The position numbers and the translations under genes were made by a program. Below are positions 1-64,000 of a stretch of DNA of 64,000 bases, piece by piece. This DNA is from Gammaproteobacteria bacterium TMED1 (GTDB lineage: Bacteria; Pseudomonadota; Gammaproteobacteria; Pseudomonadales; Azotimanducaceae), in the NCBI GenBank assembly GCA_002167855.2, contig NHBG02000020.1, positions 217,117-281,116 on the forward strand, written 5' to 3'. Below the pieces are notes generated by a model. The model did not search any database, was not told where the DNA came from, and saw only the letters and a program-made list of their open reading frames with translations. Every line of letters begins with the position of its first letter. Within the stretch, counting starts at the first letter, position 1.

Positions 1-689
1 TCCACCAAAACACCATTCTCTAAAAACGCGGTATACTCGGAGACTCTCGCTGCTTGCTGCATATTGTGCGTTACAATAACTATCGTATACTCCCGTTTGA
101 GTTCAAACAACAGGTCTTCAATTCTCGACGTTGATACCGGATCTAGAGCGGAGCAAGGCTCATCCATGAGGATAACTTCAGGTTTCATCGCGAGCGCTCG
201 AGCGATACAAAGTCGTTGTTGCTGCCCTCCGGATAGGTTCAAGGCAGAATCCTGTAGCCGGTCCTTTACCTCATCCCAAAGCGCGGCCTGCTGCAGTGCG
301 GTCACTACTCTCTCTTCAATATCCCCGGACAAGCCGTTGATGGTTGGACCCCATGCCACATTTCTGAATATCGATTTAGGGAAAGGATTTGGTTTTTGAA
401 AGACCATACCGATGCGCAGCCGCACCTCGACTGGATCGACCCCGGATTCATAAAGATCCTGGCCGCTTAGCATAATATTACCGCTTTGCTCGACGTTTTC
501 TATAAAATCATTCATGCGATTGAGCGATCTGAGCAAAGTGCTTTTCCCACAACCAGAGGGACCAATAATTGCGGTTATTGTCTTTTCAAGAATCGGCATC
601 GAGACGTTTCTCACTGCCAGTTCGCTACCATAACTTATGGAGACATTTTGAATATCTAATACTGTAGACTTTTGTTCGTTTGTTTCCAT
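1..689 (-). CDS. pstB: Phosphate ABC transporter ATP-binding protein PstB (partial, runs off left edge)
   Basis: This is the ATPase of the high-affinity phosphate importer, acting on the cytoplasmic face of the PstA/PstC channel. I translated it from the minus strand. The start ATG at 689 is preceded by an AGGA ribosome-binding site. Visible motifs are the Walker A (GPSGCGKST), the Q-loop (FQKPNPFP), the ABC signature (LSGGQQQR), the Walker B ([12 protein letters not shown]) and the switch His (VTHN). About 229 codons are present, and the C-terminal end lies beyond position 1. It is the last visible gene of a pstS-pstC-pstA-pstB order; phoU, if present, would lie to the left. Identification is secure. 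Confidence 0.96.
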
Positions 690-746
690 TTTTTTTCCTA
701 GTCATCATCGCAAAGGATTTTGCTCTTTGCTCAAGATGTCAATAGC

Positions 747-1607
747 TTACATTTTGGATCTAGTCCCTCGATAACGGATATAGACCGCGATTGAGTTCAT
801 TATTAGTAACACCCCGAGTAAAACAATAATTCCTGCTGATGCTAATTCATGGAATTCTAACTGCGGTCTTGCTGTCCAATTAAATATCTGAATTGGCAAA
901 GCAGTAAACTCATCCATGGGTCCCTCTGGGATAAAAGCGATATAAGTTAACGCTCCCATCATTATTAGCGGCGCTGTCTCTCCAATCGCTCTGGATAGTG
1001 CCAAAATAACACCCGTCAATACGCCCGGTATAGCGCTTGGTAAAACGTGGTGTCTTATAACTTGCCAAGGCGTTGCTCCAACAGCGTAAGCGGCCTGTCG
1101 GAGGGATTGCGGTACTGCTTTAATCGATTCTTTAGACGCTATGATAATGACTGGAAGAATTAGTAAGCTCATAGTTAATGCCCCAGCAACGACACTGCGC
1201 TCAAGGTGAAAAAAGCGAACAAATAGTGCGAGGCCCAAAATACCATAAACAATTGAAGGTACTCCTGCTAGATTAGCAATGTTAAGCTCAATGAATCGGG
1301 TGACCTTGCCGGGCTTTGCGTACTCCTCCAAATAGATAGCAGCCAGTACTCCAGTTGGTATCGCAAATAATGCTGTCAAACCGACCAGCCAGAGCGTTCC
1401 AAAAAATGCAGATTTGATGCCTGCTCTTTCTGGAAAGCGGGAGGGAAAACTATCCATAAATTGCATATCAAGCCAAGGCAACCCCATAACCGTCACCTGA
1501 TAGATCAAAATACCCAGAATTAACACTGCGAAACCGGTAACAGCTATACACGTCCAGCGGAATATCTTTGCGAGAAGGTGTCTTCCATTGAGATTGTTAT
1601 CTTTCAT
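747..1607 (-). CDS. pstA: Phosphate ABC transporter permease PstA
   Basis: One of the two inner-membrane permease subunits of the Pst phosphate importer. The 286-residue protein has about six hydrophobic segments and the permease EAA-type loop ([18 protein letters not shown]) that contacts PstB. Its start overlaps the end of pstC by four bases, indicating translational coupling. A 57-base gap separates it from pstB downstream. Length and motif agree with the family. Nothing unusual is seen. Confidence 0.96.
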
Positions 1608-2503
1608 TCATACGTCTCTTTGAAGCGACGCATAACCGAACTGGCCGTGAGATTAAGGAACAGCGTAAGGGTGAATAGCACCGCAGCTACGGCAAAAAGC
1701 GTCTTATAGGTTAACGTGCCGGCAGGCGTGTCACCAAGCGACACTTGGACGATATACGCAGTCATCGTCTGGATACTCTCGAGCGGATTCAATGTAAAGT
1801 TTGGCGTCGCCCCTGCTGCCAAGGTAACCGCCATGGTCTCACCAATTGCTCGTGAAATGGCCAAAACAAACGACGCAAAGATTCCGGACAGTGCTGCAGG
1901 CAAGACAATACGTATCGTAACTTCGAAGGAGGTGGCTCCTAGAGAGTAGGCTCCCTCTCTTAGACTATCGGGTACTGACTGCAGCGCATCATCGCACATA
2001 GATGCCACCATAGGCAGTACCATAATCCCAACTACAATTGCTGCGCTAGCCGCATTAAAGACATGAGTACTTTCAAAAATACTTTGCAGCATCGGCGTGA
2101 TGAACGTGAGCGCAAAGAAACCATAAACCACAGTAGGGATCCCAGCAAGAATTTCGAGGACAGGTTTCACGATATTACGCACTCGATCACTAGCATACTC
2201 TGAGAGGTACACTGCGGACGCAATACCTACCGGCAAAGCCACGATGGAGGACCCAACCACGATCATCAAGGTTCCGCAGAGTAGAGGCAACATACCATAA
2301 GATTTCGGTTGAAGTAGAGGAGTCCATTCGGTCCCGAATAAAAAATCTGTGATCGGGATTTCAACAAAAAATCCATAGGTCTCAAATGCCAATATACAGA
2401 TCACCGCAATTGTGGTGACAACCGAAATGCTGGCGCAACAGAAAAAGGCCCCTTTTAGAATTTTTTCCCCTAGTCTAGGGCGCCCTGTTAATTGCTCTTC
2501 CAC
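1604..2503 (-). CDS. pstC: Phosphate ABC transporter permease PstC
   Basis: Second inner-membrane permease subunit of the Pst phosphate importer, 299 residues. It has a first membrane segment near residues 20-45, then a large extracytoplasmic loop typical of PstC, then further membrane segments. The EAA-type loop ([18 protein letters not shown]) is clear. It begins three bases after the pstS stop and overlaps pstA by four bases, so pstS-C-A-B is one operon. Expected regulation is by phosphate starvation (PhoB), but I saw no convincing Pho box. Confidence 0.96.
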
Positions 2504-2506
2504 TAT

Positions 2507-3490
2507 TTAGTCCGTCAGTAACGTGCCGACTCTGGTGGAGCCAGAATAAGCCGTGCCAGTTTCTCGACTGGCGACTCTTTGTAAGGCTCGCTCATAAACT
2601 TCTGATGGGAGCGGAATATAACCAACCTCTGACGCAAGTTGTCCCGCAGAGTTCAAATAAAAATTCACAAACTCTGCAACGGCGGGATCGTCTAGCGAAC
2701 TAGCCGTCACATAGATAAAGATCGGTCTCGATAATGGGGAGTACGTCCCTAAGTTTATGCTTTTCATCGTAGGTGCAACCGGTCCTTCTCCCCCGTCGAT
2801 AGGAACGATTTTGACTTTACCCTGATTCTCCTCATAGTAAGCATAACCAAAGTAACCAAGACCGTACAAATCCCCGGAAATACCCTGGACCAACACGTTG
2901 TCATCCTCGCTAGCGGTAAAATCTGCACGTGAGGCCTGTTCCTTGCCATTTATGACTTTAGTGAAATAATCAAAAGTGCCTGAGTCTGGCCCCGGACCAT
3001 AAAGACGAATGGGCTCTTTTGGCCACTCTGCTCGCACATCACTCCATTCATCAACAGAGCTACCTGGAGCCCAAATAAGGTTCAATTCTTCTACACTCAA
3101 GTAGTCGACCCAATCATTACCAGGGTTTACAACCACGGATAATCCGTCGAACGCCACGGGTAATTCTATAAAGTTGATATTGGCGGCAAGGGCTCGCTCT
3201 ATCTCGCTTTCTTTTATCGATCTCGACGCATCATTGATGTGGGTTTCTCCAGCGATAAACTTCTTAAATCCTCCCCCCGTGCCGGAAACACCAACCGTGA
3301 CCCTTACCCCCGGTTCAACCGCACCAAACTCCTCCGCCACTGCCTCACTTATCGGGAATACAGTACTTGAGCCATCGAGTCGGACCTTACCTGAAAGCCC
3401 CGATTGTCCGCTGTCAGACAAAGAATCGTTACGGTCAGCACATGATACCAATACCAATAGTATGGTTAGTGACGAAAATATTTTTTTCAC
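2507..3490 (-). CDS. pstS: Phosphate-binding lipoprotein PstS
   Basis: Periplasmic phosphate-binding component that delivers phosphate to PstC/PstA. I prefer the GTG at 3490 over an upstream ATG at 3520. The GTG has a GAGGGAG ribosome-binding site eight bases upstream, and it gives a normal short signal peptide ending in a lipobox (LVSC, Cys17). The mature part has PstS hallmarks: a G-S-S-T-V-F-P start of the binding fold (residues about 40-46), a SGTGGGF phosphate loop, and DSGTFDYF. The 327-residue length fits. It heads the operon and is divergent from the porin gene. Confidence 0.94.
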   Translation of the reverse strand: MKKIFSSLTILLVLVSCADRNDSLSDSGQSGLSGKVRLDGSSTVFPISEAVAEEFGAVEPGVRVTVGVSGTGGGFKKFIAGETHINDASRSIKESEIERALAANINFIELPVAFDGLSVVVNPGNDWVDYLSVEELNLIWAPGSSVDEWSDVRAEWPKEPIRLYGPGPDSGTFDYFTKVINGKEQASRADFTASEDDNVLVQGISGDLYGLGYFGYAYYEENQGKVKIVPIDGGEGPVAPTMKSINLGTYSPLSRPIFIYVTASSLDDPAVAEFVNFYLNSAGQLASEVGYIPLPSEVYERALQRVASRETGTAYSGSTRVGTLLTD

Positions 3491-3653
3491 TTTAATGACT
3501 CCCTCAATTAGCGACACCAATTACACCAAATTTCAATTAAGATAATGTAAAGCTTGCATCATTTTTTTGGGTATCTTTTGCGAATGGTTGGTCCAGATGC
3601 GTAATCCGCGTTACATTGCCAGAACTAACTTACTAAGTACATAAGGTATTCAT

Positions 3654-4847
3654 ATGTTTTCTCTTTTTTTAAAGCTCACAATAGTGTCTATCCTCTCTCT
3701 CAGTTCGAACCTAGCCGCAGCAGACGAAATAGGCCGAATAAAGAAAGAGCTCTTCTCCCTATTGGAAAGAATTGAAGCCTTAGAAGCTGAAAACAAGCAG
3801 TTAAGAGCAGTGACAGATGGTTATGCTTCATCAAAAAAGATTACAGTGACAGGGGATCTGAGGTACCGATATGAGGATATTAAGACGCAAGGGAAACCAG
3901 ACCGAGAGCGCAGCAGAGTGCGCGCACGAATTAGTGGCGTTGCAAAAGCCACTAAAGATATTGAGCTCGGGATTGGCTTGGCGAGTGGAGGATCAGATCC
4001 TTTATCGACTAATCAGACTTTGGGTAGTGGGGGAAGCTCTAAAGGCGTGGTCTTAGACCTTGCTTACTTCTCTTGGGAATTAGGAAACGGGTTTAGTGTC
4101 TTAGGAGGAAAATTTAAAAATGTATTTTACAGACCAGAGAAAAATACGATGATGTGGGACTTCGATTATAACCCAGAGGGACTAGCAGTCATCTACTATA
4201 AAGCACCTATCTTCATTAATACTGGATTTAATTGGTTAGAGAGCGATAGCAAGGTAGACGACCCGATAGCAATGCTGGGGCTGCAGATTGGTTACGCCGC
4301 TGAGATTCAATCATCAGCCCTTACCATTGGAGCCGGATTTTATGACTTTCCGGTCAAAGGGAGAGAAGTCTTTAGAGGGGATAATGACGATTTTTTTGGC
4401 AATAGTTTTCTGTGCACCGACACTGAAGCCCTATTGGGCTGTACCTACAATCACGATTACGAAGAAATTGAAGTCTTTGCCCATCTGCGAACCTCGCTGG
4501 CTAATCAGCCCACGACTTTTTATGCTGATTACGTGCACAATCGGGGAGCGAACGATCAGAATAAAGGATTGGAAGTTGGACTGATATTCGGTAAAGCCAG
4601 TGAACCTGCCAGTTGGCAGATTGGATATAGCTATCGAGATTTAGAGGCAGATGCCGTTTTTGGAGCTGTTAGCGATTCTGATGTCGGTGGCGGTGGCACA
4701 GACGTAAAAGGCCACGTTCTGAAGGGCCAATTCGCGATCAATAAGACTTGGAAACTAGTGCTTACCTACTTTGATAACAAAAAGGAGATGAGTGGAAAAA
4801 ACCAGAACTATGATAGGTTCCAAATCGATACCGAGCTCAAATTCTAG
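3654..4847 (+). CDS. Putative outer-membrane porin
   Basis: A 397-residue secreted protein. A signal peptide (about residues 1-23, ending SNLAAA) is followed by a short coiled coil (residues about 25-50, heptads around LLERIEALEAENKQL). Then come alternating amphipathic strands rich in Gly and aromatic residues, ending in ...DTELKF, with a terminal Phe as expected for Omp85-assembled barrels. The pattern resembles the putative-porin family of proteobacteria, in which a coiled-coil trimerisation region precedes the barrel. It is divergent from pstS, so a role in phosphate or anion passage across the outer membrane is possible but is inference from position. Its stop overlaps the convergent Nudix gene by four bases. 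Confidence 0.82.
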   Translation: MFSLFLKLTIVSILSLSSNLAAADEIGRIKKELFSLLERIEALEAENKQLRAVTDGYASSKKITVTGDLRYRYEDIKTQGKPDRERSRVRARISGVAKATKDIELGIGLASGGSDPLSTNQTLGSGGSSKGVVLDLAYFSWELGNGFSVLGGKFKNVFYRPEKNTMMWDFDYNPEGLAVIYYKAPIFINTGFNWLESDSKVDDPIAMLGLQIGYAAEIQSSALTIGAGFYDFPVKGREVFRGDNDDFFGNSFLCTDTEALLGCTYNHDYEEIEVFAHLRTSLANQPTTFYADYVHNRGANDQNKGLEVGLIFGKASEPASWQIGYSYRDLEADAVFGAVSDSDVGGGGTDVKGHVLKGQFAINKTWKLVLTYFDNKKEMSGKNQNYDRFQIDTELKF

Positions 4848-5401
4848 TTACTTTGGAGGAGATACAACAGTCGCCATAAAGTAGCCGCCACAAGCGCGTG
4901 ATCGATTTCTCCGGATACGAGGAGATCGGATATTTGCTCCATGGGAATCAATTGCACTTCCGTATATTCAGTGGCGGTATTGCTAATGTCGGCTACCGGT
5001 TTCGCGTTCATCGCCACAAAAGTATGTAAGTCGTTCGAGAAGATTGCTGGATTAGGATTAAGGACGCCAAGAGAAACAAGTTCGTCAGTTGAGTAACCGG
5101 TTTCCTCCAAACACTCGCGCGATGCTGCAGCTACCGGATCCTCACCGGGATCCACAAGACCTCCTGGTATTTCAAGGGAGATCTTCTCCGACCCATGACG
5201 AAATTGACGAATACAAACCACCTCGTTAGCTGGCGTTACTGGCACCACGTTGACCCAATCACTTGATTCTATGAAAAAAAATGGATGTTCTTTTGCTGTG
5301 GAAGGAGAAACGGATGTAGACTCACAGACTTTGAAGACCCTGCAGTCAGCTATTTGTTTAACCTTTTTTCGTTTCCACGGTTTAATACTTTCACTTTCCA
5401 C
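4844..5401 (-). CDS. Nudix hydrolase, ADP-ribose pyrophosphatase-like
   Basis: Predicted to hydrolyse a nucleoside-diphosphate compound, probably ADP-ribose or a related sugar nucleotide. The 185-residue protein has a perfect Nudix box G-x5-E-x7-REUxEExGU spanning residues 81-103 (Gly81, Glu87, Arg95, Glu96, Glu99, Glu100, Gly102). The preceding IPGGLVDPGE region and the overall length resemble NudF/ADP-ribose pyrophosphatases rather than MutT. It lies 24 bases downstream of the SDR gene on the same strand, so the two are probably co-transcribed. Exact substrate cannot be read from sequence. Confidence 0.9.
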   Translation of the reverse strand: MESESIKPWKRKKVKQIADCRVFKVCESTSVSPSTAKEHPFFFIESSDWVNVVPVTPANEVVCIRQFRHGSEKISLEIPGGLVDPGEDPVAAASRECLEETGYSTDELVSLGVLNPNPAIFSNDLHTFVAMNAKPVADISNTATEYTEVQLIPMEQISDLLVSGEIDHALVAATLWRLLYLLQSN

Positions 5402-5425
5402 AGCGTACCCTCCTAAAGATTATTA

Positions 5426-6127
5426 TCAGCTCAATCCATCGACTGGAATACTCGCTCCGTGCACCGAGATGGCATCATCTGACGTCAAAAACCCAATGAC
5501 ATTAGCAAGATTTGATGGAGTAACCCACTTACTAAAATCAGCGTCTGGCATATCACTGCGATTTCTAGGCGTATCGATAATCCCTGGCATGACACAATTG
5601 ACATTGATATTTTGCTCTCGCAACTCCATCGCCATGCTTTCCGTTAACCTTGCCACGGCTGCCTTACTGGCAATGTAAGGTCCCATTTTTGCAAGTCCAG
5701 CATTGGCAGCCCGCGCTGCTACATTGACAATTTTACCGCCATTATTTTCCAGCATACTTGGTACCACTGTACTCGCTGCATTCATTATGGATCTTGCGTT
5801 CAAATCAAAAAGGAAGTCCCAAGTTTGATCTGACGTTTTATGAACATCTTCACCCATCATAAAACCACCCGCAATATTGCATAAGATATCGATACCTCCC
5901 AGCTGTTTTATCGCCGTTCGTAGGCCATTTTCACAAGACGACCGATTCGTAAGATCACAAGAGAGATAACAATTATTATCATTTTTTTTGGGATAGCTCG
6001 CGTTCAGCAACTCATCGCTATAGTCAAGAATTGCCACGAACGCACCCTTAGATTCATAATAATTGACCACTGCACCACCCAAGGCTCCCGCCCCTCCGGT
6101 TACAATCACTCGTTTATTGTCAAACAT
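5426..6127 (-). CDS. Short-chain dehydrogenase/reductase (SDR) family oxidoreductase
   Basis: NAD(P)-dependent oxidoreductase of the classical SDR family, 233 residues. The N-terminal nucleotide-binding motif TGGAGALGG, the NIAGG motif (equivalent to NNAG) and the catalytic Y-x3-K (YIASK) are all present, followed by the usual PGIIDTP loop. An acidic residue (Asp in VAILDYSD) after the second strand suggests NAD(H) preference. It ends slightly short but includes the C-terminal VDG strand. It probably forms a two-gene unit with the Nudix gene downstream. Substrate unknown. Confidence 0.92.
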   Translation of the reverse strand: MFDNKRVIVTGGAGALGGAVVNYYESKGAFVAILDYSDELLNASYPKKNDNNCYLSCDLTNRSSCENGLRTAIKQLGGIDILCNIAGGFMMGEDVHKTSDQTWDFLFDLNARSIMNAASTVVPSMLENNGGKIVNVAARAANAGLAKMGPYIASKAAVARLTESMAMELREQNINVNCVMPGIIDTPRNRSDMPDADFSKWVTPSNLANVIGFLTSDDAISVHGASIPVDGLS

Positions 6128-6531
6128 CGATTTTCCTTTTTACCTAAGTGGGAGAAGTATCAGTCTATTAAAGATTCTCAAGATTGAAAAATAAACTTAA
6201 TGAGATTCTCATTTGCAAGACCCCTTCCGAGTCTAAACAACCTTCGAGCCCAATGACGAGGCCGCATTACTCTCACCCCGGATCCTCTTTCCCGTATTTT
6301 TAGATAATAGCTAGAATTTGCGTTATGCCATTATGCTAGATGAACGCCAACGGCAACCCTATTGCCCTATGTTTTATCGACCCCTTTTCCGTTTTGGCGC
6401 GGATACCATGGAGACTGACGATAAAACTGAAACACTCTTCTATCTATTAAATGGGGCATTTCTACTTGAAAAGAGTTATTTGATATTACAACGCCCGGCT
6501 CCTTTAAAAAGTTAGCGAGGAAGAGTGCGAA
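6128..6531. other. 404-base intergenic stretch without a supported gene
   Basis: This lies between the starts of the SDR gene and the end of the M48 protease gene. One 65-codon open frame (6318-6515, plus strand, TTG start) has no ribosome-binding site, no recognisable domain and no operon partner, so I do not call it. I see no tRNA-like fold, direct repeat or convincing terminator. The promoter for the SDR-Nudix pair is expected here, but I could not assign it. Confidence 0.6.
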
Positions 6532-7980
6532 CTAGTCGACTATTTTTATTAACGCTCCGGGTTCGGGTTGTCCATTAGGATAAAGGCCGTTCATGACTCG
6601 CAACTTGTCCAAGGCGTAGTTGGTAATCGGCGATTTCTCCGCCAAGCCTTCCATAGTAATCCCATTTTCTGCCCTCACCACCTGTAAACGCGGCACTTTC
6701 GCTTTTCTAAAGTCTTGCAGATCCATCGCATCAAAACTAAAAATTGTTGCTATGAAATCTCGATCATTGGCAATTTTACGAAGATCGTACTGACCACTAC
6801 CATATAGCTCATAAACCAGTCGTCTTCTCGCATCAAAAAGGATTGCGAAGCGCAGCGGTCTTGGGCCATAAAATGATTCGCCCCTGTCTGCTATTCCCAG
6901 AAAAGCTGGATAATCTCCGATAGTAATGCTTCTTCCCTCACGTACGCTAAGACCCAGATTTTTAGTGGCATACGATTCTGGTGTCGAGTCTTTACCCAGG
7001 CGTCCTGTAGTGATGAAGAACGAGGCATCTCCCGTTCTTGAAACGATTTGAACTCCTCGCCTCCTAGGGTTAACACGCCATTGATCAGGAAATCGAAGTT
7101 TGATGCCTAATTTAGGATGATAAAAAATGTTTCCACGAATAACGCCGACCTGCCTGCCACTTCCGTATGCCAACCCATTTAGTTTCTCCAGAAAGTCGTC
7201 AGTCGTAATAAATTCACTATACTCAGAGGCTAAATTCATTGACGCCTCAATAGCTTGCTTATACCGAGTGTCATGATCGGGGTGCGTGGACAAGAAGCCA
7301 TGATAAATCTCCGGCTTACGCTTTTCGAGCCGTGCCTGTTCAATTTCTATTCGATCCTTCGCCTTTAGAATATCGATCGTACGAAGCATAGCCTGCGGAT
7401 TATACCCCGCTTTCGCCATAAACCTCGCTCCCACCTCATCTGCCTCAAGCTCGTACTCTCTGCTATACCCTGTGACCAAGACTCCACCATACATACTTCC
7501 TAACTCACTGAGGCCGGCAGAGGCCACCGACCCCATCTGAGAGTAAACCACGGCAGAGGCTACCGAATTGATCAGATTGACGCCTGTTCTTGCCCGATTA
7601 CGTCTGAGCGCATGTCTTTCAGTCACGTGCGCTATCTCGTGGCCAAGCACCGCTGCCAGCTCAGACTCGGAGTTCATATGAGTGAGCATGCCACGAGTGA
7701 TGTAGATAAAGCCTCCAGGCAATGCGAAAGCGTTAATCGCAGCGTCATTCAGAACTGTGAATTGATACTCAAGATTAGGACGGCTGCTAAATGCTGCCAC
7801 GCGTTTGCCGACCATCGTAACGTAATCTTGTAGTGTCTTATTCTCATAAACACCGTACTGACTGATAATTTTCTTGTGCTCTTCCCTCCCCAGCTCGATC
7901 TCTTTCTCTTCGGACATGGCGAGTAGATCTGTAGTGAGCGTCGCAAACAGCACTAGAACTAAGAGACTACGAATTTTCAT
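6532..7980 (-). CDS. Secreted M48 family zinc metalloprotease (BepA-like)
   Basis: Periplasmic zinc endopeptidase of the M48 family, in the group that includes the outer-membrane protein quality-control protease BepA. I chose the ATG at 7980, not 8004, because it directly gives a signal peptide (MKIRSLLVLVLFATL..., cleaved near residue 21). Zinc ligands are visible: HEIAH with His114 and His118, catalytic Glu115, and the third ligand Glu179 in the LEAD motif. The C-terminal half (from about residue 280) lacks clear TPRs and instead resembles the compact extra domain found in many M48 proteases of this size. 482 residues. Monocistronic by appearance; target unknown. Confidence 0.88.
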   Translation of the reverse strand: MKIRSLLVLVLFATLTTDLLAMSEEKEIELGREEHKKIISQYGVYENKTLQDYVTMVGKRVAAFSSRPNLEYQFTVLNDAAINAFALPGGFIYITRGMLTHMNSESELAAVLGHEIAHVTERHALRRNRARTGVNLINSVASAVVYSQMGSVASAGLSELGSMYGGVLVTGYSREYELEADEVGARFMAKAGYNPQAMLRTIDILKAKDRIEIEQARLEKRKPEIYHGFLSTHPDHDTRYKQAIEASMNLASEYSEFITTDDFLEKLNGLAYGSGRQVGVIRGNIFYHPKLGIKLRFPDQWRVNPRRRGVQIVSRTGDASFFITTGRLGKDSTPESYATKNLGLSVREGRSITIGDYPAFLGIADRGESFYGPRPLRFAILFDARRRLVYELYGSGQYDLRKIANDRDFIATIFSFDAMDLQDFRKAKVPRLQVVRAENGITMEGLAEKSPITNYALDKLRVMNGLYPNGQPEPGALIKIVD

Positions 7981-8234
7981 ATTTTTACTGTAGCACCATC
8001 CCATTTAATTTACATTTTACAAATTTCGTTACTGACACTGCACTAAAAAGACCAGTCCACATAAGCAACAGAATCACTATCTCCCGAAAAACCAATTACG
8101 CCGAAGAAGCACGCCCTTTCATATCCTTAGACATTGCTAATGCTTTTACGTTGCAAAAACCCAAATCGCTGAACTCCTATTAAAATTTTTAGTCTAAACA
8201 AGAAAAAGATCAAACCTTCTGCTAGGGTTAAGTA

Positions 8235-9551
8235 ATGATTACCTACGAAAAAGGACGTATCTTTCTCTTCTTTGCCCTGTCCTTTTGGTGGACCGCTCTG
8301 AATGCTAACAACGAACGGGCTCCACAATCTCCGCCGTTTGAGGAAAACTCCGCGCTCCAGCTTAGACTAGAAAACTATCAAGCCACCATCGATGAAATTA
8401 AGGCTTCTCATGGGGAGTTTAGCATCCAGCTGCTCGAGCCTCTGCAAGGGCTAGGACGAACCCTCAAAGAACAAGGCAGAGAAGAAGATGCTACCGAAGT
8501 CCTGAATCATGCAATTCATTTACTTCGCAGAAATGAGGGGGTCTATACACCCAAGCAGCTAGACCTAATCAACGAACTCACTGAGATTTCCATTGGAGGT
8601 GACAAACCACTGAAGGCCAATAAACAGAAAGAATTTTCTTATTTCATTAGCTCTCGTTCTCACGGTGAAGATAGTCTAAAACTAATACCTGCAACTTACG
8701 AACTAGTGAAATGGTATATGAGAACAGGGCAGTTAAGGAAATCAATGGAACTTCTGGAAAGGACCTTAGACACCATGGAGAGTGGGGGTTGGAAGAATGA
8801 ACCAGGACTTATCGAAGCACACCTAATGCTAGCTAATGTAAAAAGACTGCGAGGTATGTGCTGTTCAGAAAAAGCGTTAGAGACGGCCCTTAAAATTGTT
8901 AAGGATAATTCAGAGCTGCCATTAGATATAGTGAATGAGGTATACCTCGAAGTTGCTGATGCATTTTTGGTCAGTCGTAAATTTAAAGAGGCCGAAAACT
9001 ATTACGCCTTAATCAAACATCAAAACAGTGAGCCATCACTTATTGTGATGGGCAAAACTCTGGATAGAACGCGTCAGAATTTCAATACAATTTACAGAAC
9101 GAACGAGGATGCAATTGGCCCCAGCTTCGTGAGACTATCAAGAGAAGAACAACTCGTAGCAGATCAGCAGCCCCCACAGAAATTTTTTGTTCGCATGTCA
9201 GAACATAGAAAGAACTTCGATATTGTTAATTTAATTGGTAAATCGGATGCTAAAAACAAAACGCCTGAGCGAATTGGCCACCCCTTCCAATTTTACACTG
9301 AGCAGGTGGAATACCTACTCAGATTTTCAAAGAAAGATAAAGACAGGCTCAAGCAAAGCGAAATAACACTGGATTTCACAGTCAATAAAGATGGCAGCAC
9401 AGCAAATATTGAGATCATCGAGACGAACTCACCATCGAAACTAAATAAGTTAATGAAACAAGTGGTATCGAAAACAACATTTAGACCGGCACTCTCGGCA
9501 GGCAAGCCTATTACTCGCGACCATTTTAAAGTAACGCAAAGGTTTTATTGA
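8235..9551 (+). CDS. Secreted TPR protein with TonB C-terminal-like domain (first of two paralogues)
   Basis: A 438-residue protein with an N-terminal hydrophobic signal (IFLFFALSFWWTALNA) and helical TPR-like repeats over about residues 30-270. The C-terminal module (about 375-438) is a TonB-C/AgmX-type alpha/beta fold: LDFTVNKDGSTANIEI followed by FRPALSAGKPI. That ending is typical of TonB-C-like domains that bind partner proteins, but there is no cytoplasmic anchor plus long Pro-rich spacer as in true TonB. The next gene is a paralogue with the same layout. The position just before the MotA/vWA cluster suggests, without proving, a linked envelope role. No exact family recognised. Confidence 0.75.
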   Translation: MITYEKGRIFLFFALSFWWTALNANNERAPQSPPFEENSALQLRLENYQATIDEIKASHGEFSIQLLEPLQGLGRTLKEQGREEDATEVLNHAIHLLRRNEGVYTPKQLDLINELTEISIGGDKPLKANKQKEFSYFISSRSHGEDSLKLIPATYELVKWYMRTGQLRKSMELLERTLDTMESGGWKNEPGLIEAHLMLANVKRLRGMCCSEKALETALKIVKDNSELPLDIVNEVYLEVADAFLVSRKFKEAENYYALIKHQNSEPSLIVMGKTLDRTRQNFNTIYRTNEDAIGPSFVRLSREEQLVADQQPPQKFFVRMSEHRKNFDIVNLIGKSDAKNKTPERIGHPFQFYTEQVEYLLRFSKKDKDRLKQSEITLDFTVNKDGSTANIEIIETNSPSKLNKLMKQVVSKTTFRPALSAGKPITRDHFKVTQRFY

Positions 9552-9583
9552 GGGATCATGCTTAAAATTATACCGTATCGGTC

Positions 9584-10948
9584 ATGAGAAAAATAAAGAA
9601 TATAGTAATGGTAATATTTTGCTTGGCGCACCACTGCGTTCACGCAGATGGGGAGATGCTTGATCTCTTGGTTCCCTCAATAACTGTCTCGGAAGGATCC
9701 TCGATAAGCTACACCGATATAGAGAGTCTTCTGGCAGACAGATACTTTGACGACGCGATAGCCAGTGCTGAGGAAATTGTCGAGAATAATAACTTTCTCA
9801 AGACGACAAAACCCATCGCCTACGGGAAGCTTGCAACGAACTTAGCGATAGTCCTTGGCCATGCAGGACAATACGAAGATTCACTGGCAATATCGGAAAA
9901 GGCCCTCGCACATCTGGAATCCTCAGTACCCCAATTTAGTCCCGAGCTGGTAAACGTAATTTTGGCCAGATCATACATACTAATCACGATGGAAAAGCTA
10001 GACGAGGCTAGGCAGGAACTTAGGCGCGCGCAACACATTACCCACCGTGATGACGGGGTTTTTACTGTCAGCCAACTACCAATAATAGAAAAGCTTTTTG
10101 AAATCAGTGCACGGACCGGTGACTATCTTAATGCTGATAAGCAAAAATTATTCACTCTACAAGTCTTGAAGAAAACTCACGGGCCTCAAAGTGAAAAATT
10201 ACTTCCTAAATTAATAGAGCTCGGACGCTATTATGGCGAGAGAGCCTCATCTACTGGTCAATTTGGGGATGGGCAACTAAATCATCTTCGTCAATCACTA
10301 TTCCGACAATCGATCGGTAAATATGAAGAAGCGATTTCAATCATCGAGGGAAAATACGGCAAGTCAGACCCGAGACTTATCGAGCCACTGCAAGGGATCG
10401 CCAGGACGAGATACATTCAACGCAGCAACAGAAAGTCGGAACAAGCAGCAGAACGCGCACTAGCGTTAATAGAGGGCAATCCCGCAACGGATACACAAGA
10501 CAAAGTTAACGCAATTATCAGACTTGGCGATTTGTATACCCTAACAGCGGATAAGCGCGCGTCCGATTTGTATCTCAGAGCTTGGCGACTGATCCAGGAG
10601 GGCGAGGAATTCAAGGGACAAAAGTCTCAAATATTTAGAAGACCACAGCGTCTTTGGCCAAGGGCGCGAACTATCGTTTATCTCAACAGAAGACCCAGCA
10701 CTGCAGATAATTCGGATAAGGAATTATTCATTAACGCTGAGTACACTGTGAAGTCTAACGGGCGCGTGGGAAACGTGAGACTCCTAAACAAGAACGTGCC
10801 AAACAACGAGGTTAGAAGCCTTCGCACTCACCTTTACGAAACGCGGTTCCGGCCGAGAATTGTCGAGGGAATAATTGTCGACACGCCAAAACTTGTTTTT
10901 AAACAAAGATTTCTTGTTGCTGAACCTCGTCCCCCACTGGACACTTAG
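9584..10948 (+). CDS. Secreted TPR protein with TonB C-terminal-like domain (second paralogue)
   Basis: A 454-residue relative of the preceding gene. It has a signal peptide (cleavage near ...HHCVHA, residue about 21), TPR-like helical repeats over about residues 45-340 (for example ALAHLESSVPQFSPELVNVI and similar helix pairs), and a C-terminal TonB-C-like module (YTVKSNGRVGNVRLL ... TRFRPRIVEG). The shared start-repeat-FRP ending pattern points to tandem duplication followed by strong divergence. The gap to the first copy is 32 bases, so they are probably one transcript. It converges with the lipoprotein pair on the other strand. Function unknown; a periplasmic adaptor role is inferred from the domains. 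Confidence 0.75.
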   Translation: MRKIKNIVMVIFCLAHHCVHADGEMLDLLVPSITVSEGSSISYTDIESLLADRYFDDAIASAEEIVENNNFLKTTKPIAYGKLATNLAIVLGHAGQYEDSLAISEKALAHLESSVPQFSPELVNVILARSYILITMEKLDEARQELRRAQHITHRDDGVFTVSQLPIIEKLFEISARTGDYLNADKQKLFTLQVLKKTHGPQSEKLLPKLIELGRYYGERASSTGQFGDGQLNHLRQSLFRQSIGKYEEAISIIEGKYGKSDPRLIEPLQGIARTRYIQRSNRKSEQAAERALALIEGNPATDTQDKVNAIIRLGDLYTLTADKRASDLYLRAWRLIQEGEEFKGQKSQIFRRPQRLWPRARTIVYLNRRPSTADNSDKELFINAEYTVKSNGRVGNVRLLNKNVPNNEVRSLRTHLYETRFRPRIVEGIIVDTPKLVFKQRFLVAEPRPPLDT

Positions 10949-10954
10949 CAGATG

Positions 10955-11605
10955 CTAACTCCCGCCCAGAATAAAATCCCGAAGCTGGTTAGCTAGGCCC
11001 TTACATGCAGCATTACCGGGCCTTGCTATTATCGGAATAGGAATTACAAGGCCTGCGATATAGGAGGTGCCCGACGCGTCTGCACTTATTTTGCCGGCGG
11101 TCGTTAGTTCATTAACATCCCAAATCGAAGCCTGATAAGATGCATCTTGTTCCCAATAACTCATGCCAAAACATCCCCCCCCAAAAGTTGTGAGCGTACA
11201 GCTCATCGAGCCACCCTTATTAGTGGTGAGGGTATCACCATCAATCCATGCTAAATATCGAATTTTAGCCTCATCAATACGCGCTCTTACCCCAGGCTCA
11301 GTAAAAAGGCGCCCCAGTTCGGATGCACTGGTAGGTGCTGTTCTTGGTTCAAACCAAGGATACAAATCATCTTTAAATTTATCTTGCGGTATCAACCGGA
11401 TGGCTCCACTACCCCCAGATAGTTCCGCTTCAATACACTCCGTAAAGCTAGCCTTCGTTTCTCTTTCGTTATAACTAGCTCTACCTAAAATCACCATAGC
11501 TTCATCAGATTCTATACCGGTCACTATATCCCGTGACTGCTCGATCCTCGAAGATACACAGCCGCTTAGAACAAGACATAAGAAAATGGCGCATCTTATG
11601 GTCAT
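10955..11605 (-). CDS. Predicted lipoprotein, unknown function
   Basis: A 216-residue protein with a clear lipoprotein signal (MTIRCAIFLCLVLSGC, Cys16), so it is expected to be membrane-anchored in the periplasm. The mature part holds one region with conserved-looking Trp/Gly residues (residues about 118-160, ending in a Cys-rich FGGGCFGMSYW) and a C-terminal helix. I do not recognise a family. Its start overlaps the end of the upstream lipoprotein gene by four bases, so the two are translationally coupled and probably act together. Convergent with the TPR pair. Confidence 0.72.
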   Translation of the reverse strand: MTIRCAIFLCLVLSGCVSSRIEQSRDIVTGIESDEAMVILGRASYNERETKASFTECIEAELSGGSGAIRLIPQDKFKDDLYPWFEPRTAPTSASELGRLFTEPGVRARIDEAKIRYLAWIDGDTLTTNKGGSMSCTLTTFGGGCFGMSYWEQDASYQASIWDVNELTTAGKISADASGTSYIAGLVIPIPIIARPGNAACKGLANQLRDFILGGS

Positions 11606-12210
11606 TTAGCCAATCCCTTCTCCTGCCATATTCCTGCTTCTTTCAGAGCAGTCGCCATAGCAGGTGCCACTTCGGTAGCTATTCTGGCACCGCCATCTCG
11701 GATGGCAAGCATTGTAGCCTCCCCCACAGCCTCACCAGACCCAAACCTTGAAGCCTCTGCTTTTCCATAACCCACGAAACTCCAACGACCAAGATTTTTT
11801 CCATATCGGTCCTTTAGTTGAATTTCGTACTTTATCGAAACCTCATGAAAACTTAGTGTTGACATCGCTGGAACAAGAAAACCGTACTCCACTATTCTTG
11901 GAATAAATACTGCGTCCAATACCGATCTTTGTTCCGAGGTTAATTCGGGTGAGTCGATTTCTAATACTTCAGCGAAGAGAGCGCCAGATAGGTTGCGGAA
12001 AAACTTTAGATTCTGATTACCCAAGTCTATTTCGTAAGCACCAAATTGGGGTAAATTTTCCTTATACTGATATGATTTGAATTCCTCAGAGTAATAAACA
12101 CCCAGGCGAGCCGGTATCTTTTCAACGAGAGGTGTCGGCAAAGATCCCTCGACCAGTACCATGTTCGTGCAAGAGCTTTGCGTGAGGGCCATCAGGAAGG
12201 GCAACAACAT
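11602..12210 (-). CDS. Predicted lipoprotein, unknown function, coupled to the next lipoprotein gene
   Basis: The open frame extends up to 12366. However, the ATG at 12210 has an AAAGG site about eight bases upstream and gives a short hydrophobic signal ending ...LTQSSC (Cys14), a weak but plausible lipobox, so I place the start there (202 residues). The longer version would put an unlikely 52-residue basic leader before this signal. The mature part has no recognised domain; a beta-rich middle is followed by an Ala/Gly-rich C-terminal helix (GEAVGEATMLAIRDGG). It overlaps the downstream lipoprotein gene by four bases. Divergent from the 12617 gene. Confidence 0.68.
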   Translation of the reverse strand: MLLPFLMALTQSSCTNMVLVEGSLPTPLVEKIPARLGVYYSEEFKSYQYKENLPQFGAYEIDLGNQNLKFFRNLSGALFAEVLEIDSPELTSEQRSVLDAVFIPRIVEYGFLVPAMSTLSFHEVSIKYEIQLKDRYGKNLGRWSFVGYGKAEASRFGSGEAVGEATMLAIRDGGARIATEVAPAMATALKEAGIWQEKGLAK

Positions 12211-12616
12211 CTTAGAAAGACCTTTGTGCTTTACCCAGATCACAAAAGATTCAGACCAAACTTTCAATATTGCTACCCTTATCAAGGACGCTAGTCCAAA
12301 CAATCTGCACTCCAGTGTGAGGCCGCCCATTTCAAAGTAGCCTCTCAGGCTTGATTTCACTGACATATTCTTACCATCCTACTCGCGCCGCCTCCTAATT
12401 CCTATACTTCGTCGGTAAAGTATTAGATGTCAACAAATAAAAAAGGAACGATTGATGGGAACCACTTGTCAAATATAACACCAAATAAGAGTTTTTGAGA
12501 CGAGAACGCAGACTTGTGGTATTTTTCCAAGTACGAAACAGCCGGTAATTAGACATAGAGCAATGTAAGCATCAACCTGTGAGCATCCAAACACGAGATA
12601 AAGGCGTAACGGGCCT

Positions 12617-13840
12617 ATGAAAAGAGTGCTTTTTAACCTTCCAGTACTTCTCACGCTCGTGCTTCTTACCTCGTGTGGGTCTAATCCACCGCAACCACCA
12701 GCGCCACCTGTCGCGGTTCCGAGCCCGCCTTCGATGCCAAGCCCACCCGCGATGCCAAGTCCGTCCTCCTCAGAGCAATCAAACGAGCGCCCCTCCGAGG
12801 CAGGCGCGCCGCCCTCGAGCACTGCATCTTCTTCTTCTGATAATAATGAAATCCAGGAATCTAGAGAGGAAATAGGTCAAACGTTACGAGAGTCGGGCGA
12901 TCGTATTATCCGAGCAAGTAGAGACCTGAATATTGGCAACGATGATCCTCTAATTCCCTCAGGGGATTCGGAAGCATCCCAGCAGAAACAGGCGGGAGTC
13001 GATCAAGCGTCCGCGGGTACACCCCCCCCTCTGAAAGAAACGGCTGAGCAGAGCCTAGGAAGCTCGAATAACCTGCTGGAAGACGAAATTAGGGAGACAC
13101 AGGACGCTTTAGAAAGGGCTGCTGTTGCACTGCAAACTACAGGTTCGATAGTGGAAGCCACAAGCAGTCAAGAGGAGGCTTCGGCAGCCGAGGTCGAACT
13201 GACAAACGCAAGAGTGGCCATAATTGTTGCGGAACAAAAGCTTGTCGAGCTAAGGGAAATTCTGCAGGACACAGATTACAGTAGTGATGATATCGATATG
13301 ATCGTTTCAGCATCAGAAGCCGCGCTTGAAGAGGCTAATTTGGCAGTAGTACTCGCGTCAGAAATCGTCGGTGAAACGCTTCAAATGCCGACGCAGAAAT
13401 CCGGGGGTGATGAGTCTCAACGTGGGGCCAATGGACGATTGAGCGAACTTGATAAGGAGTTAGAAGATTCCTTGATCATTTTTGATGGTGCTCTGGGAGA
13501 AAGAAAGAGGATATTATCTGACTCAACGCCAGCACCCGTGCAAGCAAGGGAGACCTCAAATTCTGGTATTGCTTCCGAGGAAGGTGAGGCAGCAGAGGTC
13601 AATATAGCTTCTAATGATCGAGAAGTAGTTGGCGATGAACAAAGCGGTTTAACCCTAGGGCAAGGGGATTTCGGGGAGAGCTCAGACACCAGTGAGAATT
13701 CAATCCCCGAAGATATTCCAGATGCTCAAGGAGACGATATCGTGGCGAAGCAACTAAGGGAAGCAGCATTGGCAGAGAACAACCCCGCAGTAAAAGAGAA
13801 GCTTTGGGAAGAGTACAGACGTTATAAGACTAGCCTTTAA
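12617..13840 (+). CDS. Pro/Ser-rich lipoprotein with coiled-coil region, first gene of the MotA-vWA cluster
   Basis: A 407-residue lipoprotein (signal MKRVLFNLPVLLTLVLLTSC, Cys20). Directly after the lipid Cys comes a Pro/Ser/Ala low-complexity tether (residues about 21-75, repeated PSPP/MPSP units), the sort of spacer that lets an anchored domain reach across the periplasm. Then follow acidic, Gln/Glu/Ala-rich helical stretches (about residues 80-260) likely to form coiled coil, and a short C-terminal helix (KQLREAALAENNPAVKEKLW). No enzymatic motif is seen. Fourteen bases separate it from the next lipoprotein gene. Its membership of the downstream cluster is inferred from strand and spacing. 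Confidence 0.72.
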   Translation: MKRVLFNLPVLLTLVLLTSCGSNPPQPPAPPVAVPSPPSMPSPPAMPSPSSSEQSNERPSEAGAPPSSTASSSSDNNEIQESREEIGQTLRESGDRIIRASRDLNIGNDDPLIPSGDSEASQQKQAGVDQASAGTPPPLKETAEQSLGSSNNLLEDEIRETQDALERAAVALQTTGSIVEATSSQEEASAAEVELTNARVAIIVAEQKLVELREILQDTDYSSDDIDMIVSASEAALEEANLAVVLASEIVGETLQMPTQKSGGDESQRGANGRLSELDKELEDSLIIFDGALGERKRILSDSTPAPVQARETSNSGIASEEGEAAEVNIASNDREVVGDEQSGLTLGQGDFGESSDTSENSIPEDIPDAQGDDIVAKQLREAALAENNPAVKEKLWEEYRRYKTSL

Positions 13841-13853
13841 TGGAGGAAAACAC

Positions 13854-15032
13854 ATGTCTTTAAAATTTAGTACCTCACTTATCATTTTTAGTTTGTTCCT
13901 AGGGGGTTGCACGTCTACAAAGGTGATTAACGCGAATTCAACTCCAGCGATCCAGGCAGTTGGGAGTCAAGCAGACGAATTCCTTCTAGACATCGGCATT
14001 ACGCCATTCGACCCTAATATTCCATCCAAAGAAGAAGACTTAGCCAATGGTTTTATAATCCCCGATGTTAGAAGGGCAGAGTCGGGCTATATCGCTTATC
14101 ATCTTAAAGACACCCTTGAGCTTACCGGCAATTGGGGCGCTGTTCGAGTCACGCCCAAAACTACAGACACAGTGGGCTTGCACGTCACTGGAAAGCTTCT
14201 CATCTCTGATGGAGAAAAACTCCGAATAAGTATTCGGGTAGTCGACGCAACTGGAAAGGTTTGGATAAATAAAACGTACCAAGATACTGCGAGTAAATTT
14301 TCTTATGAAGTCATTAAGGAGGACCCTTTCCAAGATTTATATAACGAAATTGCCAACGATATACTTCTCGTTAGACAAAAAAATGCCCCTGATCGAATTA
14401 GGGAAATCAAGATGGTTGCAGATTTGCGATTTGCGTTAGACCTAGCGCCCGATGCTTTCGAGGGTTATATATCCGAGGATAAGACGCGATTAATCCCGAT
14501 GCAGTTACCTGCAGAGGATGACACAATGATGCGTCGCCTAGAGAAAATCAAAGAGCGAGAGTATGTATTCGTGGATACAATGGACGAATACTATGGTCGG
14601 TTCTATACAAATATGCGTGAATCCTATGACGAATGGCGGCTTGCGACTTATGAAGAAGCAATCCTACTACGACGGCTTCAGAAACAATCAAGAAACAGAT
14701 TGATTGGTGGGGCTGCGCTGGTTGCGGCAGGTATTTATGCAGGTAGCGAGAGCTCCACCTATGCAGAAACCCTTGCCTCATCAGGTGTGGTCTCTGGCGG
14801 TGTAGCTGCAATTAGAAGCGGACTTAACAGACGAAAGGATGCAGAGATTCATGCTCAGTCACTCCGAGAATTAGGACAGTCCCTAGGAAGTGAAATAGGG
14901 CCCTCCGTTCTCAAGATAGAGGGTGAAACAATCGAACTTGAAGGCTCAGCCGCGGCCCAGTATGAGGAATGGCGTAATATACTCAGAGCAATCTATGTCG
15001 AGGAAACTGGCCTAACCACCGATCTACAATAA
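13854..15032 (+). CDS. Predicted lipoprotein of the MotA-vWA cluster
   Basis: A 392-residue lipoprotein (signal ending LFLGGC, Cys19) with a strong GGAGG ribosome-binding site. The region around residues 95-145 (VTGKLLISDGEKLRISIRVV then DATGKVWINKTYQ) resembles the CsgG/LpoB-like fold used by envelope lipoproteins. The second half is helical, with an Arg-rich MRRLEKIKEREY segment and, near residues 285-310, a Gly/Ala-rich hydrophobic helix (GGAALVAAGIYAG) that could insert in or lie on a membrane. Fifteen bases precede the pseudokinase gene. Family not recognised with certainty; no enzyme motif. Confidence 0.74.
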   Translation: MSLKFSTSLIIFSLFLGGCTSTKVINANSTPAIQAVGSQADEFLLDIGITPFDPNIPSKEEDLANGFIIPDVRRAESGYIAYHLKDTLELTGNWGAVRVTPKTTDTVGLHVTGKLLISDGEKLRISIRVVDATGKVWINKTYQDTASKFSYEVIKEDPFQDLYNEIANDILLVRQKNAPDRIREIKMVADLRFALDLAPDAFEGYISEDKTRLIPMQLPAEDDTMMRRLEKIKEREYVFVDTMDEYYGRFYTNMRESYDEWRLATYEEAILLRRLQKQSRNRLIGGAALVAAGIYAGSESSTYAETLASSGVVSGGVAAIRSGLNRRKDAEIHAQSLRELGQSLGSEIGPSVLKIEGETIELEGSAAAQYEEWRNILRAIYVEETGLTTDLQ

Positions 15033-15047
15033 TCAAGGTTCTGTGCT

Positions 15048-17294
15048 ATGGCTTACCCTATAAAAGGACAAGACTTTGACAGATTTACACTACTCGACTT
15101 AATATCTGAGTCCTCTTCGACGACAACTTGGTTAGCCTTTGACGGGAGCTCGAACGAACGCATCTGCCTGAAGCTTTACAAAGAAGCTTCATCCGAAAAA
15201 CAAGTATCTGACACCATCGCCTTTATCTCGAAAAGTAAGGGCCTTAATCACCAAAATATTCTGCGTGTGTTCGATGTTGGTATCGTAGAAAAGATTCCCT
15301 ACCTGAGTCAGCAGTTTCTGAGAAACGCAAAGCCTGTTCCACTTAACAATAGATCACTATCAGAGAACTTAGCATTAATAAGCGAGATAATTGACGCTTT
15401 AAGTTTCGCTCACAGCCTTGGTTTAGTCCACGGAAAGCTTAGCCCTAGTAAGCTATTGTACGACGAAAAGGGGCATTTATGGGTTAGTGAGTTCGGCGTT
15501 AGGTTAGGCAAGATTAATGGTTTATACAGCGCACCCGAAGCGGGAGAAAAAGCTACAAAAGTCGACGATATCTACTCTCTGGGCGCACTGACCTATCGAA
15601 TCCTAGCTGGTGAAGAAGTCACCGAGAGAAGACCGGATCTTGATTTAGTGCCCTCCGAGCTGAGACTGGTGGTCAAGGCAATGCTGGAGCCTGCTGACTA
15701 TGAAAGACCGGATGATCTTTTAGAGATTAAACAAGTTTTTGTTCAGTATGCTGAACAACTTGCTGAAACTTCGTTAATTTCCTCCGATACGTCTTTTGTA
15801 AAACGGGAAGAAATACCAATAGCGTCCAGACAAAAAACCTTAGTAAGTAATAGCTCAGAAAAAAAAGACATTCCCATCCAAACAGTAGGATTGGCGCTAC
15901 TTATCCTTATTGGTTTAGCAGCTCTAGTGTTCTTTTACCTCCCAAGTAATAAAGCCATAATAATTGAGCAGCCCGTTGGAATAATTGAAGAAATTTTTAA
16001 AGATGGTGATACGCTATCAGATATCAGGCCAACAGAGCGATTCGCGCCATTTGAGCTGGCTCAAATAGAGCTTGCCAAAGAGAAAAGTATCGAAATCGCG
16101 GATCAAATACTCCGGCTACAAATCAAGCTAGAGGACCTCAAAGTGGACCTTTGGGCTAAGGAGTCCTACGATTCACTGACGGCAAATGCCCTTCTGGCTG
16201 ACGATGCTTTCAGGGGTAATGAATATCGAGAAGCTCTCAGAATATTCGAGGCTACTCATAAAAGCCTAGAAGGCCTTTATGTGTCAATTGAAAGAATCCT
16301 TCTGGAGCAGGTTGAAATTGGAAATACGGCCCTTGAGGATGGCAACGCAGACCTCGCTGTAAAAGCCTTCAGAATAGCTGTAGCACTCGATTGGGAAAAT
16401 GATTCGCTTAAGAGCCAGCTGAAAAGATCGGAAAACTTAAAGACTGTAATAGAAATCGTCGATTCAGCGCGGCTCTCGGAGAAAGAAAACAAACTGGAGT
16501 CTGCACTAAAGTATTACGAGGAAGCTGCAGGCAAAGACCCGCTCTGGAAACCAGCAGCGGCCGGGATGCTGCGCGTACAAGAACGCCTCCGGCAAGTCGA
16601 TTTTGAAAATATAATGTCCGAAGCGTTCGCAGAGCTATTGCAAAAAAACTATGCGGCAGCCCGAAGTGCATTTCAAGCTGCAACAAAAATTTTTCCAAAT
16701 TCATCCGAGCCTGAAGATGGGCTGCTGCAAATTGAGCTTGCGGAAAAAAGAGATGAAATTGATATCCTTAGGCTTACGGCAGAACAGAATCTGCGAGAGG
16801 AGTTCTGGGAAGAGGCGATTCTACAATTCAAGCAAGTCCTACAGCTCGATAACACACTAGTTTTTGCGCTTAATGGGCTAGAGGCAGCAAAGCAAAGGCT
16901 GGATTTACGTAATCGGCTGCAGTACTTTTTGGATGATCCGACAGTTATGAAGGACGATAACCAATTAAGAAAAGCAAAAAAAACAATATCAGACGCGAGC
17001 GTATTCGCTGCCAGTAGCGCAGCCACTGCCAACCGAATAGGCTCGCTCTCTCGATTGATCTCTTTAGCTCGGATACCGACTAAAGTATTAATCGCTTCAG
17101 ATGGTAAAACGGATATTTTTGTTTATCAGGTGAGGCGTCTTGGCAAAGTTACCTCCCAAGAACTAGAGCTTTATCCTGGGACTTATACAATCGTTGGTAA
17201 GCGAAGAGGATATCGCGATGTCCGCCACACTCTAAAGTTATTAGCAAATGCCCCAACTAATACGATTAATATCAGCTGCGAAGAAAAAATCTAG
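15048..17294 (+). CDS. Membrane-anchored serine/threonine pseudokinase with periplasmic TPR-like and PEGA-like regions
   Basis: 748 residues. Residues about 12-235 have an STK fold: the ATP Lys42 (CLKLY), the APE motif (162-164) and the helix F DDIYSLG (173-179) are kept. The catalytic loop reads HGKLSPSK at 128-135, so the catalytic Asp is Lys130 and the Mg-binding Asn is Lys135. The DFG motif is EFG at 148-150. This strongly suggests a pseudokinase that binds rather than phosphorylates. A single membrane segment (about 279-298) follows, then a helical TPR-like periplasmic region (about 330-640) and a PEGA-like end (VLIASDGKTD ... YPGTYTIVGKRRGY). It lies four bases from the PEGA-FGE gene. 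Role: probably a scaffold or signal input of the cluster's membrane complex. Confidence 0.86.
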   Translation: MAYPIKGQDFDRFTLLDLISESSSTTTWLAFDGSSNERICLKLYKEASSEKQVSDTIAFISKSKGLNHQNILRVFDVGIVEKIPYLSQQFLRNAKPVPLNNRSLSENLALISEIIDALSFAHSLGLVHGKLSPSKLLYDEKGHLWVSEFGVRLGKINGLYSAPEAGEKATKVDDIYSLGALTYRILAGEEVTERRPDLDLVPSELRLVVKAMLEPADYERPDDLLEIKQVFVQYAEQLAETSLISSDTSFVKREEIPIASRQKTLVSNSSEKKDIPIQTVGLALLILIGLAALVFFYLPSNKAIIIEQPVGIIEEIFKDGDTLSDIRPTERFAPFELAQIELAKEKSIEIADQILRLQIKLEDLKVDLWAKESYDSLTANALLADDAFRGNEYREALRIFEATHKSLEGLYVSIERILLEQVEIGNTALEDGNADLAVKAFRIAVALDWENDSLKSQLKRSENLKTVIEIVDSARLSEKENKLESALKYYEEAAGKDPLWKPAAAGMLRVQERLRQVDFENIMSEAFAELLQKNYAAARSAFQAATKIFPNSSEPEDGLLQIELAEKRDEIDILRLTAEQNLREEFWEEAILQFKQVLQLDNTLVFALNGLEAAKQRLDLRNRLQYFLDDPTVMKDDNQLRKAKKTISDASVFAASSAATANRIGSLSRLISLARIPTKVLIASDGKTDIFVYQVRRLGKVTSQELELYPGTYTIVGKRRGYRDVRHTLKLLANAPTNTINISCEEKI

Positions 17295-17297
17295 AAG

Positions 17298-19355
17298 ATG
17301 AACGAGCAAAATAATGACGTCAACAGCGAGTTAGAAGCTGTAAACTTCAAGAAGGCGGATAGAGCAACAAAGAAAAGGAATCGGATCCTCAAACCCTTAT
17401 CTCTGTGTCTAATCTTTTTGTTCACATTACTTTGTTCAGTGACACTATTTACACTTCAGGCCAGGGGATTAAAAATAGCCGTTACTCCCGAACCAGATTC
17501 TCTGGAAATTCTTGGTGGGTTCTTTACTTACCAATTGGGCGAGCGTTTTTTAATTTTACCTGGGGACTACCGGATCCGAGTGAAAGCTGAGGGTTACAAA
17601 GACCTCGAAATGGCCATAACTGTGGGAGCAGAACCGAATCAAACGATTGAGCTTGAGATGGCAAAACTACCAGGTTTTCTAATTGCGAATTCAGCGCCAA
17701 CCGCCGATATAGACGTATTTATTGATGAAGTCTATCAAGGGAAAACACCATTGAGGACTAAAATAGAGCCAGGGCTACATGATATTTTTTTTCAGAGTGA
17801 GCGGTACCTTACTTACAGTACTAAAATCCAGATAGAAGGTCGCAATTTAGAGCAAACAGTCACTGCAAACCTTTCTCCTGCGTGGGCAGAACTCAATATT
17901 TCATCAGACCCGTCCTCTGCAGAGATTGTCGTTGGTGAGGAAAAAGTTGGAATAACGCCTACTAAAATAGAACTTCTTCAAGGTGACCACACAGTCAAAT
18001 TAAGTAAAGCTGGCTTCAAAGTTTGGCAATCCGACATAACAGTATCTGCTGGATCAGTCATAAATCTTGATTCAATAAACCTTCTCAAAGCAGATGGTCA
18101 GTTATCAATCGTCACGGATCCTGCAGGCGCAAACATAACTATAGATGCAAAATATCAAGGACAAAGCCCTCTCGTGGCGACATTGGAACCAGAAAAAACA
18201 CACGAGATTCTCTTAACGAAAGCCGGCTTCGAGCCAATTCAAAAAGCTATCGAAGTCGAGCCCGGTCAAGAAATCACGCTCAAATCAAATCTAATTCCAA
18301 TGACAGGGGTCGTGGAATTAGAAATAGAACCAAATGATGCAACCGTTCTACTTGACGGTCTTGAACTCAAGAGCAACACCAGACGTCTCACCCTCTCAGC
18401 AACTAGACATAGGATCCAGATTATAAAATCCGGTTACGCCACTAAAGATATGATAATTATTCCTAAAGCTGGCTTGACGCAGGAACTAGTTGTTCAGTTG
18501 AAAACCGAAGCCGAGGCTAAAGTCGCTGCAATCCCCTCAAAAATTCAAGTGATGGAGAACGTCACTGCAAAACTGATTATCCCAGATAAATTTGCAATGG
18601 GTTCAAAACGAGGGGAACGAGGGAGGAGAACAAATGAAATTGAAAAAGAGGTGCAACTAGCGCGACCCTTTTATCTTGGTACCAAGGAAATCACTAATCT
18701 AGCCTTCAAAAAATTTGACCCGTCACATGATTCTGGAGTGCTTGGTCGGTCATTACTAAGTGATGATGATAGGCCAGTGGTTAACATTTCTTGGGAACAA
18801 GGCATTTTATTCTGCAACTGGTTAAGCAAACGTAATAATCTTGAAGTTGCTTATGAAAAAGTGGGTAATATCTGGCGTCTTAAGGAGCCCATTAGTACAG
18901 GATTCCGTCTCCCGACAGAAGCGGAATGGGCTTGGGCTGCTAGATATAATCAGGGTAACTCTGCAACTAGATTCCCATGGGGGGACTATATGCCGCCACC
19001 GCCAAACGCTGGAAATTACGCGGATGAGTCTGCAGCAAACATGTCCTCTTACTATATCATCGGGTACAACGATAGTTATAGAGGAACTGCACCCGTTGGT
19101 AGCTTTCCCGCAAACACTTTCGGGATCCAGGACCTAAATGGTAATGTTTCAGAGTGGGTTAACGATATTTATGCAACCAGTGCTAGGAGAGGCGTTTTTA
19201 TTGATCCAATAGGACCAAAAACAGGCGATTATTACGTAATCAGAGGTGCTAATTATACTAGTGGACGCTTTAGTGAATTGCGATGGACTTACAGAGACTA
19301 TGGCAAGACTGGCAGGCCAGAGGTGGGCTTTAGAATAGCGAGGTACGCGGAATGA
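17298..19355 (+). CDS. Membrane protein with five PEGA-like repeats and a non-catalytic FGE-sulfatase-like domain
   Basis: 685 residues. A short cytoplasmic N-terminus precedes one membrane segment (about 34-53). Five PEGA-like repeats follow, at about 56-110, 126-180, 197-250, 267-320 and 337-390, recognisable by PxxA-x-I-x-(I/V)-D ... P-G-x-H motifs. The C-terminal domain (about 427-683) is FGE/SUMF1-like: FAMGS, RLPTEAEWAWAAR, GIQDLNGNVSEWVNDIY and VGFRIAR. The region holding the active-site cysteines in true formylglycine-generating enzymes (IRGANYTSGRFSELRWTYR here) has no Cys, so enzyme activity is unlikely. Topology puts PEGA and FGE parts in the periplasm, perhaps touching peptidoglycan or lipoproteins. 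It overlaps the next gene by four bases. Confidence 0.87.
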   Translation: MNEQNNDVNSELEAVNFKKADRATKKRNRILKPLSLCLIFLFTLLCSVTLFTLQARGLKIAVTPEPDSLEILGGFFTYQLGERFLILPGDYRIRVKAEGYKDLEMAITVGAEPNQTIELEMAKLPGFLIANSAPTADIDVFIDEVYQGKTPLRTKIEPGLHDIFFQSERYLTYSTKIQIEGRNLEQTVTANLSPAWAELNISSDPSSAEIVVGEEKVGITPTKIELLQGDHTVKLSKAGFKVWQSDITVSAGSVINLDSINLLKADGQLSIVTDPAGANITIDAKYQGQSPLVATLEPEKTHEILLTKAGFEPIQKAIEVEPGQEITLKSNLIPMTGVVELEIEPNDATVLLDGLELKSNTRRLTLSATRHRIQIIKSGYATKDMIIIPKAGLTQELVVQLKTEAEAKVAAIPSKIQVMENVTAKLIIPDKFAMGSKRGERGRRTNEIEKEVQLARPFYLGTKEITNLAFKKFDPSHDSGVLGRSLLSDDDRPVVNISWEQGILFCNWLSKRNNLEVAYEKVGNIWRLKEPISTGFRLPTEAEWAWAARYNQGNSATRFPWGDYMPPPPNAGNYADESAANMSSYYIIGYNDSYRGTAPVGSFPANTFGIQDLNGNVSEWVNDIYATSARRGVFIDPIGPKTGDYYVIRGANYTSGRFSELRWTYRDYGKTGRPEVGFRIARYAE

Positions 19356-19630
19356 AATATATTGTCCTAGTCTTTTCTCTTAGTCTACTAATCTCTGTGG
19401 TCAGTACAGGTGATCCTATTACTGCAGTTGGTCAGATTGAAAACAATGAAGACCAAGAGACTCCAGGCGGAGCAACACAAACCACCGATGAGCCGGTCAG
19501 CAAGGTACAAGAGTCGACTCCTCAAGCAGGGGATTTAACGGAAAAAACCCTTGGAGAGAGCTTTCGTAATTTTGTTCCAAGTGAGTTGATAAGCGCCGAC
19601 AATGCTGTCCCATTCCCAGTGGATATTTAA
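19352..19630 (+). CDS. Small secreted protein of the MotA-vWA cluster
   Basis: A 92-residue protein with an N-terminal signal peptide (IVLVFSLSLLISVVSTG) followed by a Gln/Glu/Thr-rich low-complexity stretch and a short C-terminal LGESFRNFVPSELIS segment. The ATG overlaps the PEGA-FGE stop (ATGA), and a gene with a good AAGGA site follows after eight bases, so it is translated as part of the cluster. No domain recognised. Being coupled to both neighbours argues that it is real; it could be an accessory periplasmic subunit. Confidence 0.66.
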   Translation: MKYIVLVFSLSLLISVVSTGDPITAVGQIENNEDQETPGGATQTTDEPVSKVQESTPQAGDLTEKTLGESFRNFVPSELISADNAVPFPVDI

Positions 19631-19638
19631 GGAACATT

Positions 19639-20433
19639 ATGAAGAAACAATTACCGTTCGAATTCATCTTCCATATATTTTCATTATTCATTGCAATCAT
19701 CCTCGTTCACGCCATATACGTTTCTATAGTAAGGCCAAACGCCACGGCCGTATTGGAGGAGCAGGCAATCCAAATCAATGAAAATCCTAACTATATTCCT
19801 GAAAGATCAATTTATGTCGTCATCAAAGATTTAGAACAAGAATGTTGTTTCGTTCTAATGCTTTGGGCTATTTCGCTAATGGGTTATAAGTCCTTATCTT
19901 CTTTTAATGAGAGAAAAATACTAGAAACCGACCTTATACCAATTAATCAAGGTACGAGCATTCTCGCGGAAGACGCGCGCGAATACTCTCGACCGATACA
20001 AGCATTATCGGAAAAACAACAGAATTATCTGCTTCCAAGGGCGGTCTTAACTGCGCTGCATCGCTTCCGATCAACAAGAAATATACAGGACGTTTCGAGT
20101 TCAATCAGGGCAATATGTGAATCAGAGTCGGAGAGGCTTGATTCAGAGCTGTCAATGATTAGGTATATAGCATGGGCTATTCCTTCGATCGGGTTCTTGG
20201 GCACTGTGAGAGGGATTGGCCAAGCCTTGGGACAGGCACACAAAGCTGCACAAGGGGATATTGCTGGTGTAACGCAAAGCCTTGGGGTCGCATTTAATTC
20301 AACCTTTGTCGCTCTTCTTATAAGTATTCTTGTTATGTTTCTCTTGCATTATCTTCAAGTAACACAAGAACGAATCGTCCTTGACACGGAAGAATACTGC
20401 GATAAAAGATTAATTCAGCACCTTCAGAACTGA
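19639..20433 (+). CDS. MotA/TolQ/ExbB-family ion channel subunit
   Basis: Inner-membrane A subunit of an ion-driven stator-like complex. The 264-residue protein has four membrane segments, at about 8-30, 68-87, 174-198 and 214-240, with a cytoplasmic region between the second and third, as in MotA rather than three-segment ExbB. The family signature lies in the third segment (AIPSIGFLGTVRGIG, about 180-194), and the fourth segment carries GVAFNSTFVALLIS. The two vWA proteins downstream have matching B-subunit-like first segments. Ribosome-binding site AAGGA. Ion type (proton or sodium) cannot be read with confidence. Confidence 0.9.
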   Translation: MKKQLPFEFIFHIFSLFIAIILVHAIYVSIVRPNATAVLEEQAIQINENPNYIPERSIYVVIKDLEQECCFVLMLWAISLMGYKSLSSFNERKILETDLIPINQGTSILAEDAREYSRPIQALSEKQQNYLLPRAVLTALHRFRSTRNIQDVSSSIRAICESESERLDSELSMIRYIAWAIPSIGFLGTVRGIGQALGQAHKAAQGDIAGVTQSLGVAFNSTFVALLISILVMFLLHYLQVTQERIVLDTEEYCDKRLIQHLQN

Positions 20434-20447
20434 TACAGGACAAAGAA

Positions 20448-21758
20448 GTGACGATAGGTATTATCGAGTTAAATGATCTAGGCATCCAAGTCGCATGCGA
20501 CGATGAAATCGTGGCAATAAGTCCAGGATTTGCGCTGATTAATAATAATGGTGAGCTCCTAGTTGGAAATGACGCCTTAAAAGAAACCCGATTATTGCCA
20601 AGCTGGAACAACAACCATTTCTGGAATCACCTCAACACGAACCCAATCCCTAACGCTCGGGATTCTATAAGACACAACGCAGACCTTGCTTTTGCACATC
20701 TAGAGCTCCTTTGGGAGGAGTTAAAAGGGCGTGTAGATACTGTCATTTTCGTCGTACCGAGTTTCTATAATCGGGCTAGTCTCAGCCTTCTCTTAGGTAT
20801 GGCAGAGGAATGCGGAATACCTACTTCTGGTGTCGTTGATTTATCCATCGCAGCTGCCTGCAACCAAAAGCTGAGAGATATTTCTCTTTACCTCGACATC
20901 CATCTGCATCGCATAACGCTGACAAGGTTATCAAATAGTCTAAATCTATCGCGCACTAATTATATAACGGTTTGTGAAACTGGTATGGCCACACTACTAG
21001 ATAGGTGGGCAAGCGCAGTTACAAATCAGTTTATTCAAGTGAAACGATATGACCCACTTCATGATGCTAAAAGTGAACAGGCGCTATATGACGCGCTACC
21101 TGATTGGATTCACAGTTTCGAAACTAAACGAAACAACCTATTTAATTTAGATATCGATGGGCTGAAGCAGTCGGTAAGTATCTCCGTAGAACAACTTATG
21201 CCTGCCTGTGCGCCTCTTTATCCTCAGATAATACAGGCGATTCGCAAACAAGCCAGTATAAATGAAACCTCCACTTTGTTTCTCTCTCATCGCTTCAACG
21301 GTGTCCCTGGTATCAAGGATACGCTAAACCTCTTAGAAAAAATTGAATTGGTTGAGTTACCGTCAAATGCGGCAATTGCTGGAGCCTTCCAGCATGCCGA
21401 CAAAATAATGTCAGGAGGTGGTACCATCACCCATGTCGTTAATTTGCCGATCAAAGCAGCCTCAAGTGCAGATGAGACAGTAACGAGGAATCAGGCAACT
21501 CATCTACTTTATGGTGATCATGCAACAGCCATCGGGCGAGTATTCAAATTATCAGAGGAAATTTCGAGCGGACTGATACAGGATTTGTCCAACCCGATTT
21601 GCTCCATTTATCCCAAAGGGGTGCATGTTTATGTGGACATCCATAAAGCCAACAAAATTAAAATTAACGGTGCGCCCGTAACTAAACAGACAACGCTAAA
21701 GCCAGGAGATACTATAAGCTTAGGGGATCAAATTATGACTTTGATCTCAGTAACTTGA
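20448..21758 (+). CDS. Degenerate Hsp70/actin-like protein with FHA-like C-terminus
   Basis: 436 residues, GTG start at 20448 behind an AGGA site. The N-terminal 330 residues resemble the Hsp70/actin ATPase fold in order of elements: IGIIELNDLGIQVA in place of the phosphate-1 loop, YLDIHLHRITLTRL in place of phosphate-2, and FLSHRFNGVPGIKDTL in place of the adenosine motif. The Gly-rich nucleotide-binding residues are poorly kept, so it may not hydrolyse ATP. The C-terminal part (about 350-436) ends INGAPVTKQTTLKPGDTISLG, an FHA-like strand pattern that could bind phosphothreonine. It has no membrane segment, so it is cytoplasmic. Its TGA overlaps the ATG of the first vWA gene (TGATG), so the two are coupled. 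Confidence 0.7.
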   Translation: MTIGIIELNDLGIQVACDDEIVAISPGFALINNNGELLVGNDALKETRLLPSWNNNHFWNHLNTNPIPNARDSIRHNADLAFAHLELLWEELKGRVDTVIFVVPSFYNRASLSLLLGMAEECGIPTSGVVDLSIAAACNQKLRDISLYLDIHLHRITLTRLSNSLNLSRTNYITVCETGMATLLDRWASAVTNQFIQVKRYDPLHDAKSEQALYDALPDWIHSFETKRNNLFNLDIDGLKQSVSISVEQLMPACAPLYPQIIQAIRKQASINETSTLFLSHRFNGVPGIKDTLNLLEKIELVELPSNAAIAGAFQHADKIMSGGGTITHVVNLPIKAASSADETVTRNQATHLLYGDHATAIGRVFKLSEEISSGLIQDLSNPICSIYPKGVHVYVDIHKANKIKINGAPVTKQTTLKPGDTISLGDQIMTLISVT

Positions 21759-22843
21759 TGGCCAAACGTCGCGAGTTAAGTATCTTTAACCTCTCCTTTC
21801 TAGACATTATGTCATGCGGATTTGGAGCTGTGATCCTAATCTTCGTCGTTATTAATAATGCATCCCAGGAACTCAATGCAAATCCTAAAACAGAACTGCT
21901 TGCAAAGATAAAGAAAGTAGAGGAGGAAGTCGAAGAGGAAATATCAAAACTGAGGGAAGTTAGTGTGGCCATGAAGGAAACCGACCAGCAAGCCCTCGAT
22001 CAGCAAGAACTTATAAAGCAACTTACAGCAGTTATCGCCAGTACTAACAAACAGATAGCTTCCCTCACTGGCACTAATCAAGACGAAGTTGCGAAGTTAA
22101 AAGAAGAAATAAAAAAACTTGAAGAGGAAACTAATCTCCTTCAAACAAGTCAATCGGAAGAGGTTGCGGGTGGTAAAGATCTTTACAGTTTCACCGGCGA
22201 TGGCGATCGGCAATATTTGACAGGGCTTAAAGTTGGCGGCAGACATATCCTTATACTCCTGGACGCCTCAGCGAGCATGCTGGATAAAACGATTGTGAAC
22301 GTCATCCGTACGCGAAATTTATCAAGAGAACGTAGGATAGGATCAGAGAAGTGGCAAAGAGCTGTCAGGACGGGTGAATGGTTAATCGCGAACCTGCCTC
22401 GACAAGCGAGTTTTCAGTTGTATACGTTTAATGAAAGCGCTAAGTCAGTGATACCTGAACAAGATGCCAAATGGTTATCAGTTCAAAATCGAGACAATAT
22501 CGAAGAAACCGTTAATTATCTAAACCAAATCGTTCCAAAGGGTGGTACTTCTCTTCATCATGCGTTAGCTAAAGCGAATCTACTTGAACCGCCACCAGAT
22601 AATATATTTCTCATCGTGGATGGCCTACCCACCCAAGGTTTGAATCCACCGAAAAGCAACGTAGTGTCAAGTCAAGAGAGGAATGCACTATTTGTAGATG
22701 CAATTTCTCTAACCTCAGGAAATATTCCAATAAATGTTATCTTATTTCCAATGGAAGGAGATCCATTAGCTGCAGCATCGTATTGGCGGTTAGCTCAGAT
22801 TACGTCAGGCTCATTTCTTGCTCCGTCCGAGGATTGGCCATAA
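21758..22843 (+). CDS. vWA protein with ExbD/MotB-like membrane segment and coiled coil (B subunit 1)
   Basis: 361 residues from the ATG in TGATG. A TTG at 21755 is possible but less likely. Basic N-terminus, then one membrane segment (about 14-33) beginning F-L-D-I-M with Asp16, matching the F-I-D-V-M start of ExbD and the Asp used for ion passage in ExbD/TolR/MotB. A charged coiled coil (about 48-135) follows. The periplasmic vWA domain (about 160-355) has an intact MIDAS: DASAS, the Thr in GGTS and the Asp in IVDGLPTQG. The stop codon overlaps the next ATG (TAATG). I infer a stator B subunit whose peptidoglycan-binding part is replaced by a metal-binding adhesion domain. Confidence 0.86.
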   Translation: MAKRRELSIFNLSFLDIMSCGFGAVILIFVVINNASQELNANPKTELLAKIKKVEEEVEEEISKLREVSVAMKETDQQALDQQELIKQLTAVIASTNKQIASLTGTNQDEVAKLKEEIKKLEEETNLLQTSQSEEVAGGKDLYSFTGDGDRQYLTGLKVGGRHILILLDASASMLDKTIVNVIRTRNLSRERRIGSEKWQRAVRTGEWLIANLPRQASFQLYTFNESAKSVIPEQDAKWLSVQNRDNIEETVNYLNQIVPKGGTSLHHALAKANLLEPPPDNIFLIVDGLPTQGLNPPKSNVVSSQERNALFVDAISLTSGNIPINVILFPMEGDPLAAASYWRLAQITSGSFLAPSEDWP

Positions 22844-23844
22844 TGAAAACGAAACGCAGAGAAATCGAAGGATTGAGTCTATCATTTTTGGATGTTATCA
22901 GTTGTGGTTTTGGTGCTCTTATCCTTCTCCTCGTATTAACAAAAGTTTTCGACCCAAGTGCTATTGACGATAGCATAGATAATTTAGAGGATTATCTTAT
23001 TACTCTGCAAAAAGATCTTCTGGCTAAGCGTAATGATATTCGAGATATGCGAACAGAAATAATTCGCCGAGAAGATCTGGAAAGTGAAGAAACACTTCGG
23101 TTAACTGGACTGCAAGCAGAACTTCTTCAATTACAGGAAAAATATGAAACTATCGTAAGAAAAACAAAAGTCGAAGAAATCATAAAAGCAAGATTGAGTG
23201 TCGCCAAGCAAACACTAACCGAGGAAATGCAGCGTCTACTAAAGAATTCGATTGTAAAAGATAATGCTGTAGGCGGGATACCTGTAGATAGCGAGTACGT
23301 GATTTTCATCATAGATACTTCTGGAAGTATGTATACCAATGCGTGGCCACTGGTTTTACAGAAGGTCTCTGAAACACTTGAGGTCTACCCTAAGCTCAAG
23401 GGCATTCAAGTGATGAATGATATGGGAAACTATATGTTCTCACAGTACGCCAATGAGTGGATACCCGATACTGCAGCAAGACGAAGCGCTATTATAAATC
23501 GCTTACAAAACTGGAACGTCTTTAGTAATTCGAGCCCCGTTGAGGGAATCACAAAGGCAATCTCTACTTTCTATAGACCCGACCGAAAGATAAGCCTTTA
23601 CGTGTTTGGTGACGACTTCTCCGGAAGATCTGTAGAGCAAGTCATACAAGTCGTTGATAAAATCAATAGAGTAGACTCAGAAGGCAATCGACTCGTTCGA
23701 ATCCATGGGGTGGGTTTCCCGGTGCTTTTCTCTCTGCCACCAAGATATCAGGCATCAGCTATTCGATTTTCAATTTTGATGCGCGAGCTTTGTATACGAA
23801 ATGGGGGTACCTTTGTGGCACTAAATGACTACCGTCTATTATAA
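22843..23844 (+). CDS. vWA protein with ExbD/MotB-like membrane segment and coiled coil (B subunit 2)
   Basis: 333 residues from the ATG in TAATG at 22843; the frame is open further upstream but that overlaps the previous gene. It has the same plan as its neighbour: basic N-terminus (MKTKRREIEG), one membrane segment starting F-L-D-V-I with Asp17 and sharing the SCGFGA core, a coiled coil (about 40-130) and a vWA domain (about 148-330). The MIDAS start is DTSGS; the Thr position looks like Ser (NSSPVEG), and a later Asp lies in YVFGDDFSG. Divergence between the two suggests non-identical partners of one complex. Last gene of the cluster; a possible weak hairpin lies at 23883-23904. Confidence 0.86.
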   Translation: MKTKRREIEGLSLSFLDVISCGFGALILLLVLTKVFDPSAIDDSIDNLEDYLITLQKDLLAKRNDIRDMRTEIIRREDLESEETLRLTGLQAELLQLQEKYETIVRKTKVEEIIKARLSVAKQTLTEEMQRLLKNSIVKDNAVGGIPVDSEYVIFIIDTSGSMYTNAWPLVLQKVSETLEVYPKLKGIQVMNDMGNYMFSQYANEWIPDTAARRSAIINRLQNWNVFSNSSPVEGITKAISTFYRPDRKISLYVFGDDFSGRSVEQVIQVVDKINRVDSEGNRLVRIHGVGFPVLFSLPPRYQASAIRFSILMRELCIRNGGTFVALNDYRLL

Positions 23845-23952
23845 TCTTTATTGGGCTCAGAGAAATTAAAAGCGACCAGACTAACTCTAAACCGACCTAG
23901 AGTTTCGTAGCGAACTTACTGTTATACTCTCGCATTTACTACCGGAGCATTT

Positions 23953-24801
23953 ATGGCAACCGGAAAAATTTACGACCGCGCTGCTGAGGACGTGAGTAAT
24001 ATTATTGCGATGGAACACGTTAATATAACCGTTCCGGATCAGGCTATCGCAACTCTCTTCTATGTTAATGGATTGGGGCTGACGCGAGACCCTTATATAG
24101 ATTTTGGCCCAAGTAATGTTTGGATAAATGCAGGAAAACAACAATTCCATTTACCGACAAAAAAACCGCAGGTGATACGAGGTCATATCGGGCTTGTCGT
24201 CCCTGATCTAAAAGCATTAGCCAAGCGCCTTCATTCTGTGGAAAAACGTTTAACAGACACTAGATTTTCGTTTACGAGTGCGAAAGAGTTTATATCGGTT
24301 ACCTGTCCATGGGGCAACAAACTAAAGTGCTATGGTTCGGGTAAGCGATTCAATATGCGACTCGGAATCCCATATGTCGAATTCCTGGTACCTCGTGGAA
24401 CTGCAAGAGGTATCGCTAGATTTTATGAAGACTTATTCAGCTGCAGAACCACCTTAACAAAGACCTCATGCCAAATCGCTGTCGGTAGAGGCCAAAGCCT
24501 AAGGTTCAAAGAAAACGAACAGAAATTGGATTATGATGGCCATCACATCGCTATCTATGTCTCGAACTTCTCGACTCCTCATCAATATCTTGATCATCAT
24601 GGCTTGATAACTGAGGAAAGTGATGCTCACCAGTATCGATTCCAAACTATTATTGATCCGAGTACCGGACAAGAACTTTTCGATGTTGAACACGAAGTCC
24701 GAAGTTTACACCATCCCATGTATGGCAGGTTCTTAGTGAACCGTAATGCATCGCAATCCTTCGTGGATTACCAGCAAGGGTTGGACTCATTTCATCCCTA
24801 G
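23953..24801 (+). CDS. Two-domain VOC (glyoxalase/dioxygenase-fold) protein
   Basis: 282 residues with two vicinal-oxygen-chelate modules. The first (about 22-115) starts MEHVNITVPDQAIATLFYVN with a later IGLVVPDL strand. The second (about 135-245) contains YVEFLVPRG, ARFYEDLF and HHIAIYVSNF. Metal-ligand candidates include the His of MEHVN and the His pair of HHIAIYV. The reaction is unknown; such proteins include lactoylglutathione lyases and ring-cleaving dioxygenases. A TATACT -10-like element lies about 25 bases upstream, without a good -35. A methyltransferase gene follows after seven bases, probably in the same transcript. Confidence 0.8.
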   Translation: MATGKIYDRAAEDVSNIIAMEHVNITVPDQAIATLFYVNGLGLTRDPYIDFGPSNVWINAGKQQFHLPTKKPQVIRGHIGLVVPDLKALAKRLHSVEKRLTDTRFSFTSAKEFISVTCPWGNKLKCYGSGKRFNMRLGIPYVEFLVPRGTARGIARFYEDLFSCRTTLTKTSCQIAVGRGQSLRFKENEQKLDYDGHHIAIYVSNFSTPHQYLDHHGLITEESDAHQYRFQTIIDPSTGQELFDVEHEVRSLHHPMYGRFLVNRNASQSFVDYQQGLDSFHP

Positions 24802-24808
24802 GCAAGTA

Positions 24809-25429
24809 ATGCTTATGTCTGATCATACTTCTCGGCAAGCCTTTGGCCTAAAAATCTTAAATGCTCGCCATAAAGAAATTAGGCGACTAAAGCGCGAAGG
24901 TTATATCGCAGAAATCCATGGGAATAAATTTTGGAATTCAAGTTTCTTAATTATGGATTATCTTCGTCAACATCCAATACCATCATCAAAACGAGTACTA
25001 GAAATTGGATGTGGTTGGGGATTGCTCGGACTATTCTGTTCAAAGAAATTTAGCTGTAGTGTTCATGGTATCGATGCAGATGAAAACGTAATTCCTTACT
25101 TAGACCTACATGCAAAAGTAAACAAAACGAAAATGACTGCAGAGAAAAAGAAATTTGAACAGTTATCGATAGCCTATCTTTCTCAATTCGATGTCATCCT
25201 TGGGGCAGATATTTGTTTTTGGAACGAAATGACTGAGGCACTCCTAAAACTGATAAATCGAGCAAAAAGAGGTGGAGTGAGTACTATAATGATCGCGGAC
25301 CCTTGCCGATCCCCCTTCACCGATCTTGCAGAGAGGGCAAAGGAAAGATACAAAGATGTGAGTGTTGTAGAGAAATTCCTAAAAAAACCGGTGAATGCGA
25401 CAGGAGAAATTCTGATTATAAATACCTAG
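24809..25429 (+). CDS. Class I SAM-dependent methyltransferase (METTL21/ETFB-like)
   Basis: 206 residues from the ATG at 24809. The frame is open from 24746, but that would overlap the VOC gene by 56 bases, and an AGG lies about seven bases upstream of the chosen start. SAM motif I is clear (VLEIGCGWGLLGL, about 63-75), with the acidic GIDADE motif II and the ILGADICFW motif IV. The overall arrangement resembles protein-lysine methyltransferases of the METTL21/ETFB type, so a protein substrate is possible. It is followed 28 bases later by the acyl-CoA ligase gene. Confidence 0.8.
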   Translation: MLMSDHTSRQAFGLKILNARHKEIRRLKREGYIAEIHGNKFWNSSFLIMDYLRQHPIPSSKRVLEIGCGWGLLGLFCSKKFSCSVHGIDADENVIPYLDLHAKVNKTKMTAEKKKFEQLSIAYLSQFDVILGADICFWNEMTEALLKLINRAKRGGVSTIMIADPCRSPFTDLAERAKERYKDVSVVEKFLKKPVNATGEILIINT

Positions 25430-25457
25430 AACTTCCAAATGTAATAGGAATAGATTC

Positions 25458-27080
25458 ATGACCATGCAACAAACACCACTTCTTATGTCTCGTATTCTTG
25501 GTCGGGGCGCACAACTTGATCCCGAAGTAGAAGTTGTAACCTTACAAGAAAGTGGAACCCATCGACAAACCTTAAAGACCACTTGGGAAAGAGCAAATCA
25601 ACTCGCAGGAGCTCTCGCTAAATTCGGGATATGTCACGGAGACCGTGTCGCAAGTTTCATGTGGAATAACTATCGGCATCTAGAACTTTATCAAGCAATT
25701 CCATGTATGGGTGCTGTTCTCCATACTCTAAATATTCGGCTGAGCCCCTCAGAGCTTACCTACATCATCAATCACGCCGAAGATAAAGTAATTTTCGTTG
25801 ATAACACTCTCTTCCCATTACTGGAACCGATCCTAAAAGGTACACCCAAGGTAGAACTTGTCATTGTGTGTGATGGTGACGTGACATTCTCTCAATCAGC
25901 CGATTACGAGAACTTCATTACTGACCATCCCACTGAATTTCCATGGCCTGAGATAGAAGAGACTGCTCCGATGGGTCTATGCTACACAAGTGGCACCACC
26001 GGAAAACCAAAAGGGGTCATGTATACCAATCGTTCAACTTACCTGCATACAATGGCACAAGCCATGACCGACGCGATGCATCTTTCCGCTTTAGATTCCG
26101 TATGCGGTATCGTCCCTATGTTTCATGCAATGGGCTGGGGAATACCTTTCACTGCGTCCATGCTCGGATGTAAACAAGTAATGCCCGATAGATTTACCAG
26201 TCCACAGCAACTCATAAAACTGATGGCTGCAGAAGAAGTTACTATATCTGCTGGAGTACCCACTATCTGGCAAGGAGTCAAAGCTATCCTTGAGGAACAT
26301 TGTGAAAAATATGATTTGTCAAAACTTTCTAGGGTAACCTGTGGTGGCTCTGCCCCTGCTACATCGATGATGCGTTGGTATTGGGAGGTACTGGGGGTAG
26401 AGGTCATACAAGGCTGGGGAATGACTGAAACGAATCCGCTTGCAACCTTGTCCAGAAAGGTTGCAAAACGCTCTCACTTAACGCTTTCTGAAAAAGACCA
26501 ATTCAGTAATATTTCGAAAGCAGGTTTACCTATGCCTGGTCTAGAACTAAAAATTGTTGACGAAAATTGGAATATCCAACCACATGATGGAAAGGAGGTG
26601 GGAGAGCTGTTGGTTCGAGGGCCCTGGATTTGTAACAGCTATTTCAATAATCCTCAACCTGACAAATTTTACGAGGACTGGCTTGTAACAGGAGACATAG
26701 CGAAGATAGATAATGAAGAGTACCTAATCATTTCAGACCGTTCAAAAGATCTTATTAAATCCGGTGGGGAATGGATATCTTCTATTGATTTAGAAAATCA
26801 CATTATTGCGTTACCCGGAGTCAGTCAAGCGGCCGTTGTAGCTCAACCCCATCCAAAATGGGATGAACGTCCTGTTGTACTTATCATCAGAGATAAAGAC
26901 ACAAGCTTGTCAGCCGAATCTATCTTGCAGCATTGCCACTTAAATTTTGCTAAGTGGCAGATTCCTGATGACGTTATCTTTTGTCAAGAAATCCCGACAA
27001 CGTCCACTGGAAAAATCGATAAGAAGGCAATCAGAAAAAACCTGAAAAATGAAGAATACATCCTGCCAGATTTACGCTAG
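25458..27080 (+). CDS. Acyl-CoA ligase (medium/long-chain fatty acid type)
   Basis: ATP-dependent adenylate-forming enzyme of 540 residues that activates a carboxylic acid to its CoA ester. The AMP-binding P-loop YTSGTTGKPKGVMY, the A5-like GWGMTETNP, the A7-like WLVTGDIA, the A8 hinge region (ISDRSKDLIKSGGEWIS) and the A10 Lys region (PTTSTGKIDKKAIRKNL) are all present. Its overall look is of AlkK-type medium-chain acyl-CoA ligases. The ATG at 25458 has an AGGAATAG site. It converges with the GMC oxidoreductase gene. The chain-length preference is not determined from sequence. Confidence 0.9.
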   Translation: MTMQQTPLLMSRILGRGAQLDPEVEVVTLQESGTHRQTLKTTWERANQLAGALAKFGICHGDRVASFMWNNYRHLELYQAIPCMGAVLHTLNIRLSPSELTYIINHAEDKVIFVDNTLFPLLEPILKGTPKVELVIVCDGDVTFSQSADYENFITDHPTEFPWPEIEETAPMGLCYTSGTTGKPKGVMYTNRSTYLHTMAQAMTDAMHLSALDSVCGIVPMFHAMGWGIPFTASMLGCKQVMPDRFTSPQQLIKLMAAEEVTISAGVPTIWQGVKAILEEHCEKYDLSKLSRVTCGGSAPATSMMRWYWEVLGVEVIQGWGMTETNPLATLSRKVAKRSHLTLSEKDQFSNISKAGLPMPGLELKIVDENWNIQPHDGKEVGELLVRGPWICNSYFNNPQPDKFYEDWLVTGDIAKIDNEEYLIISDRSKDLIKSGGEWISSIDLENHIIALPGVSQAAVVAQPHPKWDERPVVLIIRDKDTSLSAESILQHCHLNFAKWQIPDDVIFCQEIPTTSTGKIDKKAIRKNLKNEEYILPDLR

Positions 27081-27086
27081 CTCTTT

Positions 27087-28685
27087 TTAACGCGTATTAT
27101 CGTGATTGATCATATCGCTTGCTTTTTCGGCAATCATGATCGTAGGAGCATTCGTATTACCCCCGACCAGTGTTGGCATTACAGAGGCATCTACTACTCT
27201 CAATGAGGCTAAACCGTGAACTCTAAGCCGATCATCCACGACAGCTAGGTAGTCATTTCCCATTTTACAGGTACCGACTGGGTGATAAATTGTCTCTGCA
27301 TTTTTTCGCACAAATGAAGCAATATCCTCATCATTAAGAGCACCTTTACTCGCTTCGAATTCCTCTCCTAAGAATGCACTAAAAACTTTTGTCTGAAAAA
27401 TCTTCCTCGCGACTTTAACTCCCTCTACCAGAGTATCTAGATCAGAACCAACGCTGAGATAATTAGCTTTAATCGATGGATTATCTAAGGGGTTATTAGA
27501 AGCAAGCCTGATCTCACCACGACTCTCTGGTCGTAACTGACAAACATGGATCGACAAACCTGGTTCAGTAAATCGTTTACGACCGTGATCATTAAGTATC
27601 AAAGGTATAAAATGAAACTGTAGGTCAGGCATTTCCAAATCTTTTCGGCTCTTAATAAAGGCCCCAGCGATACAGCCATTTTCAGTCCCAGGGCCATTAC
27701 CAAACAGCATATACTGCAATAAAACCCTCACCATATTACTAACCTTTATATATCTAGCGACCGAGAGTTCCGGATCTTTGCAATAATATTGCACCATAAT
27801 ATCAAGATGATCCTGCAGGTTCTGCCCAACCCCTTTCAAAGGATGAAAACAACGAATGCCATGCAGAGCTAAGTCTTCTGGGTTACCAACACCTGATAGT
27901 TGCAGTAGCTGGGGCGTTTGCACAGCACCCGCCGAAATAATCGTCTCGCACTCTGCCTTCACATGATATTTCTTACCACGCTTTAAATAGGTGACACCGA
28001 TCGCTTTTTTACCCTCAAAATCAATACTTAATGCCTTTGCCTCAGTAACGACTGTTAAATTATCGCGATCTAAAATTGGGGAGAGGAAAGCTTGAGCTGC
28101 ACTGCACCTCCGATTTCCTATTTTTGTTAATTGAAAAGGACCAAAGCCTTCCTGAGTGGCACCATTAAAATCAGCGTTATAGCTATACCCAGCTTCTATA
28201 CCCGCCTGAATAAAATAGTCATGGCTTGGCAGATTCGCTTTTTCATCCGAAATGTTAAGCTCACCATTAATCCCGTGATAAATGTCCTCACCCCGCTCAT
28301 TATTAATTGATTTCCTAAAATAAGGGAGGACATCATCATAACCCCAACCTTTGTTACCGAGCTGTCGCCAATGATCATAGTCTCTTGGGTTTCCACGATT
28401 ATAGATCATGCCATTGATTGAGCTTGAACCACCAAGCCCTTTACCTCTCGGCCAATAAAGGTTTCGTTTATCAAGTTCAGGTTCTGCATCGGTTTGAAAG
28501 GCCCAATTAAAGTCACTAGTTGCAATGAGGCGGGCGATCCCTGCAGGCATATGTATGAACGGAGAGGAATCTTTTTTACCCGCCTCTAATAGCAATACTC
28601 GAGTCTTGGCCTTTTCAGATAGTCGATTTGCGAGCACACAACCTGCCGAGCCTGCGCCTACGATTATGTAATCGTACATAGACAT
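27087..28685 (-). CDS. GMC family FAD-dependent oxidoreductase (choline/alcohol dehydrogenase-like)
   Basis: 532-residue flavoprotein that oxidises an alcohol, sugar or choline-like substrate. The N-terminal Rossmann motif (YIIVGAGSAGCVLANRL), GMC signature 1 (GKGLGGSSSINGM) and signature 2 (GAVQTPQLLQLSG) are clear. Near the C-terminus the active-site region YHPVGTCKMG includes the usual catalytic His, with a second region around GNTNAPTIMIAE. Length and order match the choline dehydrogenase-like branch. The true substrate is unknown. A 118-base divergent gap separates it from the Rieske gene. Confidence 0.92.
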   Translation of the reverse strand: MSMYDYIIVGAGSAGCVLANRLSEKAKTRVLLLEAGKKDSSPFIHMPAGIARLIATSDFNWAFQTDAEPELDKRNLYWPRGKGLGGSSSINGMIYNRGNPRDYDHWRQLGNKGWGYDDVLPYFRKSINNERGEDIYHGINGELNISDEKANLPSHDYFIQAGIEAGYSYNADFNGATQEGFGPFQLTKIGNRRCSAAQAFLSPILDRDNLTVVTEAKALSIDFEGKKAIGVTYLKRGKKYHVKAECETIISAGAVQTPQLLQLSGVGNPEDLALHGIRCFHPLKGVGQNLQDHLDIMVQYYCKDPELSVARYIKVSNMVRVLLQYMLFGNGPGTENGCIAGAFIKSRKDLEMPDLQFHFIPLILNDHGRKRFTEPGLSIHVCQLRPESRGEIRLASNNPLDNPSIKANYLSVGSDLDTLVEGVKVARKIFQTKVFSAFLGEEFEASKGALNDEDIASFVRKNAETIYHPVGTCKMGNDYLAVVDDRLRVHGLASLRVVDASVMPTLVGGNTNAPTIMIAEKASDMINHDNTR

Positions 28686-28803
28686 TTTGTTCCATTTTTT
28701 ACATGCTATAAAAAGATATCATATGATATCGTCGATTAAAGAGTGTTGTCGCGGCTCATGCCAAAAACTTACTAAATTCATTTTATTTATAGAACGGTTC
28801 TCT

Positions 28804-29115
28804 ATGTCTGAATATCACATTGTCGCTTCTACCGCTGAACTTGGTGACGAGGACCAAGTTCACGTTAATGTAAATGGAAGAGATATATTACTCTGTAAGC
28901 ATGCAGGAAAATATTATGCTATCGACTATTACTGTAACCATGCATTCCTGCCTATGGAGGGTGGGACCATGCAGCATGGCCTTATTACATGTCCATATCA
29001 TGGAGCAGAGTTCAGTCTCGCAGATGGTTCGGCTCAGGCTGCCCCTGCTTGGGAGGCTTTGACGAGCTATCCTATTCAAGTAACTAATGAATCCATAACC
29101 ATCGCCGTTACATAA
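28804..29115 (+). CDS. Rieske [2Fe-2S] ferredoxin-like protein
   Basis: Small soluble electron carrier, 103 residues. The frame is open from 28687, but the internal ATG at 28804 gives a normal compact Rieske ferredoxin; the longer N-terminus is Lys/Cys-rich and unlike the family. Cluster ligands are visible: C-x-H (CNH) and C-x2-H (CPYH), with GAEFSLADG after the second. It could serve as ferredoxin of a ring-hydroxylating or similar oxygenase, but no oxygenase is adjacent. It overlaps the thioesterase start by one base (TAATG), so the two are coupled. Confidence 0.85.
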   Translation: MSEYHIVASTAELGDEDQVHVNVNGRDILLCKHAGKYYAIDYYCNHAFLPMEGGTMQHGLITCPYHGAEFSLADGSAQAAPAWEALTSYPIQVTNESITIAVT

Positions 29116-29945
29116 TGGAGGAGCTACTATCCGACTTAAGTAGAGTGCTTGATTTAGAGCCCATTGAGGTAAATCTGTATAGAGGGGTGAACGAATACCG
29201 AGAATACAAAAGGTTATTTGGGGGGCAGGTTCTAGCACAAGCGTTGAGCGCAGCCTATAGGACAGTGGAAAATCAAAGAATCTGTCATTCCCTCCACGGC
29301 TACTTTCTTCGCCCTGGTGACACAGAGCATCCTGTTATTTATCAAGTAGACCGTATACGCACGGGTAAAAGCTTCACGACCCGAAGCGTAAAAGCAATTC
29401 AGAAAGGTGAGGCAATATTTAGCATGGATGCTTCGTTCCAAAGTATAGAAGACGGCCTCTCTCATCAAGTAGATCTCGATCAGGTATTTCCGCGAGCTGA
29501 AGAATTAGAGGATGATCATGAAGTGGCAAAACGAAAAGGCAAGGCAACCCATTGGTCTCATAGAAAACGTCCGTTCGAAGTGAGGACAATAAAAATAACG
29601 CAAGGAGATAGAGGTGCTTCTTGGATCCGCTATCGGCATGAGACTAAGTCGAAGGGAAACCCACAGCATCAATTTCTACTATCGTATGCTTCAGATATGG
29701 GATTAATATCTACAGCAATGCTTCCACATAAGGATACTGCTTCCGAAAACATGCACATAGCCAGCTTGGATCACGCTATATGGTTCCATCGAACCTTCTC
29801 TGTGTCCGATTGGATTCTATTTGTACGAGAGACTCCCGCGGCAGCTGGTGCGCGCGGCTTTACACGAGGTGCCTTTTATTCTACTGAGGGAGAAATACTT
29901 GCTTCAGTCATGCAAGAGGGTCTAATTCGAGTGAGGCCCCAGTGA
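29115..29945 (+). CDS. Acyl-CoA thioesterase II (TesB-like)
   Basis: Cleaves acyl-CoA to free acid and CoA. 276 residues with a double hot-dog organisation. The N-terminal hot dog contains RLFGGQVLAQAL and the HSLHGYFLRPGD motif. The C-terminal hot dog contains the catalytic-triad Asp in LDHAIWFHR, a Thr in TRGAFYSTEG and the Gln in VMQEGLIR, matching the Asp/Thr/Gln triad known for E. coli TesB. Translation is coupled to the Rieske gene. The neighbouring ligase and crotonase genes suggest an acyl-CoA metabolic island. Confidence 0.93.
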   Translation: MEELLSDLSRVLDLEPIEVNLYRGVNEYREYKRLFGGQVLAQALSAAYRTVENQRICHSLHGYFLRPGDTEHPVIYQVDRIRTGKSFTTRSVKAIQKGEAIFSMDASFQSIEDGLSHQVDLDQVFPRAEELEDDHEVAKRKGKATHWSHRKRPFEVRTIKITQGDRGASWIRYRHETKSKGNPQHQFLLSYASDMGLISTAMLPHKDTASENMHIASLDHAIWFHRTFSVSDWILFVRETPAAAGARGFTRGAFYSTEGEILASVMQEGLIRVRPQ

Positions 29946-30008
29946 AGGTAAAAGGTAATCGATTGTAAGCCTCTAATTAGAGGCTACTACTATTTTTGAG
30001 GAGGAGTC

Positions 30009-30818
30009 ATGGCAAAGTTAATCATGGTAGAAATCCACAGTAATGGTGTGGCAGATGTCAGACTAAATCGAGTAGAGAAATATAACGCGCTATCGCCAGA
30101 GATGTTTGACGCTATTACAGAAACAGGGGAAATGCTAAGTGCGAATAATTCAATACGAGCTATCGTGCTTTCTGGAAATGGACGGGGGTTCTGTGCAGGA
30201 CTGGATTTCGATGGCTTTCAAAATATACTGGGAAGTAATAAAAGCTCAATAACAACAAAAAGTTTTGTCTCCGACACAACTCCCGGGAACCCTGCACAAA
30301 AAATTAGTATGGTCTGGAAGTGTGCACCTGTACCGGTGATAGCAGCACTACATGGGGTCTCTTTCGGCGGTGGATTCCAGCTCGCATTGGGTGCTGATAT
30401 CCGTATCGCAGCGCCAGATGCTAAATTTTCGATTAAGGAAGTTGAATGGGGACTAATACCAGACTGCGGGATCACTCAGACATTACGAGAGCTAATACCT
30501 ATAGATGTTGCTAAGGAATTAACTTTTACAGGCCGGACCTTTGGAGGAGAAGAAGCGCTTCGCCTTGGAATTGTAACGCAGATCAGTGATTCACCTCTGA
30601 AGTCAGCTCTGAACATGGCAGAACTTATTGCCACCAAATCACCAAATGCAATTAGGGAAAGCAAAGAGTTATTCGAGGCTACATGGCATGGAACTCGAAA
30701 TGCTGGACTTGCGCTCGAGGAAAAACTACAAAAGAGGCTTATTGGGAGCCCGAACCAAATAGAGACTGTGAAAGCCAATTTTGAAAAACGATCACCTCAG
30801 CACATCGATCCTGAATAA
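30009..30818 (+). CDS. Enoyl-CoA hydratase/isomerase (crotonase) family protein
   Basis: 269 residues, start behind a strong GGAGGAG site. Crotonase-fold oxyanion-hole motifs are visible: GRGFCAGLD and LHGVSFGGGFQLALGAD. A Glu in KEVEWGLIPD stands where the catalytic Glu of hydratases occurs, followed by GITQTL. It probably hydrates, isomerises or hydrolyses an acyl-CoA; sequence alone does not decide. It follows TesB after 63 bases, and an AT-rich hairpin after it may end the transcript. Confidence 0.9.
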   Translation: MAKLIMVEIHSNGVADVRLNRVEKYNALSPEMFDAITETGEMLSANNSIRAIVLSGNGRGFCAGLDFDGFQNILGSNKSSITTKSFVSDTTPGNPAQKISMVWKCAPVPVIAALHGVSFGGGFQLALGADIRIAAPDAKFSIKEVEWGLIPDCGITQTLRELIPIDVAKELTFTGRTFGGEEALRLGIVTQISDSPLKSALNMAELIATKSPNAIRESKELFEATWHGTRNAGLALEEKLQKRLIGSPNQIETVKANFEKRSPQHIDPE

Positions 30819-30835
30819 AGTTGCACCCAGGATTG

Positions 30836-30858
30836 AAAAATTATAGCGTATAATTTTT
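30836..30858. terminator. AT-rich hairpin, possible bidirectional terminator
   Basis: A perfect ten-base stem (AAAAATTATA paired with TATAATTTTT) around a GCG loop, with two further T bases after it on the plus strand. It sits between the convergent crotonase and small-protein genes, and the stop codon of the latter lies inside the stem. The stem has no GC pairs, so it is a weak candidate. Confidence 0.4.
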
Positions 30859-31035
30859 TTCTAACTCGGACTCCTGTTTTTCTTCAAGAGCGTTCATAGC
30901 CTTGATATGCACCTCTATAAGTTCTTCCACAGTTTTGTATCGAAATACCTCCTTACCACGAAACATACCAACAACTCCGGAAGGATTTTTCGAATAAAAT
31001 ATTCCTGATTTAGCTTTCAATTTTTCACCTGACAA
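30841..31035 (-). CDS. Small hypothetical protein (64 residues)
   Basis: TTG start at 31035 with a GGAG ribosome-binding site seven bases upstream. The sequence has ordinary protein character: a beta-like KSGIFYSKNPSGVVGMFRG followed by a helix (KTVEELIEVHIKAMNALEEK) ending in an acidic tail. It lies 59 bases downstream of the LLM oxidoreductase gene on the same strand and could be co-transcribed with it. No family recognised; the ribosome-binding site and amino-acid pattern are the main support. Confidence 0.5.
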   Translation of the reverse strand: MSGEKLKAKSGIFYSKNPSGVVGMFRGKEVFRYKTVEELIEVHIKAMNALEEKQESELEKNYTL

Positions 31036-31094
31036 AAACTCGCTCCACAGATTTCTTGAGTAAACAAACCACCTTGATATTTTTTATTGAATGA

Positions 31095-32021
31095 TCAGCG
31101 TCGATTAAAAGACCAATAAGTGGGCAATATCTCATCGATAACTAGCCTTGTCTGCTGTATCGTTTCTTTTTCATCACTCGCAATTGGTAACATTACAAAC
31201 TTTGAGCATCCTGCATCAATATATTGATCAATCCTCTTGACGATATCTTCTGTATCACCAATCACCAGATACTTTGAGGGATCTTTAACTCTTTTGCCTA
31301 GTCTTTTCAGCGCGAGTCTTGACTCGAGCTCTCCTTTATTTCCAAACCGAAATGAGAAAGTCGCTCCGTAATGATCTTTATCAATGCTCCGACCTGTTTT
31401 CTTTAACGCTTCCTTTATACCGAGAATAACCCTCGCCGATTCCTCTGGTGTTTCAATTCCTCCAAGCCAGCCAGTACCATATCTAGCAACACGCTCAATT
31501 GCCTTTTCACTCGAACCACCAATCCATAGCGGGATACTCTGATTAACTGGTCGAGGAGAAATAGTAACATGGTCATACCGAAAGAATTCGCCATTATAAC
31601 AGATGTCTTCTTCGTGCCAGAGCTTGTGTATAAGTTTCAATACCTCATCTGCCCTTTTACCCCTCCGCTTGGTCGGGGTGCCACTTGCCCTAAAGTCTGC
31701 CGAAAAACTACTTCCTAGACCAAAAGCGGGAAGAAGGCGACCCTTACTTAAAACATCGATCGTGGCAAGCTGCTTCGCGGTTAATAATGGGTCTCGAAAA
31801 GCAATAGAAGCCACACTCATACCGAAATGAATAGTCTCTGTTGCGCCCGCTAAAGCGGCCGTGACGGCAATACACTCTAATATTGGGTCCTTAGAAACGA
31901 GGCGGTCTGTTTGCCAAATAGAATCGATTCCCCCTCTCTCGCAAAGTTCTACCCAACGCCAATATCCATCAGGACTTTCGAAAGGATACTTTGACAAACC
32001 CAAACCCAGACCAATTGTCAT
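31095..32021 (-). CDS. LLM-class (luciferase-like) flavin/F420-dependent oxidoreductase
   Basis: 308-residue TIM-barrel oxidoreductase. It shows the family's GLGLGLSKYP start, a WQTDRLV region where the F420-type enzymes carry an Asp/Glu after the second strand, GMSVASIAFRDPLLTAKQLA and the AFGLGSSFS loop. Such enzymes bind FMN or F420. An F420 synthesis operon is present in the same window (57991-63622), which favours F420 but does not prove it. Substrate unknown. The small gene downstream may be part of its transcript. Confidence 0.87.
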   Translation of the reverse strand: MTIGLGLGLSKYPFESPDGYWRWVELCERGGIDSIWQTDRLVSKDPILECIAVTAALAGATETIHFGMSVASIAFRDPLLTAKQLATIDVLSKGRLLPAFGLGSSFSADFRASGTPTKRRGKRADEVLKLIHKLWHEEDICYNGEFFRYDHVTISPRPVNQSIPLWIGGSSEKAIERVARYGTGWLGGIETPEESARVILGIKEALKKTGRSIDKDHYGATFSFRFGNKGELESRLALKRLGKRVKDPSKYLVIGDTEDIVKRIDQYIDAGCSKFVMLPIASDEKETIQQTRLVIDEILPTYWSFNRR

Positions 32022-32166
32022 AAATTATTCATTTGAAAAATTAATGAGATGTCCCCATTTTAAACAGATCTGTTAGTTAAGTCAGTCAATAACCTATTGG
32101 TGAGACTTCAATACATTCGCTGGCGAGATAGTGTAATTATTTGGCCGATATCTATAGACTAGTCTC

Positions 32167-33576
32167 ATGGGAATTTCTTTGGGTAATAGTATGCTAGGTA
32201 TTCAAGTCTCGAATTCTGTCATAGATTACGCGCTGTCTCTCGGGGCAGACTTCGCCGAATTATTTGTGGAACAAAATCATGTCAACACCATCAGCACTCT
32301 TAGTAGCGAGGTACAGGCCGTTAGGTCAGGGATAGACTTTGGTATTGGGATAAGATTGGTTTATCGATATAAGGTGCTTTACGGCTATACTAATCAGATA
32401 GAAGAGAATGAACTTAAGCGTATAGTCAAAGAACTCGCTACCAAGGACCGCCGCGATCCTTCAATTCAAAAAACGAATTTTGATTATCGCAAAATAATGG
32501 AAGCGCATCCTGCAAAGAAAACGTTGTCAAAAGATGCGTGTATAGAGAGTAAAATTGCTTTCCTTCTCGCTGCAGATCAAAGTGCACGCGCTACAAGCAA
32601 TATAATCTCGCAGACTAGTGGCTCTTGTATGCAACGTGAGCAACAAATAGAAATCTTTAATAGTGAAGGGTTGCATACAGATGATACTCGACACTATACA
32701 AGAGCGAGTCTGACAGCCTATGCGTCAGATGGTATTGAACAGGCAACAGGATCATCCAATGATGGAGGGCTCAGAGGTTGGGAAATCAAGGATGAGATAG
32801 ATGCTGAAAAAACGGGAAACGAGGCGGCCAGACAGGCTCTGGTTAATTTAAGTGCCAAGGCCTGTCCATCAGGGAGAATGCCAGTAGTTCTCGGTAATGG
32901 TTTCGGTGGCGTAATTTTTCATGAAGCCTGTGGGCACCTCCTTGAAACTACTGCAGTCGCTAAAAAAGCCTCAGTATTCCATGATCAAATGGGAGAAATG
33001 ATAGCTAACCCCGTGGTAAATGCCGTAGATGACGGAACATTAACCAATGAATGGGGATCCATAAATATCGATGATGAAGGTCTTGCAACTAAAAAGACAC
33101 AACTGATTAAGGACGGAAAGTTAACCTCTTTCCTCGCCGACCGATTGGGATCAGCGCAAACAGGGTTTGAATGTACGGGTTCTGGTAGGCGGCAATCCTA
33201 TCGATTTGCTCCAGCCTCGCGAATGCGAAACACTTTTATTGAACCGGGAGAGACTGATCTTCATGAGATGATTTCCACTATTGATAAAGGAATTTATGCC
33301 TCCCATATGGGCGGAGGTTCCGTACAACCTGGTACTGGAGAATTTAATTTTTCTGTCCAGGAAGGTTATTACGTCGAGAATGGCCAAATTCAATACCCAG
33401 TAAAAGCCGCAACTTTAATCAGTACTGGACCGGCTGTTCTAAAGGAAATATCAATGGTTGGTAAGGATTTTGAACTAGCCTGCGGTATGTGTGGATCCAT
33501 CTCAGGTGCCGTTCCGACTACGGTTGGGCAACCATCACTTAAGGTAGATGACATCCTTGTCGGTGGTAATGCGTAA
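32167..33576 (+). CDS. tldD: Metalloprotease TldD
   Basis: Zinc metalloprotease subunit that with TldE degrades unstructured peptides, known to process microcin B17 and CcdA in E. coli. 469 residues. The HExxxH zinc motif lies at His252-Glu253-His257 (FHEACGH), preceded by the GNGFGGVI loop. The C-terminal half contains the FTG-type signature region (GTGEFNFSVQEGYYVENG). An internal ATG at 32191 is an alternative start. tldE follows directly at 33577 with no gap. Confidence 0.94.
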   Translation: MGISLGNSMLGIQVSNSVIDYALSLGADFAELFVEQNHVNTISTLSSEVQAVRSGIDFGIGIRLVYRYKVLYGYTNQIEENELKRIVKELATKDRRDPSIQKTNFDYRKIMEAHPAKKTLSKDACIESKIAFLLAADQSARATSNIISQTSGSCMQREQQIEIFNSEGLHTDDTRHYTRASLTAYASDGIEQATGSSNDGGLRGWEIKDEIDAEKTGNEAARQALVNLSAKACPSGRMPVVLGNGFGGVIFHEACGHLLETTAVAKKASVFHDQMGEMIANPVVNAVDDGTLTNEWGSINIDDEGLATKKTQLIKDGKLTSFLADRLGSAQTGFECTGSGRRQSYRFAPASRMRNTFIEPGETDLHEMISTIDKGIYASHMGGGSVQPGTGEFNFSVQEGYYVENGQIQYPVKAATLISTGPAVLKEISMVGKDFELACGMCGSISGAVPTTVGQPSLKVDDILVGGNA

Positions 33577-34908
33577 ATGAATAATGAGCACAGCGCCTCC
33601 GCCATCCTTGAGCGTGTAAGAGAAAATGGAGCTGAAGGTGACTTAATAATAGATGAGGGTAAAACTCTCTCTCTTAGAGCGCAAAAGGGAGAACTAGAGG
33701 AACATAAGGTTAGCTCAAATCTTATTTTTGGCCTCAGGGTTGTGAAAGAACATCGTGTGGGAACAGCCTATAGTGAAGCATCCAACGAAGATGCCCTAAA
33801 CTCAATGGTTAATCAGGCTCTTCTTAATGCTAGCTTTGCAAAAGTCGAGCCCGATGAAAAAATTACAGATATCAGTGGTTCTCTTAAAACTGATGATGAA
33901 ATCTTGTGTCCCAGTGATATTGTTACTGTTGAAGAAAAAATCGCTTTTACGCTCTCGATGGAGAAAGAACTTTTAGCGAAAGAGAAAATTAAAAATGTTC
34001 CATACAATGGCGTGAGTGATTCCATTGTGCAACGCTCTGTTTTCACTACGTCAGGCCTATCTGCGAATTCTAAACAACGCTACTGCAGTGCGACTGCGCA
34101 TGCGCTTATGGAACATGAAAGAAAGACTGTAATGGAAGGCTCAGGAAGAGTCTCCCGCGAGTTTGGAGAACTTGATTACCGGACAATTGTTGAGGAGACT
34201 TATTGTCGATGCTTAGGTCTGCTGGACGGAGAAGCGATACCGACAAAACACTATGATGTAATTCTTGATCAAGAATACCAACCCGCATTATTTAGTACGT
34301 TTGCGTCAATGTTTTCTGCACAAACCGCAAAAGATGGAGTAAACCCAATGCGGGATAAAGTTGGGGAAATAATCGCAGATGAGCGACTTAATATAAGCGA
34401 CAGTCCACATCTAATTGATGGCCTTGGCTATACCCTATTTGATGCTGAGGGAACAAAAACCGAGACTACATCCTTGATAAAGGATGGATATTTGCAAACG
34501 TTGGCTCATAACAGCGCCACAGCAAAACATTTTGGCGTGAAGACAACCGGTCATGCAAGTCGTTCTCCCAAATCAACTCTAGGCATAAATCTACATCAGC
34601 TACATATAAGTGAAGGAATTGATAGTGAATCAATACTTTATTCAGGTGAATATATACTGATTACTGACTTGGCAGGTCTACACTCTGGTGCTAACCCAAT
34701 CTCAGGACAATTTAGTTTTGGTGCATCTGGCTATTTAATGACAGATGGTGTTCGTGTTCGCCCAATTCGTAATATAACCATAGCAGGTAACTTCTACGAT
34801 ATGCTTAAGAAAGTCTCAGCCGTTGGTGATCAGCTTTTTTGGAACCAAGGTAGGACCACTGTAATGCCACACATACGCTTCTCTGACGTCGCAATCTCTG
34901 GATCTTAG
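33577..34908 (+). CDS. tldE: TldE/PmbA, partner of the TldD protease
   Basis: 443-residue partner of TldD with the same fold but no HExxxH motif, as normal for TldE/PmbA; it forms the heterodimeric protease with the zinc-bearing TldD. The family C-terminal region is visible (LITDLAGLHSGANPISGQFSFGASGYLM ending in a DGVRVRPIRNITIAGNF-type segment). It starts immediately after the tldD stop, so the two are co-translated. No precursor peptide or RiPP gene is seen nearby, so a housekeeping role is likely. Confidence 0.93.
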   Translation: MNNEHSASAILERVRENGAEGDLIIDEGKTLSLRAQKGELEEHKVSSNLIFGLRVVKEHRVGTAYSEASNEDALNSMVNQALLNASFAKVEPDEKITDISGSLKTDDEILCPSDIVTVEEKIAFTLSMEKELLAKEKIKNVPYNGVSDSIVQRSVFTTSGLSANSKQRYCSATAHALMEHERKTVMEGSGRVSREFGELDYRTIVEETYCRCLGLLDGEAIPTKHYDVILDQEYQPALFSTFASMFSAQTAKDGVNPMRDKVGEIIADERLNISDSPHLIDGLGYTLFDAEGTKTETTSLIKDGYLQTLAHNSATAKHFGVKTTGHASRSPKSTLGINLHQLHISEGIDSESILYSGEYILITDLAGLHSGANPISGQFSFGASGYLMTDGVRVRPIRNITIAGNFYDMLKKVSAVGDQLFWNQGRTTVMPHIRFSDVAISGS

Positions 34909-34988
34909 GTACTTGTAAGATAATAATATTAGGCACATGCCACGAATACTTAGGGATTGTTTACATAGCACATAACACCAATTGGTCT

Positions 34989-35309
34989 TTAGTGTGTCGT
35001 GCTTTTTGGGGTAGCAATCAATCTAAGTATCTTTATCCCTGATCGATCAATCATAGATGGTATCCTTAGACTTATCTTTTCGATCCAAGTGTCGCTTTTG
35101 TAAACCTTGTCATAAAGTATTCTAAGCTCCTCTTCGTTTTCAAAACGGCGAGTCCACACATATGTAAGATCGTCTTCAGAACGGAAACTACCTGTTACCA
35201 CCATACCCAGCGCAACCTGGAAGGGGATTATTGTTTCCTCCATATACTCCACCCACTCGTCCATTTTTCCAGGATAGATTGGATACTGTCTCAGCTCATA
35301 AAATGACAC
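34989..35309 (-). CDS. NIPSNAP family protein
   Basis: 106-residue single-domain dimeric alpha/beta-barrel protein. It has the family start FYELRQYPIYPGKMDEWVEY and the central LTYVWTRRFENEEEL strand-helix unit. NIPSNAP proteins are small and often occur near metabolic genes; their function in bacteria is not well defined. It stands alone, convergent with tldE across an 80-base gap. Confidence 0.85.
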   Translation of the reverse strand: MSFYELRQYPIYPGKMDEWVEYMEETIIPFQVALGMVVTGSFRSEDDLTYVWTRRFENEEELRILYDKVYKSDTWIEKISLRIPSMIDRSGIKILRLIATPKSTTH

Positions 35310-35482
35310 TTGCTTCCCTGTTATCCGAAAAGAAACAATGATACTCCTTTTTCAGAACGCAGCCATGTTAAAATCCTACTTCAAATGGTTTTTCCCCCGC
35401 ACCATAACGTGATAGTTAGCACTTTTGACTTAAAAACCATAGGATGGTATGCTTTAAACCAAATGTTTTTGATAAAGTTTGG

Positions 35483-37855
35483 ATGTTTTACCGTTACACC
35501 GTTATTGCGGTGGTACTATTTTTTCTTGGCCTGACCCCGTATAAGAATTACGCAAATCCAACAGACAGACACATACCTTTTTTTAATAGCCAAAGTATCT
35601 CACTTGAAATCGATGGCCATTTAACAGAGTCCGTCTGGAAAGAAATTCCTTTTTACGATGATCTTGTGCTTATTCAACCTGACCTCGGGGAACCTGGTCG
35701 ATATAGTACCCATGTCCGCTATTTCTATACTGAGAAAGGGCTTTATGTAGGCATGCGGAACGAACAACCCAGAGAGACCTTATTAAGAAGGTTGTCCTCT
35801 AGAGATGCATGGATTGCAAGAGATAGTATGCAAGTGGTCATCGATCCATCGGGAGAGGGACTCTACGGCTATTGGTTTTCTGTAAGCCTTGGCAACTCAG
35901 TATCGGATGGTATCGTGTTACCAGAGCGAAATTATAAAAGAGATTGGGATGGTGCCTGGTACGGGCGCTCACAAATAATAGATGATGGCTGGACAGCAGA
36001 GCTTTTCATACCGTGGGGTATTATGGATCTGCCACCAGTCGACTCTCAGAAAGGAAAGATTGGTCTTTATGTTAGTCGCACTCTTGGTCAACTGGGAGAG
36101 CGATGGTCGAGCCCCTACCTATCCATGCAGCAAAATCGTTTCTTATCTGCATTTAATATCTATAGAGTGAAAACCCTAAAACCATCCAGAGGAATCAGCG
36201 TGTTCCCATATGCCTCAACTGCAATAGATAATATAAAAAAGGATGATAATTACCGTTCTGGGATCGATATATTCTGGCAGCCCTCCTCTTACCTTAAACT
36301 GAGCGCTGCTATTAAGCCTGATTTTGGGCAAGTTGAAGCGGATGACGTTGTAGTTAACCTAACGACATTCGAGACGTTTTTCCCAGAAAAGAGGTTATTT
36401 TTTCTAGAGAGCCAAGCACTTTTTTCTACGTTCAATCGCAAAGGTTCCTCCACCACAATGCTAAACACTAGAAGAATCGGTTCAAACCTGAGCTCTCGTC
36501 AAGGTACTCCAGATGATCTCACCGGTGTGTCAGAATTCGATAAGGAAAAACCGGTAGAGTTACTAGGTGCAATCAAGATGACAGGACAAGTCGGTTCTGT
36601 CCGCTATGGAATTCTGACTGCTAAGGAGGATGATACTGACGTCCAAGTAGAAAATTCGTCAAATACTACTCTAGCTGGACGCGATCTGGGTATCGCTCGC
36701 GTTATTTACGAAGATACTAGAGGTAATGGCCGTCGATCCTTGGGCTGGCTAGGGGCAATGGCTTCTCATCCAAATCGTAGCGCAGTAACGCAGGGTATTG
36801 ATGCTCATCTCTTATCCGATGATGGTCGACTTAATTTAAGCGGCCAAATTATGATGAGTGACTTGGAGAATTCAATTGGTTACGGCCTAAGATCGCACAT
36901 ACAATTTTCGCCAGAAAATGGCAAAACCCATCGAATTGGTGTGGACTATTCTGACCGAAACCTAAACCTCAATGATCTTGGATATCTTAAACGGACAGAT
37001 GAGATAGGACTAAGCTATCAATACGAGCTAGAACAAGTCGATATACCAGGATTGCGTGAAAGGGAATCTGAAATACATATTCGGTACAGGCAAAATCTCG
37101 ATCACGAGAGGATAGGCAGCGATTTCTTCCTGAAAAGAAAGTGGAAATTCAGTAATAACAACGACATCTCACTAGCCTTATTGTACCAACCGGAAACCGT
37201 GGACGATCGAAAAAGCCAGGGCTTTGGCAGCTTTAAACGCGCATCGGGATGGTCTACTGGAAGCCAATGGAAAAGTGATAGTTCGAAGAAAATATCCTAC
37301 GAACTAGATTATTGGCTGCAACAAGCATCAGAGGGAGGGTATCGGAAACAAATCAAGAGCCGCATAACTTTTCGACCTTCCAGTAGCTACAGTTTGAGTC
37401 TTCGAGCAAATTATGTGAAACAAGATTCGTGGCTTCTGCATGATGGCGAAGGTAAATTCACTACCTATGAGGCAGAAGAATGGAGTCCTTCTATTGTATT
37501 TAATGCTTTTTTTACTGCTCGCCAACAACTTCAGCTTAGATTTCAGTGGATAGGTATAAAAGCGCATGACAGAAAATATTGGAACTTATCTTCCGACGGA
37601 GAATGGTTAAATGAAGTTTCTCGTCCCGAGAATGACAGCGAAGATAGTTTCACTATTAGCAATGCCACCTTACAAGCTCGCTATCGATGGGAGTTAGGGC
37701 CACTATCTGACCTTTTCATTGTTTATAATCGAGGCGGAAATGTATATCTGGATGAAGCTTCTGATGGATTTGAATCATTATTGGGAGATTCACTTAACGA
37801 ACCGGATACTGAGCTTCTTGTAATGAAACTTCGCTACCGGTTCTCACCTAATTAG
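35483..37855 (+). CDS. DUF5916 family protein with CBM9-like N-terminal domain
   Basis: 790 residues from the ATG at 35483, chosen because it directly starts a signal peptide (YRYTVIAVVLFFLGL). An earlier ATG at 35444 adds 13 residues. The N-terminal region (about 30-220) has the CBM9-like pattern: IDGHLTESVWKEIPF, then AWIARDSMQVVID and GWTAELFIPW. The C-terminal remainder is the beta-rich DUF5916 region, containing KPDFGQVEADDVVVNLT and FFPEKRLFFLE. It ends with amphipathic strands like an outer-membrane barrel. Ligand unknown; it may take part in glycan handling at the cell surface. Confidence 0.88.
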   Translation: MFYRYTVIAVVLFFLGLTPYKNYANPTDRHIPFFNSQSISLEIDGHLTESVWKEIPFYDDLVLIQPDLGEPGRYSTHVRYFYTEKGLYVGMRNEQPRETLLRRLSSRDAWIARDSMQVVIDPSGEGLYGYWFSVSLGNSVSDGIVLPERNYKRDWDGAWYGRSQIIDDGWTAELFIPWGIMDLPPVDSQKGKIGLYVSRTLGQLGERWSSPYLSMQQNRFLSAFNIYRVKTLKPSRGISVFPYASTAIDNIKKDDNYRSGIDIFWQPSSYLKLSAAIKPDFGQVEADDVVVNLTTFETFFPEKRLFFLESQALFSTFNRKGSSTTMLNTRRIGSNLSSRQGTPDDLTGVSEFDKEKPVELLGAIKMTGQVGSVRYGILTAKEDDTDVQVENSSNTTLAGRDLGIARVIYEDTRGNGRRSLGWLGAMASHPNRSAVTQGIDAHLLSDDGRLNLSGQIMMSDLENSIGYGLRSHIQFSPENGKTHRIGVDYSDRNLNLNDLGYLKRTDEIGLSYQYELEQVDIPGLRERESEIHIRYRQNLDHERIGSDFFLKRKWKFSNNNDISLALLYQPETVDDRKSQGFGSFKRASGWSTGSQWKSDSSKKISYELDYWLQQASEGGYRKQIKSRITFRPSSSYSLSLRANYVKQDSWLLHDGEGKFTTYEAEEWSPSIVFNAFFTARQQLQLRFQWIGIKAHDRKYWNLSSDGEWLNEVSRPENDSEDSFTISNATLQARYRWELGPLSDLFIVYNRGGNVYLDEASDGFESLLGDSLNEPDTELLVMKLRYRFSPN

Positions 37856-40800
37856 TTATTGAAAGCCTTCGACTCGCCGCACTGAATCCTTCCAAAACCT
37901 GTGCATTGCGTTTTTCATATCGTCCATCATCACATAAAGTAATGGCAAGATTAATAAGGTGATAATCGTTGAAAAAGCTAATCCCCCTATCAGCGTCCTT
38001 GCCATCGGAAAATAGGCTGGACCAACGCTGCCAATCCTTACCTCACCAATTGCAAGTGGCAACATTCCCGCTGTCGTAGTACACACCGTCATAAGAATAG
38101 GCCTTAGTCGCTGGCGACCACTCGCAACAATTGCTTCTATACGATTCATTCCATCTGAGCGTAATTGAATAATCCGATTTAACAGTACAATCCCGTTATT
38201 GACCACAATACCTGCAAGCAGCAACATGCCCGTTAACGCTAATGCGGTCATTGTGGTACCAGTTAACCACAGAGTCCAAAAAGCGCCCACTGCAGAAAAC
38301 CCTATTGCGAAAATGACACAGGTCGGAAACAAAACTGACTCAAATAAGGCCGCCATCAACATATAGATCAATACCACTGCAACAATAAAATTAATGATCA
38401 TATCCCTAGTATCTTTACTATCGCGCTTGAATTCCTCTCCCAATTGCCAGCCGTACCCAGGCGATAGTTGATAATTATTCATCACATTATTAATAACTTC
38501 CTTTACAACTTTAGGGGTTTCATTATTGCGAGTTCCAAAATTGAGATTAAGCGAGGTCTCCCGATTCTGTCGTTTTATCATTCTAACTGTATTCTCAAAT
38601 GAAATATCTGCAATTGTCTCTAGAGGCACCGTAGTACCTGCAGGAACGAATATAGGAAAACGTTTTAGCATCTCTATATCAGCGTCTTCTCGTCCCTCTA
38701 ACTCGAGCAAAATGCTAAGTTCTTTACCCTCATCGATAAACCCTCGACGCATATTACGACCACTAAGTCCTGCTGATATTGCCTCCGATACCTCTCTAGC
38801 ATTCAACCCTAAACTTTCTGCTTGCTCAGACCGCAACTTAATCACAATCTCACTCCGATTTGATTCACCATCATGCTGAACATTAGTTAATATCGGGTTC
38901 TGTTCAAACAAGGTAACGAGGTCATCTCCAACACGGAGGAGCTCTTCCATAGAATCACCAGTAAGTCTGATCCCAAGACCCTCACTGTTTCCACCCCGAC
39001 CACCAAAACCACGGCCCTTGCTAGCGAACCACATCCGAATATCTGGTTTTTCAGGAAGATTTTCTCTAATCAGATTTTGTATCGCAGCTGGTGATAAAGC
39101 GCCTTCGTTATCTAGACTAATCTTTATATCCCCACGATCGGTGTCATAGGAAGAAAAAATATTTTCGATTTCAAAGCGCTTCTTATTTGTGAGGAGATAA
39201 TCTTCTACGCGGTCAATATATGCTTCAATATATTCTATATCTGGGGAACCATTGACGCGCATCTCAAGGGTTATTCTTGGGCTTTCTTGCTCAGGATTCA
39301 TGTCGACATTTACTTTTTGATAGGCAAACCAACCACTATATGCTATCGCGATTACAATCAGGAAACTTAGCAAACGATGGTTAAGCGTGGAACGAACCAA
39401 TCGTTCATAGTATCGCGCAATACCATCAATGATAGGATGCCCTCTCTCTTCCTTGGGGAGACTAATTCTAGCCATAGCAGCAGGGACTAAGGTCTGAGCA
39501 ATCAGAAGCGAAGCTATAAGAGCACTACAAAGAGGTATCGCCACATTTTGTTGCATTGTCGCAATTCCTGGATTGCTCGTCATAAATGAAGGGACAAAGA
39601 CAATTACTGTTGTAAGAGTCCCGGCCAATATAGCCAGACCAACTTCTGATGTACCTTTGTCGGCGGCTAATCTTGGATTCGTGCCAATATCACGACGTCT
39701 CAATGAAATTGCCTCGGATACTACAACGCTATTATCTACCAATAGCCCAATCGTGAGCATTAAGCCCACGAGCGACAATATATTCAGAGTGGTGCCTGAA
39801 AAATACATTACACCCAGCGTGGCACATAATGAAAGTGGCACCGTCATTGCAACCAGGAGTGATATTTTTACTTGACGAAGAAACAGAAATAACACAATTA
39901 GCGATAACACCCCCCCCAGAAAACCGCTATCGCGAAGATTTGTTACGGACGTTATCACGATCTCTGCCGTACTATCCAAAGGATAAAAAGTTGTATTAGC
40001 AAGCTGCTTGTCTTGCTTAATGAGATCCATCTTAGAAGAGATAGCGGAAGAGACAGCAACCAGATTGGCTTCCGGTAATTTATATACTGAGATACCAAGA
40101 GATGCTACGCCATTAGCTTTTCTACGATTATTATCCTCATCGGGTTTAAGTTTAACAGTAGCAAAATCTTGCAATACCAAGCCAGTATCATTCATTGGCA
40201 AAGAGCGAATCTCTTCTAGAGATTTATATTCGCCCATCGGATACACTCGAAATTGAGTCTTTCCAGAATCAATTGTGCCAGCTGACAAATAAAAATTTTC
40301 TTGCTGCAATCGACGTTGAATATCTTTAAGGTCAAGGTTATGAGCCTCTACTCGACCTGGGTCTACAGATATGCGGATATTGTTCTGAACAGTCCCATAA
40401 AGACTTACTGAACTTACGCCGGGAAGGCGCTCAAGTTCCGATCTTACCTTCCGATCTAGAACATCAAACGCTTGATCCTTACTCAAGTCTTCAGTAACTA
40501 TTAATAAGTTAAGTACCGGTGATTCGTTCGAATCCCAGGAGTTCATTTCAATCCTCTCCATATCAGCAGGCAAGAGATAGCGAATATTTTCAACTAATTC
40601 CTTCGCCTCTATTCGCTTTCCGTTTGAATCTTGGTCCATATCAAGCAGCATACCCACACGAAGTGATCCTGCTCGGGTGTAACTAAACTGCCGCTCTACA
40701 CCAGCCATTGTCGAAAGAATTTCTTCCACAGGACGAGTAATATTTTGTTCAATTTCTCGTGGCGTTGCTGGATAATTAATACTCATTCCAATATATGGCG

Positions 40801-40924
40801 ATTCGTTTTCAGGAAAGTCCTCGATAGGTAAATTGAAGGCGGCAAATAATCCAATAATGGCCAAACCAATAAATATCATTACCACAGTAACTGGTCTTCT
40901 AATGGATAGCCTTGAGATCATCAC
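37856..40924 (-). CDS. RND efflux permease (second of a tandem pair)
   Basis: 1022-residue proton-driven inner-membrane transporter of the AcrB/MdtC superfamily. It has the N-terminal RRPVTVVMIF helix, the ENESPYIGMSINYPATPREIE porter entry, and the membrane-segment-4 proton relay LTIGLLVDNSVVVSEAI with its Asp. A second membrane block ends with an ALTGMLLLAGIVVNNGIVLL motif. It overlaps the upstream permease gene by four bases (ATGA). The two permeases probably act with the adaptor at 44177-45472. No outer-membrane channel gene is next to them. Substrate unknown. Confidence 0.94.
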   Translation of the reverse strand: MMISRLSIRRPVTVVMIFIGLAIIGLFAAFNLPIEDFPENESPYIGMSINYPATPREIEQNITRPVEEILSTMAGVERQFSYTRAGSLRVGMLLDMDQDSNGKRIEAKELVENIRYLLPADMERIEMNSWDSNESPVLNLLIVTEDLSKDQAFDVLDRKVRSELERLPGVSSVSLYGTVQNNIRISVDPGRVEAHNLDLKDIQRRLQQENFYLSAGTIDSGKTQFRVYPMGEYKSLEEIRSLPMNDTGLVLQDFATVKLKPDEDNNRRKANGVASLGISVYKLPEANLVAVSSAISSKMDLIKQDKQLANTTFYPLDSTAEIVITSVTNLRDSGFLGGVLSLIVLFLFLRQVKISLLVAMTVPLSLCATLGVMYFSGTTLNILSLVGLMLTIGLLVDNSVVVSEAISLRRRDIGTNPRLAADKGTSEVGLAILAGTLTTVIVFVPSFMTSNPGIATMQQNVAIPLCSALIASLLIAQTLVPAAMARISLPKEERGHPIIDGIARYYERLVRSTLNHRLLSFLIVIAIAYSGWFAYQKVNVDMNPEQESPRITLEMRVNGSPDIEYIEAYIDRVEDYLLTNKKRFEIENIFSSYDTDRGDIKISLDNEGALSPAAIQNLIRENLPEKPDIRMWFASKGRGFGGRGGNSEGLGIRLTGDSMEELLRVGDDLVTLFEQNPILTNVQHDGESNRSEIVIKLRSEQAESLGLNAREVSEAISAGLSGRNMRRGFIDEGKELSILLELEGREDADIEMLKRFPIFVPAGTTVPLETIADISFENTVRMIKRQNRETSLNLNFGTRNNETPKVVKEVINNVMNNYQLSPGYGWQLGEEFKRDSKDTRDMIINFIVAVVLIYMLMAALFESVLFPTCVIFAIGFSAVGAFWTLWLTGTTMTALALTGMLLLAGIVVNNGIVLLNRIIQLRSDGMNRIEAIVASGRQRLRPILMTVCTTTAGMLPLAIGEVRIGSVGPAYFPMARTLIGGLAFSTIITLLILPLLYVMMDDMKNAMHRFWKDSVRRVEGFQ

Positions 40925-43900
40925 GACTGAGGATCCAACGCAGCACCGTCCAATCTCCCTCGGTTTATAACTTTTCGGTCAATCAAGTCATACACCACAG
41001 GAATGATGATCAGTGTTAGAAAAGTGGAAACAAACAAACCACCAATCACGGTAATTGCCATCGGTGTTCTCAGTTCCGATGCTTCTCCCATACCAATTGC
41101 CATAGGCAACAAACCCAAGATTGTAGTCAAAGTTGTAATCATGATTGGACGAAGACGCTGGTTTGCACCCTCGACAATTGCCTGCCTCTTAGTCATACCT
41201 AATTCACGAAGCTGATTCACGCGATCAATCAATACGATCGCATTATTCACTACGATCCCAACCAGCAGAATCAGCCCAATGAACACCACGACAGAAATAC
41301 TCGTACCGGTAAGCGCCAGACCAAAAATTGCGCCTACAGCAGCTAAAGGGATGGTAAACATTATAATAAATGGATGTAGCAAGGATTCAAACAAAGATGC
41401 CATCACTAGATAGACCATAATCAAAGCCAATAAAAGTGCGAATCTTAAAGATTTAAACGAAGCTTCCATCTCTTCATTTTGCCCACCCACTCGACTAATT
41501 ACACCTCTAGGATGCTCGATAATAGAAAGCATTTCTTGCACTTCATTGGCTGCTACACCGAGATCACCATCAAGAACATTGGCACTCACTAGCGCTACAC
41601 GTTGCTGTCCTATACGTTGAATATCAACCGGGCCTATATCTGTGTAAATATTAGCAACGGTCGATAATCTTACGTCTCGCTCACTAAGGGGATTTATCAC
41701 CATGTTTTCAATATCTTCTATAGAATCACGGTCTTTATCATCCAGCCGCACACGAATATCAATCTTTTTATCCTGCCAAGTAAATTCGGTAGGGACATCG
41801 CCCTTAAGCTTATCAACAACAAGACTCGCAACCTGAGGTACCGAAAGACCAAACGTAGCAGTGCGCTCACGATCAAACTCAATCTGAATCTCTGGATAAC
41901 CAGATCGCATAGAGGACTCTATATCTCTAAATATCCGTGATTCATTCATATACGTAACTAATTGGTCTGCGACTTTCTTTATCTCAATCAATTCAGTACC
42001 TGCGACTTCAATCTCTAAGGGGGTAGAGAAAGAAAAAAGTTGAGGGCGACTAATTGCATATTCCGTTGCAGGAATATCTGCAAGATTATCTCTAAACAAG
42101 TTCATAACAAGCTCTTCATCTTCGATATTGCTATCTGGGCTCATGACTACATTTAGCTCACCGATATTCTCACCACCGCCAACAGAAGAAGCATCTAGAC
42201 GACCTCCGGTACCTGCAATAGCATATGTCTTATCTATAACATCTCTCTGATTAAGTGCTGTTTGTAAATCGCGTAAAATCCTATCCGTCTTTTCTAGCCT
42301 TGTTCCTGGCTCCGTTTCTAACTTAACTGAAAATTCTCCTTGAGAAAGCGGCGGAATCAACTCGAGAGATAGTGTGGGTACCAGAAAGAGACTGCCAATA
42401 AATGTCGAGGCGGCAAATAAAATAGTGATGATCCTATGCTTCAACGATAACTTTAGTAATGCGCCATAGTACTTTGCAAGCTCCTCATAAACTCTGTCAA
42501 AGCCATCTAGAATAGGTCTACCTAAAAAGCTCAATAAAACCGTTAACTTCCTAACAAGGACCATAATGATTATTAATGAGAACCGCGGTAATTCAACAAA
42601 AACAAGACGGAAAGGAAGAGTAAGTCGACTTATCCATAAGGACGAATGAGATTCAGAAGCGGCATCATAGTGAGATTCACGCCCACCAATTGCTGATAAC
42701 ATTGGTATTAAAGTGAAAGCCAGTATTAGCGACGCAGTCAGCGCAAATGTTACGGTCATCGCTTGGTCTTTGAACAATTGCCCTGCAATACCATCTACAA
42801 AAACAAGGGGCAAAAACACCGCAATAGTAGTTATCGTGGAAGCAAAAACTGCACCACTGACTTCTGATGCACCTTTACTAGAAGCCTCCTCCAACGGTTC
42901 ACCCATTTCTCGATGACGCCAAATATTTTCTAGTACCACGATTGCGTTATCCATCAACATACCTACGGCGAGCGCAATACCGCCTAGACTCATAACATTC
43001 AAACTGATCTCATCAAGATCCATTAACGCAAAAGTGGCCAAAACTGATATGGGAATTGTCGTTGTAATAATGAGCGTGCTACGTAGATCCCTTAGAAAAA
43101 GAAATAAAACTAGAACGGCTAATGTGGATCCGATTACTGCAGCAGTTTTTACTTCATCAATGGCAGCACTAATAAAAGTCGACTGATCATATATAGTGAC
43201 GAGATTGAAGGTTTCTGGTAACTGTTTTTGAATATCGTCCAGTCTTTCGTGAATGTTTTCAGCAACAGCGACGGTATTTGAATCACCCTCTTTGTAAAGG
43301 GAAATCTCGATTGCCTCTCGACCATTGACGCGCATTATTGAATCGCGATCTTTTTGGTCTTCTTTTACTTTAGCAACGTCACGGAGACGTAATAATCGCG
43401 GACCATCCTGAAAGACAATAGTATCTCCAATATCCTTCATAGAAGTGAACTGATTCACGGTGCGCACGAGATATTCCTGTGTACCATCGACCAAACGCCC
43501 ACTAGAGAGATTTACATTAGTATTCTGTAGGCGCTGGCCGAGCTCCTGTATACTAATACCCAAAAGAGCCAACCGCTCTTGGTCAACATGAACAGCGATT
43601 TCATCTTCGTAGCCACCACCTATGATCACCGCGGCAACGCCCTCAACGGGGTCTAACCGACGTTTCAAGTAATCGTCTGCGAATCGACGTAATGCCTGCA
43701 AATCATAAATCGGATCAACTGAAGTATCTGTGCGGGTCAGTGCGAGACGAAATATGGGGTCTAGGTTTGGATTCAGTCGCAGTAAAGAAGGACGGGCAAC
43801 ATCTAAGGGTAGGTTCACAAGATCTAATTTTTCCCGCACCTCAATAGATACAAGATCCATCTTCGCGCCCCAAATAAACTCGAGTACGACATCCGATCTA

Positions 43901-44160
43901 CCAGCCGCCGAAATTGAGTGCATTTTCCGCAGTCCATTGATCGTTCCAACCCGCTGTTCAATGCGACGTGTGATCTGTTCCTCTACTTCTGAGGGTGCAG
44001 CACCATCAAAATCTGTCCGGATCGTAAGTGTTGGATAACTTAACTCTGGAAGCAAATTAAGACCCAAACGATCTAGGGAGATCGAGCCAAATAATACTAT
44101 CGCTGAGACGGCCATAGCCACTGTCACCGGACGCCTAATAGATCCGGAAATTATTCCCAT
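40921..44160 (-). CDS. RND efflux permease (first of a tandem pair)
   Basis: 1079-residue RND transporter. Hallmarks are the N-terminal IRRPVTVAMAVSAIVLFG helix, DFDGAAPSEVEEQITRRIE, the proton-relay segment LAVGMLMDNAIVVLENIW and the second-half IGLILLVGIVVNNAIVLID. It is distinct from its partner in sequence, as in MdtB/MdtC-type pairs where two permeases form one heterotrimeric pump; heteromer formation here is inference. The central region between the two halves (about residue 500-540) is longer than usual. Sixteen bases separate it from the adaptor gene upstream. Confidence 0.94.
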   Translation of the reverse strand: MGIISGSIRRPVTVAMAVSAIVLFGSISLDRLGLNLLPELSYPTLTIRTDFDGAAPSEVEEQITRRIEQRVGTINGLRKMHSISAAGRSDVVLEFIWGAKMDLVSIEVREKLDLVNLPLDVARPSLLRLNPNLDPIFRLALTRTDTSVDPIYDLQALRRFADDYLKRRLDPVEGVAAVIIGGGYEDEIAVHVDQERLALLGISIQELGQRLQNTNVNLSSGRLVDGTQEYLVRTVNQFTSMKDIGDTIVFQDGPRLLRLRDVAKVKEDQKDRDSIMRVNGREAIEISLYKEGDSNTVAVAENIHERLDDIQKQLPETFNLVTIYDQSTFISAAIDEVKTAAVIGSTLAVLVLFLFLRDLRSTLIITTTIPISVLATFALMDLDEISLNVMSLGGIALAVGMLMDNAIVVLENIWRHREMGEPLEEASSKGASEVSGAVFASTITTIAVFLPLVFVDGIAGQLFKDQAMTVTFALTASLILAFTLIPMLSAIGGRESHYDAASESHSSLWISRLTLPFRLVFVELPRFSLIIIMVLVRKLTVLLSFLGRPILDGFDRVYEELAKYYGALLKLSLKHRIITILFAASTFIGSLFLVPTLSLELIPPLSQGEFSVKLETEPGTRLEKTDRILRDLQTALNQRDVIDKTYAIAGTGGRLDASSVGGGENIGELNVVMSPDSNIEDEELVMNLFRDNLADIPATEYAISRPQLFSFSTPLEIEVAGTELIEIKKVADQLVTYMNESRIFRDIESSMRSGYPEIQIEFDRERTATFGLSVPQVASLVVDKLKGDVPTEFTWQDKKIDIRVRLDDKDRDSIEDIENMVINPLSERDVRLSTVANIYTDIGPVDIQRIGQQRVALVSANVLDGDLGVAANEVQEMLSIIEHPRGVISRVGGQNEEMEASFKSLRFALLLALIMVYLVMASLFESLLHPFIIMFTIPLAAVGAIFGLALTGTSISVVVFIGLILLVGIVVNNAIVLIDRVNQLRELGMTKRQAIVEGANQRLRPIMITTLTTILGLLPMAIGMGEASELRTPMAITVIGGLFVSTFLTLIIIPVVYDLIDRKVINRGRLDGAALDPQS

Positions 44161-44176
44161 TGTCGTAGGACCTTCG

Positions 44177-45472
44177 TTATAGCGATACTATGCGTACGAG
44201 TGCTTTGTCGCGCATACCGCCCTGCCCAGTAACTACCACCTGATCACCTTCAACCAGCCCATTCAGAACCTCAACCTTGTCTCCCATCACGTAACCCAGA
44301 ACAACTACCTGCCGAATTGCGCGACCAGACCTAACAACGAATACTGTATTTTCACTCTTCTGTGTTACCACAGCATTTCTTGCAACAAGTACCGCATTCT
44401 CTTTGGTATCGTAACGAATTCTTATTCGCGCAAACATTCCTGGTTTCAACCTATTACTTTGATTTTCAAGAGATACGGTTACTCTAAAGGTGCCGGTACT
44501 CGGATCCACTTCGGGGGAAACACGATCTACAATACCTTTGAATTCCGAACCGTCTACGGCATCTACTGAAGCAATAGCTAATTGTCCCGCCCTAAGTTTG
44601 AGCATTTCTTTTTCAGGAACATTAATTGTAGCCTCAACGATAGCCGCCCGCTTGATTTCAAAAGCTTGGTCACCTGACCTCAGGGTATTACCCAGTTTAA
44701 TATACCGCGTTGTGATGAAGCCTTCGATGGGGGCTTTAATTGTTGCTTCTTCTAGTTCATATAACTGAAGATTCAGTGAAGCCCTTTCGCTTTCGAAGCT
44801 GAACAGAGCTTGATCATAAGCATCAGAGGAAATCATCTTACCCTCATGAAGCTGCTTGGCTCGCAAGTAGGCCCTCTCCAAACTTTCAAGATTTTTCCTA
44901 GTTCTGGCGACCTCAAGCTCAAGGCGCCGCGTATCTAACTGAGCCAAAGGCGCGCCCAGTGAAACATCGTCACCCTCCTCTACAAACAACTCTTTTACAA
45001 CACCTTCAGTACGCGCTACCACTGACGCTTCCTCTTCTGCTTGGAGAGATGCAGAAGAAGCGTAAAAAGCATCTACCCGACCAATTGTCACCTGAGCTAC
45101 CGCAACAGGGATTGGTCGATCTCTAAACTGCGCTGCAGTTTTGGCACTCCTTTCAATCTTTTTATCTTGAGGGCTAGATTCCGACTTCTTTCGATTCTGT
45201 TCACCAGGCGACCTCTCCTTACCAAAATCACTTTGAGCCTTCATGATTTGCTCAAGCGGAAGTCCCTCGCAAACGACCTTCCCCAAATCAACTCGAGACA
45301 TTCCTAGCTCTCTCGCTTTACTAGCAACAGCCTTACGGGATTCTTTCGCAGCACTACATATTTGCTCCGAACGAGTCGCTTCGACCGCAACTTGATCACC
45401 CGTTTTTGCGCAGCTGACGAATACGCATGCCAGTAGCACTCCGAGAGCGAATTTTCCCATTTCCCTGCCCAT
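44177..45472 (-). CDS. RND efflux periplasmic adaptor lipoprotein (HlyD/AcrA type)
   Basis: 431-residue membrane-fusion protein linking the RND permeases to an outer-membrane channel. Signal with lipobox VFVSC (Cys21). An unusual 90-residue N-terminal extension (two Cys, several charged repeats, about residues 30-115) precedes the normal adaptor. The adaptor has a barrel-sandwich start (VVARTEGVVKELFVEEGDDV), a coiled-coil hairpin (about 180-240), and the beta-barrel and membrane-proximal end. First gene of a three-gene operon with the permeases. The ATG at 45460 is a possible later start. Confidence 0.92.
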   Translation of the reverse strand: MGREMGKFALGVLLACVFVSCAKTGDQVAVEATRSEQICSAAKESRKAVASKARELGMSRVDLGKVVCEGLPLEQIMKAQSDFGKERSPGEQNRKKSESSPQDKKIERSAKTAAQFRDRPIPVAVAQVTIGRVDAFYASSASLQAEEEASVVARTEGVVKELFVEEGDDVSLGAPLAQLDTRRLELEVARTRKNLESLERAYLRAKQLHEGKMISSDAYDQALFSFESERASLNLQLYELEEATIKAPIEGFITTRYIKLGNTLRSGDQAFEIKRAAIVEATINVPEKEMLKLRAGQLAIASVDAVDGSEFKGIVDRVSPEVDPSTGTFRVTVSLENQSNRLKPGMFARIRIRYDTKENAVLVARNAVVTQKSENTVFVVRSGRAIRQVVVLGYVMGDKVEVLNGLVEGDQVVVTGQGGMRDKALVRIVSL

Positions 45473-45711
45473 ATTAATTTTAAGTAGACGAAAAGCTTTT
45501 TCCGAAGGGGTAAGTATAGCCTGAAATGGCGGGGACGCTGGTCAGGGTATAGTCAGCGATTGACTTTATTATCTTGACGCGCCGAGCACCTTTGGCATTT
45601 GATTACCAAGTTAGAAAAGAGTCTCTGTCACCAATGGCTCTAACCGGTATAGACAGGTAGATAGCATGGCGAGTAACGCCTAATCCTTCACCGGAACCCA
45701 CTACTGTAATC

Positions 45712-46131
45712 CTAATCATCTAAACTATCGAAAGCCTTCTGGAATCGGTTAGCATGTTCGCGTTCTGCTCTGGCGAGTGTTTCCATCCAATCTGCGATCT
45801 CGTCGAATCCTTCGTCTCTAGCGGTTTTTGCCATGCCCGGGTACATATCAGTATATTCATGGGTCTCTCCTGCAATCGCTGCTTTGAGATTTTCACCAGT
45901 AGGGCCTATCGGTAAACCAGTCGCTGGATCCCCTACGACCTCTATATACTGAAGGTGGCCATGGGCGTGACCGGTTTCTCCTTCTGCAGTCGATCGAAAC
46001 ACGGAAGCCACATCATTGTATCCCTCTACGTCAGCTTTATTGGCAAAGTAGAGATAACGCCGGTTTGCTTACGATTCTCTAGCAAATGCTGCTTTTAAAT
46101 TATCCTCAGTCTTAGAACCTTTGAGAACCAT
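45712..46131 (-). pseudogene. Rubrerythrin gene with an in-frame stop codon at codon 21
   Basis: Read from ATG 46131, the frame is a full 139-codon rubrerythrin-type protein (MVLKGSKTEDNLKAAFARES, stop, ANRRYLYFANKADVEGY..., then the 45712-46011 region ending [10 protein letters not shown]). The stop is TAA at 46071-46069 where the family has Gln (the ES-Q-ANRRYLYFA motif), so a single C-to-T change in CAA explains it. The remainder is intact, with iron-ligand Glu/His residues in AEGETGHAHGHL and [11 protein letters not shown] start at 46011 would lose the first helix and its Glu ligand. Rubrerythrins reduce hydrogen peroxide. Strong promoter and OxyR site upstream. Confidence 0.85.
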
Positions 46132-46174
46132 CAAACTACTTCTTAAAATTTCGACGAATTGTCCTCTGTAAAGT

Positions 46175-46204
46175 ATTATAGTTAAAATTGATTATTGTTA
46201 TCAA
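46175..46204 (-). promoter_or_regulatory. Sigma-70 promoter of the rubrerythrin gene
   Basis: On the minus strand, a -35 element TTGATA (46204-46199, five of six consensus bases) and a perfect -10 TATAAT (46180-46175) are separated by 18 bases. The expected start point is near 46168, leaving a leader of about 37 bases before ATG 46131. The -35 overlaps the OxyR operator, the usual arrangement at OxyR-activated promoters. Confidence 0.7.
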
Positions 46205-46223
46205 ATAAATAGATGTAATCTAT
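46187..46223. promoter_or_regulatory. OxyR tetramer operator between rubrerythrin and oxyR
   Basis: Two ATAG-N7-CTAT-type half-sites with the exact 7-base spacer of the E. coli OxyR consensus. The right one (46209-46223) is a perfect match including the internal T and A: ATAG, ATGTAAT, CTAT. The left one (46187-46201) reads ATTG, ATTATTG, TTAT and matches most defined positions. The right half-site overlaps the oxyR start codon (46222-46224), so binding could repress oxyR while activating the divergent gene. Confidence 0.75.
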
Positions 46224-47127
46224 GAATATTCGTGATCTTAGATACTTAGTTTCACTGGCAGATACTCGACACTTCGGCCGTGCCGCTCGAGCTTGCCATA
46301 TCAGCCAACCCACTCTTAGTGCTCAGATTCGTAAACTAGAGCTCGAGCTAGGAATTGCTATTTTTGAGCGTGCCAAGAAATCAGTTGTGATTACGCGCGC
46401 GGGTTCAGCTGTCATAGCCCAAACGAGAGATGCGTTAGAACAGATAGATCAAATCAAAATGATCGCTAATGCTTATCAGGACCAAATGGCGAGCGACTTT
46501 CGGCTTGGAATGATTCCTACCATCGCACCCTATCTGATACCATACTTTCTTAACCCCCTTTCCACGGAGTTTCCGCAGCTAGACCTAATAGTTTCAGAGT
46601 CTGTCACTGCCGAACTGATAAACCAACTCGAAAAGCACGAAATTGATGCAGCAATCATTGCCACTTCTGTTACCGACAATAATCTAAGATCCATAACACT
46701 ATTTAGTGAGCCTTTCTGGCTAGTGCATCCAAGCGACCATCGCTTTTATCATGAGGATGTTATCCCCCTTGGGGAACTAAAAAATGAGAACCTCCTGTTA
46801 TTATCAGATGCACATTGCCTGTCAGAACAGGTAAGAGAACTTTTGGCCCTAAACGGACCCTTGGTTGAGCACGCCTTCCAAGCCACTAGCATGGAAACGC
46901 TTCTACAGCTTGTTAGTACTGGAAGAGGCTGCACTTTGATCCCTGCTTTGGCGCTCTCCGGACCCTACATGACAGGGATGGGCCTTATTGCAAAACCGAT
47001 AGCACAAGAAAAAGCTTTAAGACAGGTTAGTTTAGTGGCGAGACATAGCTATGCAAATTCCAAATCACTAGCTAATATCTCCCGCATAATTAAGCAAAAT
47101 CTCCCGAACACCGTTCGGGTCAATTAG
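46222..47127 (+). CDS. oxyR: LysR-type peroxide sensor OxyR
   Basis: 301-residue transcription regulator sensing hydrogen peroxide. N-terminal winged HTH (about 2-60; HFGRAARACHISQPTLSAQ) and a C-terminal effector domain. The redox region LLLLSDAHCLSEQ puts the peroxidatic Cys at residue 199, the same number as in E. coli. The resolving Cys208 is Leu here (SEQVRELLAL), and the only other Cys are 25 and 237, so disulfide formation as in E. coli is unlikely unless Cys237 serves. It is divergent from the rubrerythrin pseudogene, with an OxyR operator in the gap and over its own start. Confidence 0.88.
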   Translation: MNIRDLRYLVSLADTRHFGRAARACHISQPTLSAQIRKLELELGIAIFERAKKSVVITRAGSAVIAQTRDALEQIDQIKMIANAYQDQMASDFRLGMIPTIAPYLIPYFLNPLSTEFPQLDLIVSESVTAELINQLEKHEIDAAIIATSVTDNNLRSITLFSEPFWLVHPSDHRFYHEDVIPLGELKNENLLLLSDAHCLSEQVRELLALNGPLVEHAFQATSMETLLQLVSTGRGCTLIPALALSGPYMTGMGLIAKPIAQEKALRQVSLVARHSYANSKSLANISRIIKQNLPNTVRVN

Positions 47128-47200
47128 AAAAAATATAAATCCCTTTATAAAGTAATCATTTAGAGCTTGAATTACCTTGAATGAAGCAAACAAAAAAAAC

Positions 47201-48187
47201 ATGCAGCTAGAAGAAACTATCGTGTGCTCGCTTTACCGCTTTGTAAAGCTTAATAACCACGAAGCGCTGAGAGAACCACTACTAAAGTTACTCCAAAAGC
47301 TTCAGGTTAAAGGAAGTTTGCTATTGGCCCATGAAGGCCTCAATGGGACCATAGCTGGATCCCGCGAGGCCATCAACCAAGTAATCGTCTTTCTAAAGAA
47401 AGATGGCAGATTCGATGGCTTACAGATAAAGGAATCTAAAACAAATACATCTCCCTTCAAAAGGACTAAAGTAAAAGTAAAGAAAGAAATCGTAACAATG
47501 GGAAGACCAGATATTGACCCACAGCATTACGCAGGTGAATATGTTAAACCTGAAGATTGGAATGATCTGGTTTCCGACCCCAATGTAGTGGTAATTGATA
47601 CCCGTAATGAATATGAAATCGCAGTTGGTTCTTTTGACGGTGCTGTAAACCCACAAACAACTACCTTTCGAGAATTTCCTCTTTTTGCTAAAACACTAAA
47701 TCTGCATAAAAGTACAAAAGTTGCAATGTATTGCACCGGCGGAATCCGATGCGAAAAATCAACTGCCTATCTTAAGTCCTTGGGCTTTGACAATGTCTAT
47801 CATCTAGAGGGTGGAATTCTAAAATATCTCGAGGAAACACCAGAGGATAACTCACTTTGGAAAGGCGAATGCTTTGTATTTGATGATAGAGTGACGGTCA
47901 ACCACCAACTTCATCAGGGTAGTTATGATCAATGTCATGCGTGTCGCACCCCGATCTCGCAGAAAGATAAACAGTCGCCGTATTTTACAGAGGGGATTAG
48001 CTGTCATCACTGTTACAAAAATCTAACGGAAAAACGTCGAAAACGCCTGCAAGAGAGGCAAAAACAAGTCCGCCTAGCCAGGCAAAGGGGAGATTCACAC
48101 ATTGGTAGTGATGCGTCTGAGGCTCATCGTTCATTAAAGGTTAAAAAACTAAAAAGAAAAGTAATGCAACGCAACGAATCCGGTTGA
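47201..48187 (+). CDS. trhO: tRNA uridine(34) hydroxylase TrhO (YceA-type rhodanese)
   Basis: Catalyses oxygen-dependent hydroxylation of tRNA wobble uridine to ho5U. I start at ATG 47201 (328 residues). The open frame begins at a TTG at 47177 without a ribosome-binding site, and family members typically start just before the VCSLYRFV strand. The rhodanese domain (about 115-220) has the active-site loop CTGGIRCEKST with catalytic Cys; the N-terminal acylphosphatase-like domain (about 1-95) shows LLLAHEGLNGTIAGS. C-terminal Cys/His-rich (CHACRTPISQ, CHHCYKN) and basic tail as usual for the family. Confidence 0.92.
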   Translation: MQLEETIVCSLYRFVKLNNHEALREPLLKLLQKLQVKGSLLLAHEGLNGTIAGSREAINQVIVFLKKDGRFDGLQIKESKTNTSPFKRTKVKVKKEIVTMGRPDIDPQHYAGEYVKPEDWNDLVSDPNVVVIDTRNEYEIAVGSFDGAVNPQTTTFREFPLFAKTLNLHKSTKVAMYCTGGIRCEKSTAYLKSLGFDNVYHLEGGILKYLEETPEDNSLWKGECFVFDDRVTVNHQLHQGSYDQCHACRTPISQKDKQSPYFTEGISCHHCYKNLTEKRRKRLQERQKQVRLARQRGDSHIGSDASEAHRSLKVKKLKRKVMQRNESG

Positions 48188-48218
48188 CCCAAAACTTCAA
48201 GATTGTAAAGATAGCGCA

Positions 48219-49040
48219 ATGATTAATCACTTAAGTACTCGATTTGCGGCAGTTGCTGGACTCTCTGATAAAGAAATTAATCTCGATGAAGCAGCCTTAC
48301 TCATAGCTGCACAAATGCAAGACAATATCGACGTTAATTATTACCTCTCTCTCATCGAAAACCTATCAAACAAGTTCCAACAAATTCAGGAAGAATCTTT
48401 CGAGGTCTCGGTAAATAGTCTCGTTGAATTTATTCATGTCACCGAAGGCTTTTCAGGAAATATCACACATTACTATGATCCTGAAAACAGTTACCTTAAT
48501 CGAGTTATAGAGAGAAAAAGAGGTATTCCAATCAGTCTAGCACTAATACATATCACCTTAGGCAGGAGACTAGGGATACCAGTCCATGGAATCAACTTCC
48601 CTCAACACTTTCTGATTTGCTATGAACTGAGAGAGCAGATAATTGTTGATCCTTTCTCTGGTCGAATACTTAGTAAACCAGACTGTGGTACATTGCTAAG
48701 GCAACACTTAGGAGCAAAAGCAACTTTGAAAGACGAATATTTTTCTCACGCTTCTAACCGAGATATACTCATGAGGTTATTAGACAACCTTAAGAAAATC
48801 TTCTGGCAAAAGAAAGCTTGGAATCAAAGTAAAATCTGTATCGATCATCAACTCATGCTGTTACCAAATGCCTTGGAGTTCAATGTACAACTTGGAGCAA
48901 TTTACGAAATGCAAGGCAACATAGAGCTCGCTCATCACATGTATACGAATGTATTTTATCAATCAACGGACGAGAACCTGAGACAGCAGATCAGTCAACG
49001 GTTGTTAAGTCTAAAACTAGAAAATAGGACGGTTCACTAG
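48219..49040 (+). CDS. SirB1-type transglutaminase-like / TPR protein
   Basis: 273 residues. The SirB1 signature is clear: SYLNRVIERKRGIPISLALIH, RRLGIPVHGINFPQHFL and the C-terminal TPR-like helices (LLPNALEFNVQLGAIYEMQG). The fold is transglutaminase-like; catalytic activity is not established for this family. It follows trhO after 31 bases on the same strand, possibly co-transcribed, and converges with the CaiB-like gene. Confidence 0.85.
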   Translation: MINHLSTRFAAVAGLSDKEINLDEAALLIAAQMQDNIDVNYYLSLIENLSNKFQQIQEESFEVSVNSLVEFIHVTEGFSGNITHYYDPENSYLNRVIERKRGIPISLALIHITLGRRLGIPVHGINFPQHFLICYELREQIIVDPFSGRILSKPDCGTLLRQHLGAKATLKDEYFSHASNRDILMRLLDNLKKIFWQKKAWNQSKICIDHQLMLLPNALEFNVQLGAIYEMQGNIELAHHMYTNVFYQSTDENLRQQISQRLLSLKLENRTVH

Positions 49041-49054
49041 CCGATAGTCCTGCG

Positions 49055-50254
49055 CTAATTTGTCTTGTGTACTACACCAGCGGCAATCAAATCCTTTATT
49101 TTACTCTCACTAAGGCCCATAGCCTTAAGGATCTGTTCGCTGTGCTCGCCAATCTCTGGCCCTTCTGTTGGCTGCTTTTTTTCGAAGCCTTGGATATCGA
49201 TGGGATTACTCACTGTCCATTCATACTCAGGTAAATCAGAATTGGTCCTAACAAAAATCTCATTTTCTATAAGATGCGCATCACTAATAACATCACCCGC
49301 TTTTTCTACGATAGAGTAAGCAAGGCCATGCTGATCAAGCATTTGACACAAATCTTTGAGGTTAAGCTCACTTATGGCTGATGCGATCCGTGATAATAAT
49401 TTATCACGGCCCTGCTGGCTTAAATCCATATCCTGGAATTCTGGATCCCTGAGCCATTCTTTATGACCCAAAGCCTTTGCAATACCTGGCCATTCTTGCA
49501 CCAGGGATACAACAATTAAAACTACGCTATTACCATCACGAGTACGATAGCACCTCGTGGACGGTCTGCCACGGCCCACCTCTCCCTGGACCTTATCACT
49601 CTTATTACTGGTTATCGCGCCTTGCAAGGCCAAACCGTTAGCATAACAGCCACTTGCAACGAGTGACGTAGAAACAAATCTGCCCTCCCCTGTTTTCTCT
49701 CTTTGATAAAGAGCCATCATTACTGCGCTTAAAAGCCCCAAAGCAGCAACATGATCTCCAATACCTGACATAGAGTGCATCGCTTGCTCACTCAGAGGTG
49801 ATAACGCATCAAAAATTCCAGTTCGACCCCACCAGCTAGCTATACCAGAACCAGGCTGATTTCTATCTGGACCCCTTCTACCATAATCGGAAACATGGGC
49901 GTAAATTAATCTAGGATTGGTCTGTTGAAGAGTCTCATATTCTATTTCATATCGCCTGATTTCGTGCTCCAGGAGATCCGTCAGAAAGACGTCTGCAGTA
50001 TATAATAATTGTTTTAGCAGATCTCTACCGGCAGGCTTTTTGAGATCTAAACAAATGCCCCTTTTGTTACGCGAAGTTAATAGCCAGCAGTAATCAACTT
50101 CACTATCACCATGCCAAATTCTACAACCATCTCCTTGGGGTGGTTCAATCTTAATAACATCAGCCCCAAAATCAGAGAGCATGGTTGCCGCGGCTGGGGC
50201 AGCAACGAAGGTTGCTGCATCAATGACTTTTAGCCCATCTAAAATATATGTCAC
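49055..50254 (-). CDS. CaiB/BaiF family III CoA-transferase-like protein, probable catalytic Asp missing
   Basis: 399 residues of the class III CoA-transferase family, which moves CoA between carboxylic acids through a covalent Asp. Family features include the N-terminal SDFGADVIKIEPPQGD and LLTSRNKRGICLDLKK. In the active-site region canonical enzymes have P-G-x-D; here the sequence is QPGSGIASWWGRTG with Gly137 at the Asp position. Either the alignment shifts in this branch or the protein is non-catalytic. Position of neighbours (SirB1-like, YgiQ) gives no substrate clue. Start ATG at 50254. Confidence 0.85.
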   Translation of the reverse strand: MTYILDGLKVIDAATFVAAPAAATMLSDFGADVIKIEPPQGDGCRIWHGDSEVDYCWLLTSRNKRGICLDLKKPAGRDLLKQLLYTADVFLTDLLEHEIRRYEIEYETLQQTNPRLIYAHVSDYGRRGPDRNQPGSGIASWWGRTGIFDALSPLSEQAMHSMSGIGDHVAALGLLSAVMMALYQREKTGEGRFVSTSLVASGCYANGLALQGAITSNKSDKVQGEVGRGRPSTRCYRTRDGNSVVLIVVSLVQEWPGIAKALGHKEWLRDPEFQDMDLSQQGRDKLLSRIASAISELNLKDLCQMLDQHGLAYSIVEKAGDVISDAHLIENEIFVRTNSDLPEYEWTVSNPIDIQGFEKKQPTEGPEIGEHSEQILKAMGLSESKIKDLIAAGVVHKTN

Positions 50255-50317
50255 AGAAAGTCTCTATATGTTGATGCTAAAACAGGATACCGGATTAATA
50301 GTACTTCGTGAACCAGA

Positions 50318-52321
50318 CTAGTTTTTCGGCAGACCAATGTGCTTGGTAAGAAACTTTCGATGCCTTAAAGAGCCAGGCATGCGGAATTTATCTGATTTAG
50401 GCACTAGATGTTCTTTCCCATTTCCGATTAGATCTTTACGTCCCATATCTACCAATACCTTGCGTAGTAGTGACCAGTTTTCTGGGTCATGGTACCGGAG
50501 GAAGGCCTTATGCAAACGACGCTGCTTAACTCCCTTAATCGTTTCAACGCCCCCTTTATCTCGACGTATTCGATTAAGCGAATCCTTCCCACTATGATAC
50601 ATTGTTGTAGCAGTTGCCATGGGGGATGGATAAAAATTCTGTACCTGGTCTGCACGGAACTTGTTTCTTTTTAACCAGAGGGCAAGATTGAGCATATCCT
50701 CATCAGTTGTTCCGGGATGACCCGCGATAAAATAGGGAATAAGATATTGCTTCTTTCCCGCCTCAGAAGAATACTTGTCAAACATTTGCTTGAACGTTTT
50801 GTATGAATCGATCCCCGGCTTCATCATTTTTGAAAGTGGTTGTTTTTCGGTATGCTCAGGAGCAATTTTCAAATAGCCCCCAACATGTTCCGTTACCAGC
50901 TCGCGCACGTACTCTGGAGTTTCATTTGCGAGGTCGTATCGAACACCAGAAGCAATTAAGACTTTCTTTATCCCTTTCAGTGACCTCGCCTTGCGATATA
51001 ATGATACAAGAGGGGTCTGATCTGTATTTAGGTTTTTGCAAATTGTCGGATATACACAAGAGAGTCTTCGGCAGCTAGCCTCTACCTCCTTATTCTTACA
51101 GGCAAGCCGCCACATATTCGCTGTTGGGCCGCCAAGATCCGATATAATGCCAGTAAAACCCGGAGTCTTATCTCTTATATCCTCTATTTCTCTCAAAATA
51201 GAATCCTCAGATCGATTCTGAATGATCCTTCCTTCGTGCTCCGTAATAGAGCAAAACGTACAACCACCGAAACAACCACGCATAATATTGACAGAGAAGC
51301 GAATCATTTCGTAGGCCGGAATCCTAGCATCACCATAACTCGGATGGGGAACCCTCCTAAAGGGTAAAGCAAATACCCAATCCATTTCCTGCGTGGTGAG
51401 AGGAATTGGAGGTGGCGTTACCCATACGTAACGATCACCATGAGATTGAACTAAAGCTTTCGCATTATGTGGGTTCGTCTCTCTATGCAAAATTCTAGAA
51501 GCGTGAGCATAAAGTGCTTTATCATTTTTTACTTCGTCATAACTTGGAAGCAGAAGCACCTCAATTTTCTTTGAATCTATTAGTCTCACATTTTCTTTAC
51601 GATCTTCCTGCAATATCGACTCATTTATAAGTCTATGGGTATTGGGTAGGATTTTCAGCACATAAGCACTTCCACGTATGTCACGAATTGAAGACAGAGA
51701 CTCTCCTACTGCAAGACGATGTGTCAGCTCCACTATGGCGCGCTCTGCATTGCCGTAAAGTAACATATCTGCTCGAGCGTCCAGGAGAATAGAACGACGA
51801 ATTTTGTCGCTCCAGTAATCGTAATGGGCAATACGTCTGAGACTCGCCTCAATGCTACCAATAACGATATTCACTCCTGGATAGGCCTCTCGACACCGTT
51901 GTGAATAAACAATCACAGCTCGATCTGGTCTTTTACCACCTACATTGCCAGCCGTATAAGCGTCATCATGCCGAATCTTTTTGTCAGCAGTGTAGTGGTT
52001 AATCATAGAATCCATATTTCCCGCTGCTACACCAAAATAAAGATTTGGTTTTCCAAGCCTCGAAAATGCTTCACTGGACTTCCAATCAGGCTGAGAGATA
52101 ATACCAACTCGAAACCCCTGCGCTTCCAACACACGACCAATGACTGCCATTCCAAAACTCGGGTGATCAACATACGCATCGCCGGTAACAATAATAACAT
52201 CACAGCTGTCCCAGCCTAGGGCATACATTTCTTCTCTGCTAGTGGGTAGAAATGGAGCAGTACCCAAGCACTCTGCCCAATAAGGCCTGTAATCTGTTAT
52301 CAATTTATCTGGTTTATACAT
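50318..52321 (-). CDS. YgiQ family radical SAM protein
   Basis: 667-residue protein of the YgiQ family. The radical SAM cluster motif C-x3-C-x2-C lies at Cys350, Cys354 and Cys357 (CFGGCTFC). The N-terminal YgiQ-specific region ([21 protein letters not shown]) and the C-terminal [20 protein letters not shown] are characteristic. The reaction of this family is not known to me with certainty. Monocistronic, divergent from pckG with a 158-base gap. Confidence 0.93.
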
Positions 52322-52479
52322 AGTCGTAGATTATCAAATATGAAGCCGTGCCGCTTATCTTTCGCCCCTTTAGATCGATTCATTTATAGCACCGATATTG
52401 TGAATCAGTTATTCTTTCATTTCCCGCGCAATAGGTCCGAAAAACCACGCCAATAATATTACTTAGGATAATTTTATAT

Positions 52480-54279
52480 ATGCCACAGACAACGAAAGTC
52501 GAGACCTGGGTGCAAAAGGTAAAGGAACTTTGTCAGCCAGAAAATATTGTTATCTGTTCTGGTACCCCGGAAGAATATGACCAAATGTGGGAGCTTCTCA
52601 TTGAATCAGGGGCTGCCAGAAGGTTGAATAACACAAAACGTCCAAACAGCTATATCGTGCGCTCAGATCCCGATGACGTCGCCAGAGTAGAAAGTCGTAC
52701 TTTTGTTTGCTCCCATGAAGAAGAAGATGCAGGACCAAATAATAACTGGATGTCTCCCAAGGATATGAAGGCTACGCTAACTCCGTTGTTTAGTGGTTGT
52801 ATGCGTGGCCGGACCATGTATGTGATCCCTTTTTCAATGGGTCCTATCGGCTCTCCGATAGCGCATATTGGAGTCCAAATCACTGACTCTCCCTATGTCG
52901 TTGCATCAATGCATATTATGACTCGAATGGGTCGGGCAGTTCTTGATGCCATCGGTTCTGGCGATTTTGTGCCCTGCCTGCATTCTGTGGGGAAACCACT
53001 GTGTAAAGGCGAAGCTGATGCTTCATGGCCATGTAACCCAAATCAGCTTTATGTTGCTCACTTCCCTGAGGAACGTCAGATATTCTCTTTTGGCTCAGGT
53101 TACGGAGGGAATGCACTACTTGGAAAAAAATGTTTTGCTCTTAGGATTGCATCTACGATGGCGCGCGAAGGCGGTTGGCTGGCCGAACATATGCTCATCT
53201 TAAAAATCACTAACCCAGAAGGGATAGTTCGATATATTGCCGGCGCCTTTCCAAGTGCCTGCGGTAAAACAAATTTGGCAATGCTAGTTCCAACGATCCC
53301 AAATTGGCAGGTGGAGACAGTAGGGGACGATATTTGTTGGATGCAGTTTGGTGATGACGGTCGTCTATATGGTATTAATCCAGAAGCTGGCTTTTTTGGA
53401 GTTGCCCCAGGAACGAGCATGCAATCGAACCCCAATGCAATGCTAACTCTACGTAAGAATTGCATCTTTACCAATGTTGCAGAAACTGATGAGGGAGACG
53501 TATGGTGGGAAGGTATGACAGAGAAGCCTCCAGCGCACTTAATTGACTGGAGAGGTGAGGATTGGACTCCAGATAGTGCCAACACGGCAGCGCACCCTAA
53601 CGCTCGTTTCACAGTATCGGCAAGGCAGTGCCCGACTATGGCAGAAGAATGGGAAGACCGCTCAGGAGTACCTATAAGCGCCATCTTATTCGGGGGTCGA
53701 AGAGCAACTGTGGTCCCCCTCGTGAATGAATCTGCTAATTGGATTCAAGGTGTATTTTTCGGATCTATAGTATCCTCTGAAAAAACGGCAGCGGCAGCGG
53801 GAAACATAGGGAAACTGCGAAGAGATCCGATGGCGATGTTGCCTTTCTGTGGATATAATATGGCTGATTACTGGCAGCATTGGATTAATTTAGCAAAAAA
53901 TGCCACTACAAAACTTCCATCGATATATTATGTCAATTGGTTTCGTAAGGATGAGAATGGCGATTTCCTATGGCCTGGCTTTGGAGAAAATTCGCGAGTT
54001 TTGAAATGGATCTTCGATCGCTGTGAGGGCAATGCAGAGGTAATCAAAACGCCAATAGGTAACGTTCCATCGCCCGATGGAATTGATTTCTCAGGACTAA
54101 AACTTTCCTCATCACAGATAGAACATCTGCTTAAAGTCGAAATTGATGGGTGGTTAAAGGAAATTCCTTCGATCAAAGCATACTATAAGGAATATCATGA
54201 TCGGCTCCCTAAAGAACTTTCAAAAGAATTAGAGGAACTAAAGAGCCGTCTAGAGGATGCCAAGCAGTCCACTCTGTAA
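52480..54279 (+). CDS. pckG: Phosphoenolpyruvate carboxykinase, GTP-dependent
   Basis: Converts oxaloacetate plus GTP to phosphoenolpyruvate, CO2 and GDP, the first committed step of gluconeogenesis. 599 residues, the normal length for the GTP type. The P-loop with the reactive Cys is FPSACGKTN (Ser259-Cys261-Lys263). Other hallmarks are [22 protein letters not shown] and [11 protein letters not shown]. The GTP form is distinct from the ATP form common in many gammaproteobacteria. Together with the class I aldolase nearby it supports a gluconeogenic module. Confidence 0.96.
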
Positions 54280-54398
54280 AAATAAGTCGTCCCTAAAATA
54301 AGAGATTGAAGATCTGCAATAAACAGTTGAGTAAGGTTTGTCTGTAGCACTCGAATTGCTTGTTTAATGATTGCGCCTTTGAAAAAGGAGGACAGAAC

Positions 54399-54887
54399 TT
54401 GACTTTCAAAATCTGGGTTGATGCAGACGCTTGCCCAAAAGTAATCAAAGAAATATTATTTCGCGCAGCTACGAGAACTAAAACACCGGTGATCCTAGTT
54501 GCAAACAATTTCATTCCCACTCCAAGTGAAAAACTGGTCCAATTCCTTCAGGTACCGAAGGGGTTTGACGTAGCTGACCATGAGATTGTGAATCGGACTA
54601 ACGTTAATGATCTTGCTATCACTGCCGATATTCCGCTGGCGTCAGAACTAATAGGTAAGGGCGTTCAGGTCCTTAACCCGCGTGGTGAGGTCTACACTAA
54701 GGAAAATATTGGTCCTAGATTAAATTTACGGGATTTTATGGATACAATGCGCTCTTCCGGGATTCAAACGAAAGGTCCAGAGCCAATTAGTGCAAGTGAT
54801 CGGCAGTTGTTTGCCAATGCGCTAGATACTATCCTTAGGAAACAGATAAAATTTTCATCAATGAACTATGTAATAAAGAGAGAGTAA
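54399..54887 (+). CDS. YaiI/YqxD family (DUF188) protein
   Basis: 162 residues from a TTG start at 54399, chosen because a near-ideal AAAGGAGG site ends six bases before it. The longer frame from a TTG at 54360 overlaps this site and adds residues absent from the family. The family start [12 protein letters not shown] with its acidic/Cys motif is evident, with ANNFIPTP and later the [14 protein letters not shown] motif. PIN-like nuclease fold is suggested for this family; function not established. The aldolase gene follows after two bases, so they form a transcript. Confidence 0.88.
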
Positions 54888-54889
54888 AT

Positions 54890-55780
54890 GTGTTAAACCA
54901 AGAACAGAGGGAAAGAATGAGTTCGGCGCAAGGCTTTATTGCTGCATTGGATCAAAGTGGTGGGAGCACACCTAAAGCACTTAGCCTGTACGGTATTGAC
55001 AAAGATAAGTGGTCAAATGATATCGAGATGTTTGCTTTGGTACATGAAATGCGAACACGCATAATCACTAGCGACGCGTTTGATGGAAAAGATATCATTG
55101 CTGCAATTCTGTTTGCACATACCATGAATAATGAAATTGAAAATCGTCCTACTGCCGAATATTTATGGGAAGAAAAAAACATTATTCCAATACTAAAAGT
55201 TGACAGTGGTTTAGCCGAAGAATTCGATGGCGTACAGCTAATGAAGCCCATTGAAAAATTGGATCAATTATTGATGGAGGCCAAAAGCAAAGGAATCTTT
55301 GGAACCAAGATGAGGTCCGTCATCAAAACTTTGAATATCGGTGGAATTAAAAAAGTTGTAGAACAGCAATTCAAGATTGCGAGGCATATAATACAAGCAG
55401 ATCTAGTTCCAATTATTGAGCCTGAAGTAGATATACATGCTAACAACAAATCACAAATTGAAAATATCCTGCGGTCAGAACTTCTTTATCACCTGGATCA
55501 ACTTGGCACAGACGCCAAAGTAATGCTTAAGCTAACCCTCCCGGATACAAGAGACTTCTACCTTAAGTGCGTGGAACACCCAGCAGTATTGCGTGTCTTG
55601 GCACTATCAGGAGGTTATTCCAGGGAGGAATCGAATAAGAGATTAACAGAACAAAAAGGGGTAGTAGCAAGCTTCTCTCGCGCCCTTACTGAGGGATTAA
55701 AATTCCAACAGTCTGATGAAGATTTCAATGCTATACTAAAGTCCTCCATTAGAGGTATTGTCGAAGCATCCAGCACTTAA
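54890..55780 (+). CDS. Class I fructose-bisphosphate aldolase (bacterial type)
   Basis: Cleaves fructose 1,6-bisphosphate through a lysine Schiff base. 296 residues, GTG start at 54890 (the neighbouring ATG at 54888 is out of frame). Motifs are GFIAALDQSGGSTPKAL, IIPILKVDSGL, PIIEPEVDIH and VMLKLTLP, with the lysine candidates in KVDSG and LKL; ALSGGYSREE fits the phosphate-binding loop. The family is typical of Staphylococcus-type and some proteobacterial aldolases. Adjacent to DUF188 and close to pckG, consistent with gluconeogenesis. It converges with the GNAT gene, overlapping it by four bases. Confidence 0.93.
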   Translation: MLNQEQRERMSSAQGFIAALDQSGGSTPKALSLYGIDKDKWSNDIEMFALVHEMRTRIITSDAFDGKDIIAAILFAHTMNNEIENRPTAEYLWEEKNIIPILKVDSGLAEEFDGVQLMKPIEKLDQLLMEAKSKGIFGTKMRSVIKTLNIGGIKKVVEQQFKIARHIIQADLVPIIEPEVDIHANNKSQIENILRSELLYHLDQLGTDAKVMLKLTLPDTRDFYLKCVEHPAVLRVLALSGGYSREESNKRLTEQKGVVASFSRALTEGLKFQQSDEDFNAILKSSIRGIVEASST

Positions 55781-56934
55781 ACTCTCCTAAAAGGTGAATG
55801 ATCCTCTATGGAATCAATTTCCTCTTGCACCCACTGACGCTCGGCATCTAAGAACTTATCAACGGCCTCCCGAAAAGAAGGATTAGTGATCCAATGCGCA
55901 CTATATGTTTTACTAGGCGTGTAACCCCTGGCCAACTTGTGATCCCCCTGGGCACCAGCTTCTACCGTCGCTAGACCATGTTTAATCGCGTATTCGATTG
56001 CTTGATAGTAACAAACTTCAAAGTGGAGAAAAGGATGTTCTTCAATGCAACCCCAATTTCGACCAAAGAGACACTCCCCACCAATAAAGTTGATCGCACC
56101 AGCTATATATCGACCATCACGTCTGCACATTATGAGCAAGATATCTTTCGCCATCGACTCTCCAATCAAGGAGAAAAACTTTCGAGACAAATACGGATGT
56201 CCCCACTTACGGCTCGTGGTATCGATATAAAACCTATAGAATTCGTCCCAGTGATACTCACAAATATCTTTACCAGTGAGAATTTGTATCTTGACGTTAT
56301 TTGCTAAAGCGGCTCTGCGTTCTCTCCTTATATTCTTGCGCTTCTTGGAGGTAAGGTCGCTTAAAAAGTCCTCAAAAACATCATATCCCCGATTTTGCCA
56401 ATGATACTGTTTATGCGTCCTTCGCAAAAAGCCTAATTTGCCAGTGAGTTCCCACTGTAATTTATCGGCAAATGTTATGTGCACTGATGAAACTTCTGTC
56501 TCAGCTGCAATCTTAGTTAGTCCTCGAACGAGATATGCACCAATTTCCTTCTGATCTTGGTCACTTCGAATTAGTAGGCGGCGTCCAGTGGCTGGTGTAA
56601 ACGGGACAGATATCTGAAACTTTGGATAATATCTTCCTCCCGCACGCTCAAATGCATCCGCCCAGGAATGATCAAAAACATACTCCCCTGCAGAATGATT
56701 CTTTAAGTACATGGGGACCACTGCCAGCACACGTGTGCCCCTCTCATCCTCAAGCTTTAAATGATAGGGGGTCCAACCAGTATCTGCTGCTGCTGACTCA
56801 CTTTTTTCTAAAGCGTCTAGAAAGGTAAAAGTGAGGAACGGATCATGAGGGATTCCATTGGGATTACCACATAAATCCCAGTCCTTGCTACCAATCTCCT
56901 GGATACTACTTACTGCCGAAATCCTATAACTCAA
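55777..56934 (-). CDS. GNAT-like N-acyltransferase family protein (COG3146-like)
   Basis: 385-residue protein of the GNAT/FemAB-like group. Recognised features are the NPFLTFTFLDALE-type start (DPFLTFTFLDALEKS), a VPMYLKNHSAGEYVFDHSWADA region, a basic KKRKNIRRERR segment near residue 200, CLFGRNWG and a C-terminal GAQGDHKLARGY. The family is widespread in proteobacteria and of uncertain substrate. It lies 35 bases downstream of the LLM gene and may be the last gene of the F420 transcript, although it has no clear link to F420. Confidence 0.82.
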   Translation of the reverse strand: MSYRISAVSSIQEIGSKDWDLCGNPNGIPHDPFLTFTFLDALEKSESAAADTGWTPYHLKLEDERGTRVLAVVPMYLKNHSAGEYVFDHSWADAFERAGGRYYPKFQISVPFTPATGRRLLIRSDQDQKEIGAYLVRGLTKIAAETEVSSVHITFADKLQWELTGKLGFLRRTHKQYHWQNRGYDVFEDFLSDLTSKKRKNIRRERRAALANNVKIQILTGKDICEYHWDEFYRFYIDTTSRKWGHPYLSRKFFSLIGESMAKDILLIMCRRDGRYIAGAINFIGGECLFGRNWGCIEEHPFLHFEVCYYQAIEYAIKHGLATVEAGAQGDHKLARGYTPSKTYSAHWITNPSFREAVDKFLDAERQWVQEEIDSIEDHSPFRRV

Positions 56935-56969
56935 ACTTATACCTTATCAATATTAGGTAGACTCAATTC

Positions 56970-57962
56970 CTAAAAAGAAAAGTTTTTTGCTGTAAAAGCT
57001 TCATTTGTTGTTTCAAGCGCACCAGGTGATGGACATGAAATAATATGAGTCGTTATACCCATATCAGCGTATTCTCTTATACGATCTTGACACTGTTCTG
57101 CGCTGCCAATACATGCCAACTCATCCACCAACTCGTCATCCATCGCACCGGTAGTTTTATTGCGGTCACGCTCGGCCCAGCCTTCTTTAATGACCTTAGC
57201 CTTCTCGGCATGACCCGACCAGGCCAGGAAATTATTATAAACTGGAGTAGCGTAGTATGGAGCAAACTGTGTTCGCATCCTGTTTCGAGCCTCTGCCAAA
57301 TCACGGGTTACGACAACCTGATGACGACAAACTATTTCAATATCTTCCAGCTTTTTTCCCCCTCGCTCAGCACCGATACGGATATGTTCAAGCATAGTAG
57401 GGAAGAACGAGCGTGGAAATAAATTAAGGATAACGCCATCCCCCACCTCAGCTGCCATCTCGAGCATCTTGCCTCGAAGGCCCGCCAGATAAATCGGTGG
57501 CTTCCCTTCGGGGAGAGGCGGCTGGCGATAACCCTTACTGTGCACAGTTTCGCCCTCAAAATCAGAACGGTTACCCTCTAACATACTTCTAACGAGCTTA
57601 GCAGTTTCTTTTACACGAGTAAGTGGCTTCTCGAATACCTGACCGTTCCAGTTTTCCATCATGGTTTGACTAGACGAACCTAATCCGAGAATAAATCTAC
57701 CATCACTAACCTGGTCCAATACATGAGCGGTCGCCGCAAAAACAGCTGGCGTTCGCGTGAATACAGGAATAATCGCTGTTCCTATGCGCATTCGTTTGGT
57801 TTGAACACCGACTGCGCAGGCCATAGTCAAGGAATCCATCCCTGTATCAGCAAACCAAACATCGTCATAACCTTCTGATTCTGCCCAAAGGGCATCATTG
57901 ATTGTCGCGAGGGCACCAGCCGAATTGGATAGCGTCAGCGCGATTCTTTGCGGCATAACCAT
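56970..57962 (-). CDS. LLM-class F420-dependent oxidoreductase, linked to F420 synthesis operon
   Basis: 330-residue TIM-barrel enzyme of the luciferase-like family. Signature regions: DDVWFADTGMDSLT near the N-terminus, GTAIIPVFTRTPAVFAATA, GRFILGLGSSSQTMMENW and PIYLAGLRGKMLEMAAEVGD. Such enzymes carry out hydride transfer using F420. The gene lies 28 bases downstream of the fbiC stop on the same strand, so it probably uses the cofactor made by the operon. Substrate unknown. Confidence 0.9.
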   Translation of the reverse strand: MVMPQRIALTLSNSAGALATINDALWAESEGYDDVWFADTGMDSLTMACAVGVQTKRMRIGTAIIPVFTRTPAVFAATAHVLDQVSDGRFILGLGSSSQTMMENWNGQVFEKPLTRVKETAKLVRSMLEGNRSDFEGETVHSKGYRQPPLPEGKPPIYLAGLRGKMLEMAAEVGDGVILNLFPRSFFPTMLEHIRIGAERGGKKLEDIEIVCRHQVVVTRDLAEARNRMRTQFAPYYATPVYNNFLAWSGHAEKAKVIKEGWAERDRNKTTGAMDDELVDELACIGSAEQCQDRIREYADMGITTHIISCPSPGALETTNEAFTAKNFSF

Positions 57963-57990
57963 TTACTATTCCTCTTATAAAATTAATGAG

Positions 57991-60477
57991 CTAAACAATA
58001 TCAGCACCAGTCATTTTTCTTTCAAGCCCTGGCCTATACAATTTTCTCTTCTCAGTCTTTTTTTTCCGTTCGTATTTGTTAACTACACTATAAGTGGGTT
58101 CTTCCAGACTTGATGCTTCAAATGACCTAACCCTATTCAATTGATTTACCTCACCATAATTTGTAGTCCTCTGCCGAGGCTGTCGGCCAATACTACGTAT
58201 TATTCTCTCCATTTCCTTTGGAGTAGTTTCCTCTCCATGGCTTGCTCCAGCAGCTCTAGTGATTGTCTCATTCATTAAGGTTCCTCCCAAATCATTCACC
58301 CCTGCCCGGAGGCACGTTCGTAATAAATCATGGCCAAGCTTTGTCCAGGATGCTTGGATATTTTTAAAATATGGGTTAAGCGTTAAACGAGAGATTGCAT
58401 GGATTAAAATAGTTTCCCTTAGCGTGAGGCCTTTGCGAGATGATCCTTTGAGGTAGATCGGAGCCTCCATATGAACAAATGGTAAAATTACAAATTCGGA
58501 GAACCCCATTGTTCTAGCCTGTAAACGACGGATACGCAATAAATGCCTCGCAATATGCTCATATCTCTCAACGTGACCACACATTATAGTGGCAGTGGTC
58601 TGTATTCCTTGCGCATGAGCTTCCTCCATAACTCGTAGCCATTGGTCAGTAGTAATCTTATCAGGGCACAGAACAGCGCGAACTTCATCGTCTAGAATTT
58701 CGGCTGCCGTTCCCGGTAGGGTGCCTAGACCGGCTTCCTTAAGCTTCTTCAGAAATGTCTCAACGTCTACACCCAAAGTATAAGCGCCATGCCAAACCTC
58801 TAGGGGAGAAAAAGCGTGGATATGTATTTCAGGATTGACTTGCTTGATTGCATGACAAATATCAATATACCTCTGTCCCGTATATTCTGGGTGGATACCG
58901 CCTTGCAAGCATACTTCGGTTGCTCCTCGCCGCCACGCCTCCGACGTTCTTCTCATGATCTCCTCAATAGACAAATCGTAGGGCCTACCTCGAAGATTTT
59001 CACTCATTTTCCCTTTAGAAAATGCACAGAATTGGCACCTAAAGTAACAAATATTCGTGTAATTAATATTACGATTAACGCAGTAAGTAACTTCATCACC
59101 GACGACTTTTTGTCTGAGCCGATCTGCTGCTTGACAGATGTGCGTGATTTCATTTCCGCGAGATTTAAGCATTCTTACTATCTGATCTTCGGTTAACTCT
59201 TCACCTGATTGAGCTTGATTAATAATATTCTCTATTTCCAGGTTCATCTTTCCCCTAGGTAGTTCTACTACTCTATTAATCTCCCTCTCTGAAGGCGCCA
59301 GCGAACAACCCGCCACCCAAGTATCGGTCCTTGCAAATCCCTCACCGTCAACTGCTTTCAAAAGTGCCGGCTGCAACCGTGGATCAACCCAATCTTTTTT
59401 GTTAAGGACATAATCTGGATATAACGCCAGTCGCTCAACCAAAACCTTCCCGGATTCCTCAGTCTCTCGAGCGAGATCCGAAAGATGGGGCCATGGGGCC
59501 TCAGGATTCACAAAGTCTGGGGTAACCGGGGAGACACCACCCCAATCATTAATACCTGCATCCACAATTTGTCTTAAAACATCTGGGCTAAGATTCGGAG
59601 GGGCCTGAATATTCATCCGAGGACCGAAAATAATACGTGCAATCGCTATCGTCCATAATAACTCTTTGATGTTTGGTTCTGGAGCATCGGCCATTAAAGT
59701 TCCGGGCTTCGCTCGAAAATTCTGAATAATGATCTCTTGTACTTGACCCTTATCCACACCTCGTATTGCGAGTAACGACTCGACTCGTTCTTGACGAGTT
59801 TCACCAATACCGATAAGAATACCGGTGGTAAAAGGCACATGCTCCTCACCCGCAAGACGAATTGTTTCCAGTCTTTTAGCAGGGACCTTATCAGGGGATC
59901 CGTAATGAGGCATACCCTTCTCCAGCAATCGCTCAGAAGAACTTTCCAACATAATACCCATGGATAAGGAAACTTTACGAAGCTCTCTAAGGTCCCCAGT
60001 GGACATTAATCCAGGATTTAAATGTGGGAATAATCCTGTCTCCTTGAATACCAGATCTGCCATATCTCTCAGGTAAGACAAGGTAGATTCCTGATGCAGC
60101 TCTTTCAAACCCTTTCTTGCTGTTTGGTAACGGAATTCTGGCCTGTCACCAAGAGTAAACAAAGCTTCCTTACAACCTGCCTGAGCACCGCTATTGGCAA
60201 TCCTCAAGACCTCCTCCGGTTTGAGATAGGGAGCCTTTACTTTACGGGGCACTTGAGCAAAAGTGCAATAGTGGCAGACATCTCTACAAAGATGGGTCAA
60301 CGGAATGAAGACCTTTTTCGAGAAAGAGATAGTCGTTGGTCTTTCTTGGACTCTCTGATTTAATGCAGTTTGTAGAACAGACACCTCATTTTCCATAGCC
60401 GCTATATGCAATACTTCGTCATCGGAGGGCAATGGGCTTAACCTGTCAATATTTAACATGCTTTCCTTATCTATCAT
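57991..60477 (-). CDS. fbiC: FbiC, fused CofG-CofH (7,8-didemethyl-8-hydroxy-5-deazariboflavin synthase)
   Basis: 828-residue fusion making F0, the deazaflavin core of F420, from a pyrimidine-dione precursor and tyrosine. Two radical SAM modules: the N-terminal CofG-type motif Cys64/Cys68/Cys71 (LCRDVCHYCTF) and the CofH-type motif Cys477/Cys481/Cys484 (CYFRCQFCAF). In archaea these are two proteins; the fusion is the actinobacterial form. The length agrees with FbiC. The ATG at 60477 overlaps the cofC stop; an ATG at 60459 with an AAGGAA site is a competing start (822 residues). Part of the overlapping npdG-cofE-cofD-cofC-fbiC operon. Confidence 0.94.
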   Translation of the reverse strand: MIDKESMLNIDRLSPLPSDDEVLHIAAMENEVSVLQTALNQRVQERPTTISFSKKVFIPLTHLCRDVCHYCTFAQVPRKVKAPYLKPEEVLRIANSGAQAGCKEALFTLGDRPEFRYQTARKGLKELHQESTLSYLRDMADLVFKETGLFPHLNPGLMSTGDLRELRKVSLSMGIMLESSSERLLEKGMPHYGSPDKVPAKRLETIRLAGEEHVPFTTGILIGIGETRQERVESLLAIRGVDKGQVQEIIIQNFRAKPGTLMADAPEPNIKELLWTIAIARIIFGPRMNIQAPPNLSPDVLRQIVDAGINDWGGVSPVTPDFVNPEAPWPHLSDLARETEESGKVLVERLALYPDYVLNKKDWVDPRLQPALLKAVDGEGFARTDTWVAGCSLAPSEREINRVVELPRGKMNLEIENIINQAQSGEELTEDQIVRMLKSRGNEITHICQAADRLRQKVVGDEVTYCVNRNINYTNICYFRCQFCAFSKGKMSENLRGRPYDLSIEEIMRRTSEAWRRGATEVCLQGGIHPEYTGQRYIDICHAIKQVNPEIHIHAFSPLEVWHGAYTLGVDVETFLKKLKEAGLGTLPGTAAEILDDEVRAVLCPDKITTDQWLRVMEEAHAQGIQTTATIMCGHVERYEHIARHLLRIRRLQARTMGFSEFVILPFVHMEAPIYLKGSSRKGLTLRETILIHAISRLTLNPYFKNIQASWTKLGHDLLRTCLRAGVNDLGGTLMNETITRAAGASHGEETTPKEMERIIRSIGRQPRQRTTNYGEVNQLNRVRSFEASSLEEPTYSVVNKYERKKKTEKRKLYRPGLERKMTGADIV

Positions 60478-61172
60478 TTTCTATCAATTCCCAACAACTC
60501 AGGACAGGCCTTCTCCAAGATACCGCTACCAAGTAAGTATCTAAAAGTGACTTTATCCTGGTAACTATGACAAAGCACCTGAGAAAGTCTTATTAAATCC
60601 GAAGGAGTATCAATATCTAGACCAATTCGTGTTAATTTTAAAACTGCCGGAGCTATCCTAAGACATTTGGCTATCTCCAAATGTCGCCGAAAGCTATTCT
60701 TGCCAAAACAAAACTCTAAGCAATTGGGAGGGGAGCATACGATGCAATTTGTGCCTCCAAAATCATCTGCCGGGACTAAAGTTACCTCTTCAGAATTAGT
60801 TGAACCGAAGCCATCCAGAACTATCTCTAGATCCTCGGGAGCCAACAATGGGATATCTCCCGGAATATAGACCAGAATGTCGTTGCATGAGCTACCAAGA
60901 TGATGCGCCGCCGCAGTTACTGAAGCTATTAAACCTGACATGCCGCGATCCTGCATTACCGTTGCCCCGTAAGCACAAGCTAAATCTCCTAACCCAACAT
61001 CACTTGTTACCATCAAGATTTCATCAATAAATGGCGATACCTCTAAAGCGACTAATACATCCTCTACCATAGATCGCGTTAGCAGATTTCGTTCTTCATT
61101 GGAAAGAAGGCCGCGAAGCCTTTGTTTAGCATCCGAAAGCTGTTTGACCGGGAGTACTGCCGTAGTAGTCAT
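60474..61172 (-). CDS. cofC: CofC, F420 guanylyltransferase
   Basis: 232-residue nucleotidyltransferase that activates a three-carbon phosphoacid (2-phospholactate, phosphoenolpyruvate or 3-phosphoglycerate, depending on lineage) with GTP for F420. The start TAVLPVKQLSDAKQRL and VYIPGDIPLL motifs fit CofC. Which acid is used cannot be told from this sequence by eye; a proteobacterium is known to use 3-phosphoglycerate, so that possibility should be considered. Overlaps fbiC and cofD by four bases each. Confidence 0.9.
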   Translation of the reverse strand: MTTTAVLPVKQLSDAKQRLRGLLSNEERNLLTRSMVEDVLVALEVSPFIDEILMVTSDVGLGDLACAYGATVMQDRGMSGLIASVTAAAHHLGSSCNDILVYIPGDIPLLAPEDLEIVLDGFGSTNSEEVTLVPADDFGGTNCIVCSPPNCLEFCFGKNSFRRHLEIAKCLRIAPAVLKLTRIGLDIDTPSDLIRLSQVLCHSYQDKVTFRYLLGSGILEKACPELLGIDRK

Positions 61173-62149
61173 ATGGTTATGCGGCTTCCAAAGCGCAATA
61201 CTTCTTGTGCAAGATTAATCCGATCCTGTAACGTTACCATGACTGTGTTAGTCGCGATAGCTCGAAGTCCCATCTCAGTAAAATCTGCCTCCAATCTACG
61301 ATCTTTCTCATCAATTATGAAGCCAGTCAACATATCTCGGTAAAGAGTTCGATAATGCTTAGCAATACCAATTGCAGAGGCCAATTCCCCGAGTTCCTCC
61401 ATCATTTTGGCTGCGGGTCCCTTTAATGCCTGTCCACTAATAATTGGCGAGATAGCGACTACTGGGATTCGCCGTTCAGCAATGAGGTCTAACACACCAC
61501 GCATCCTGAGGATTGGATCGATACTAACGTATGGGTTTGATGGACAGATGATAATCAATCTCAGTTTTGGGGACTCTAAACTTTTCAAAAAGCTAGGACT
61601 GGGAGCTGCCGTTGCTATACCCTGGAATTCGAAGCCTCTGACCTTTGGGACGCAGCGATCACGCACGAAGTATTGTTGGAACGGTATACTTTGACCAGAT
61701 TTGGTATGCACAACTGTGGCCACCTTATCATTCGTCATTGGTATTAATTGATGTTTCACTCCCAAGCTAAAGCAAAGCTCTTTCGTTACTTGACTTAGCG
61801 TTTCGCCATTATCCAACTTCGTTGTTCTCACGATATGGGTTGCAAGATCTCTATCCCCAATTTTAAACCAAGTTTCCTGATCCAACCGACCTAAGGCGTC
61901 TAGAAACTGCCATGTTTCTTTAGTTTGACCCCAACCTAACTCGGAGTTATTCAGATTTGCGAGCGTATACATAATTGTATCGAGATCAGGGGAGATATTG
62001 AGTCCGATGTGCTTAAAGTCATCAGCCGTATTCGCTACTACTATTAGTTTTTCAGGTGCAAGTATTTGCGATAAGCCAAGTACCAACTTGGCTCCTCCAA
62101 CACCACCAGATAAAGCGAGATATTCAACATTATCAAGATTCTTTTCCAT
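61169..62149 (-). CDS. cofD: CofD, 2-phospho-L-lactate transferase (F420-0 synthase)
   Basis: Joins the activated phosphoacid to F0, giving F420-0 or its analogue. 326 residues. Family start LALSGGVGGAKLVLGL, VVANTADDFKHIGLNISPDLD, and IICPSNPYVSIDPIL are diagnostic. Start region and length match. Four-base overlap with cofC downstream, seven-base gap to cofE upstream. The enzyme tolerates different activated acids in different organisms. Confidence 0.94.
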   Translation of the reverse strand: MEKNLDNVEYLALSGGVGGAKLVLGLSQILAPEKLIVVANTADDFKHIGLNISPDLDTIMYTLANLNNSELGWGQTKETWQFLDALGRLDQETWFKIGDRDLATHIVRTTKLDNGETLSQVTKELCFSLGVKHQLIPMTNDKVATVVHTKSGQSIPFQQYFVRDRCVPKVRGFEFQGIATAAPSPSFLKSLESPKLRLIIICPSNPYVSIDPILRMRGVLDLIAERRIPVVAISPIISGQALKGPAAKMMEELGELASAIGIAKHYRTLYRDMLTGFIIDEKDRRLEADFTEMGLRAIATNTVMVTLQDRINLAQEVLRFGSRITI

Positions 62150-62156
62150 AAATGAA

Positions 62157-62936
62157 CTAACGAAAAAGATCCATATGTTTTGGTCGTATTAAAGGCACGA
62201 CGCCTCGCTGTGCCTGTTCCTCAGGATCTGAAGGACCATAGCCTCGTACAAGAACTGCAGGGATTTTCTCAATAGTCTGACCCATAACCAATGAGGCACC
62301 AGCAGCCATCTCATCTGCAGCCGCCACCCGAGTTACCGCTAACTCTTTACCAAAGAGATCTGTTTTACCAACATAATCTTCGAGAGCCGTGAATCCGGCC
62401 ACACCAATTGCCAACCCTAGCGTACCCATTCGCCAGGCTCTTCCCATACTATCGTTTATAATTACTCCTACCTCGATACCAAAACGGTCGCGGATATCAT
62501 GACGAATCCTCCTCGCACTGGCATCAGCATCCAAAGGCAGTAATAAACACAAGTCTTCATCATCTCCAGTTTCGTTAGTGATATTTGACTGATCTATACC
62601 CGCATTCGCGTGAACAAAGCCAAGACGGTGCTCGACAACAAGCACACCGGGACAAGCGCGAATCACCTCTTTAGATTCATCCAAAATTACTTGCACTTTC
62701 CTAGGGTCTTTATCTACTTCCACAGCAATCTGCTTAGCCTCATCTCCAGGGGACACTTTAGTCAAGTCGACATAACGGTTCTCTGCTTTGGATACAATTT
62801 TCTGTGCAATTACAATGACATCTTGATTTTCAAAAGTTTCATCCATACGAATAAGACCTTCATCCATAAGACCCACGAGGTCATCGCCAGGTTGTACCAT
62901 TGGGATACCACTGATACCAAAGAATCTAAGGTTCAT
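62157..62936 (-). CDS. cofE: CofE, F420-0:gamma-L-glutamate ligase
   Basis: Adds gamma-linked glutamates to F420-0 using GTP. 259 residues, the stand-alone archaeal-type length, without the nitroreductase domain found in actinobacterial FbiB. Visible: GISGIPMVQPGDDLVGL, VVIAQKIVSKAENRYV, and INDSMGRAWRMGTLGLAIGVAGF. Its ATG overlaps the npdG stop by one base. Without the FbiB-type domain, reduction of a dehydro-F420 intermediate would need another enzyme, which fits a phosphoenolpyruvate-independent route. Confidence 0.93.
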   Translation of the reverse strand: MNLRFFGISGIPMVQPGDDLVGLMDEGLIRMDETFENQDVIVIAQKIVSKAENRYVDLTKVSPGDEAKQIAVEVDKDPRKVQVILDESKEVIRACPGVLVVEHRLGFVHANAGIDQSNITNETGDDEDLCLLLPLDADASARRIRHDIRDRFGIEVGVIINDSMGRAWRMGTLGLAIGVAGFTALEDYVGKTDLFGKELAVTRVAAADEMAAGASLVMGQTIEKIPAVLVRGYGPSDPEEQAQRGVVPLIRPKHMDLFR

Positions 62937-63622
62937 CAGTCTATGGAGGGCTTACCAGTAATGGTAATACCAGAACCATTAATTTTATGATGTCGATTGA
63001 TGGTAATAAGTACAGAGGTAAGGGCTTCTGTCGCAACCGAATTTGCCAACGGACCTGCGTGCCAACCCTTTAATCCTAGATCCTCTATCAAACGAATAAC
63101 AACCTCTCTAGCAGATCTCTTGTCGCCAGTTACAAGAACATCACAAGCAAAATGATGATCCTCTTTCAGATGCTGAGCACCAACGTTTTGAAAAGCAGAT
63201 ACAACCTGAACCTCCTCGCCAACAAATGCTTGCGCAGCTTGAGCTGCGGATCCGCTTTCAGGCAATTGAACAGTACCGACCCTTGGAGGAACAAGAGGTA
63301 CCGTTACATCAATTAATATTTTTCCTTTCAGCGCTAATTTTACAGTTGACAAGGTACTGATCTGATGTTCGAAGGGGACCGTCAACACTACCAGATCAGC
63401 ATTGGAGGCTGCATCCACGTTCTCATGACCGGAAACATTTAAGTCTGGAAATTCCTCAAGCAAACTTTCAGCCGCGGCTTTGCCTTTATGCTCGGTTCGA
63501 GATCCAATTAGAACCTGGTAACCCGCGCGTGACCAACGCCTCGCAAGCCCTCCACCTAAATCCCCGGATCCCCCAAGGATTGCAATAGACTCTACTTTGC
63601 TCTGTGACGAAATATTTGCCAT
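62936..63622 (-). CDS. npdG: NpdG, NADPH-dependent F420 reductase (F420H2:NADP oxidoreductase)
   Basis: Reduces F420 with NADPH (or the reverse). 228-residue Rossmann-fold protein. The glycine-rich motif GGSGDLGGGLARRWSRAGY and the following GSRTEHKG (Arg for NADP phosphate) are present, and the C-terminal helical part is typical. First of the five clearly assignable F420 genes on the transcript, with a one-base overlap into cofE. A 78-base gap separates it from the TrmY-like gene. Confidence 0.93.
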   Translation of the reverse strand: MANISSQSKVESIAILGGSGDLGGGLARRWSRAGYQVLIGSRTEHKGKAAAESLLEEFPDLNVSGHENVDAASNADLVVLTVPFEHQISTLSTVKLALKGKILIDVTVPLVPPRVGTVQLPESGSAAQAAQAFVGEEVQVVSAFQNVGAQHLKEDHHFACDVLVTGDKRSAREVVIRLIEDLGLKGWHAGPLANSVATEALTSVLITINRHHKINGSGITITGKPSID

Positions 63623-63700
63623 TAAATTTACCTCAGAAAATAGCCGTTGATTATTCCTGAATCAGTGAAGTCAAACAATAGAATACTATCCAACACTCAA

Positions 63701-64000
63701 TTAATTAAATCGCCGATCAATTTCGTTATGGATCAAGGTAATGCACTGTGATGTATGCAAAGTAACTGGTCCTAAAGATAGAAGCTTAGCACCTAGCCTC
63801 CTCAAAAATTTCCGCGTATTGCGTTCCATGGGAATATGATCAGTCATAATAAATAGCAGGTTTTCTAATCGTGGCTCTAAACGAATGTCGCTTCCGCCCG
63901 GTTCTAGCATCGCTAGCGCTCCACGATGACCACGAACAAGCTTTTCAAAGCTAGCAGCCCTTAAATTGACTCCATCGATAAAAGAAGCCACTTCATCCTT
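63701..64000 (-). CDS. TrmY/DUF358-family tRNA pseudouridine methyltransferase (partial, runs off right edge)
   Basis: The C-terminal 99 codons of a SPOUT-class methyltransferase are visible; the N-terminus lies beyond 64000, as the frame is open through the edge and a GTG at 63991 is unlikely to be the start. The sequence reads IDGVNLRAASFEKLV, then IMTDHIPMERNTRKFL, then LHTSQCITLIHNEIDRR, which closely follows the ends of archaeal TrmY proteins (LHANHCITIIHN-type). TrmY makes N1-methylpseudouridine at tRNA position 54 in archaea; the bacterial homologues, seen in some vibrios, have uncertain substrates. Upstream of the F420 operon. Confidence 0.85.
   Translation of the reverse strand, partial: KDEVASFIDGVNLRAASFEKLVRGHRGALAMLEPGGSDIRLEPRLENLLFIMTDHIPMERNTRKFLRRLGAKLLSLGPVTLHTSQCITLIHNEIDRRFN

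Follow-up and report, generated by a model that had tools for sequence, protein, structure and literature searches.

Do the genes at positions 12617-23844 of the window (the whole 64,000-nucleotide stretch analyzed here) encode one envelope machine, and is this machine undescribed? The ORF check identified nine ORFs in this interval, all located on the + strand and overlapping or narrowly separated, with junctions ATGA at 19352, TGATG at 21756-21760 and TAATG at 22841-22845. This agrees with the compact single-strand arrangement reported by the initial annotation. The conserved starts of B1 and B2 are ATG 21758 and ATG 22843, respectively, and a TTG at 22783 lies upstream of the conserved B2 start. 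The genes of the proposed unit are real, but its extent was set too small, since the unit reaches to about 6532 (Table 1). We defined seven genes as the core: lipo1, lipo2, the TPR protein, PEGA-FGE, motA, B1 and B2.

Table 1. Genes of the cluster and of its extension in the window, with the evidence for each assignment.
Gene or product	Position	Strand	Evidence or remark
M48 metalloprotease, accessory	6532..8004	-	Peptidase_M48 E 2e-38; homologue after lipM1 in distant loci
tonA, secreted TPR protein with TonB_C domain, accessory	8235..9551	+	TonB_C E 1e-6, TPR_12 2e-7
tonB, second TPR protein of tonA type	9584..10948	+	TPR_12 E 4e-12; in the window's close relatives
lipM1, lipoprotein without known family	10955..11605	-	lipobox LSGC; alignment
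lipM2, lipoprotein without known family	11602..12210	-	proposed start M at 12210 (MLLPFLMALTQSSC); alignment
lipo1, low-complexity lipoprotein, core	12617..13840	+	lipobox LTSC; 5' of lipo2 across families
lipo2, lipoprotein, CsgG/PelC/TolB-N/FlgT-like domain and long helical C-terminal part, core	13854..15032	+	structure model
Membrane TPR protein (TM 280-298), degenerate N-terminal kinase domain	15048..17294	+	TPR part core, kinase optional
PEGA x5 and non-catalytic FGE protein, inner-membrane-anchored, core	17298..19355	+	TM 34-52
sml, small protein, hydrophobic segment at N-terminus, frequently present	19352..19630	+	
motA, MotA/ExbB/TolQ-type A subunit, core	19639..20433	+	MotA_ExbB E 2e-16; T189, T222 invariant
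Hsp70-type nucleotide-binding domain (degenerate motifs) and FHA, optional	20448..21758	+	model, profiles
B1, one TM helix with Asp16, coiled coil, vWA with MIDAS, core	21758..22843	+	
B2, one TM helix with Asp17, coiled coil, vWA with MIDAS, core	22843..23844	+	

Pfam matches confirmed the domain themes first noted for this cluster: Pkinase (E = 4e-10) and TPR (2e-8) in the third protein, five PEGA repeats (2e-48) and an FGE domain (3e-35) in the fourth, MotA_ExbB in the A subunit and vWA in the two last proteins. The E-values for vWA are 2e-6 and only 0.01, and the second assignment rests on intact MIDAS residues. The kinase domain of the window presents HGK instead of HRD and EFG instead of DFG; an HRD motif occurs in L018 and L024, which belong to two other families, and DFG in L024. 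Most homologues of the TPR protein are devoid of the kinase domain, and we therefore rejected the kinase as an essential part of the system. Thus, the membrane pseudokinase with TPR initially proposed does show degenerate motifs in the lineage of the window, but its kinase is an optional add-on. Formylglycine-generating enzymes usually possess a catalytic cysteine pair. The FGE domain contains a single cysteine in 37/41 homologues and none in the other 4/41; with at most one cysteine in all 41 sequences the pair is missing, and the domain is probably structural. A catalytic FGE was rejected on this ground, in line with the non-catalytic domain already suspected.

The motor subunits present invariant residues at the positions expected to matter for ion coupling. 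Residues T189 and T222 of motA, as well as the surrounding proline and glycine residues, are kept in 46/46 A subunits, and the membrane-helix Asp is invariant in both B subunits (D16 in 46/46 B1 sequences and D17 in 47/47 B2 sequences). These Asp and Thr residues match the ion-coupling residues of MotAB, ExbBD and TolQR as given in PMC12204202. Both vWA domains keep the MIDAS motif DxSxS and further MIDAS-type residues. The 46 B1 and 47 B2 sequences split into two distinct clades and constitute a heterologous pair, so the pair is old. No tolR/exbD-like or other B-type gene was found among the conserved genes. The claim of one A-type and two B-type subunits is well supported by the invariant residues, together with the synteny and co-occurrence described below.

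Two other proteins of the cluster were characterized from structure models. The lipo2 family has no Pfam entry and a PDB sequence-profile search with lipo2 yielded nothing convincing. Its AlphaFold2 model (34 sequences, mean pLDDT 81) presented structural matches over residues 31-177 to FlgT (Z = 10.9), PelC (10.1), CsgG (9.4) and the TolB N-domain (9.2), which are mid-range scores (Z about 9-11) covering one domain only. At this level of similarity, the top matches agree on a predicted domain from a group of ring-forming or outer-membrane-linked proteins. The protein encoded between motA and B1 had been described as actin/FHA-like. Its model (pLDDT 90) matches the nucleotide-binding domain of Hsp70 (Z = 29.5, rmsd 2.7 over 319 residues), and profiles recovered Hsp70 together with an FHA domain at the C-terminus, the latter being weak by Pfam alone. 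The FHA part of the description is therefore retained, and an actin-like filament protein was rejected in favor of an Hsp70-type domain with FHA. This domain is devoid of the glycine-rich phosphate-binding motifs (the stretch reads LDIHLHRITLT), which makes ATP turnover doubtful, and the only residue kept is acidic (position 150; D in 20/28 and E in 8/28). The gene is dispensable across loci and represents an optional add-on.

We further analyzed the distribution of the system across genomes. In a scan of species genomes, nine close relatives carried this gene set in unchanged order at every locus with a sufficiently long contig. The B2 profile identified the system in 28/369 genomes of the class and, within a second bacterial class, in a single family (f208). 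The system was also present in 24/25 genomes of the window's own family. Synteny was evaluated on the 33 loci where the sequence upstream of B2 spans at least 9.5 kb. All seven core genes were present in 31/33 of these loci and their order was the same in 30/33, across many gammaproteobacterial families and the second class, which excludes a chance grouping. The three exceptions to this order all belong to family f94, where motA is located behind B2 or was not seen, and two of them are without lipo2. At L026 and L031 of this family, motA lies 3' of B2 and the Hsp70-FHA gene directly before B1, as in a rearranged operon.

An independent search for lipo2 in the same 369 genomes identified 27 genomes, 24 of which are shared with the 28 genomes carrying B2 (Fisher test, P about 2e-30, a value that serves only as a guide because the genomes are related and not independent). 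Among the exceptions, G290 (L060) is at a contig end and the Hsp70-FHA gene of G312 (L039) is located at a contig end; G213 and G314 (family f94) present most of the cluster but lipo2 was not found; another case is the decayed remnant L058 described below; the further exceptions are G098 (L059) and G317. The initial annotation had proposed to look for joint occurrence with conserved order in distant genomes, and both the ordered loci and the genomes sharing lipo2 and B2 agree with it. A tblastn search of B2 against 72,556 plasmids yielded no match, and a plasmid-borne element was rejected accordingly. Two atypical loci were also observed. L058 (G185:C1, 7873-10805), in a 2.2 Mb single-contig genome, is a decayed remnant of the operon where the frames of lipo1, lipo2 and the TPR gene are broken up and are followed by no motor gene. 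L061 (G759:C60, 6436-14837) is a second, diverged and minimal copy extending from lipo1 to B2 and lacking Hsp70-FHA; it occurs in a family member whose genome carries the normal copy as well.

The comparison of distant genomes shows that the module extends beyond the nine genes first noted. In these genomes, the core is preceded by a TPR protein whose end resembles TonB_C, and lipM2 and lipM1, in many cases also an M48 protease, are found 3' of the core on the same strand. Specifically, the tonA homologue lies directly 5' of lipo1 in L027, L029, L030, L032, L045, L046 and L065; lipM2 directly follows B2 in these seven loci and in L022; lipM1 comes directly after lipM2, 3' of B2, in distant loci; and M48 homologues stand beside the system in L027, L029, L032, L045, L046 and L065. 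L065 carries thirteen collinear genes on one strand: tonA, lipo1, lipo2, the TPR protein, PEGA-FGE, sml, motA, Hsp70-FHA, B1, B2, lipM2, lipM1 and M48. In the window, as in its close relatives L062 and L063, the homologues of M48, tonA, lipM1 and lipM2 are located just 5' of the core and are partly inverted (6532-12366 in the window). The TonB_C/TPR protein and the M48 protease are frequent partners of the core, and tonB is conserved in L003, L004, L005, L008, L011, L062 and L063. PDB sequence-profile searches with lipM1 and lipM2 returned nothing convincing. The lipM1 family, which has no Pfam entry, presents four invariant cysteines besides the lipobox cysteine (C57, C136, C145 and C201), suggesting disulfides. 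Directly 3' of the cluster, a glyoxalase-like gene and a methyltransferase (23953-25429 in the window) are kept only in the window's close relatives, which indicates that they probably lie outside the machine.

Part of this module has in all likelihood been described before, on bioinformatic grounds. PMC12204202 (2025) reports membrane-tethered vWA proteins that form heterologous pairs, in close linkage with tolQ-like genes and in the absence of tolR. These motors present a conserved Asp in the transpore helix, were modeled with AF3 as inserting into a pentamer and are found in Proteobacteria and Verrucomicrobia; their function is given there as unknown, and homologues of Idiomarina loihiensis appear in Fig. 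4c-d. Our cluster likewise combines a TolQ-like A subunit and a heterologous vWA pair with a membrane-helix Asp, without TolR/ExbD and in Proteobacteria. As judged by these described features, its motor core is in all likelihood the one of PMC12204202. However, the text of that study names only the motor genes for the vWA family and no wider set, whereas the system of the window comprises seven core genes and up to 13 genes in total. We found no other description of the wider module in open-licence papers, where absence is weak evidence. The claim that the system is undescribed must therefore be divided: the motor core alone was in all likelihood already known, and the module of seven core and up to 13 genes appears to be new.

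The cluster also resembles better-known ion-driven systems without belonging to them. Like Tol-Pal, it combines an ion-driven A subunit and Asp-bearing B helices with putative outer-membrane lipoproteins (as suggested by their lipoboxes) and a TolB-N-like lipo2 domain, but it is devoid of TolR, TolA and Pal and its B subunits carry vWA domains. As in GldKLMN (T9SS/gliding), an ion-driven motor is tied to an FGE-like protein; in contrast, the FGE protein of the cluster is anchored in the inner membrane and contains PEGA repeats, and no GldL, GldM or GldN match was obtained. Relative to the curated cut-offs, the FGE protein scored 90.5 of 350 bits for GldK and 42.6 of 458 bits for GldJ, and the A subunit 35 of 221 bits for TolQ. 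Membership in GldK/GldJ, TolQ or ExbB was rejected, as all scores fell far below the curated cut-offs, and the analogies to GldL-GldM with GldK/GldJ and to AglR-AglQ-AglS drawn in the initial annotation hold only partially. Zorya (ZorAB) shares the MotA/ExbB-type A subunit and its Asp-bearing partner, but the cluster lacks a nuclease/helicase effector and distributes vWA over two different B subunits. The A subunit matched ZorA only marginally (16 bits, E = 0.001; PADLOC) and did not match the ZorA NCBIfam models, and domain searches found no ZorC/ZorD-type effector (nuclease or helicase) in any gene of the cluster. With only marginal model scores and no effectors, Zorya or another defense system was rejected, as had been anticipated for Zorya.

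Our results suggest that the cluster probably encodes an ion-driven, force-transmitting machine that spans the envelope and is built around a 5:2 motor. Reading the genes as one ion-driven machine is well supported by synteny, co-occurrence and the invariant motor residues. Gene content, order, co-occurrence, conserved residues and the folds of single parts are directly established, and from these we infer assembly, ion coupling, location and force transfer. By analogy with known motors, five MotA/ExbB-like subunits would assemble into an inner-membrane ring enclosing the single membrane helix from one copy each of B1 and B2. The machine would be powered by an ion gradient, probably of protons: ions would flow past the invariant Asp in each B helix and the Thr ring formed by the A subunits, and would thereby rotate or ratchet the B dimer, with its coiled coils and vWA domains bringing this motion into the periplasm. 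There, the PEGA-FGE and TPR proteins may act as scaffolds anchored in the inner membrane, and lipo1, lipo2, lipM1 and lipM2 would form the outer-membrane side, as their lipoboxes suggest, with lipo2 contributing a domain of the type that forms rings in PelC, CsgG and FlgT. Where present, the kinase domain and the Hsp70-FHA protein could serve as cytoplasmic regulators.

Regarding its role, the stable presence of the system in the window's family, the four lipoproteins, the TolB/PelC-like domain, TonB_C and M48 point indirectly to a Tol-Pal-like function in maintaining or assembling the outer membrane or the structures on its surface; this is the most likely role, although it is weakly supported. 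We tentatively propose, at somewhat below even chances, that the cluster represents a separate and unnamed class of trans-envelope machines of up to 13 parts. In this class, a MotA-type ring would directly drive a heterodimeric vWA axle, which would act through the PEGA/FGE and TPR scaffolds on a lipoprotein ring of the outer membrane and serve an outer-membrane or surface biogenesis process not carried out by any known system.

The main rival shares the motor mechanism and differs in the role. The motor might energize an export or surface-motility apparatus by driving the transport of proteins or polymers through the outer-membrane ring of lipo2, or movement along it, as in T9SS/gliding GldKLMN or Agl-Glt. 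The FGE domain is indeed closest to GldK (E = 1e-25), the lipo2 domain resembles those of the secretion-ring proteins PelC and CsgG and of FlgT, which forms a flagellar ring, and vWA domains occur commonly in proteins for adhesion and gliding according to PMC12204202. We nevertheless consider this role rather unlikely: no outer-membrane channel, adhesin or cargo gene is conserved among the shared neighbors, the GldK/GldJ scores are far too low, and the FGE protein is located here in the inner membrane and is not an outer-membrane lipoprotein.

Because kinase and FHA domains are found within the cluster, a module for sensing, signaling or defense can also be envisioned, where the vWA/PEGA parts would detect a surface or an envelope insult and relay it through the channel to the kinase and the Hsp70-FHA protein in the cytoplasm. 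In PADLOC, the kinase domain weakly matched defense proteins that bear kinases, and the channel weakly matched ZorA, which goes in the same direction. This appears improbable, however, since the kinase is degenerate in the window and absent from most families, the Hsp70-FHA protein is dispensable, the conserved genes include no nuclease, helicase or other effector, and the cluster is nearly universal in the window's family. Finally, the motor core could work alone next to lipoproteins, PEGA-FGE and TPR proteins serving other processes, which would agree with the motor genes being the only ones named in the text of PMC12204202. Such mere neighborhood is very hard to reconcile with an order kept in 30/33 loci from many families and two classes, and with genes that are present or absent jointly and are carried jointly even by the second, diverged copy at L061. 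Among these explanations, we favor the ion-driven machine, with a tentative role in the outer membrane or its surface.

To our knowledge, a job has been assigned to very few ion-driven 5:2 motors, namely those of flagella, Ton, Tol, gliding/T9SS and Zorya. By bringing motor, periplasmic scaffold and lipoproteins together in one cluster, our analysis turns the bare vWA motor family, as it stands in PMC12204202, into a defined list of parts where core and optional components are told apart and which is open to deletion, tagging and reconstitution. Residues Asp16/Asp17 and Thr189/Thr222 constitute direct handles for mutational testing. As a minor observation on the A subunit, genome G000 (2.16 Mb) carries eight genes of the MotA_ExbB family, and the cluster's own motA is the one that scores lowest against this family.
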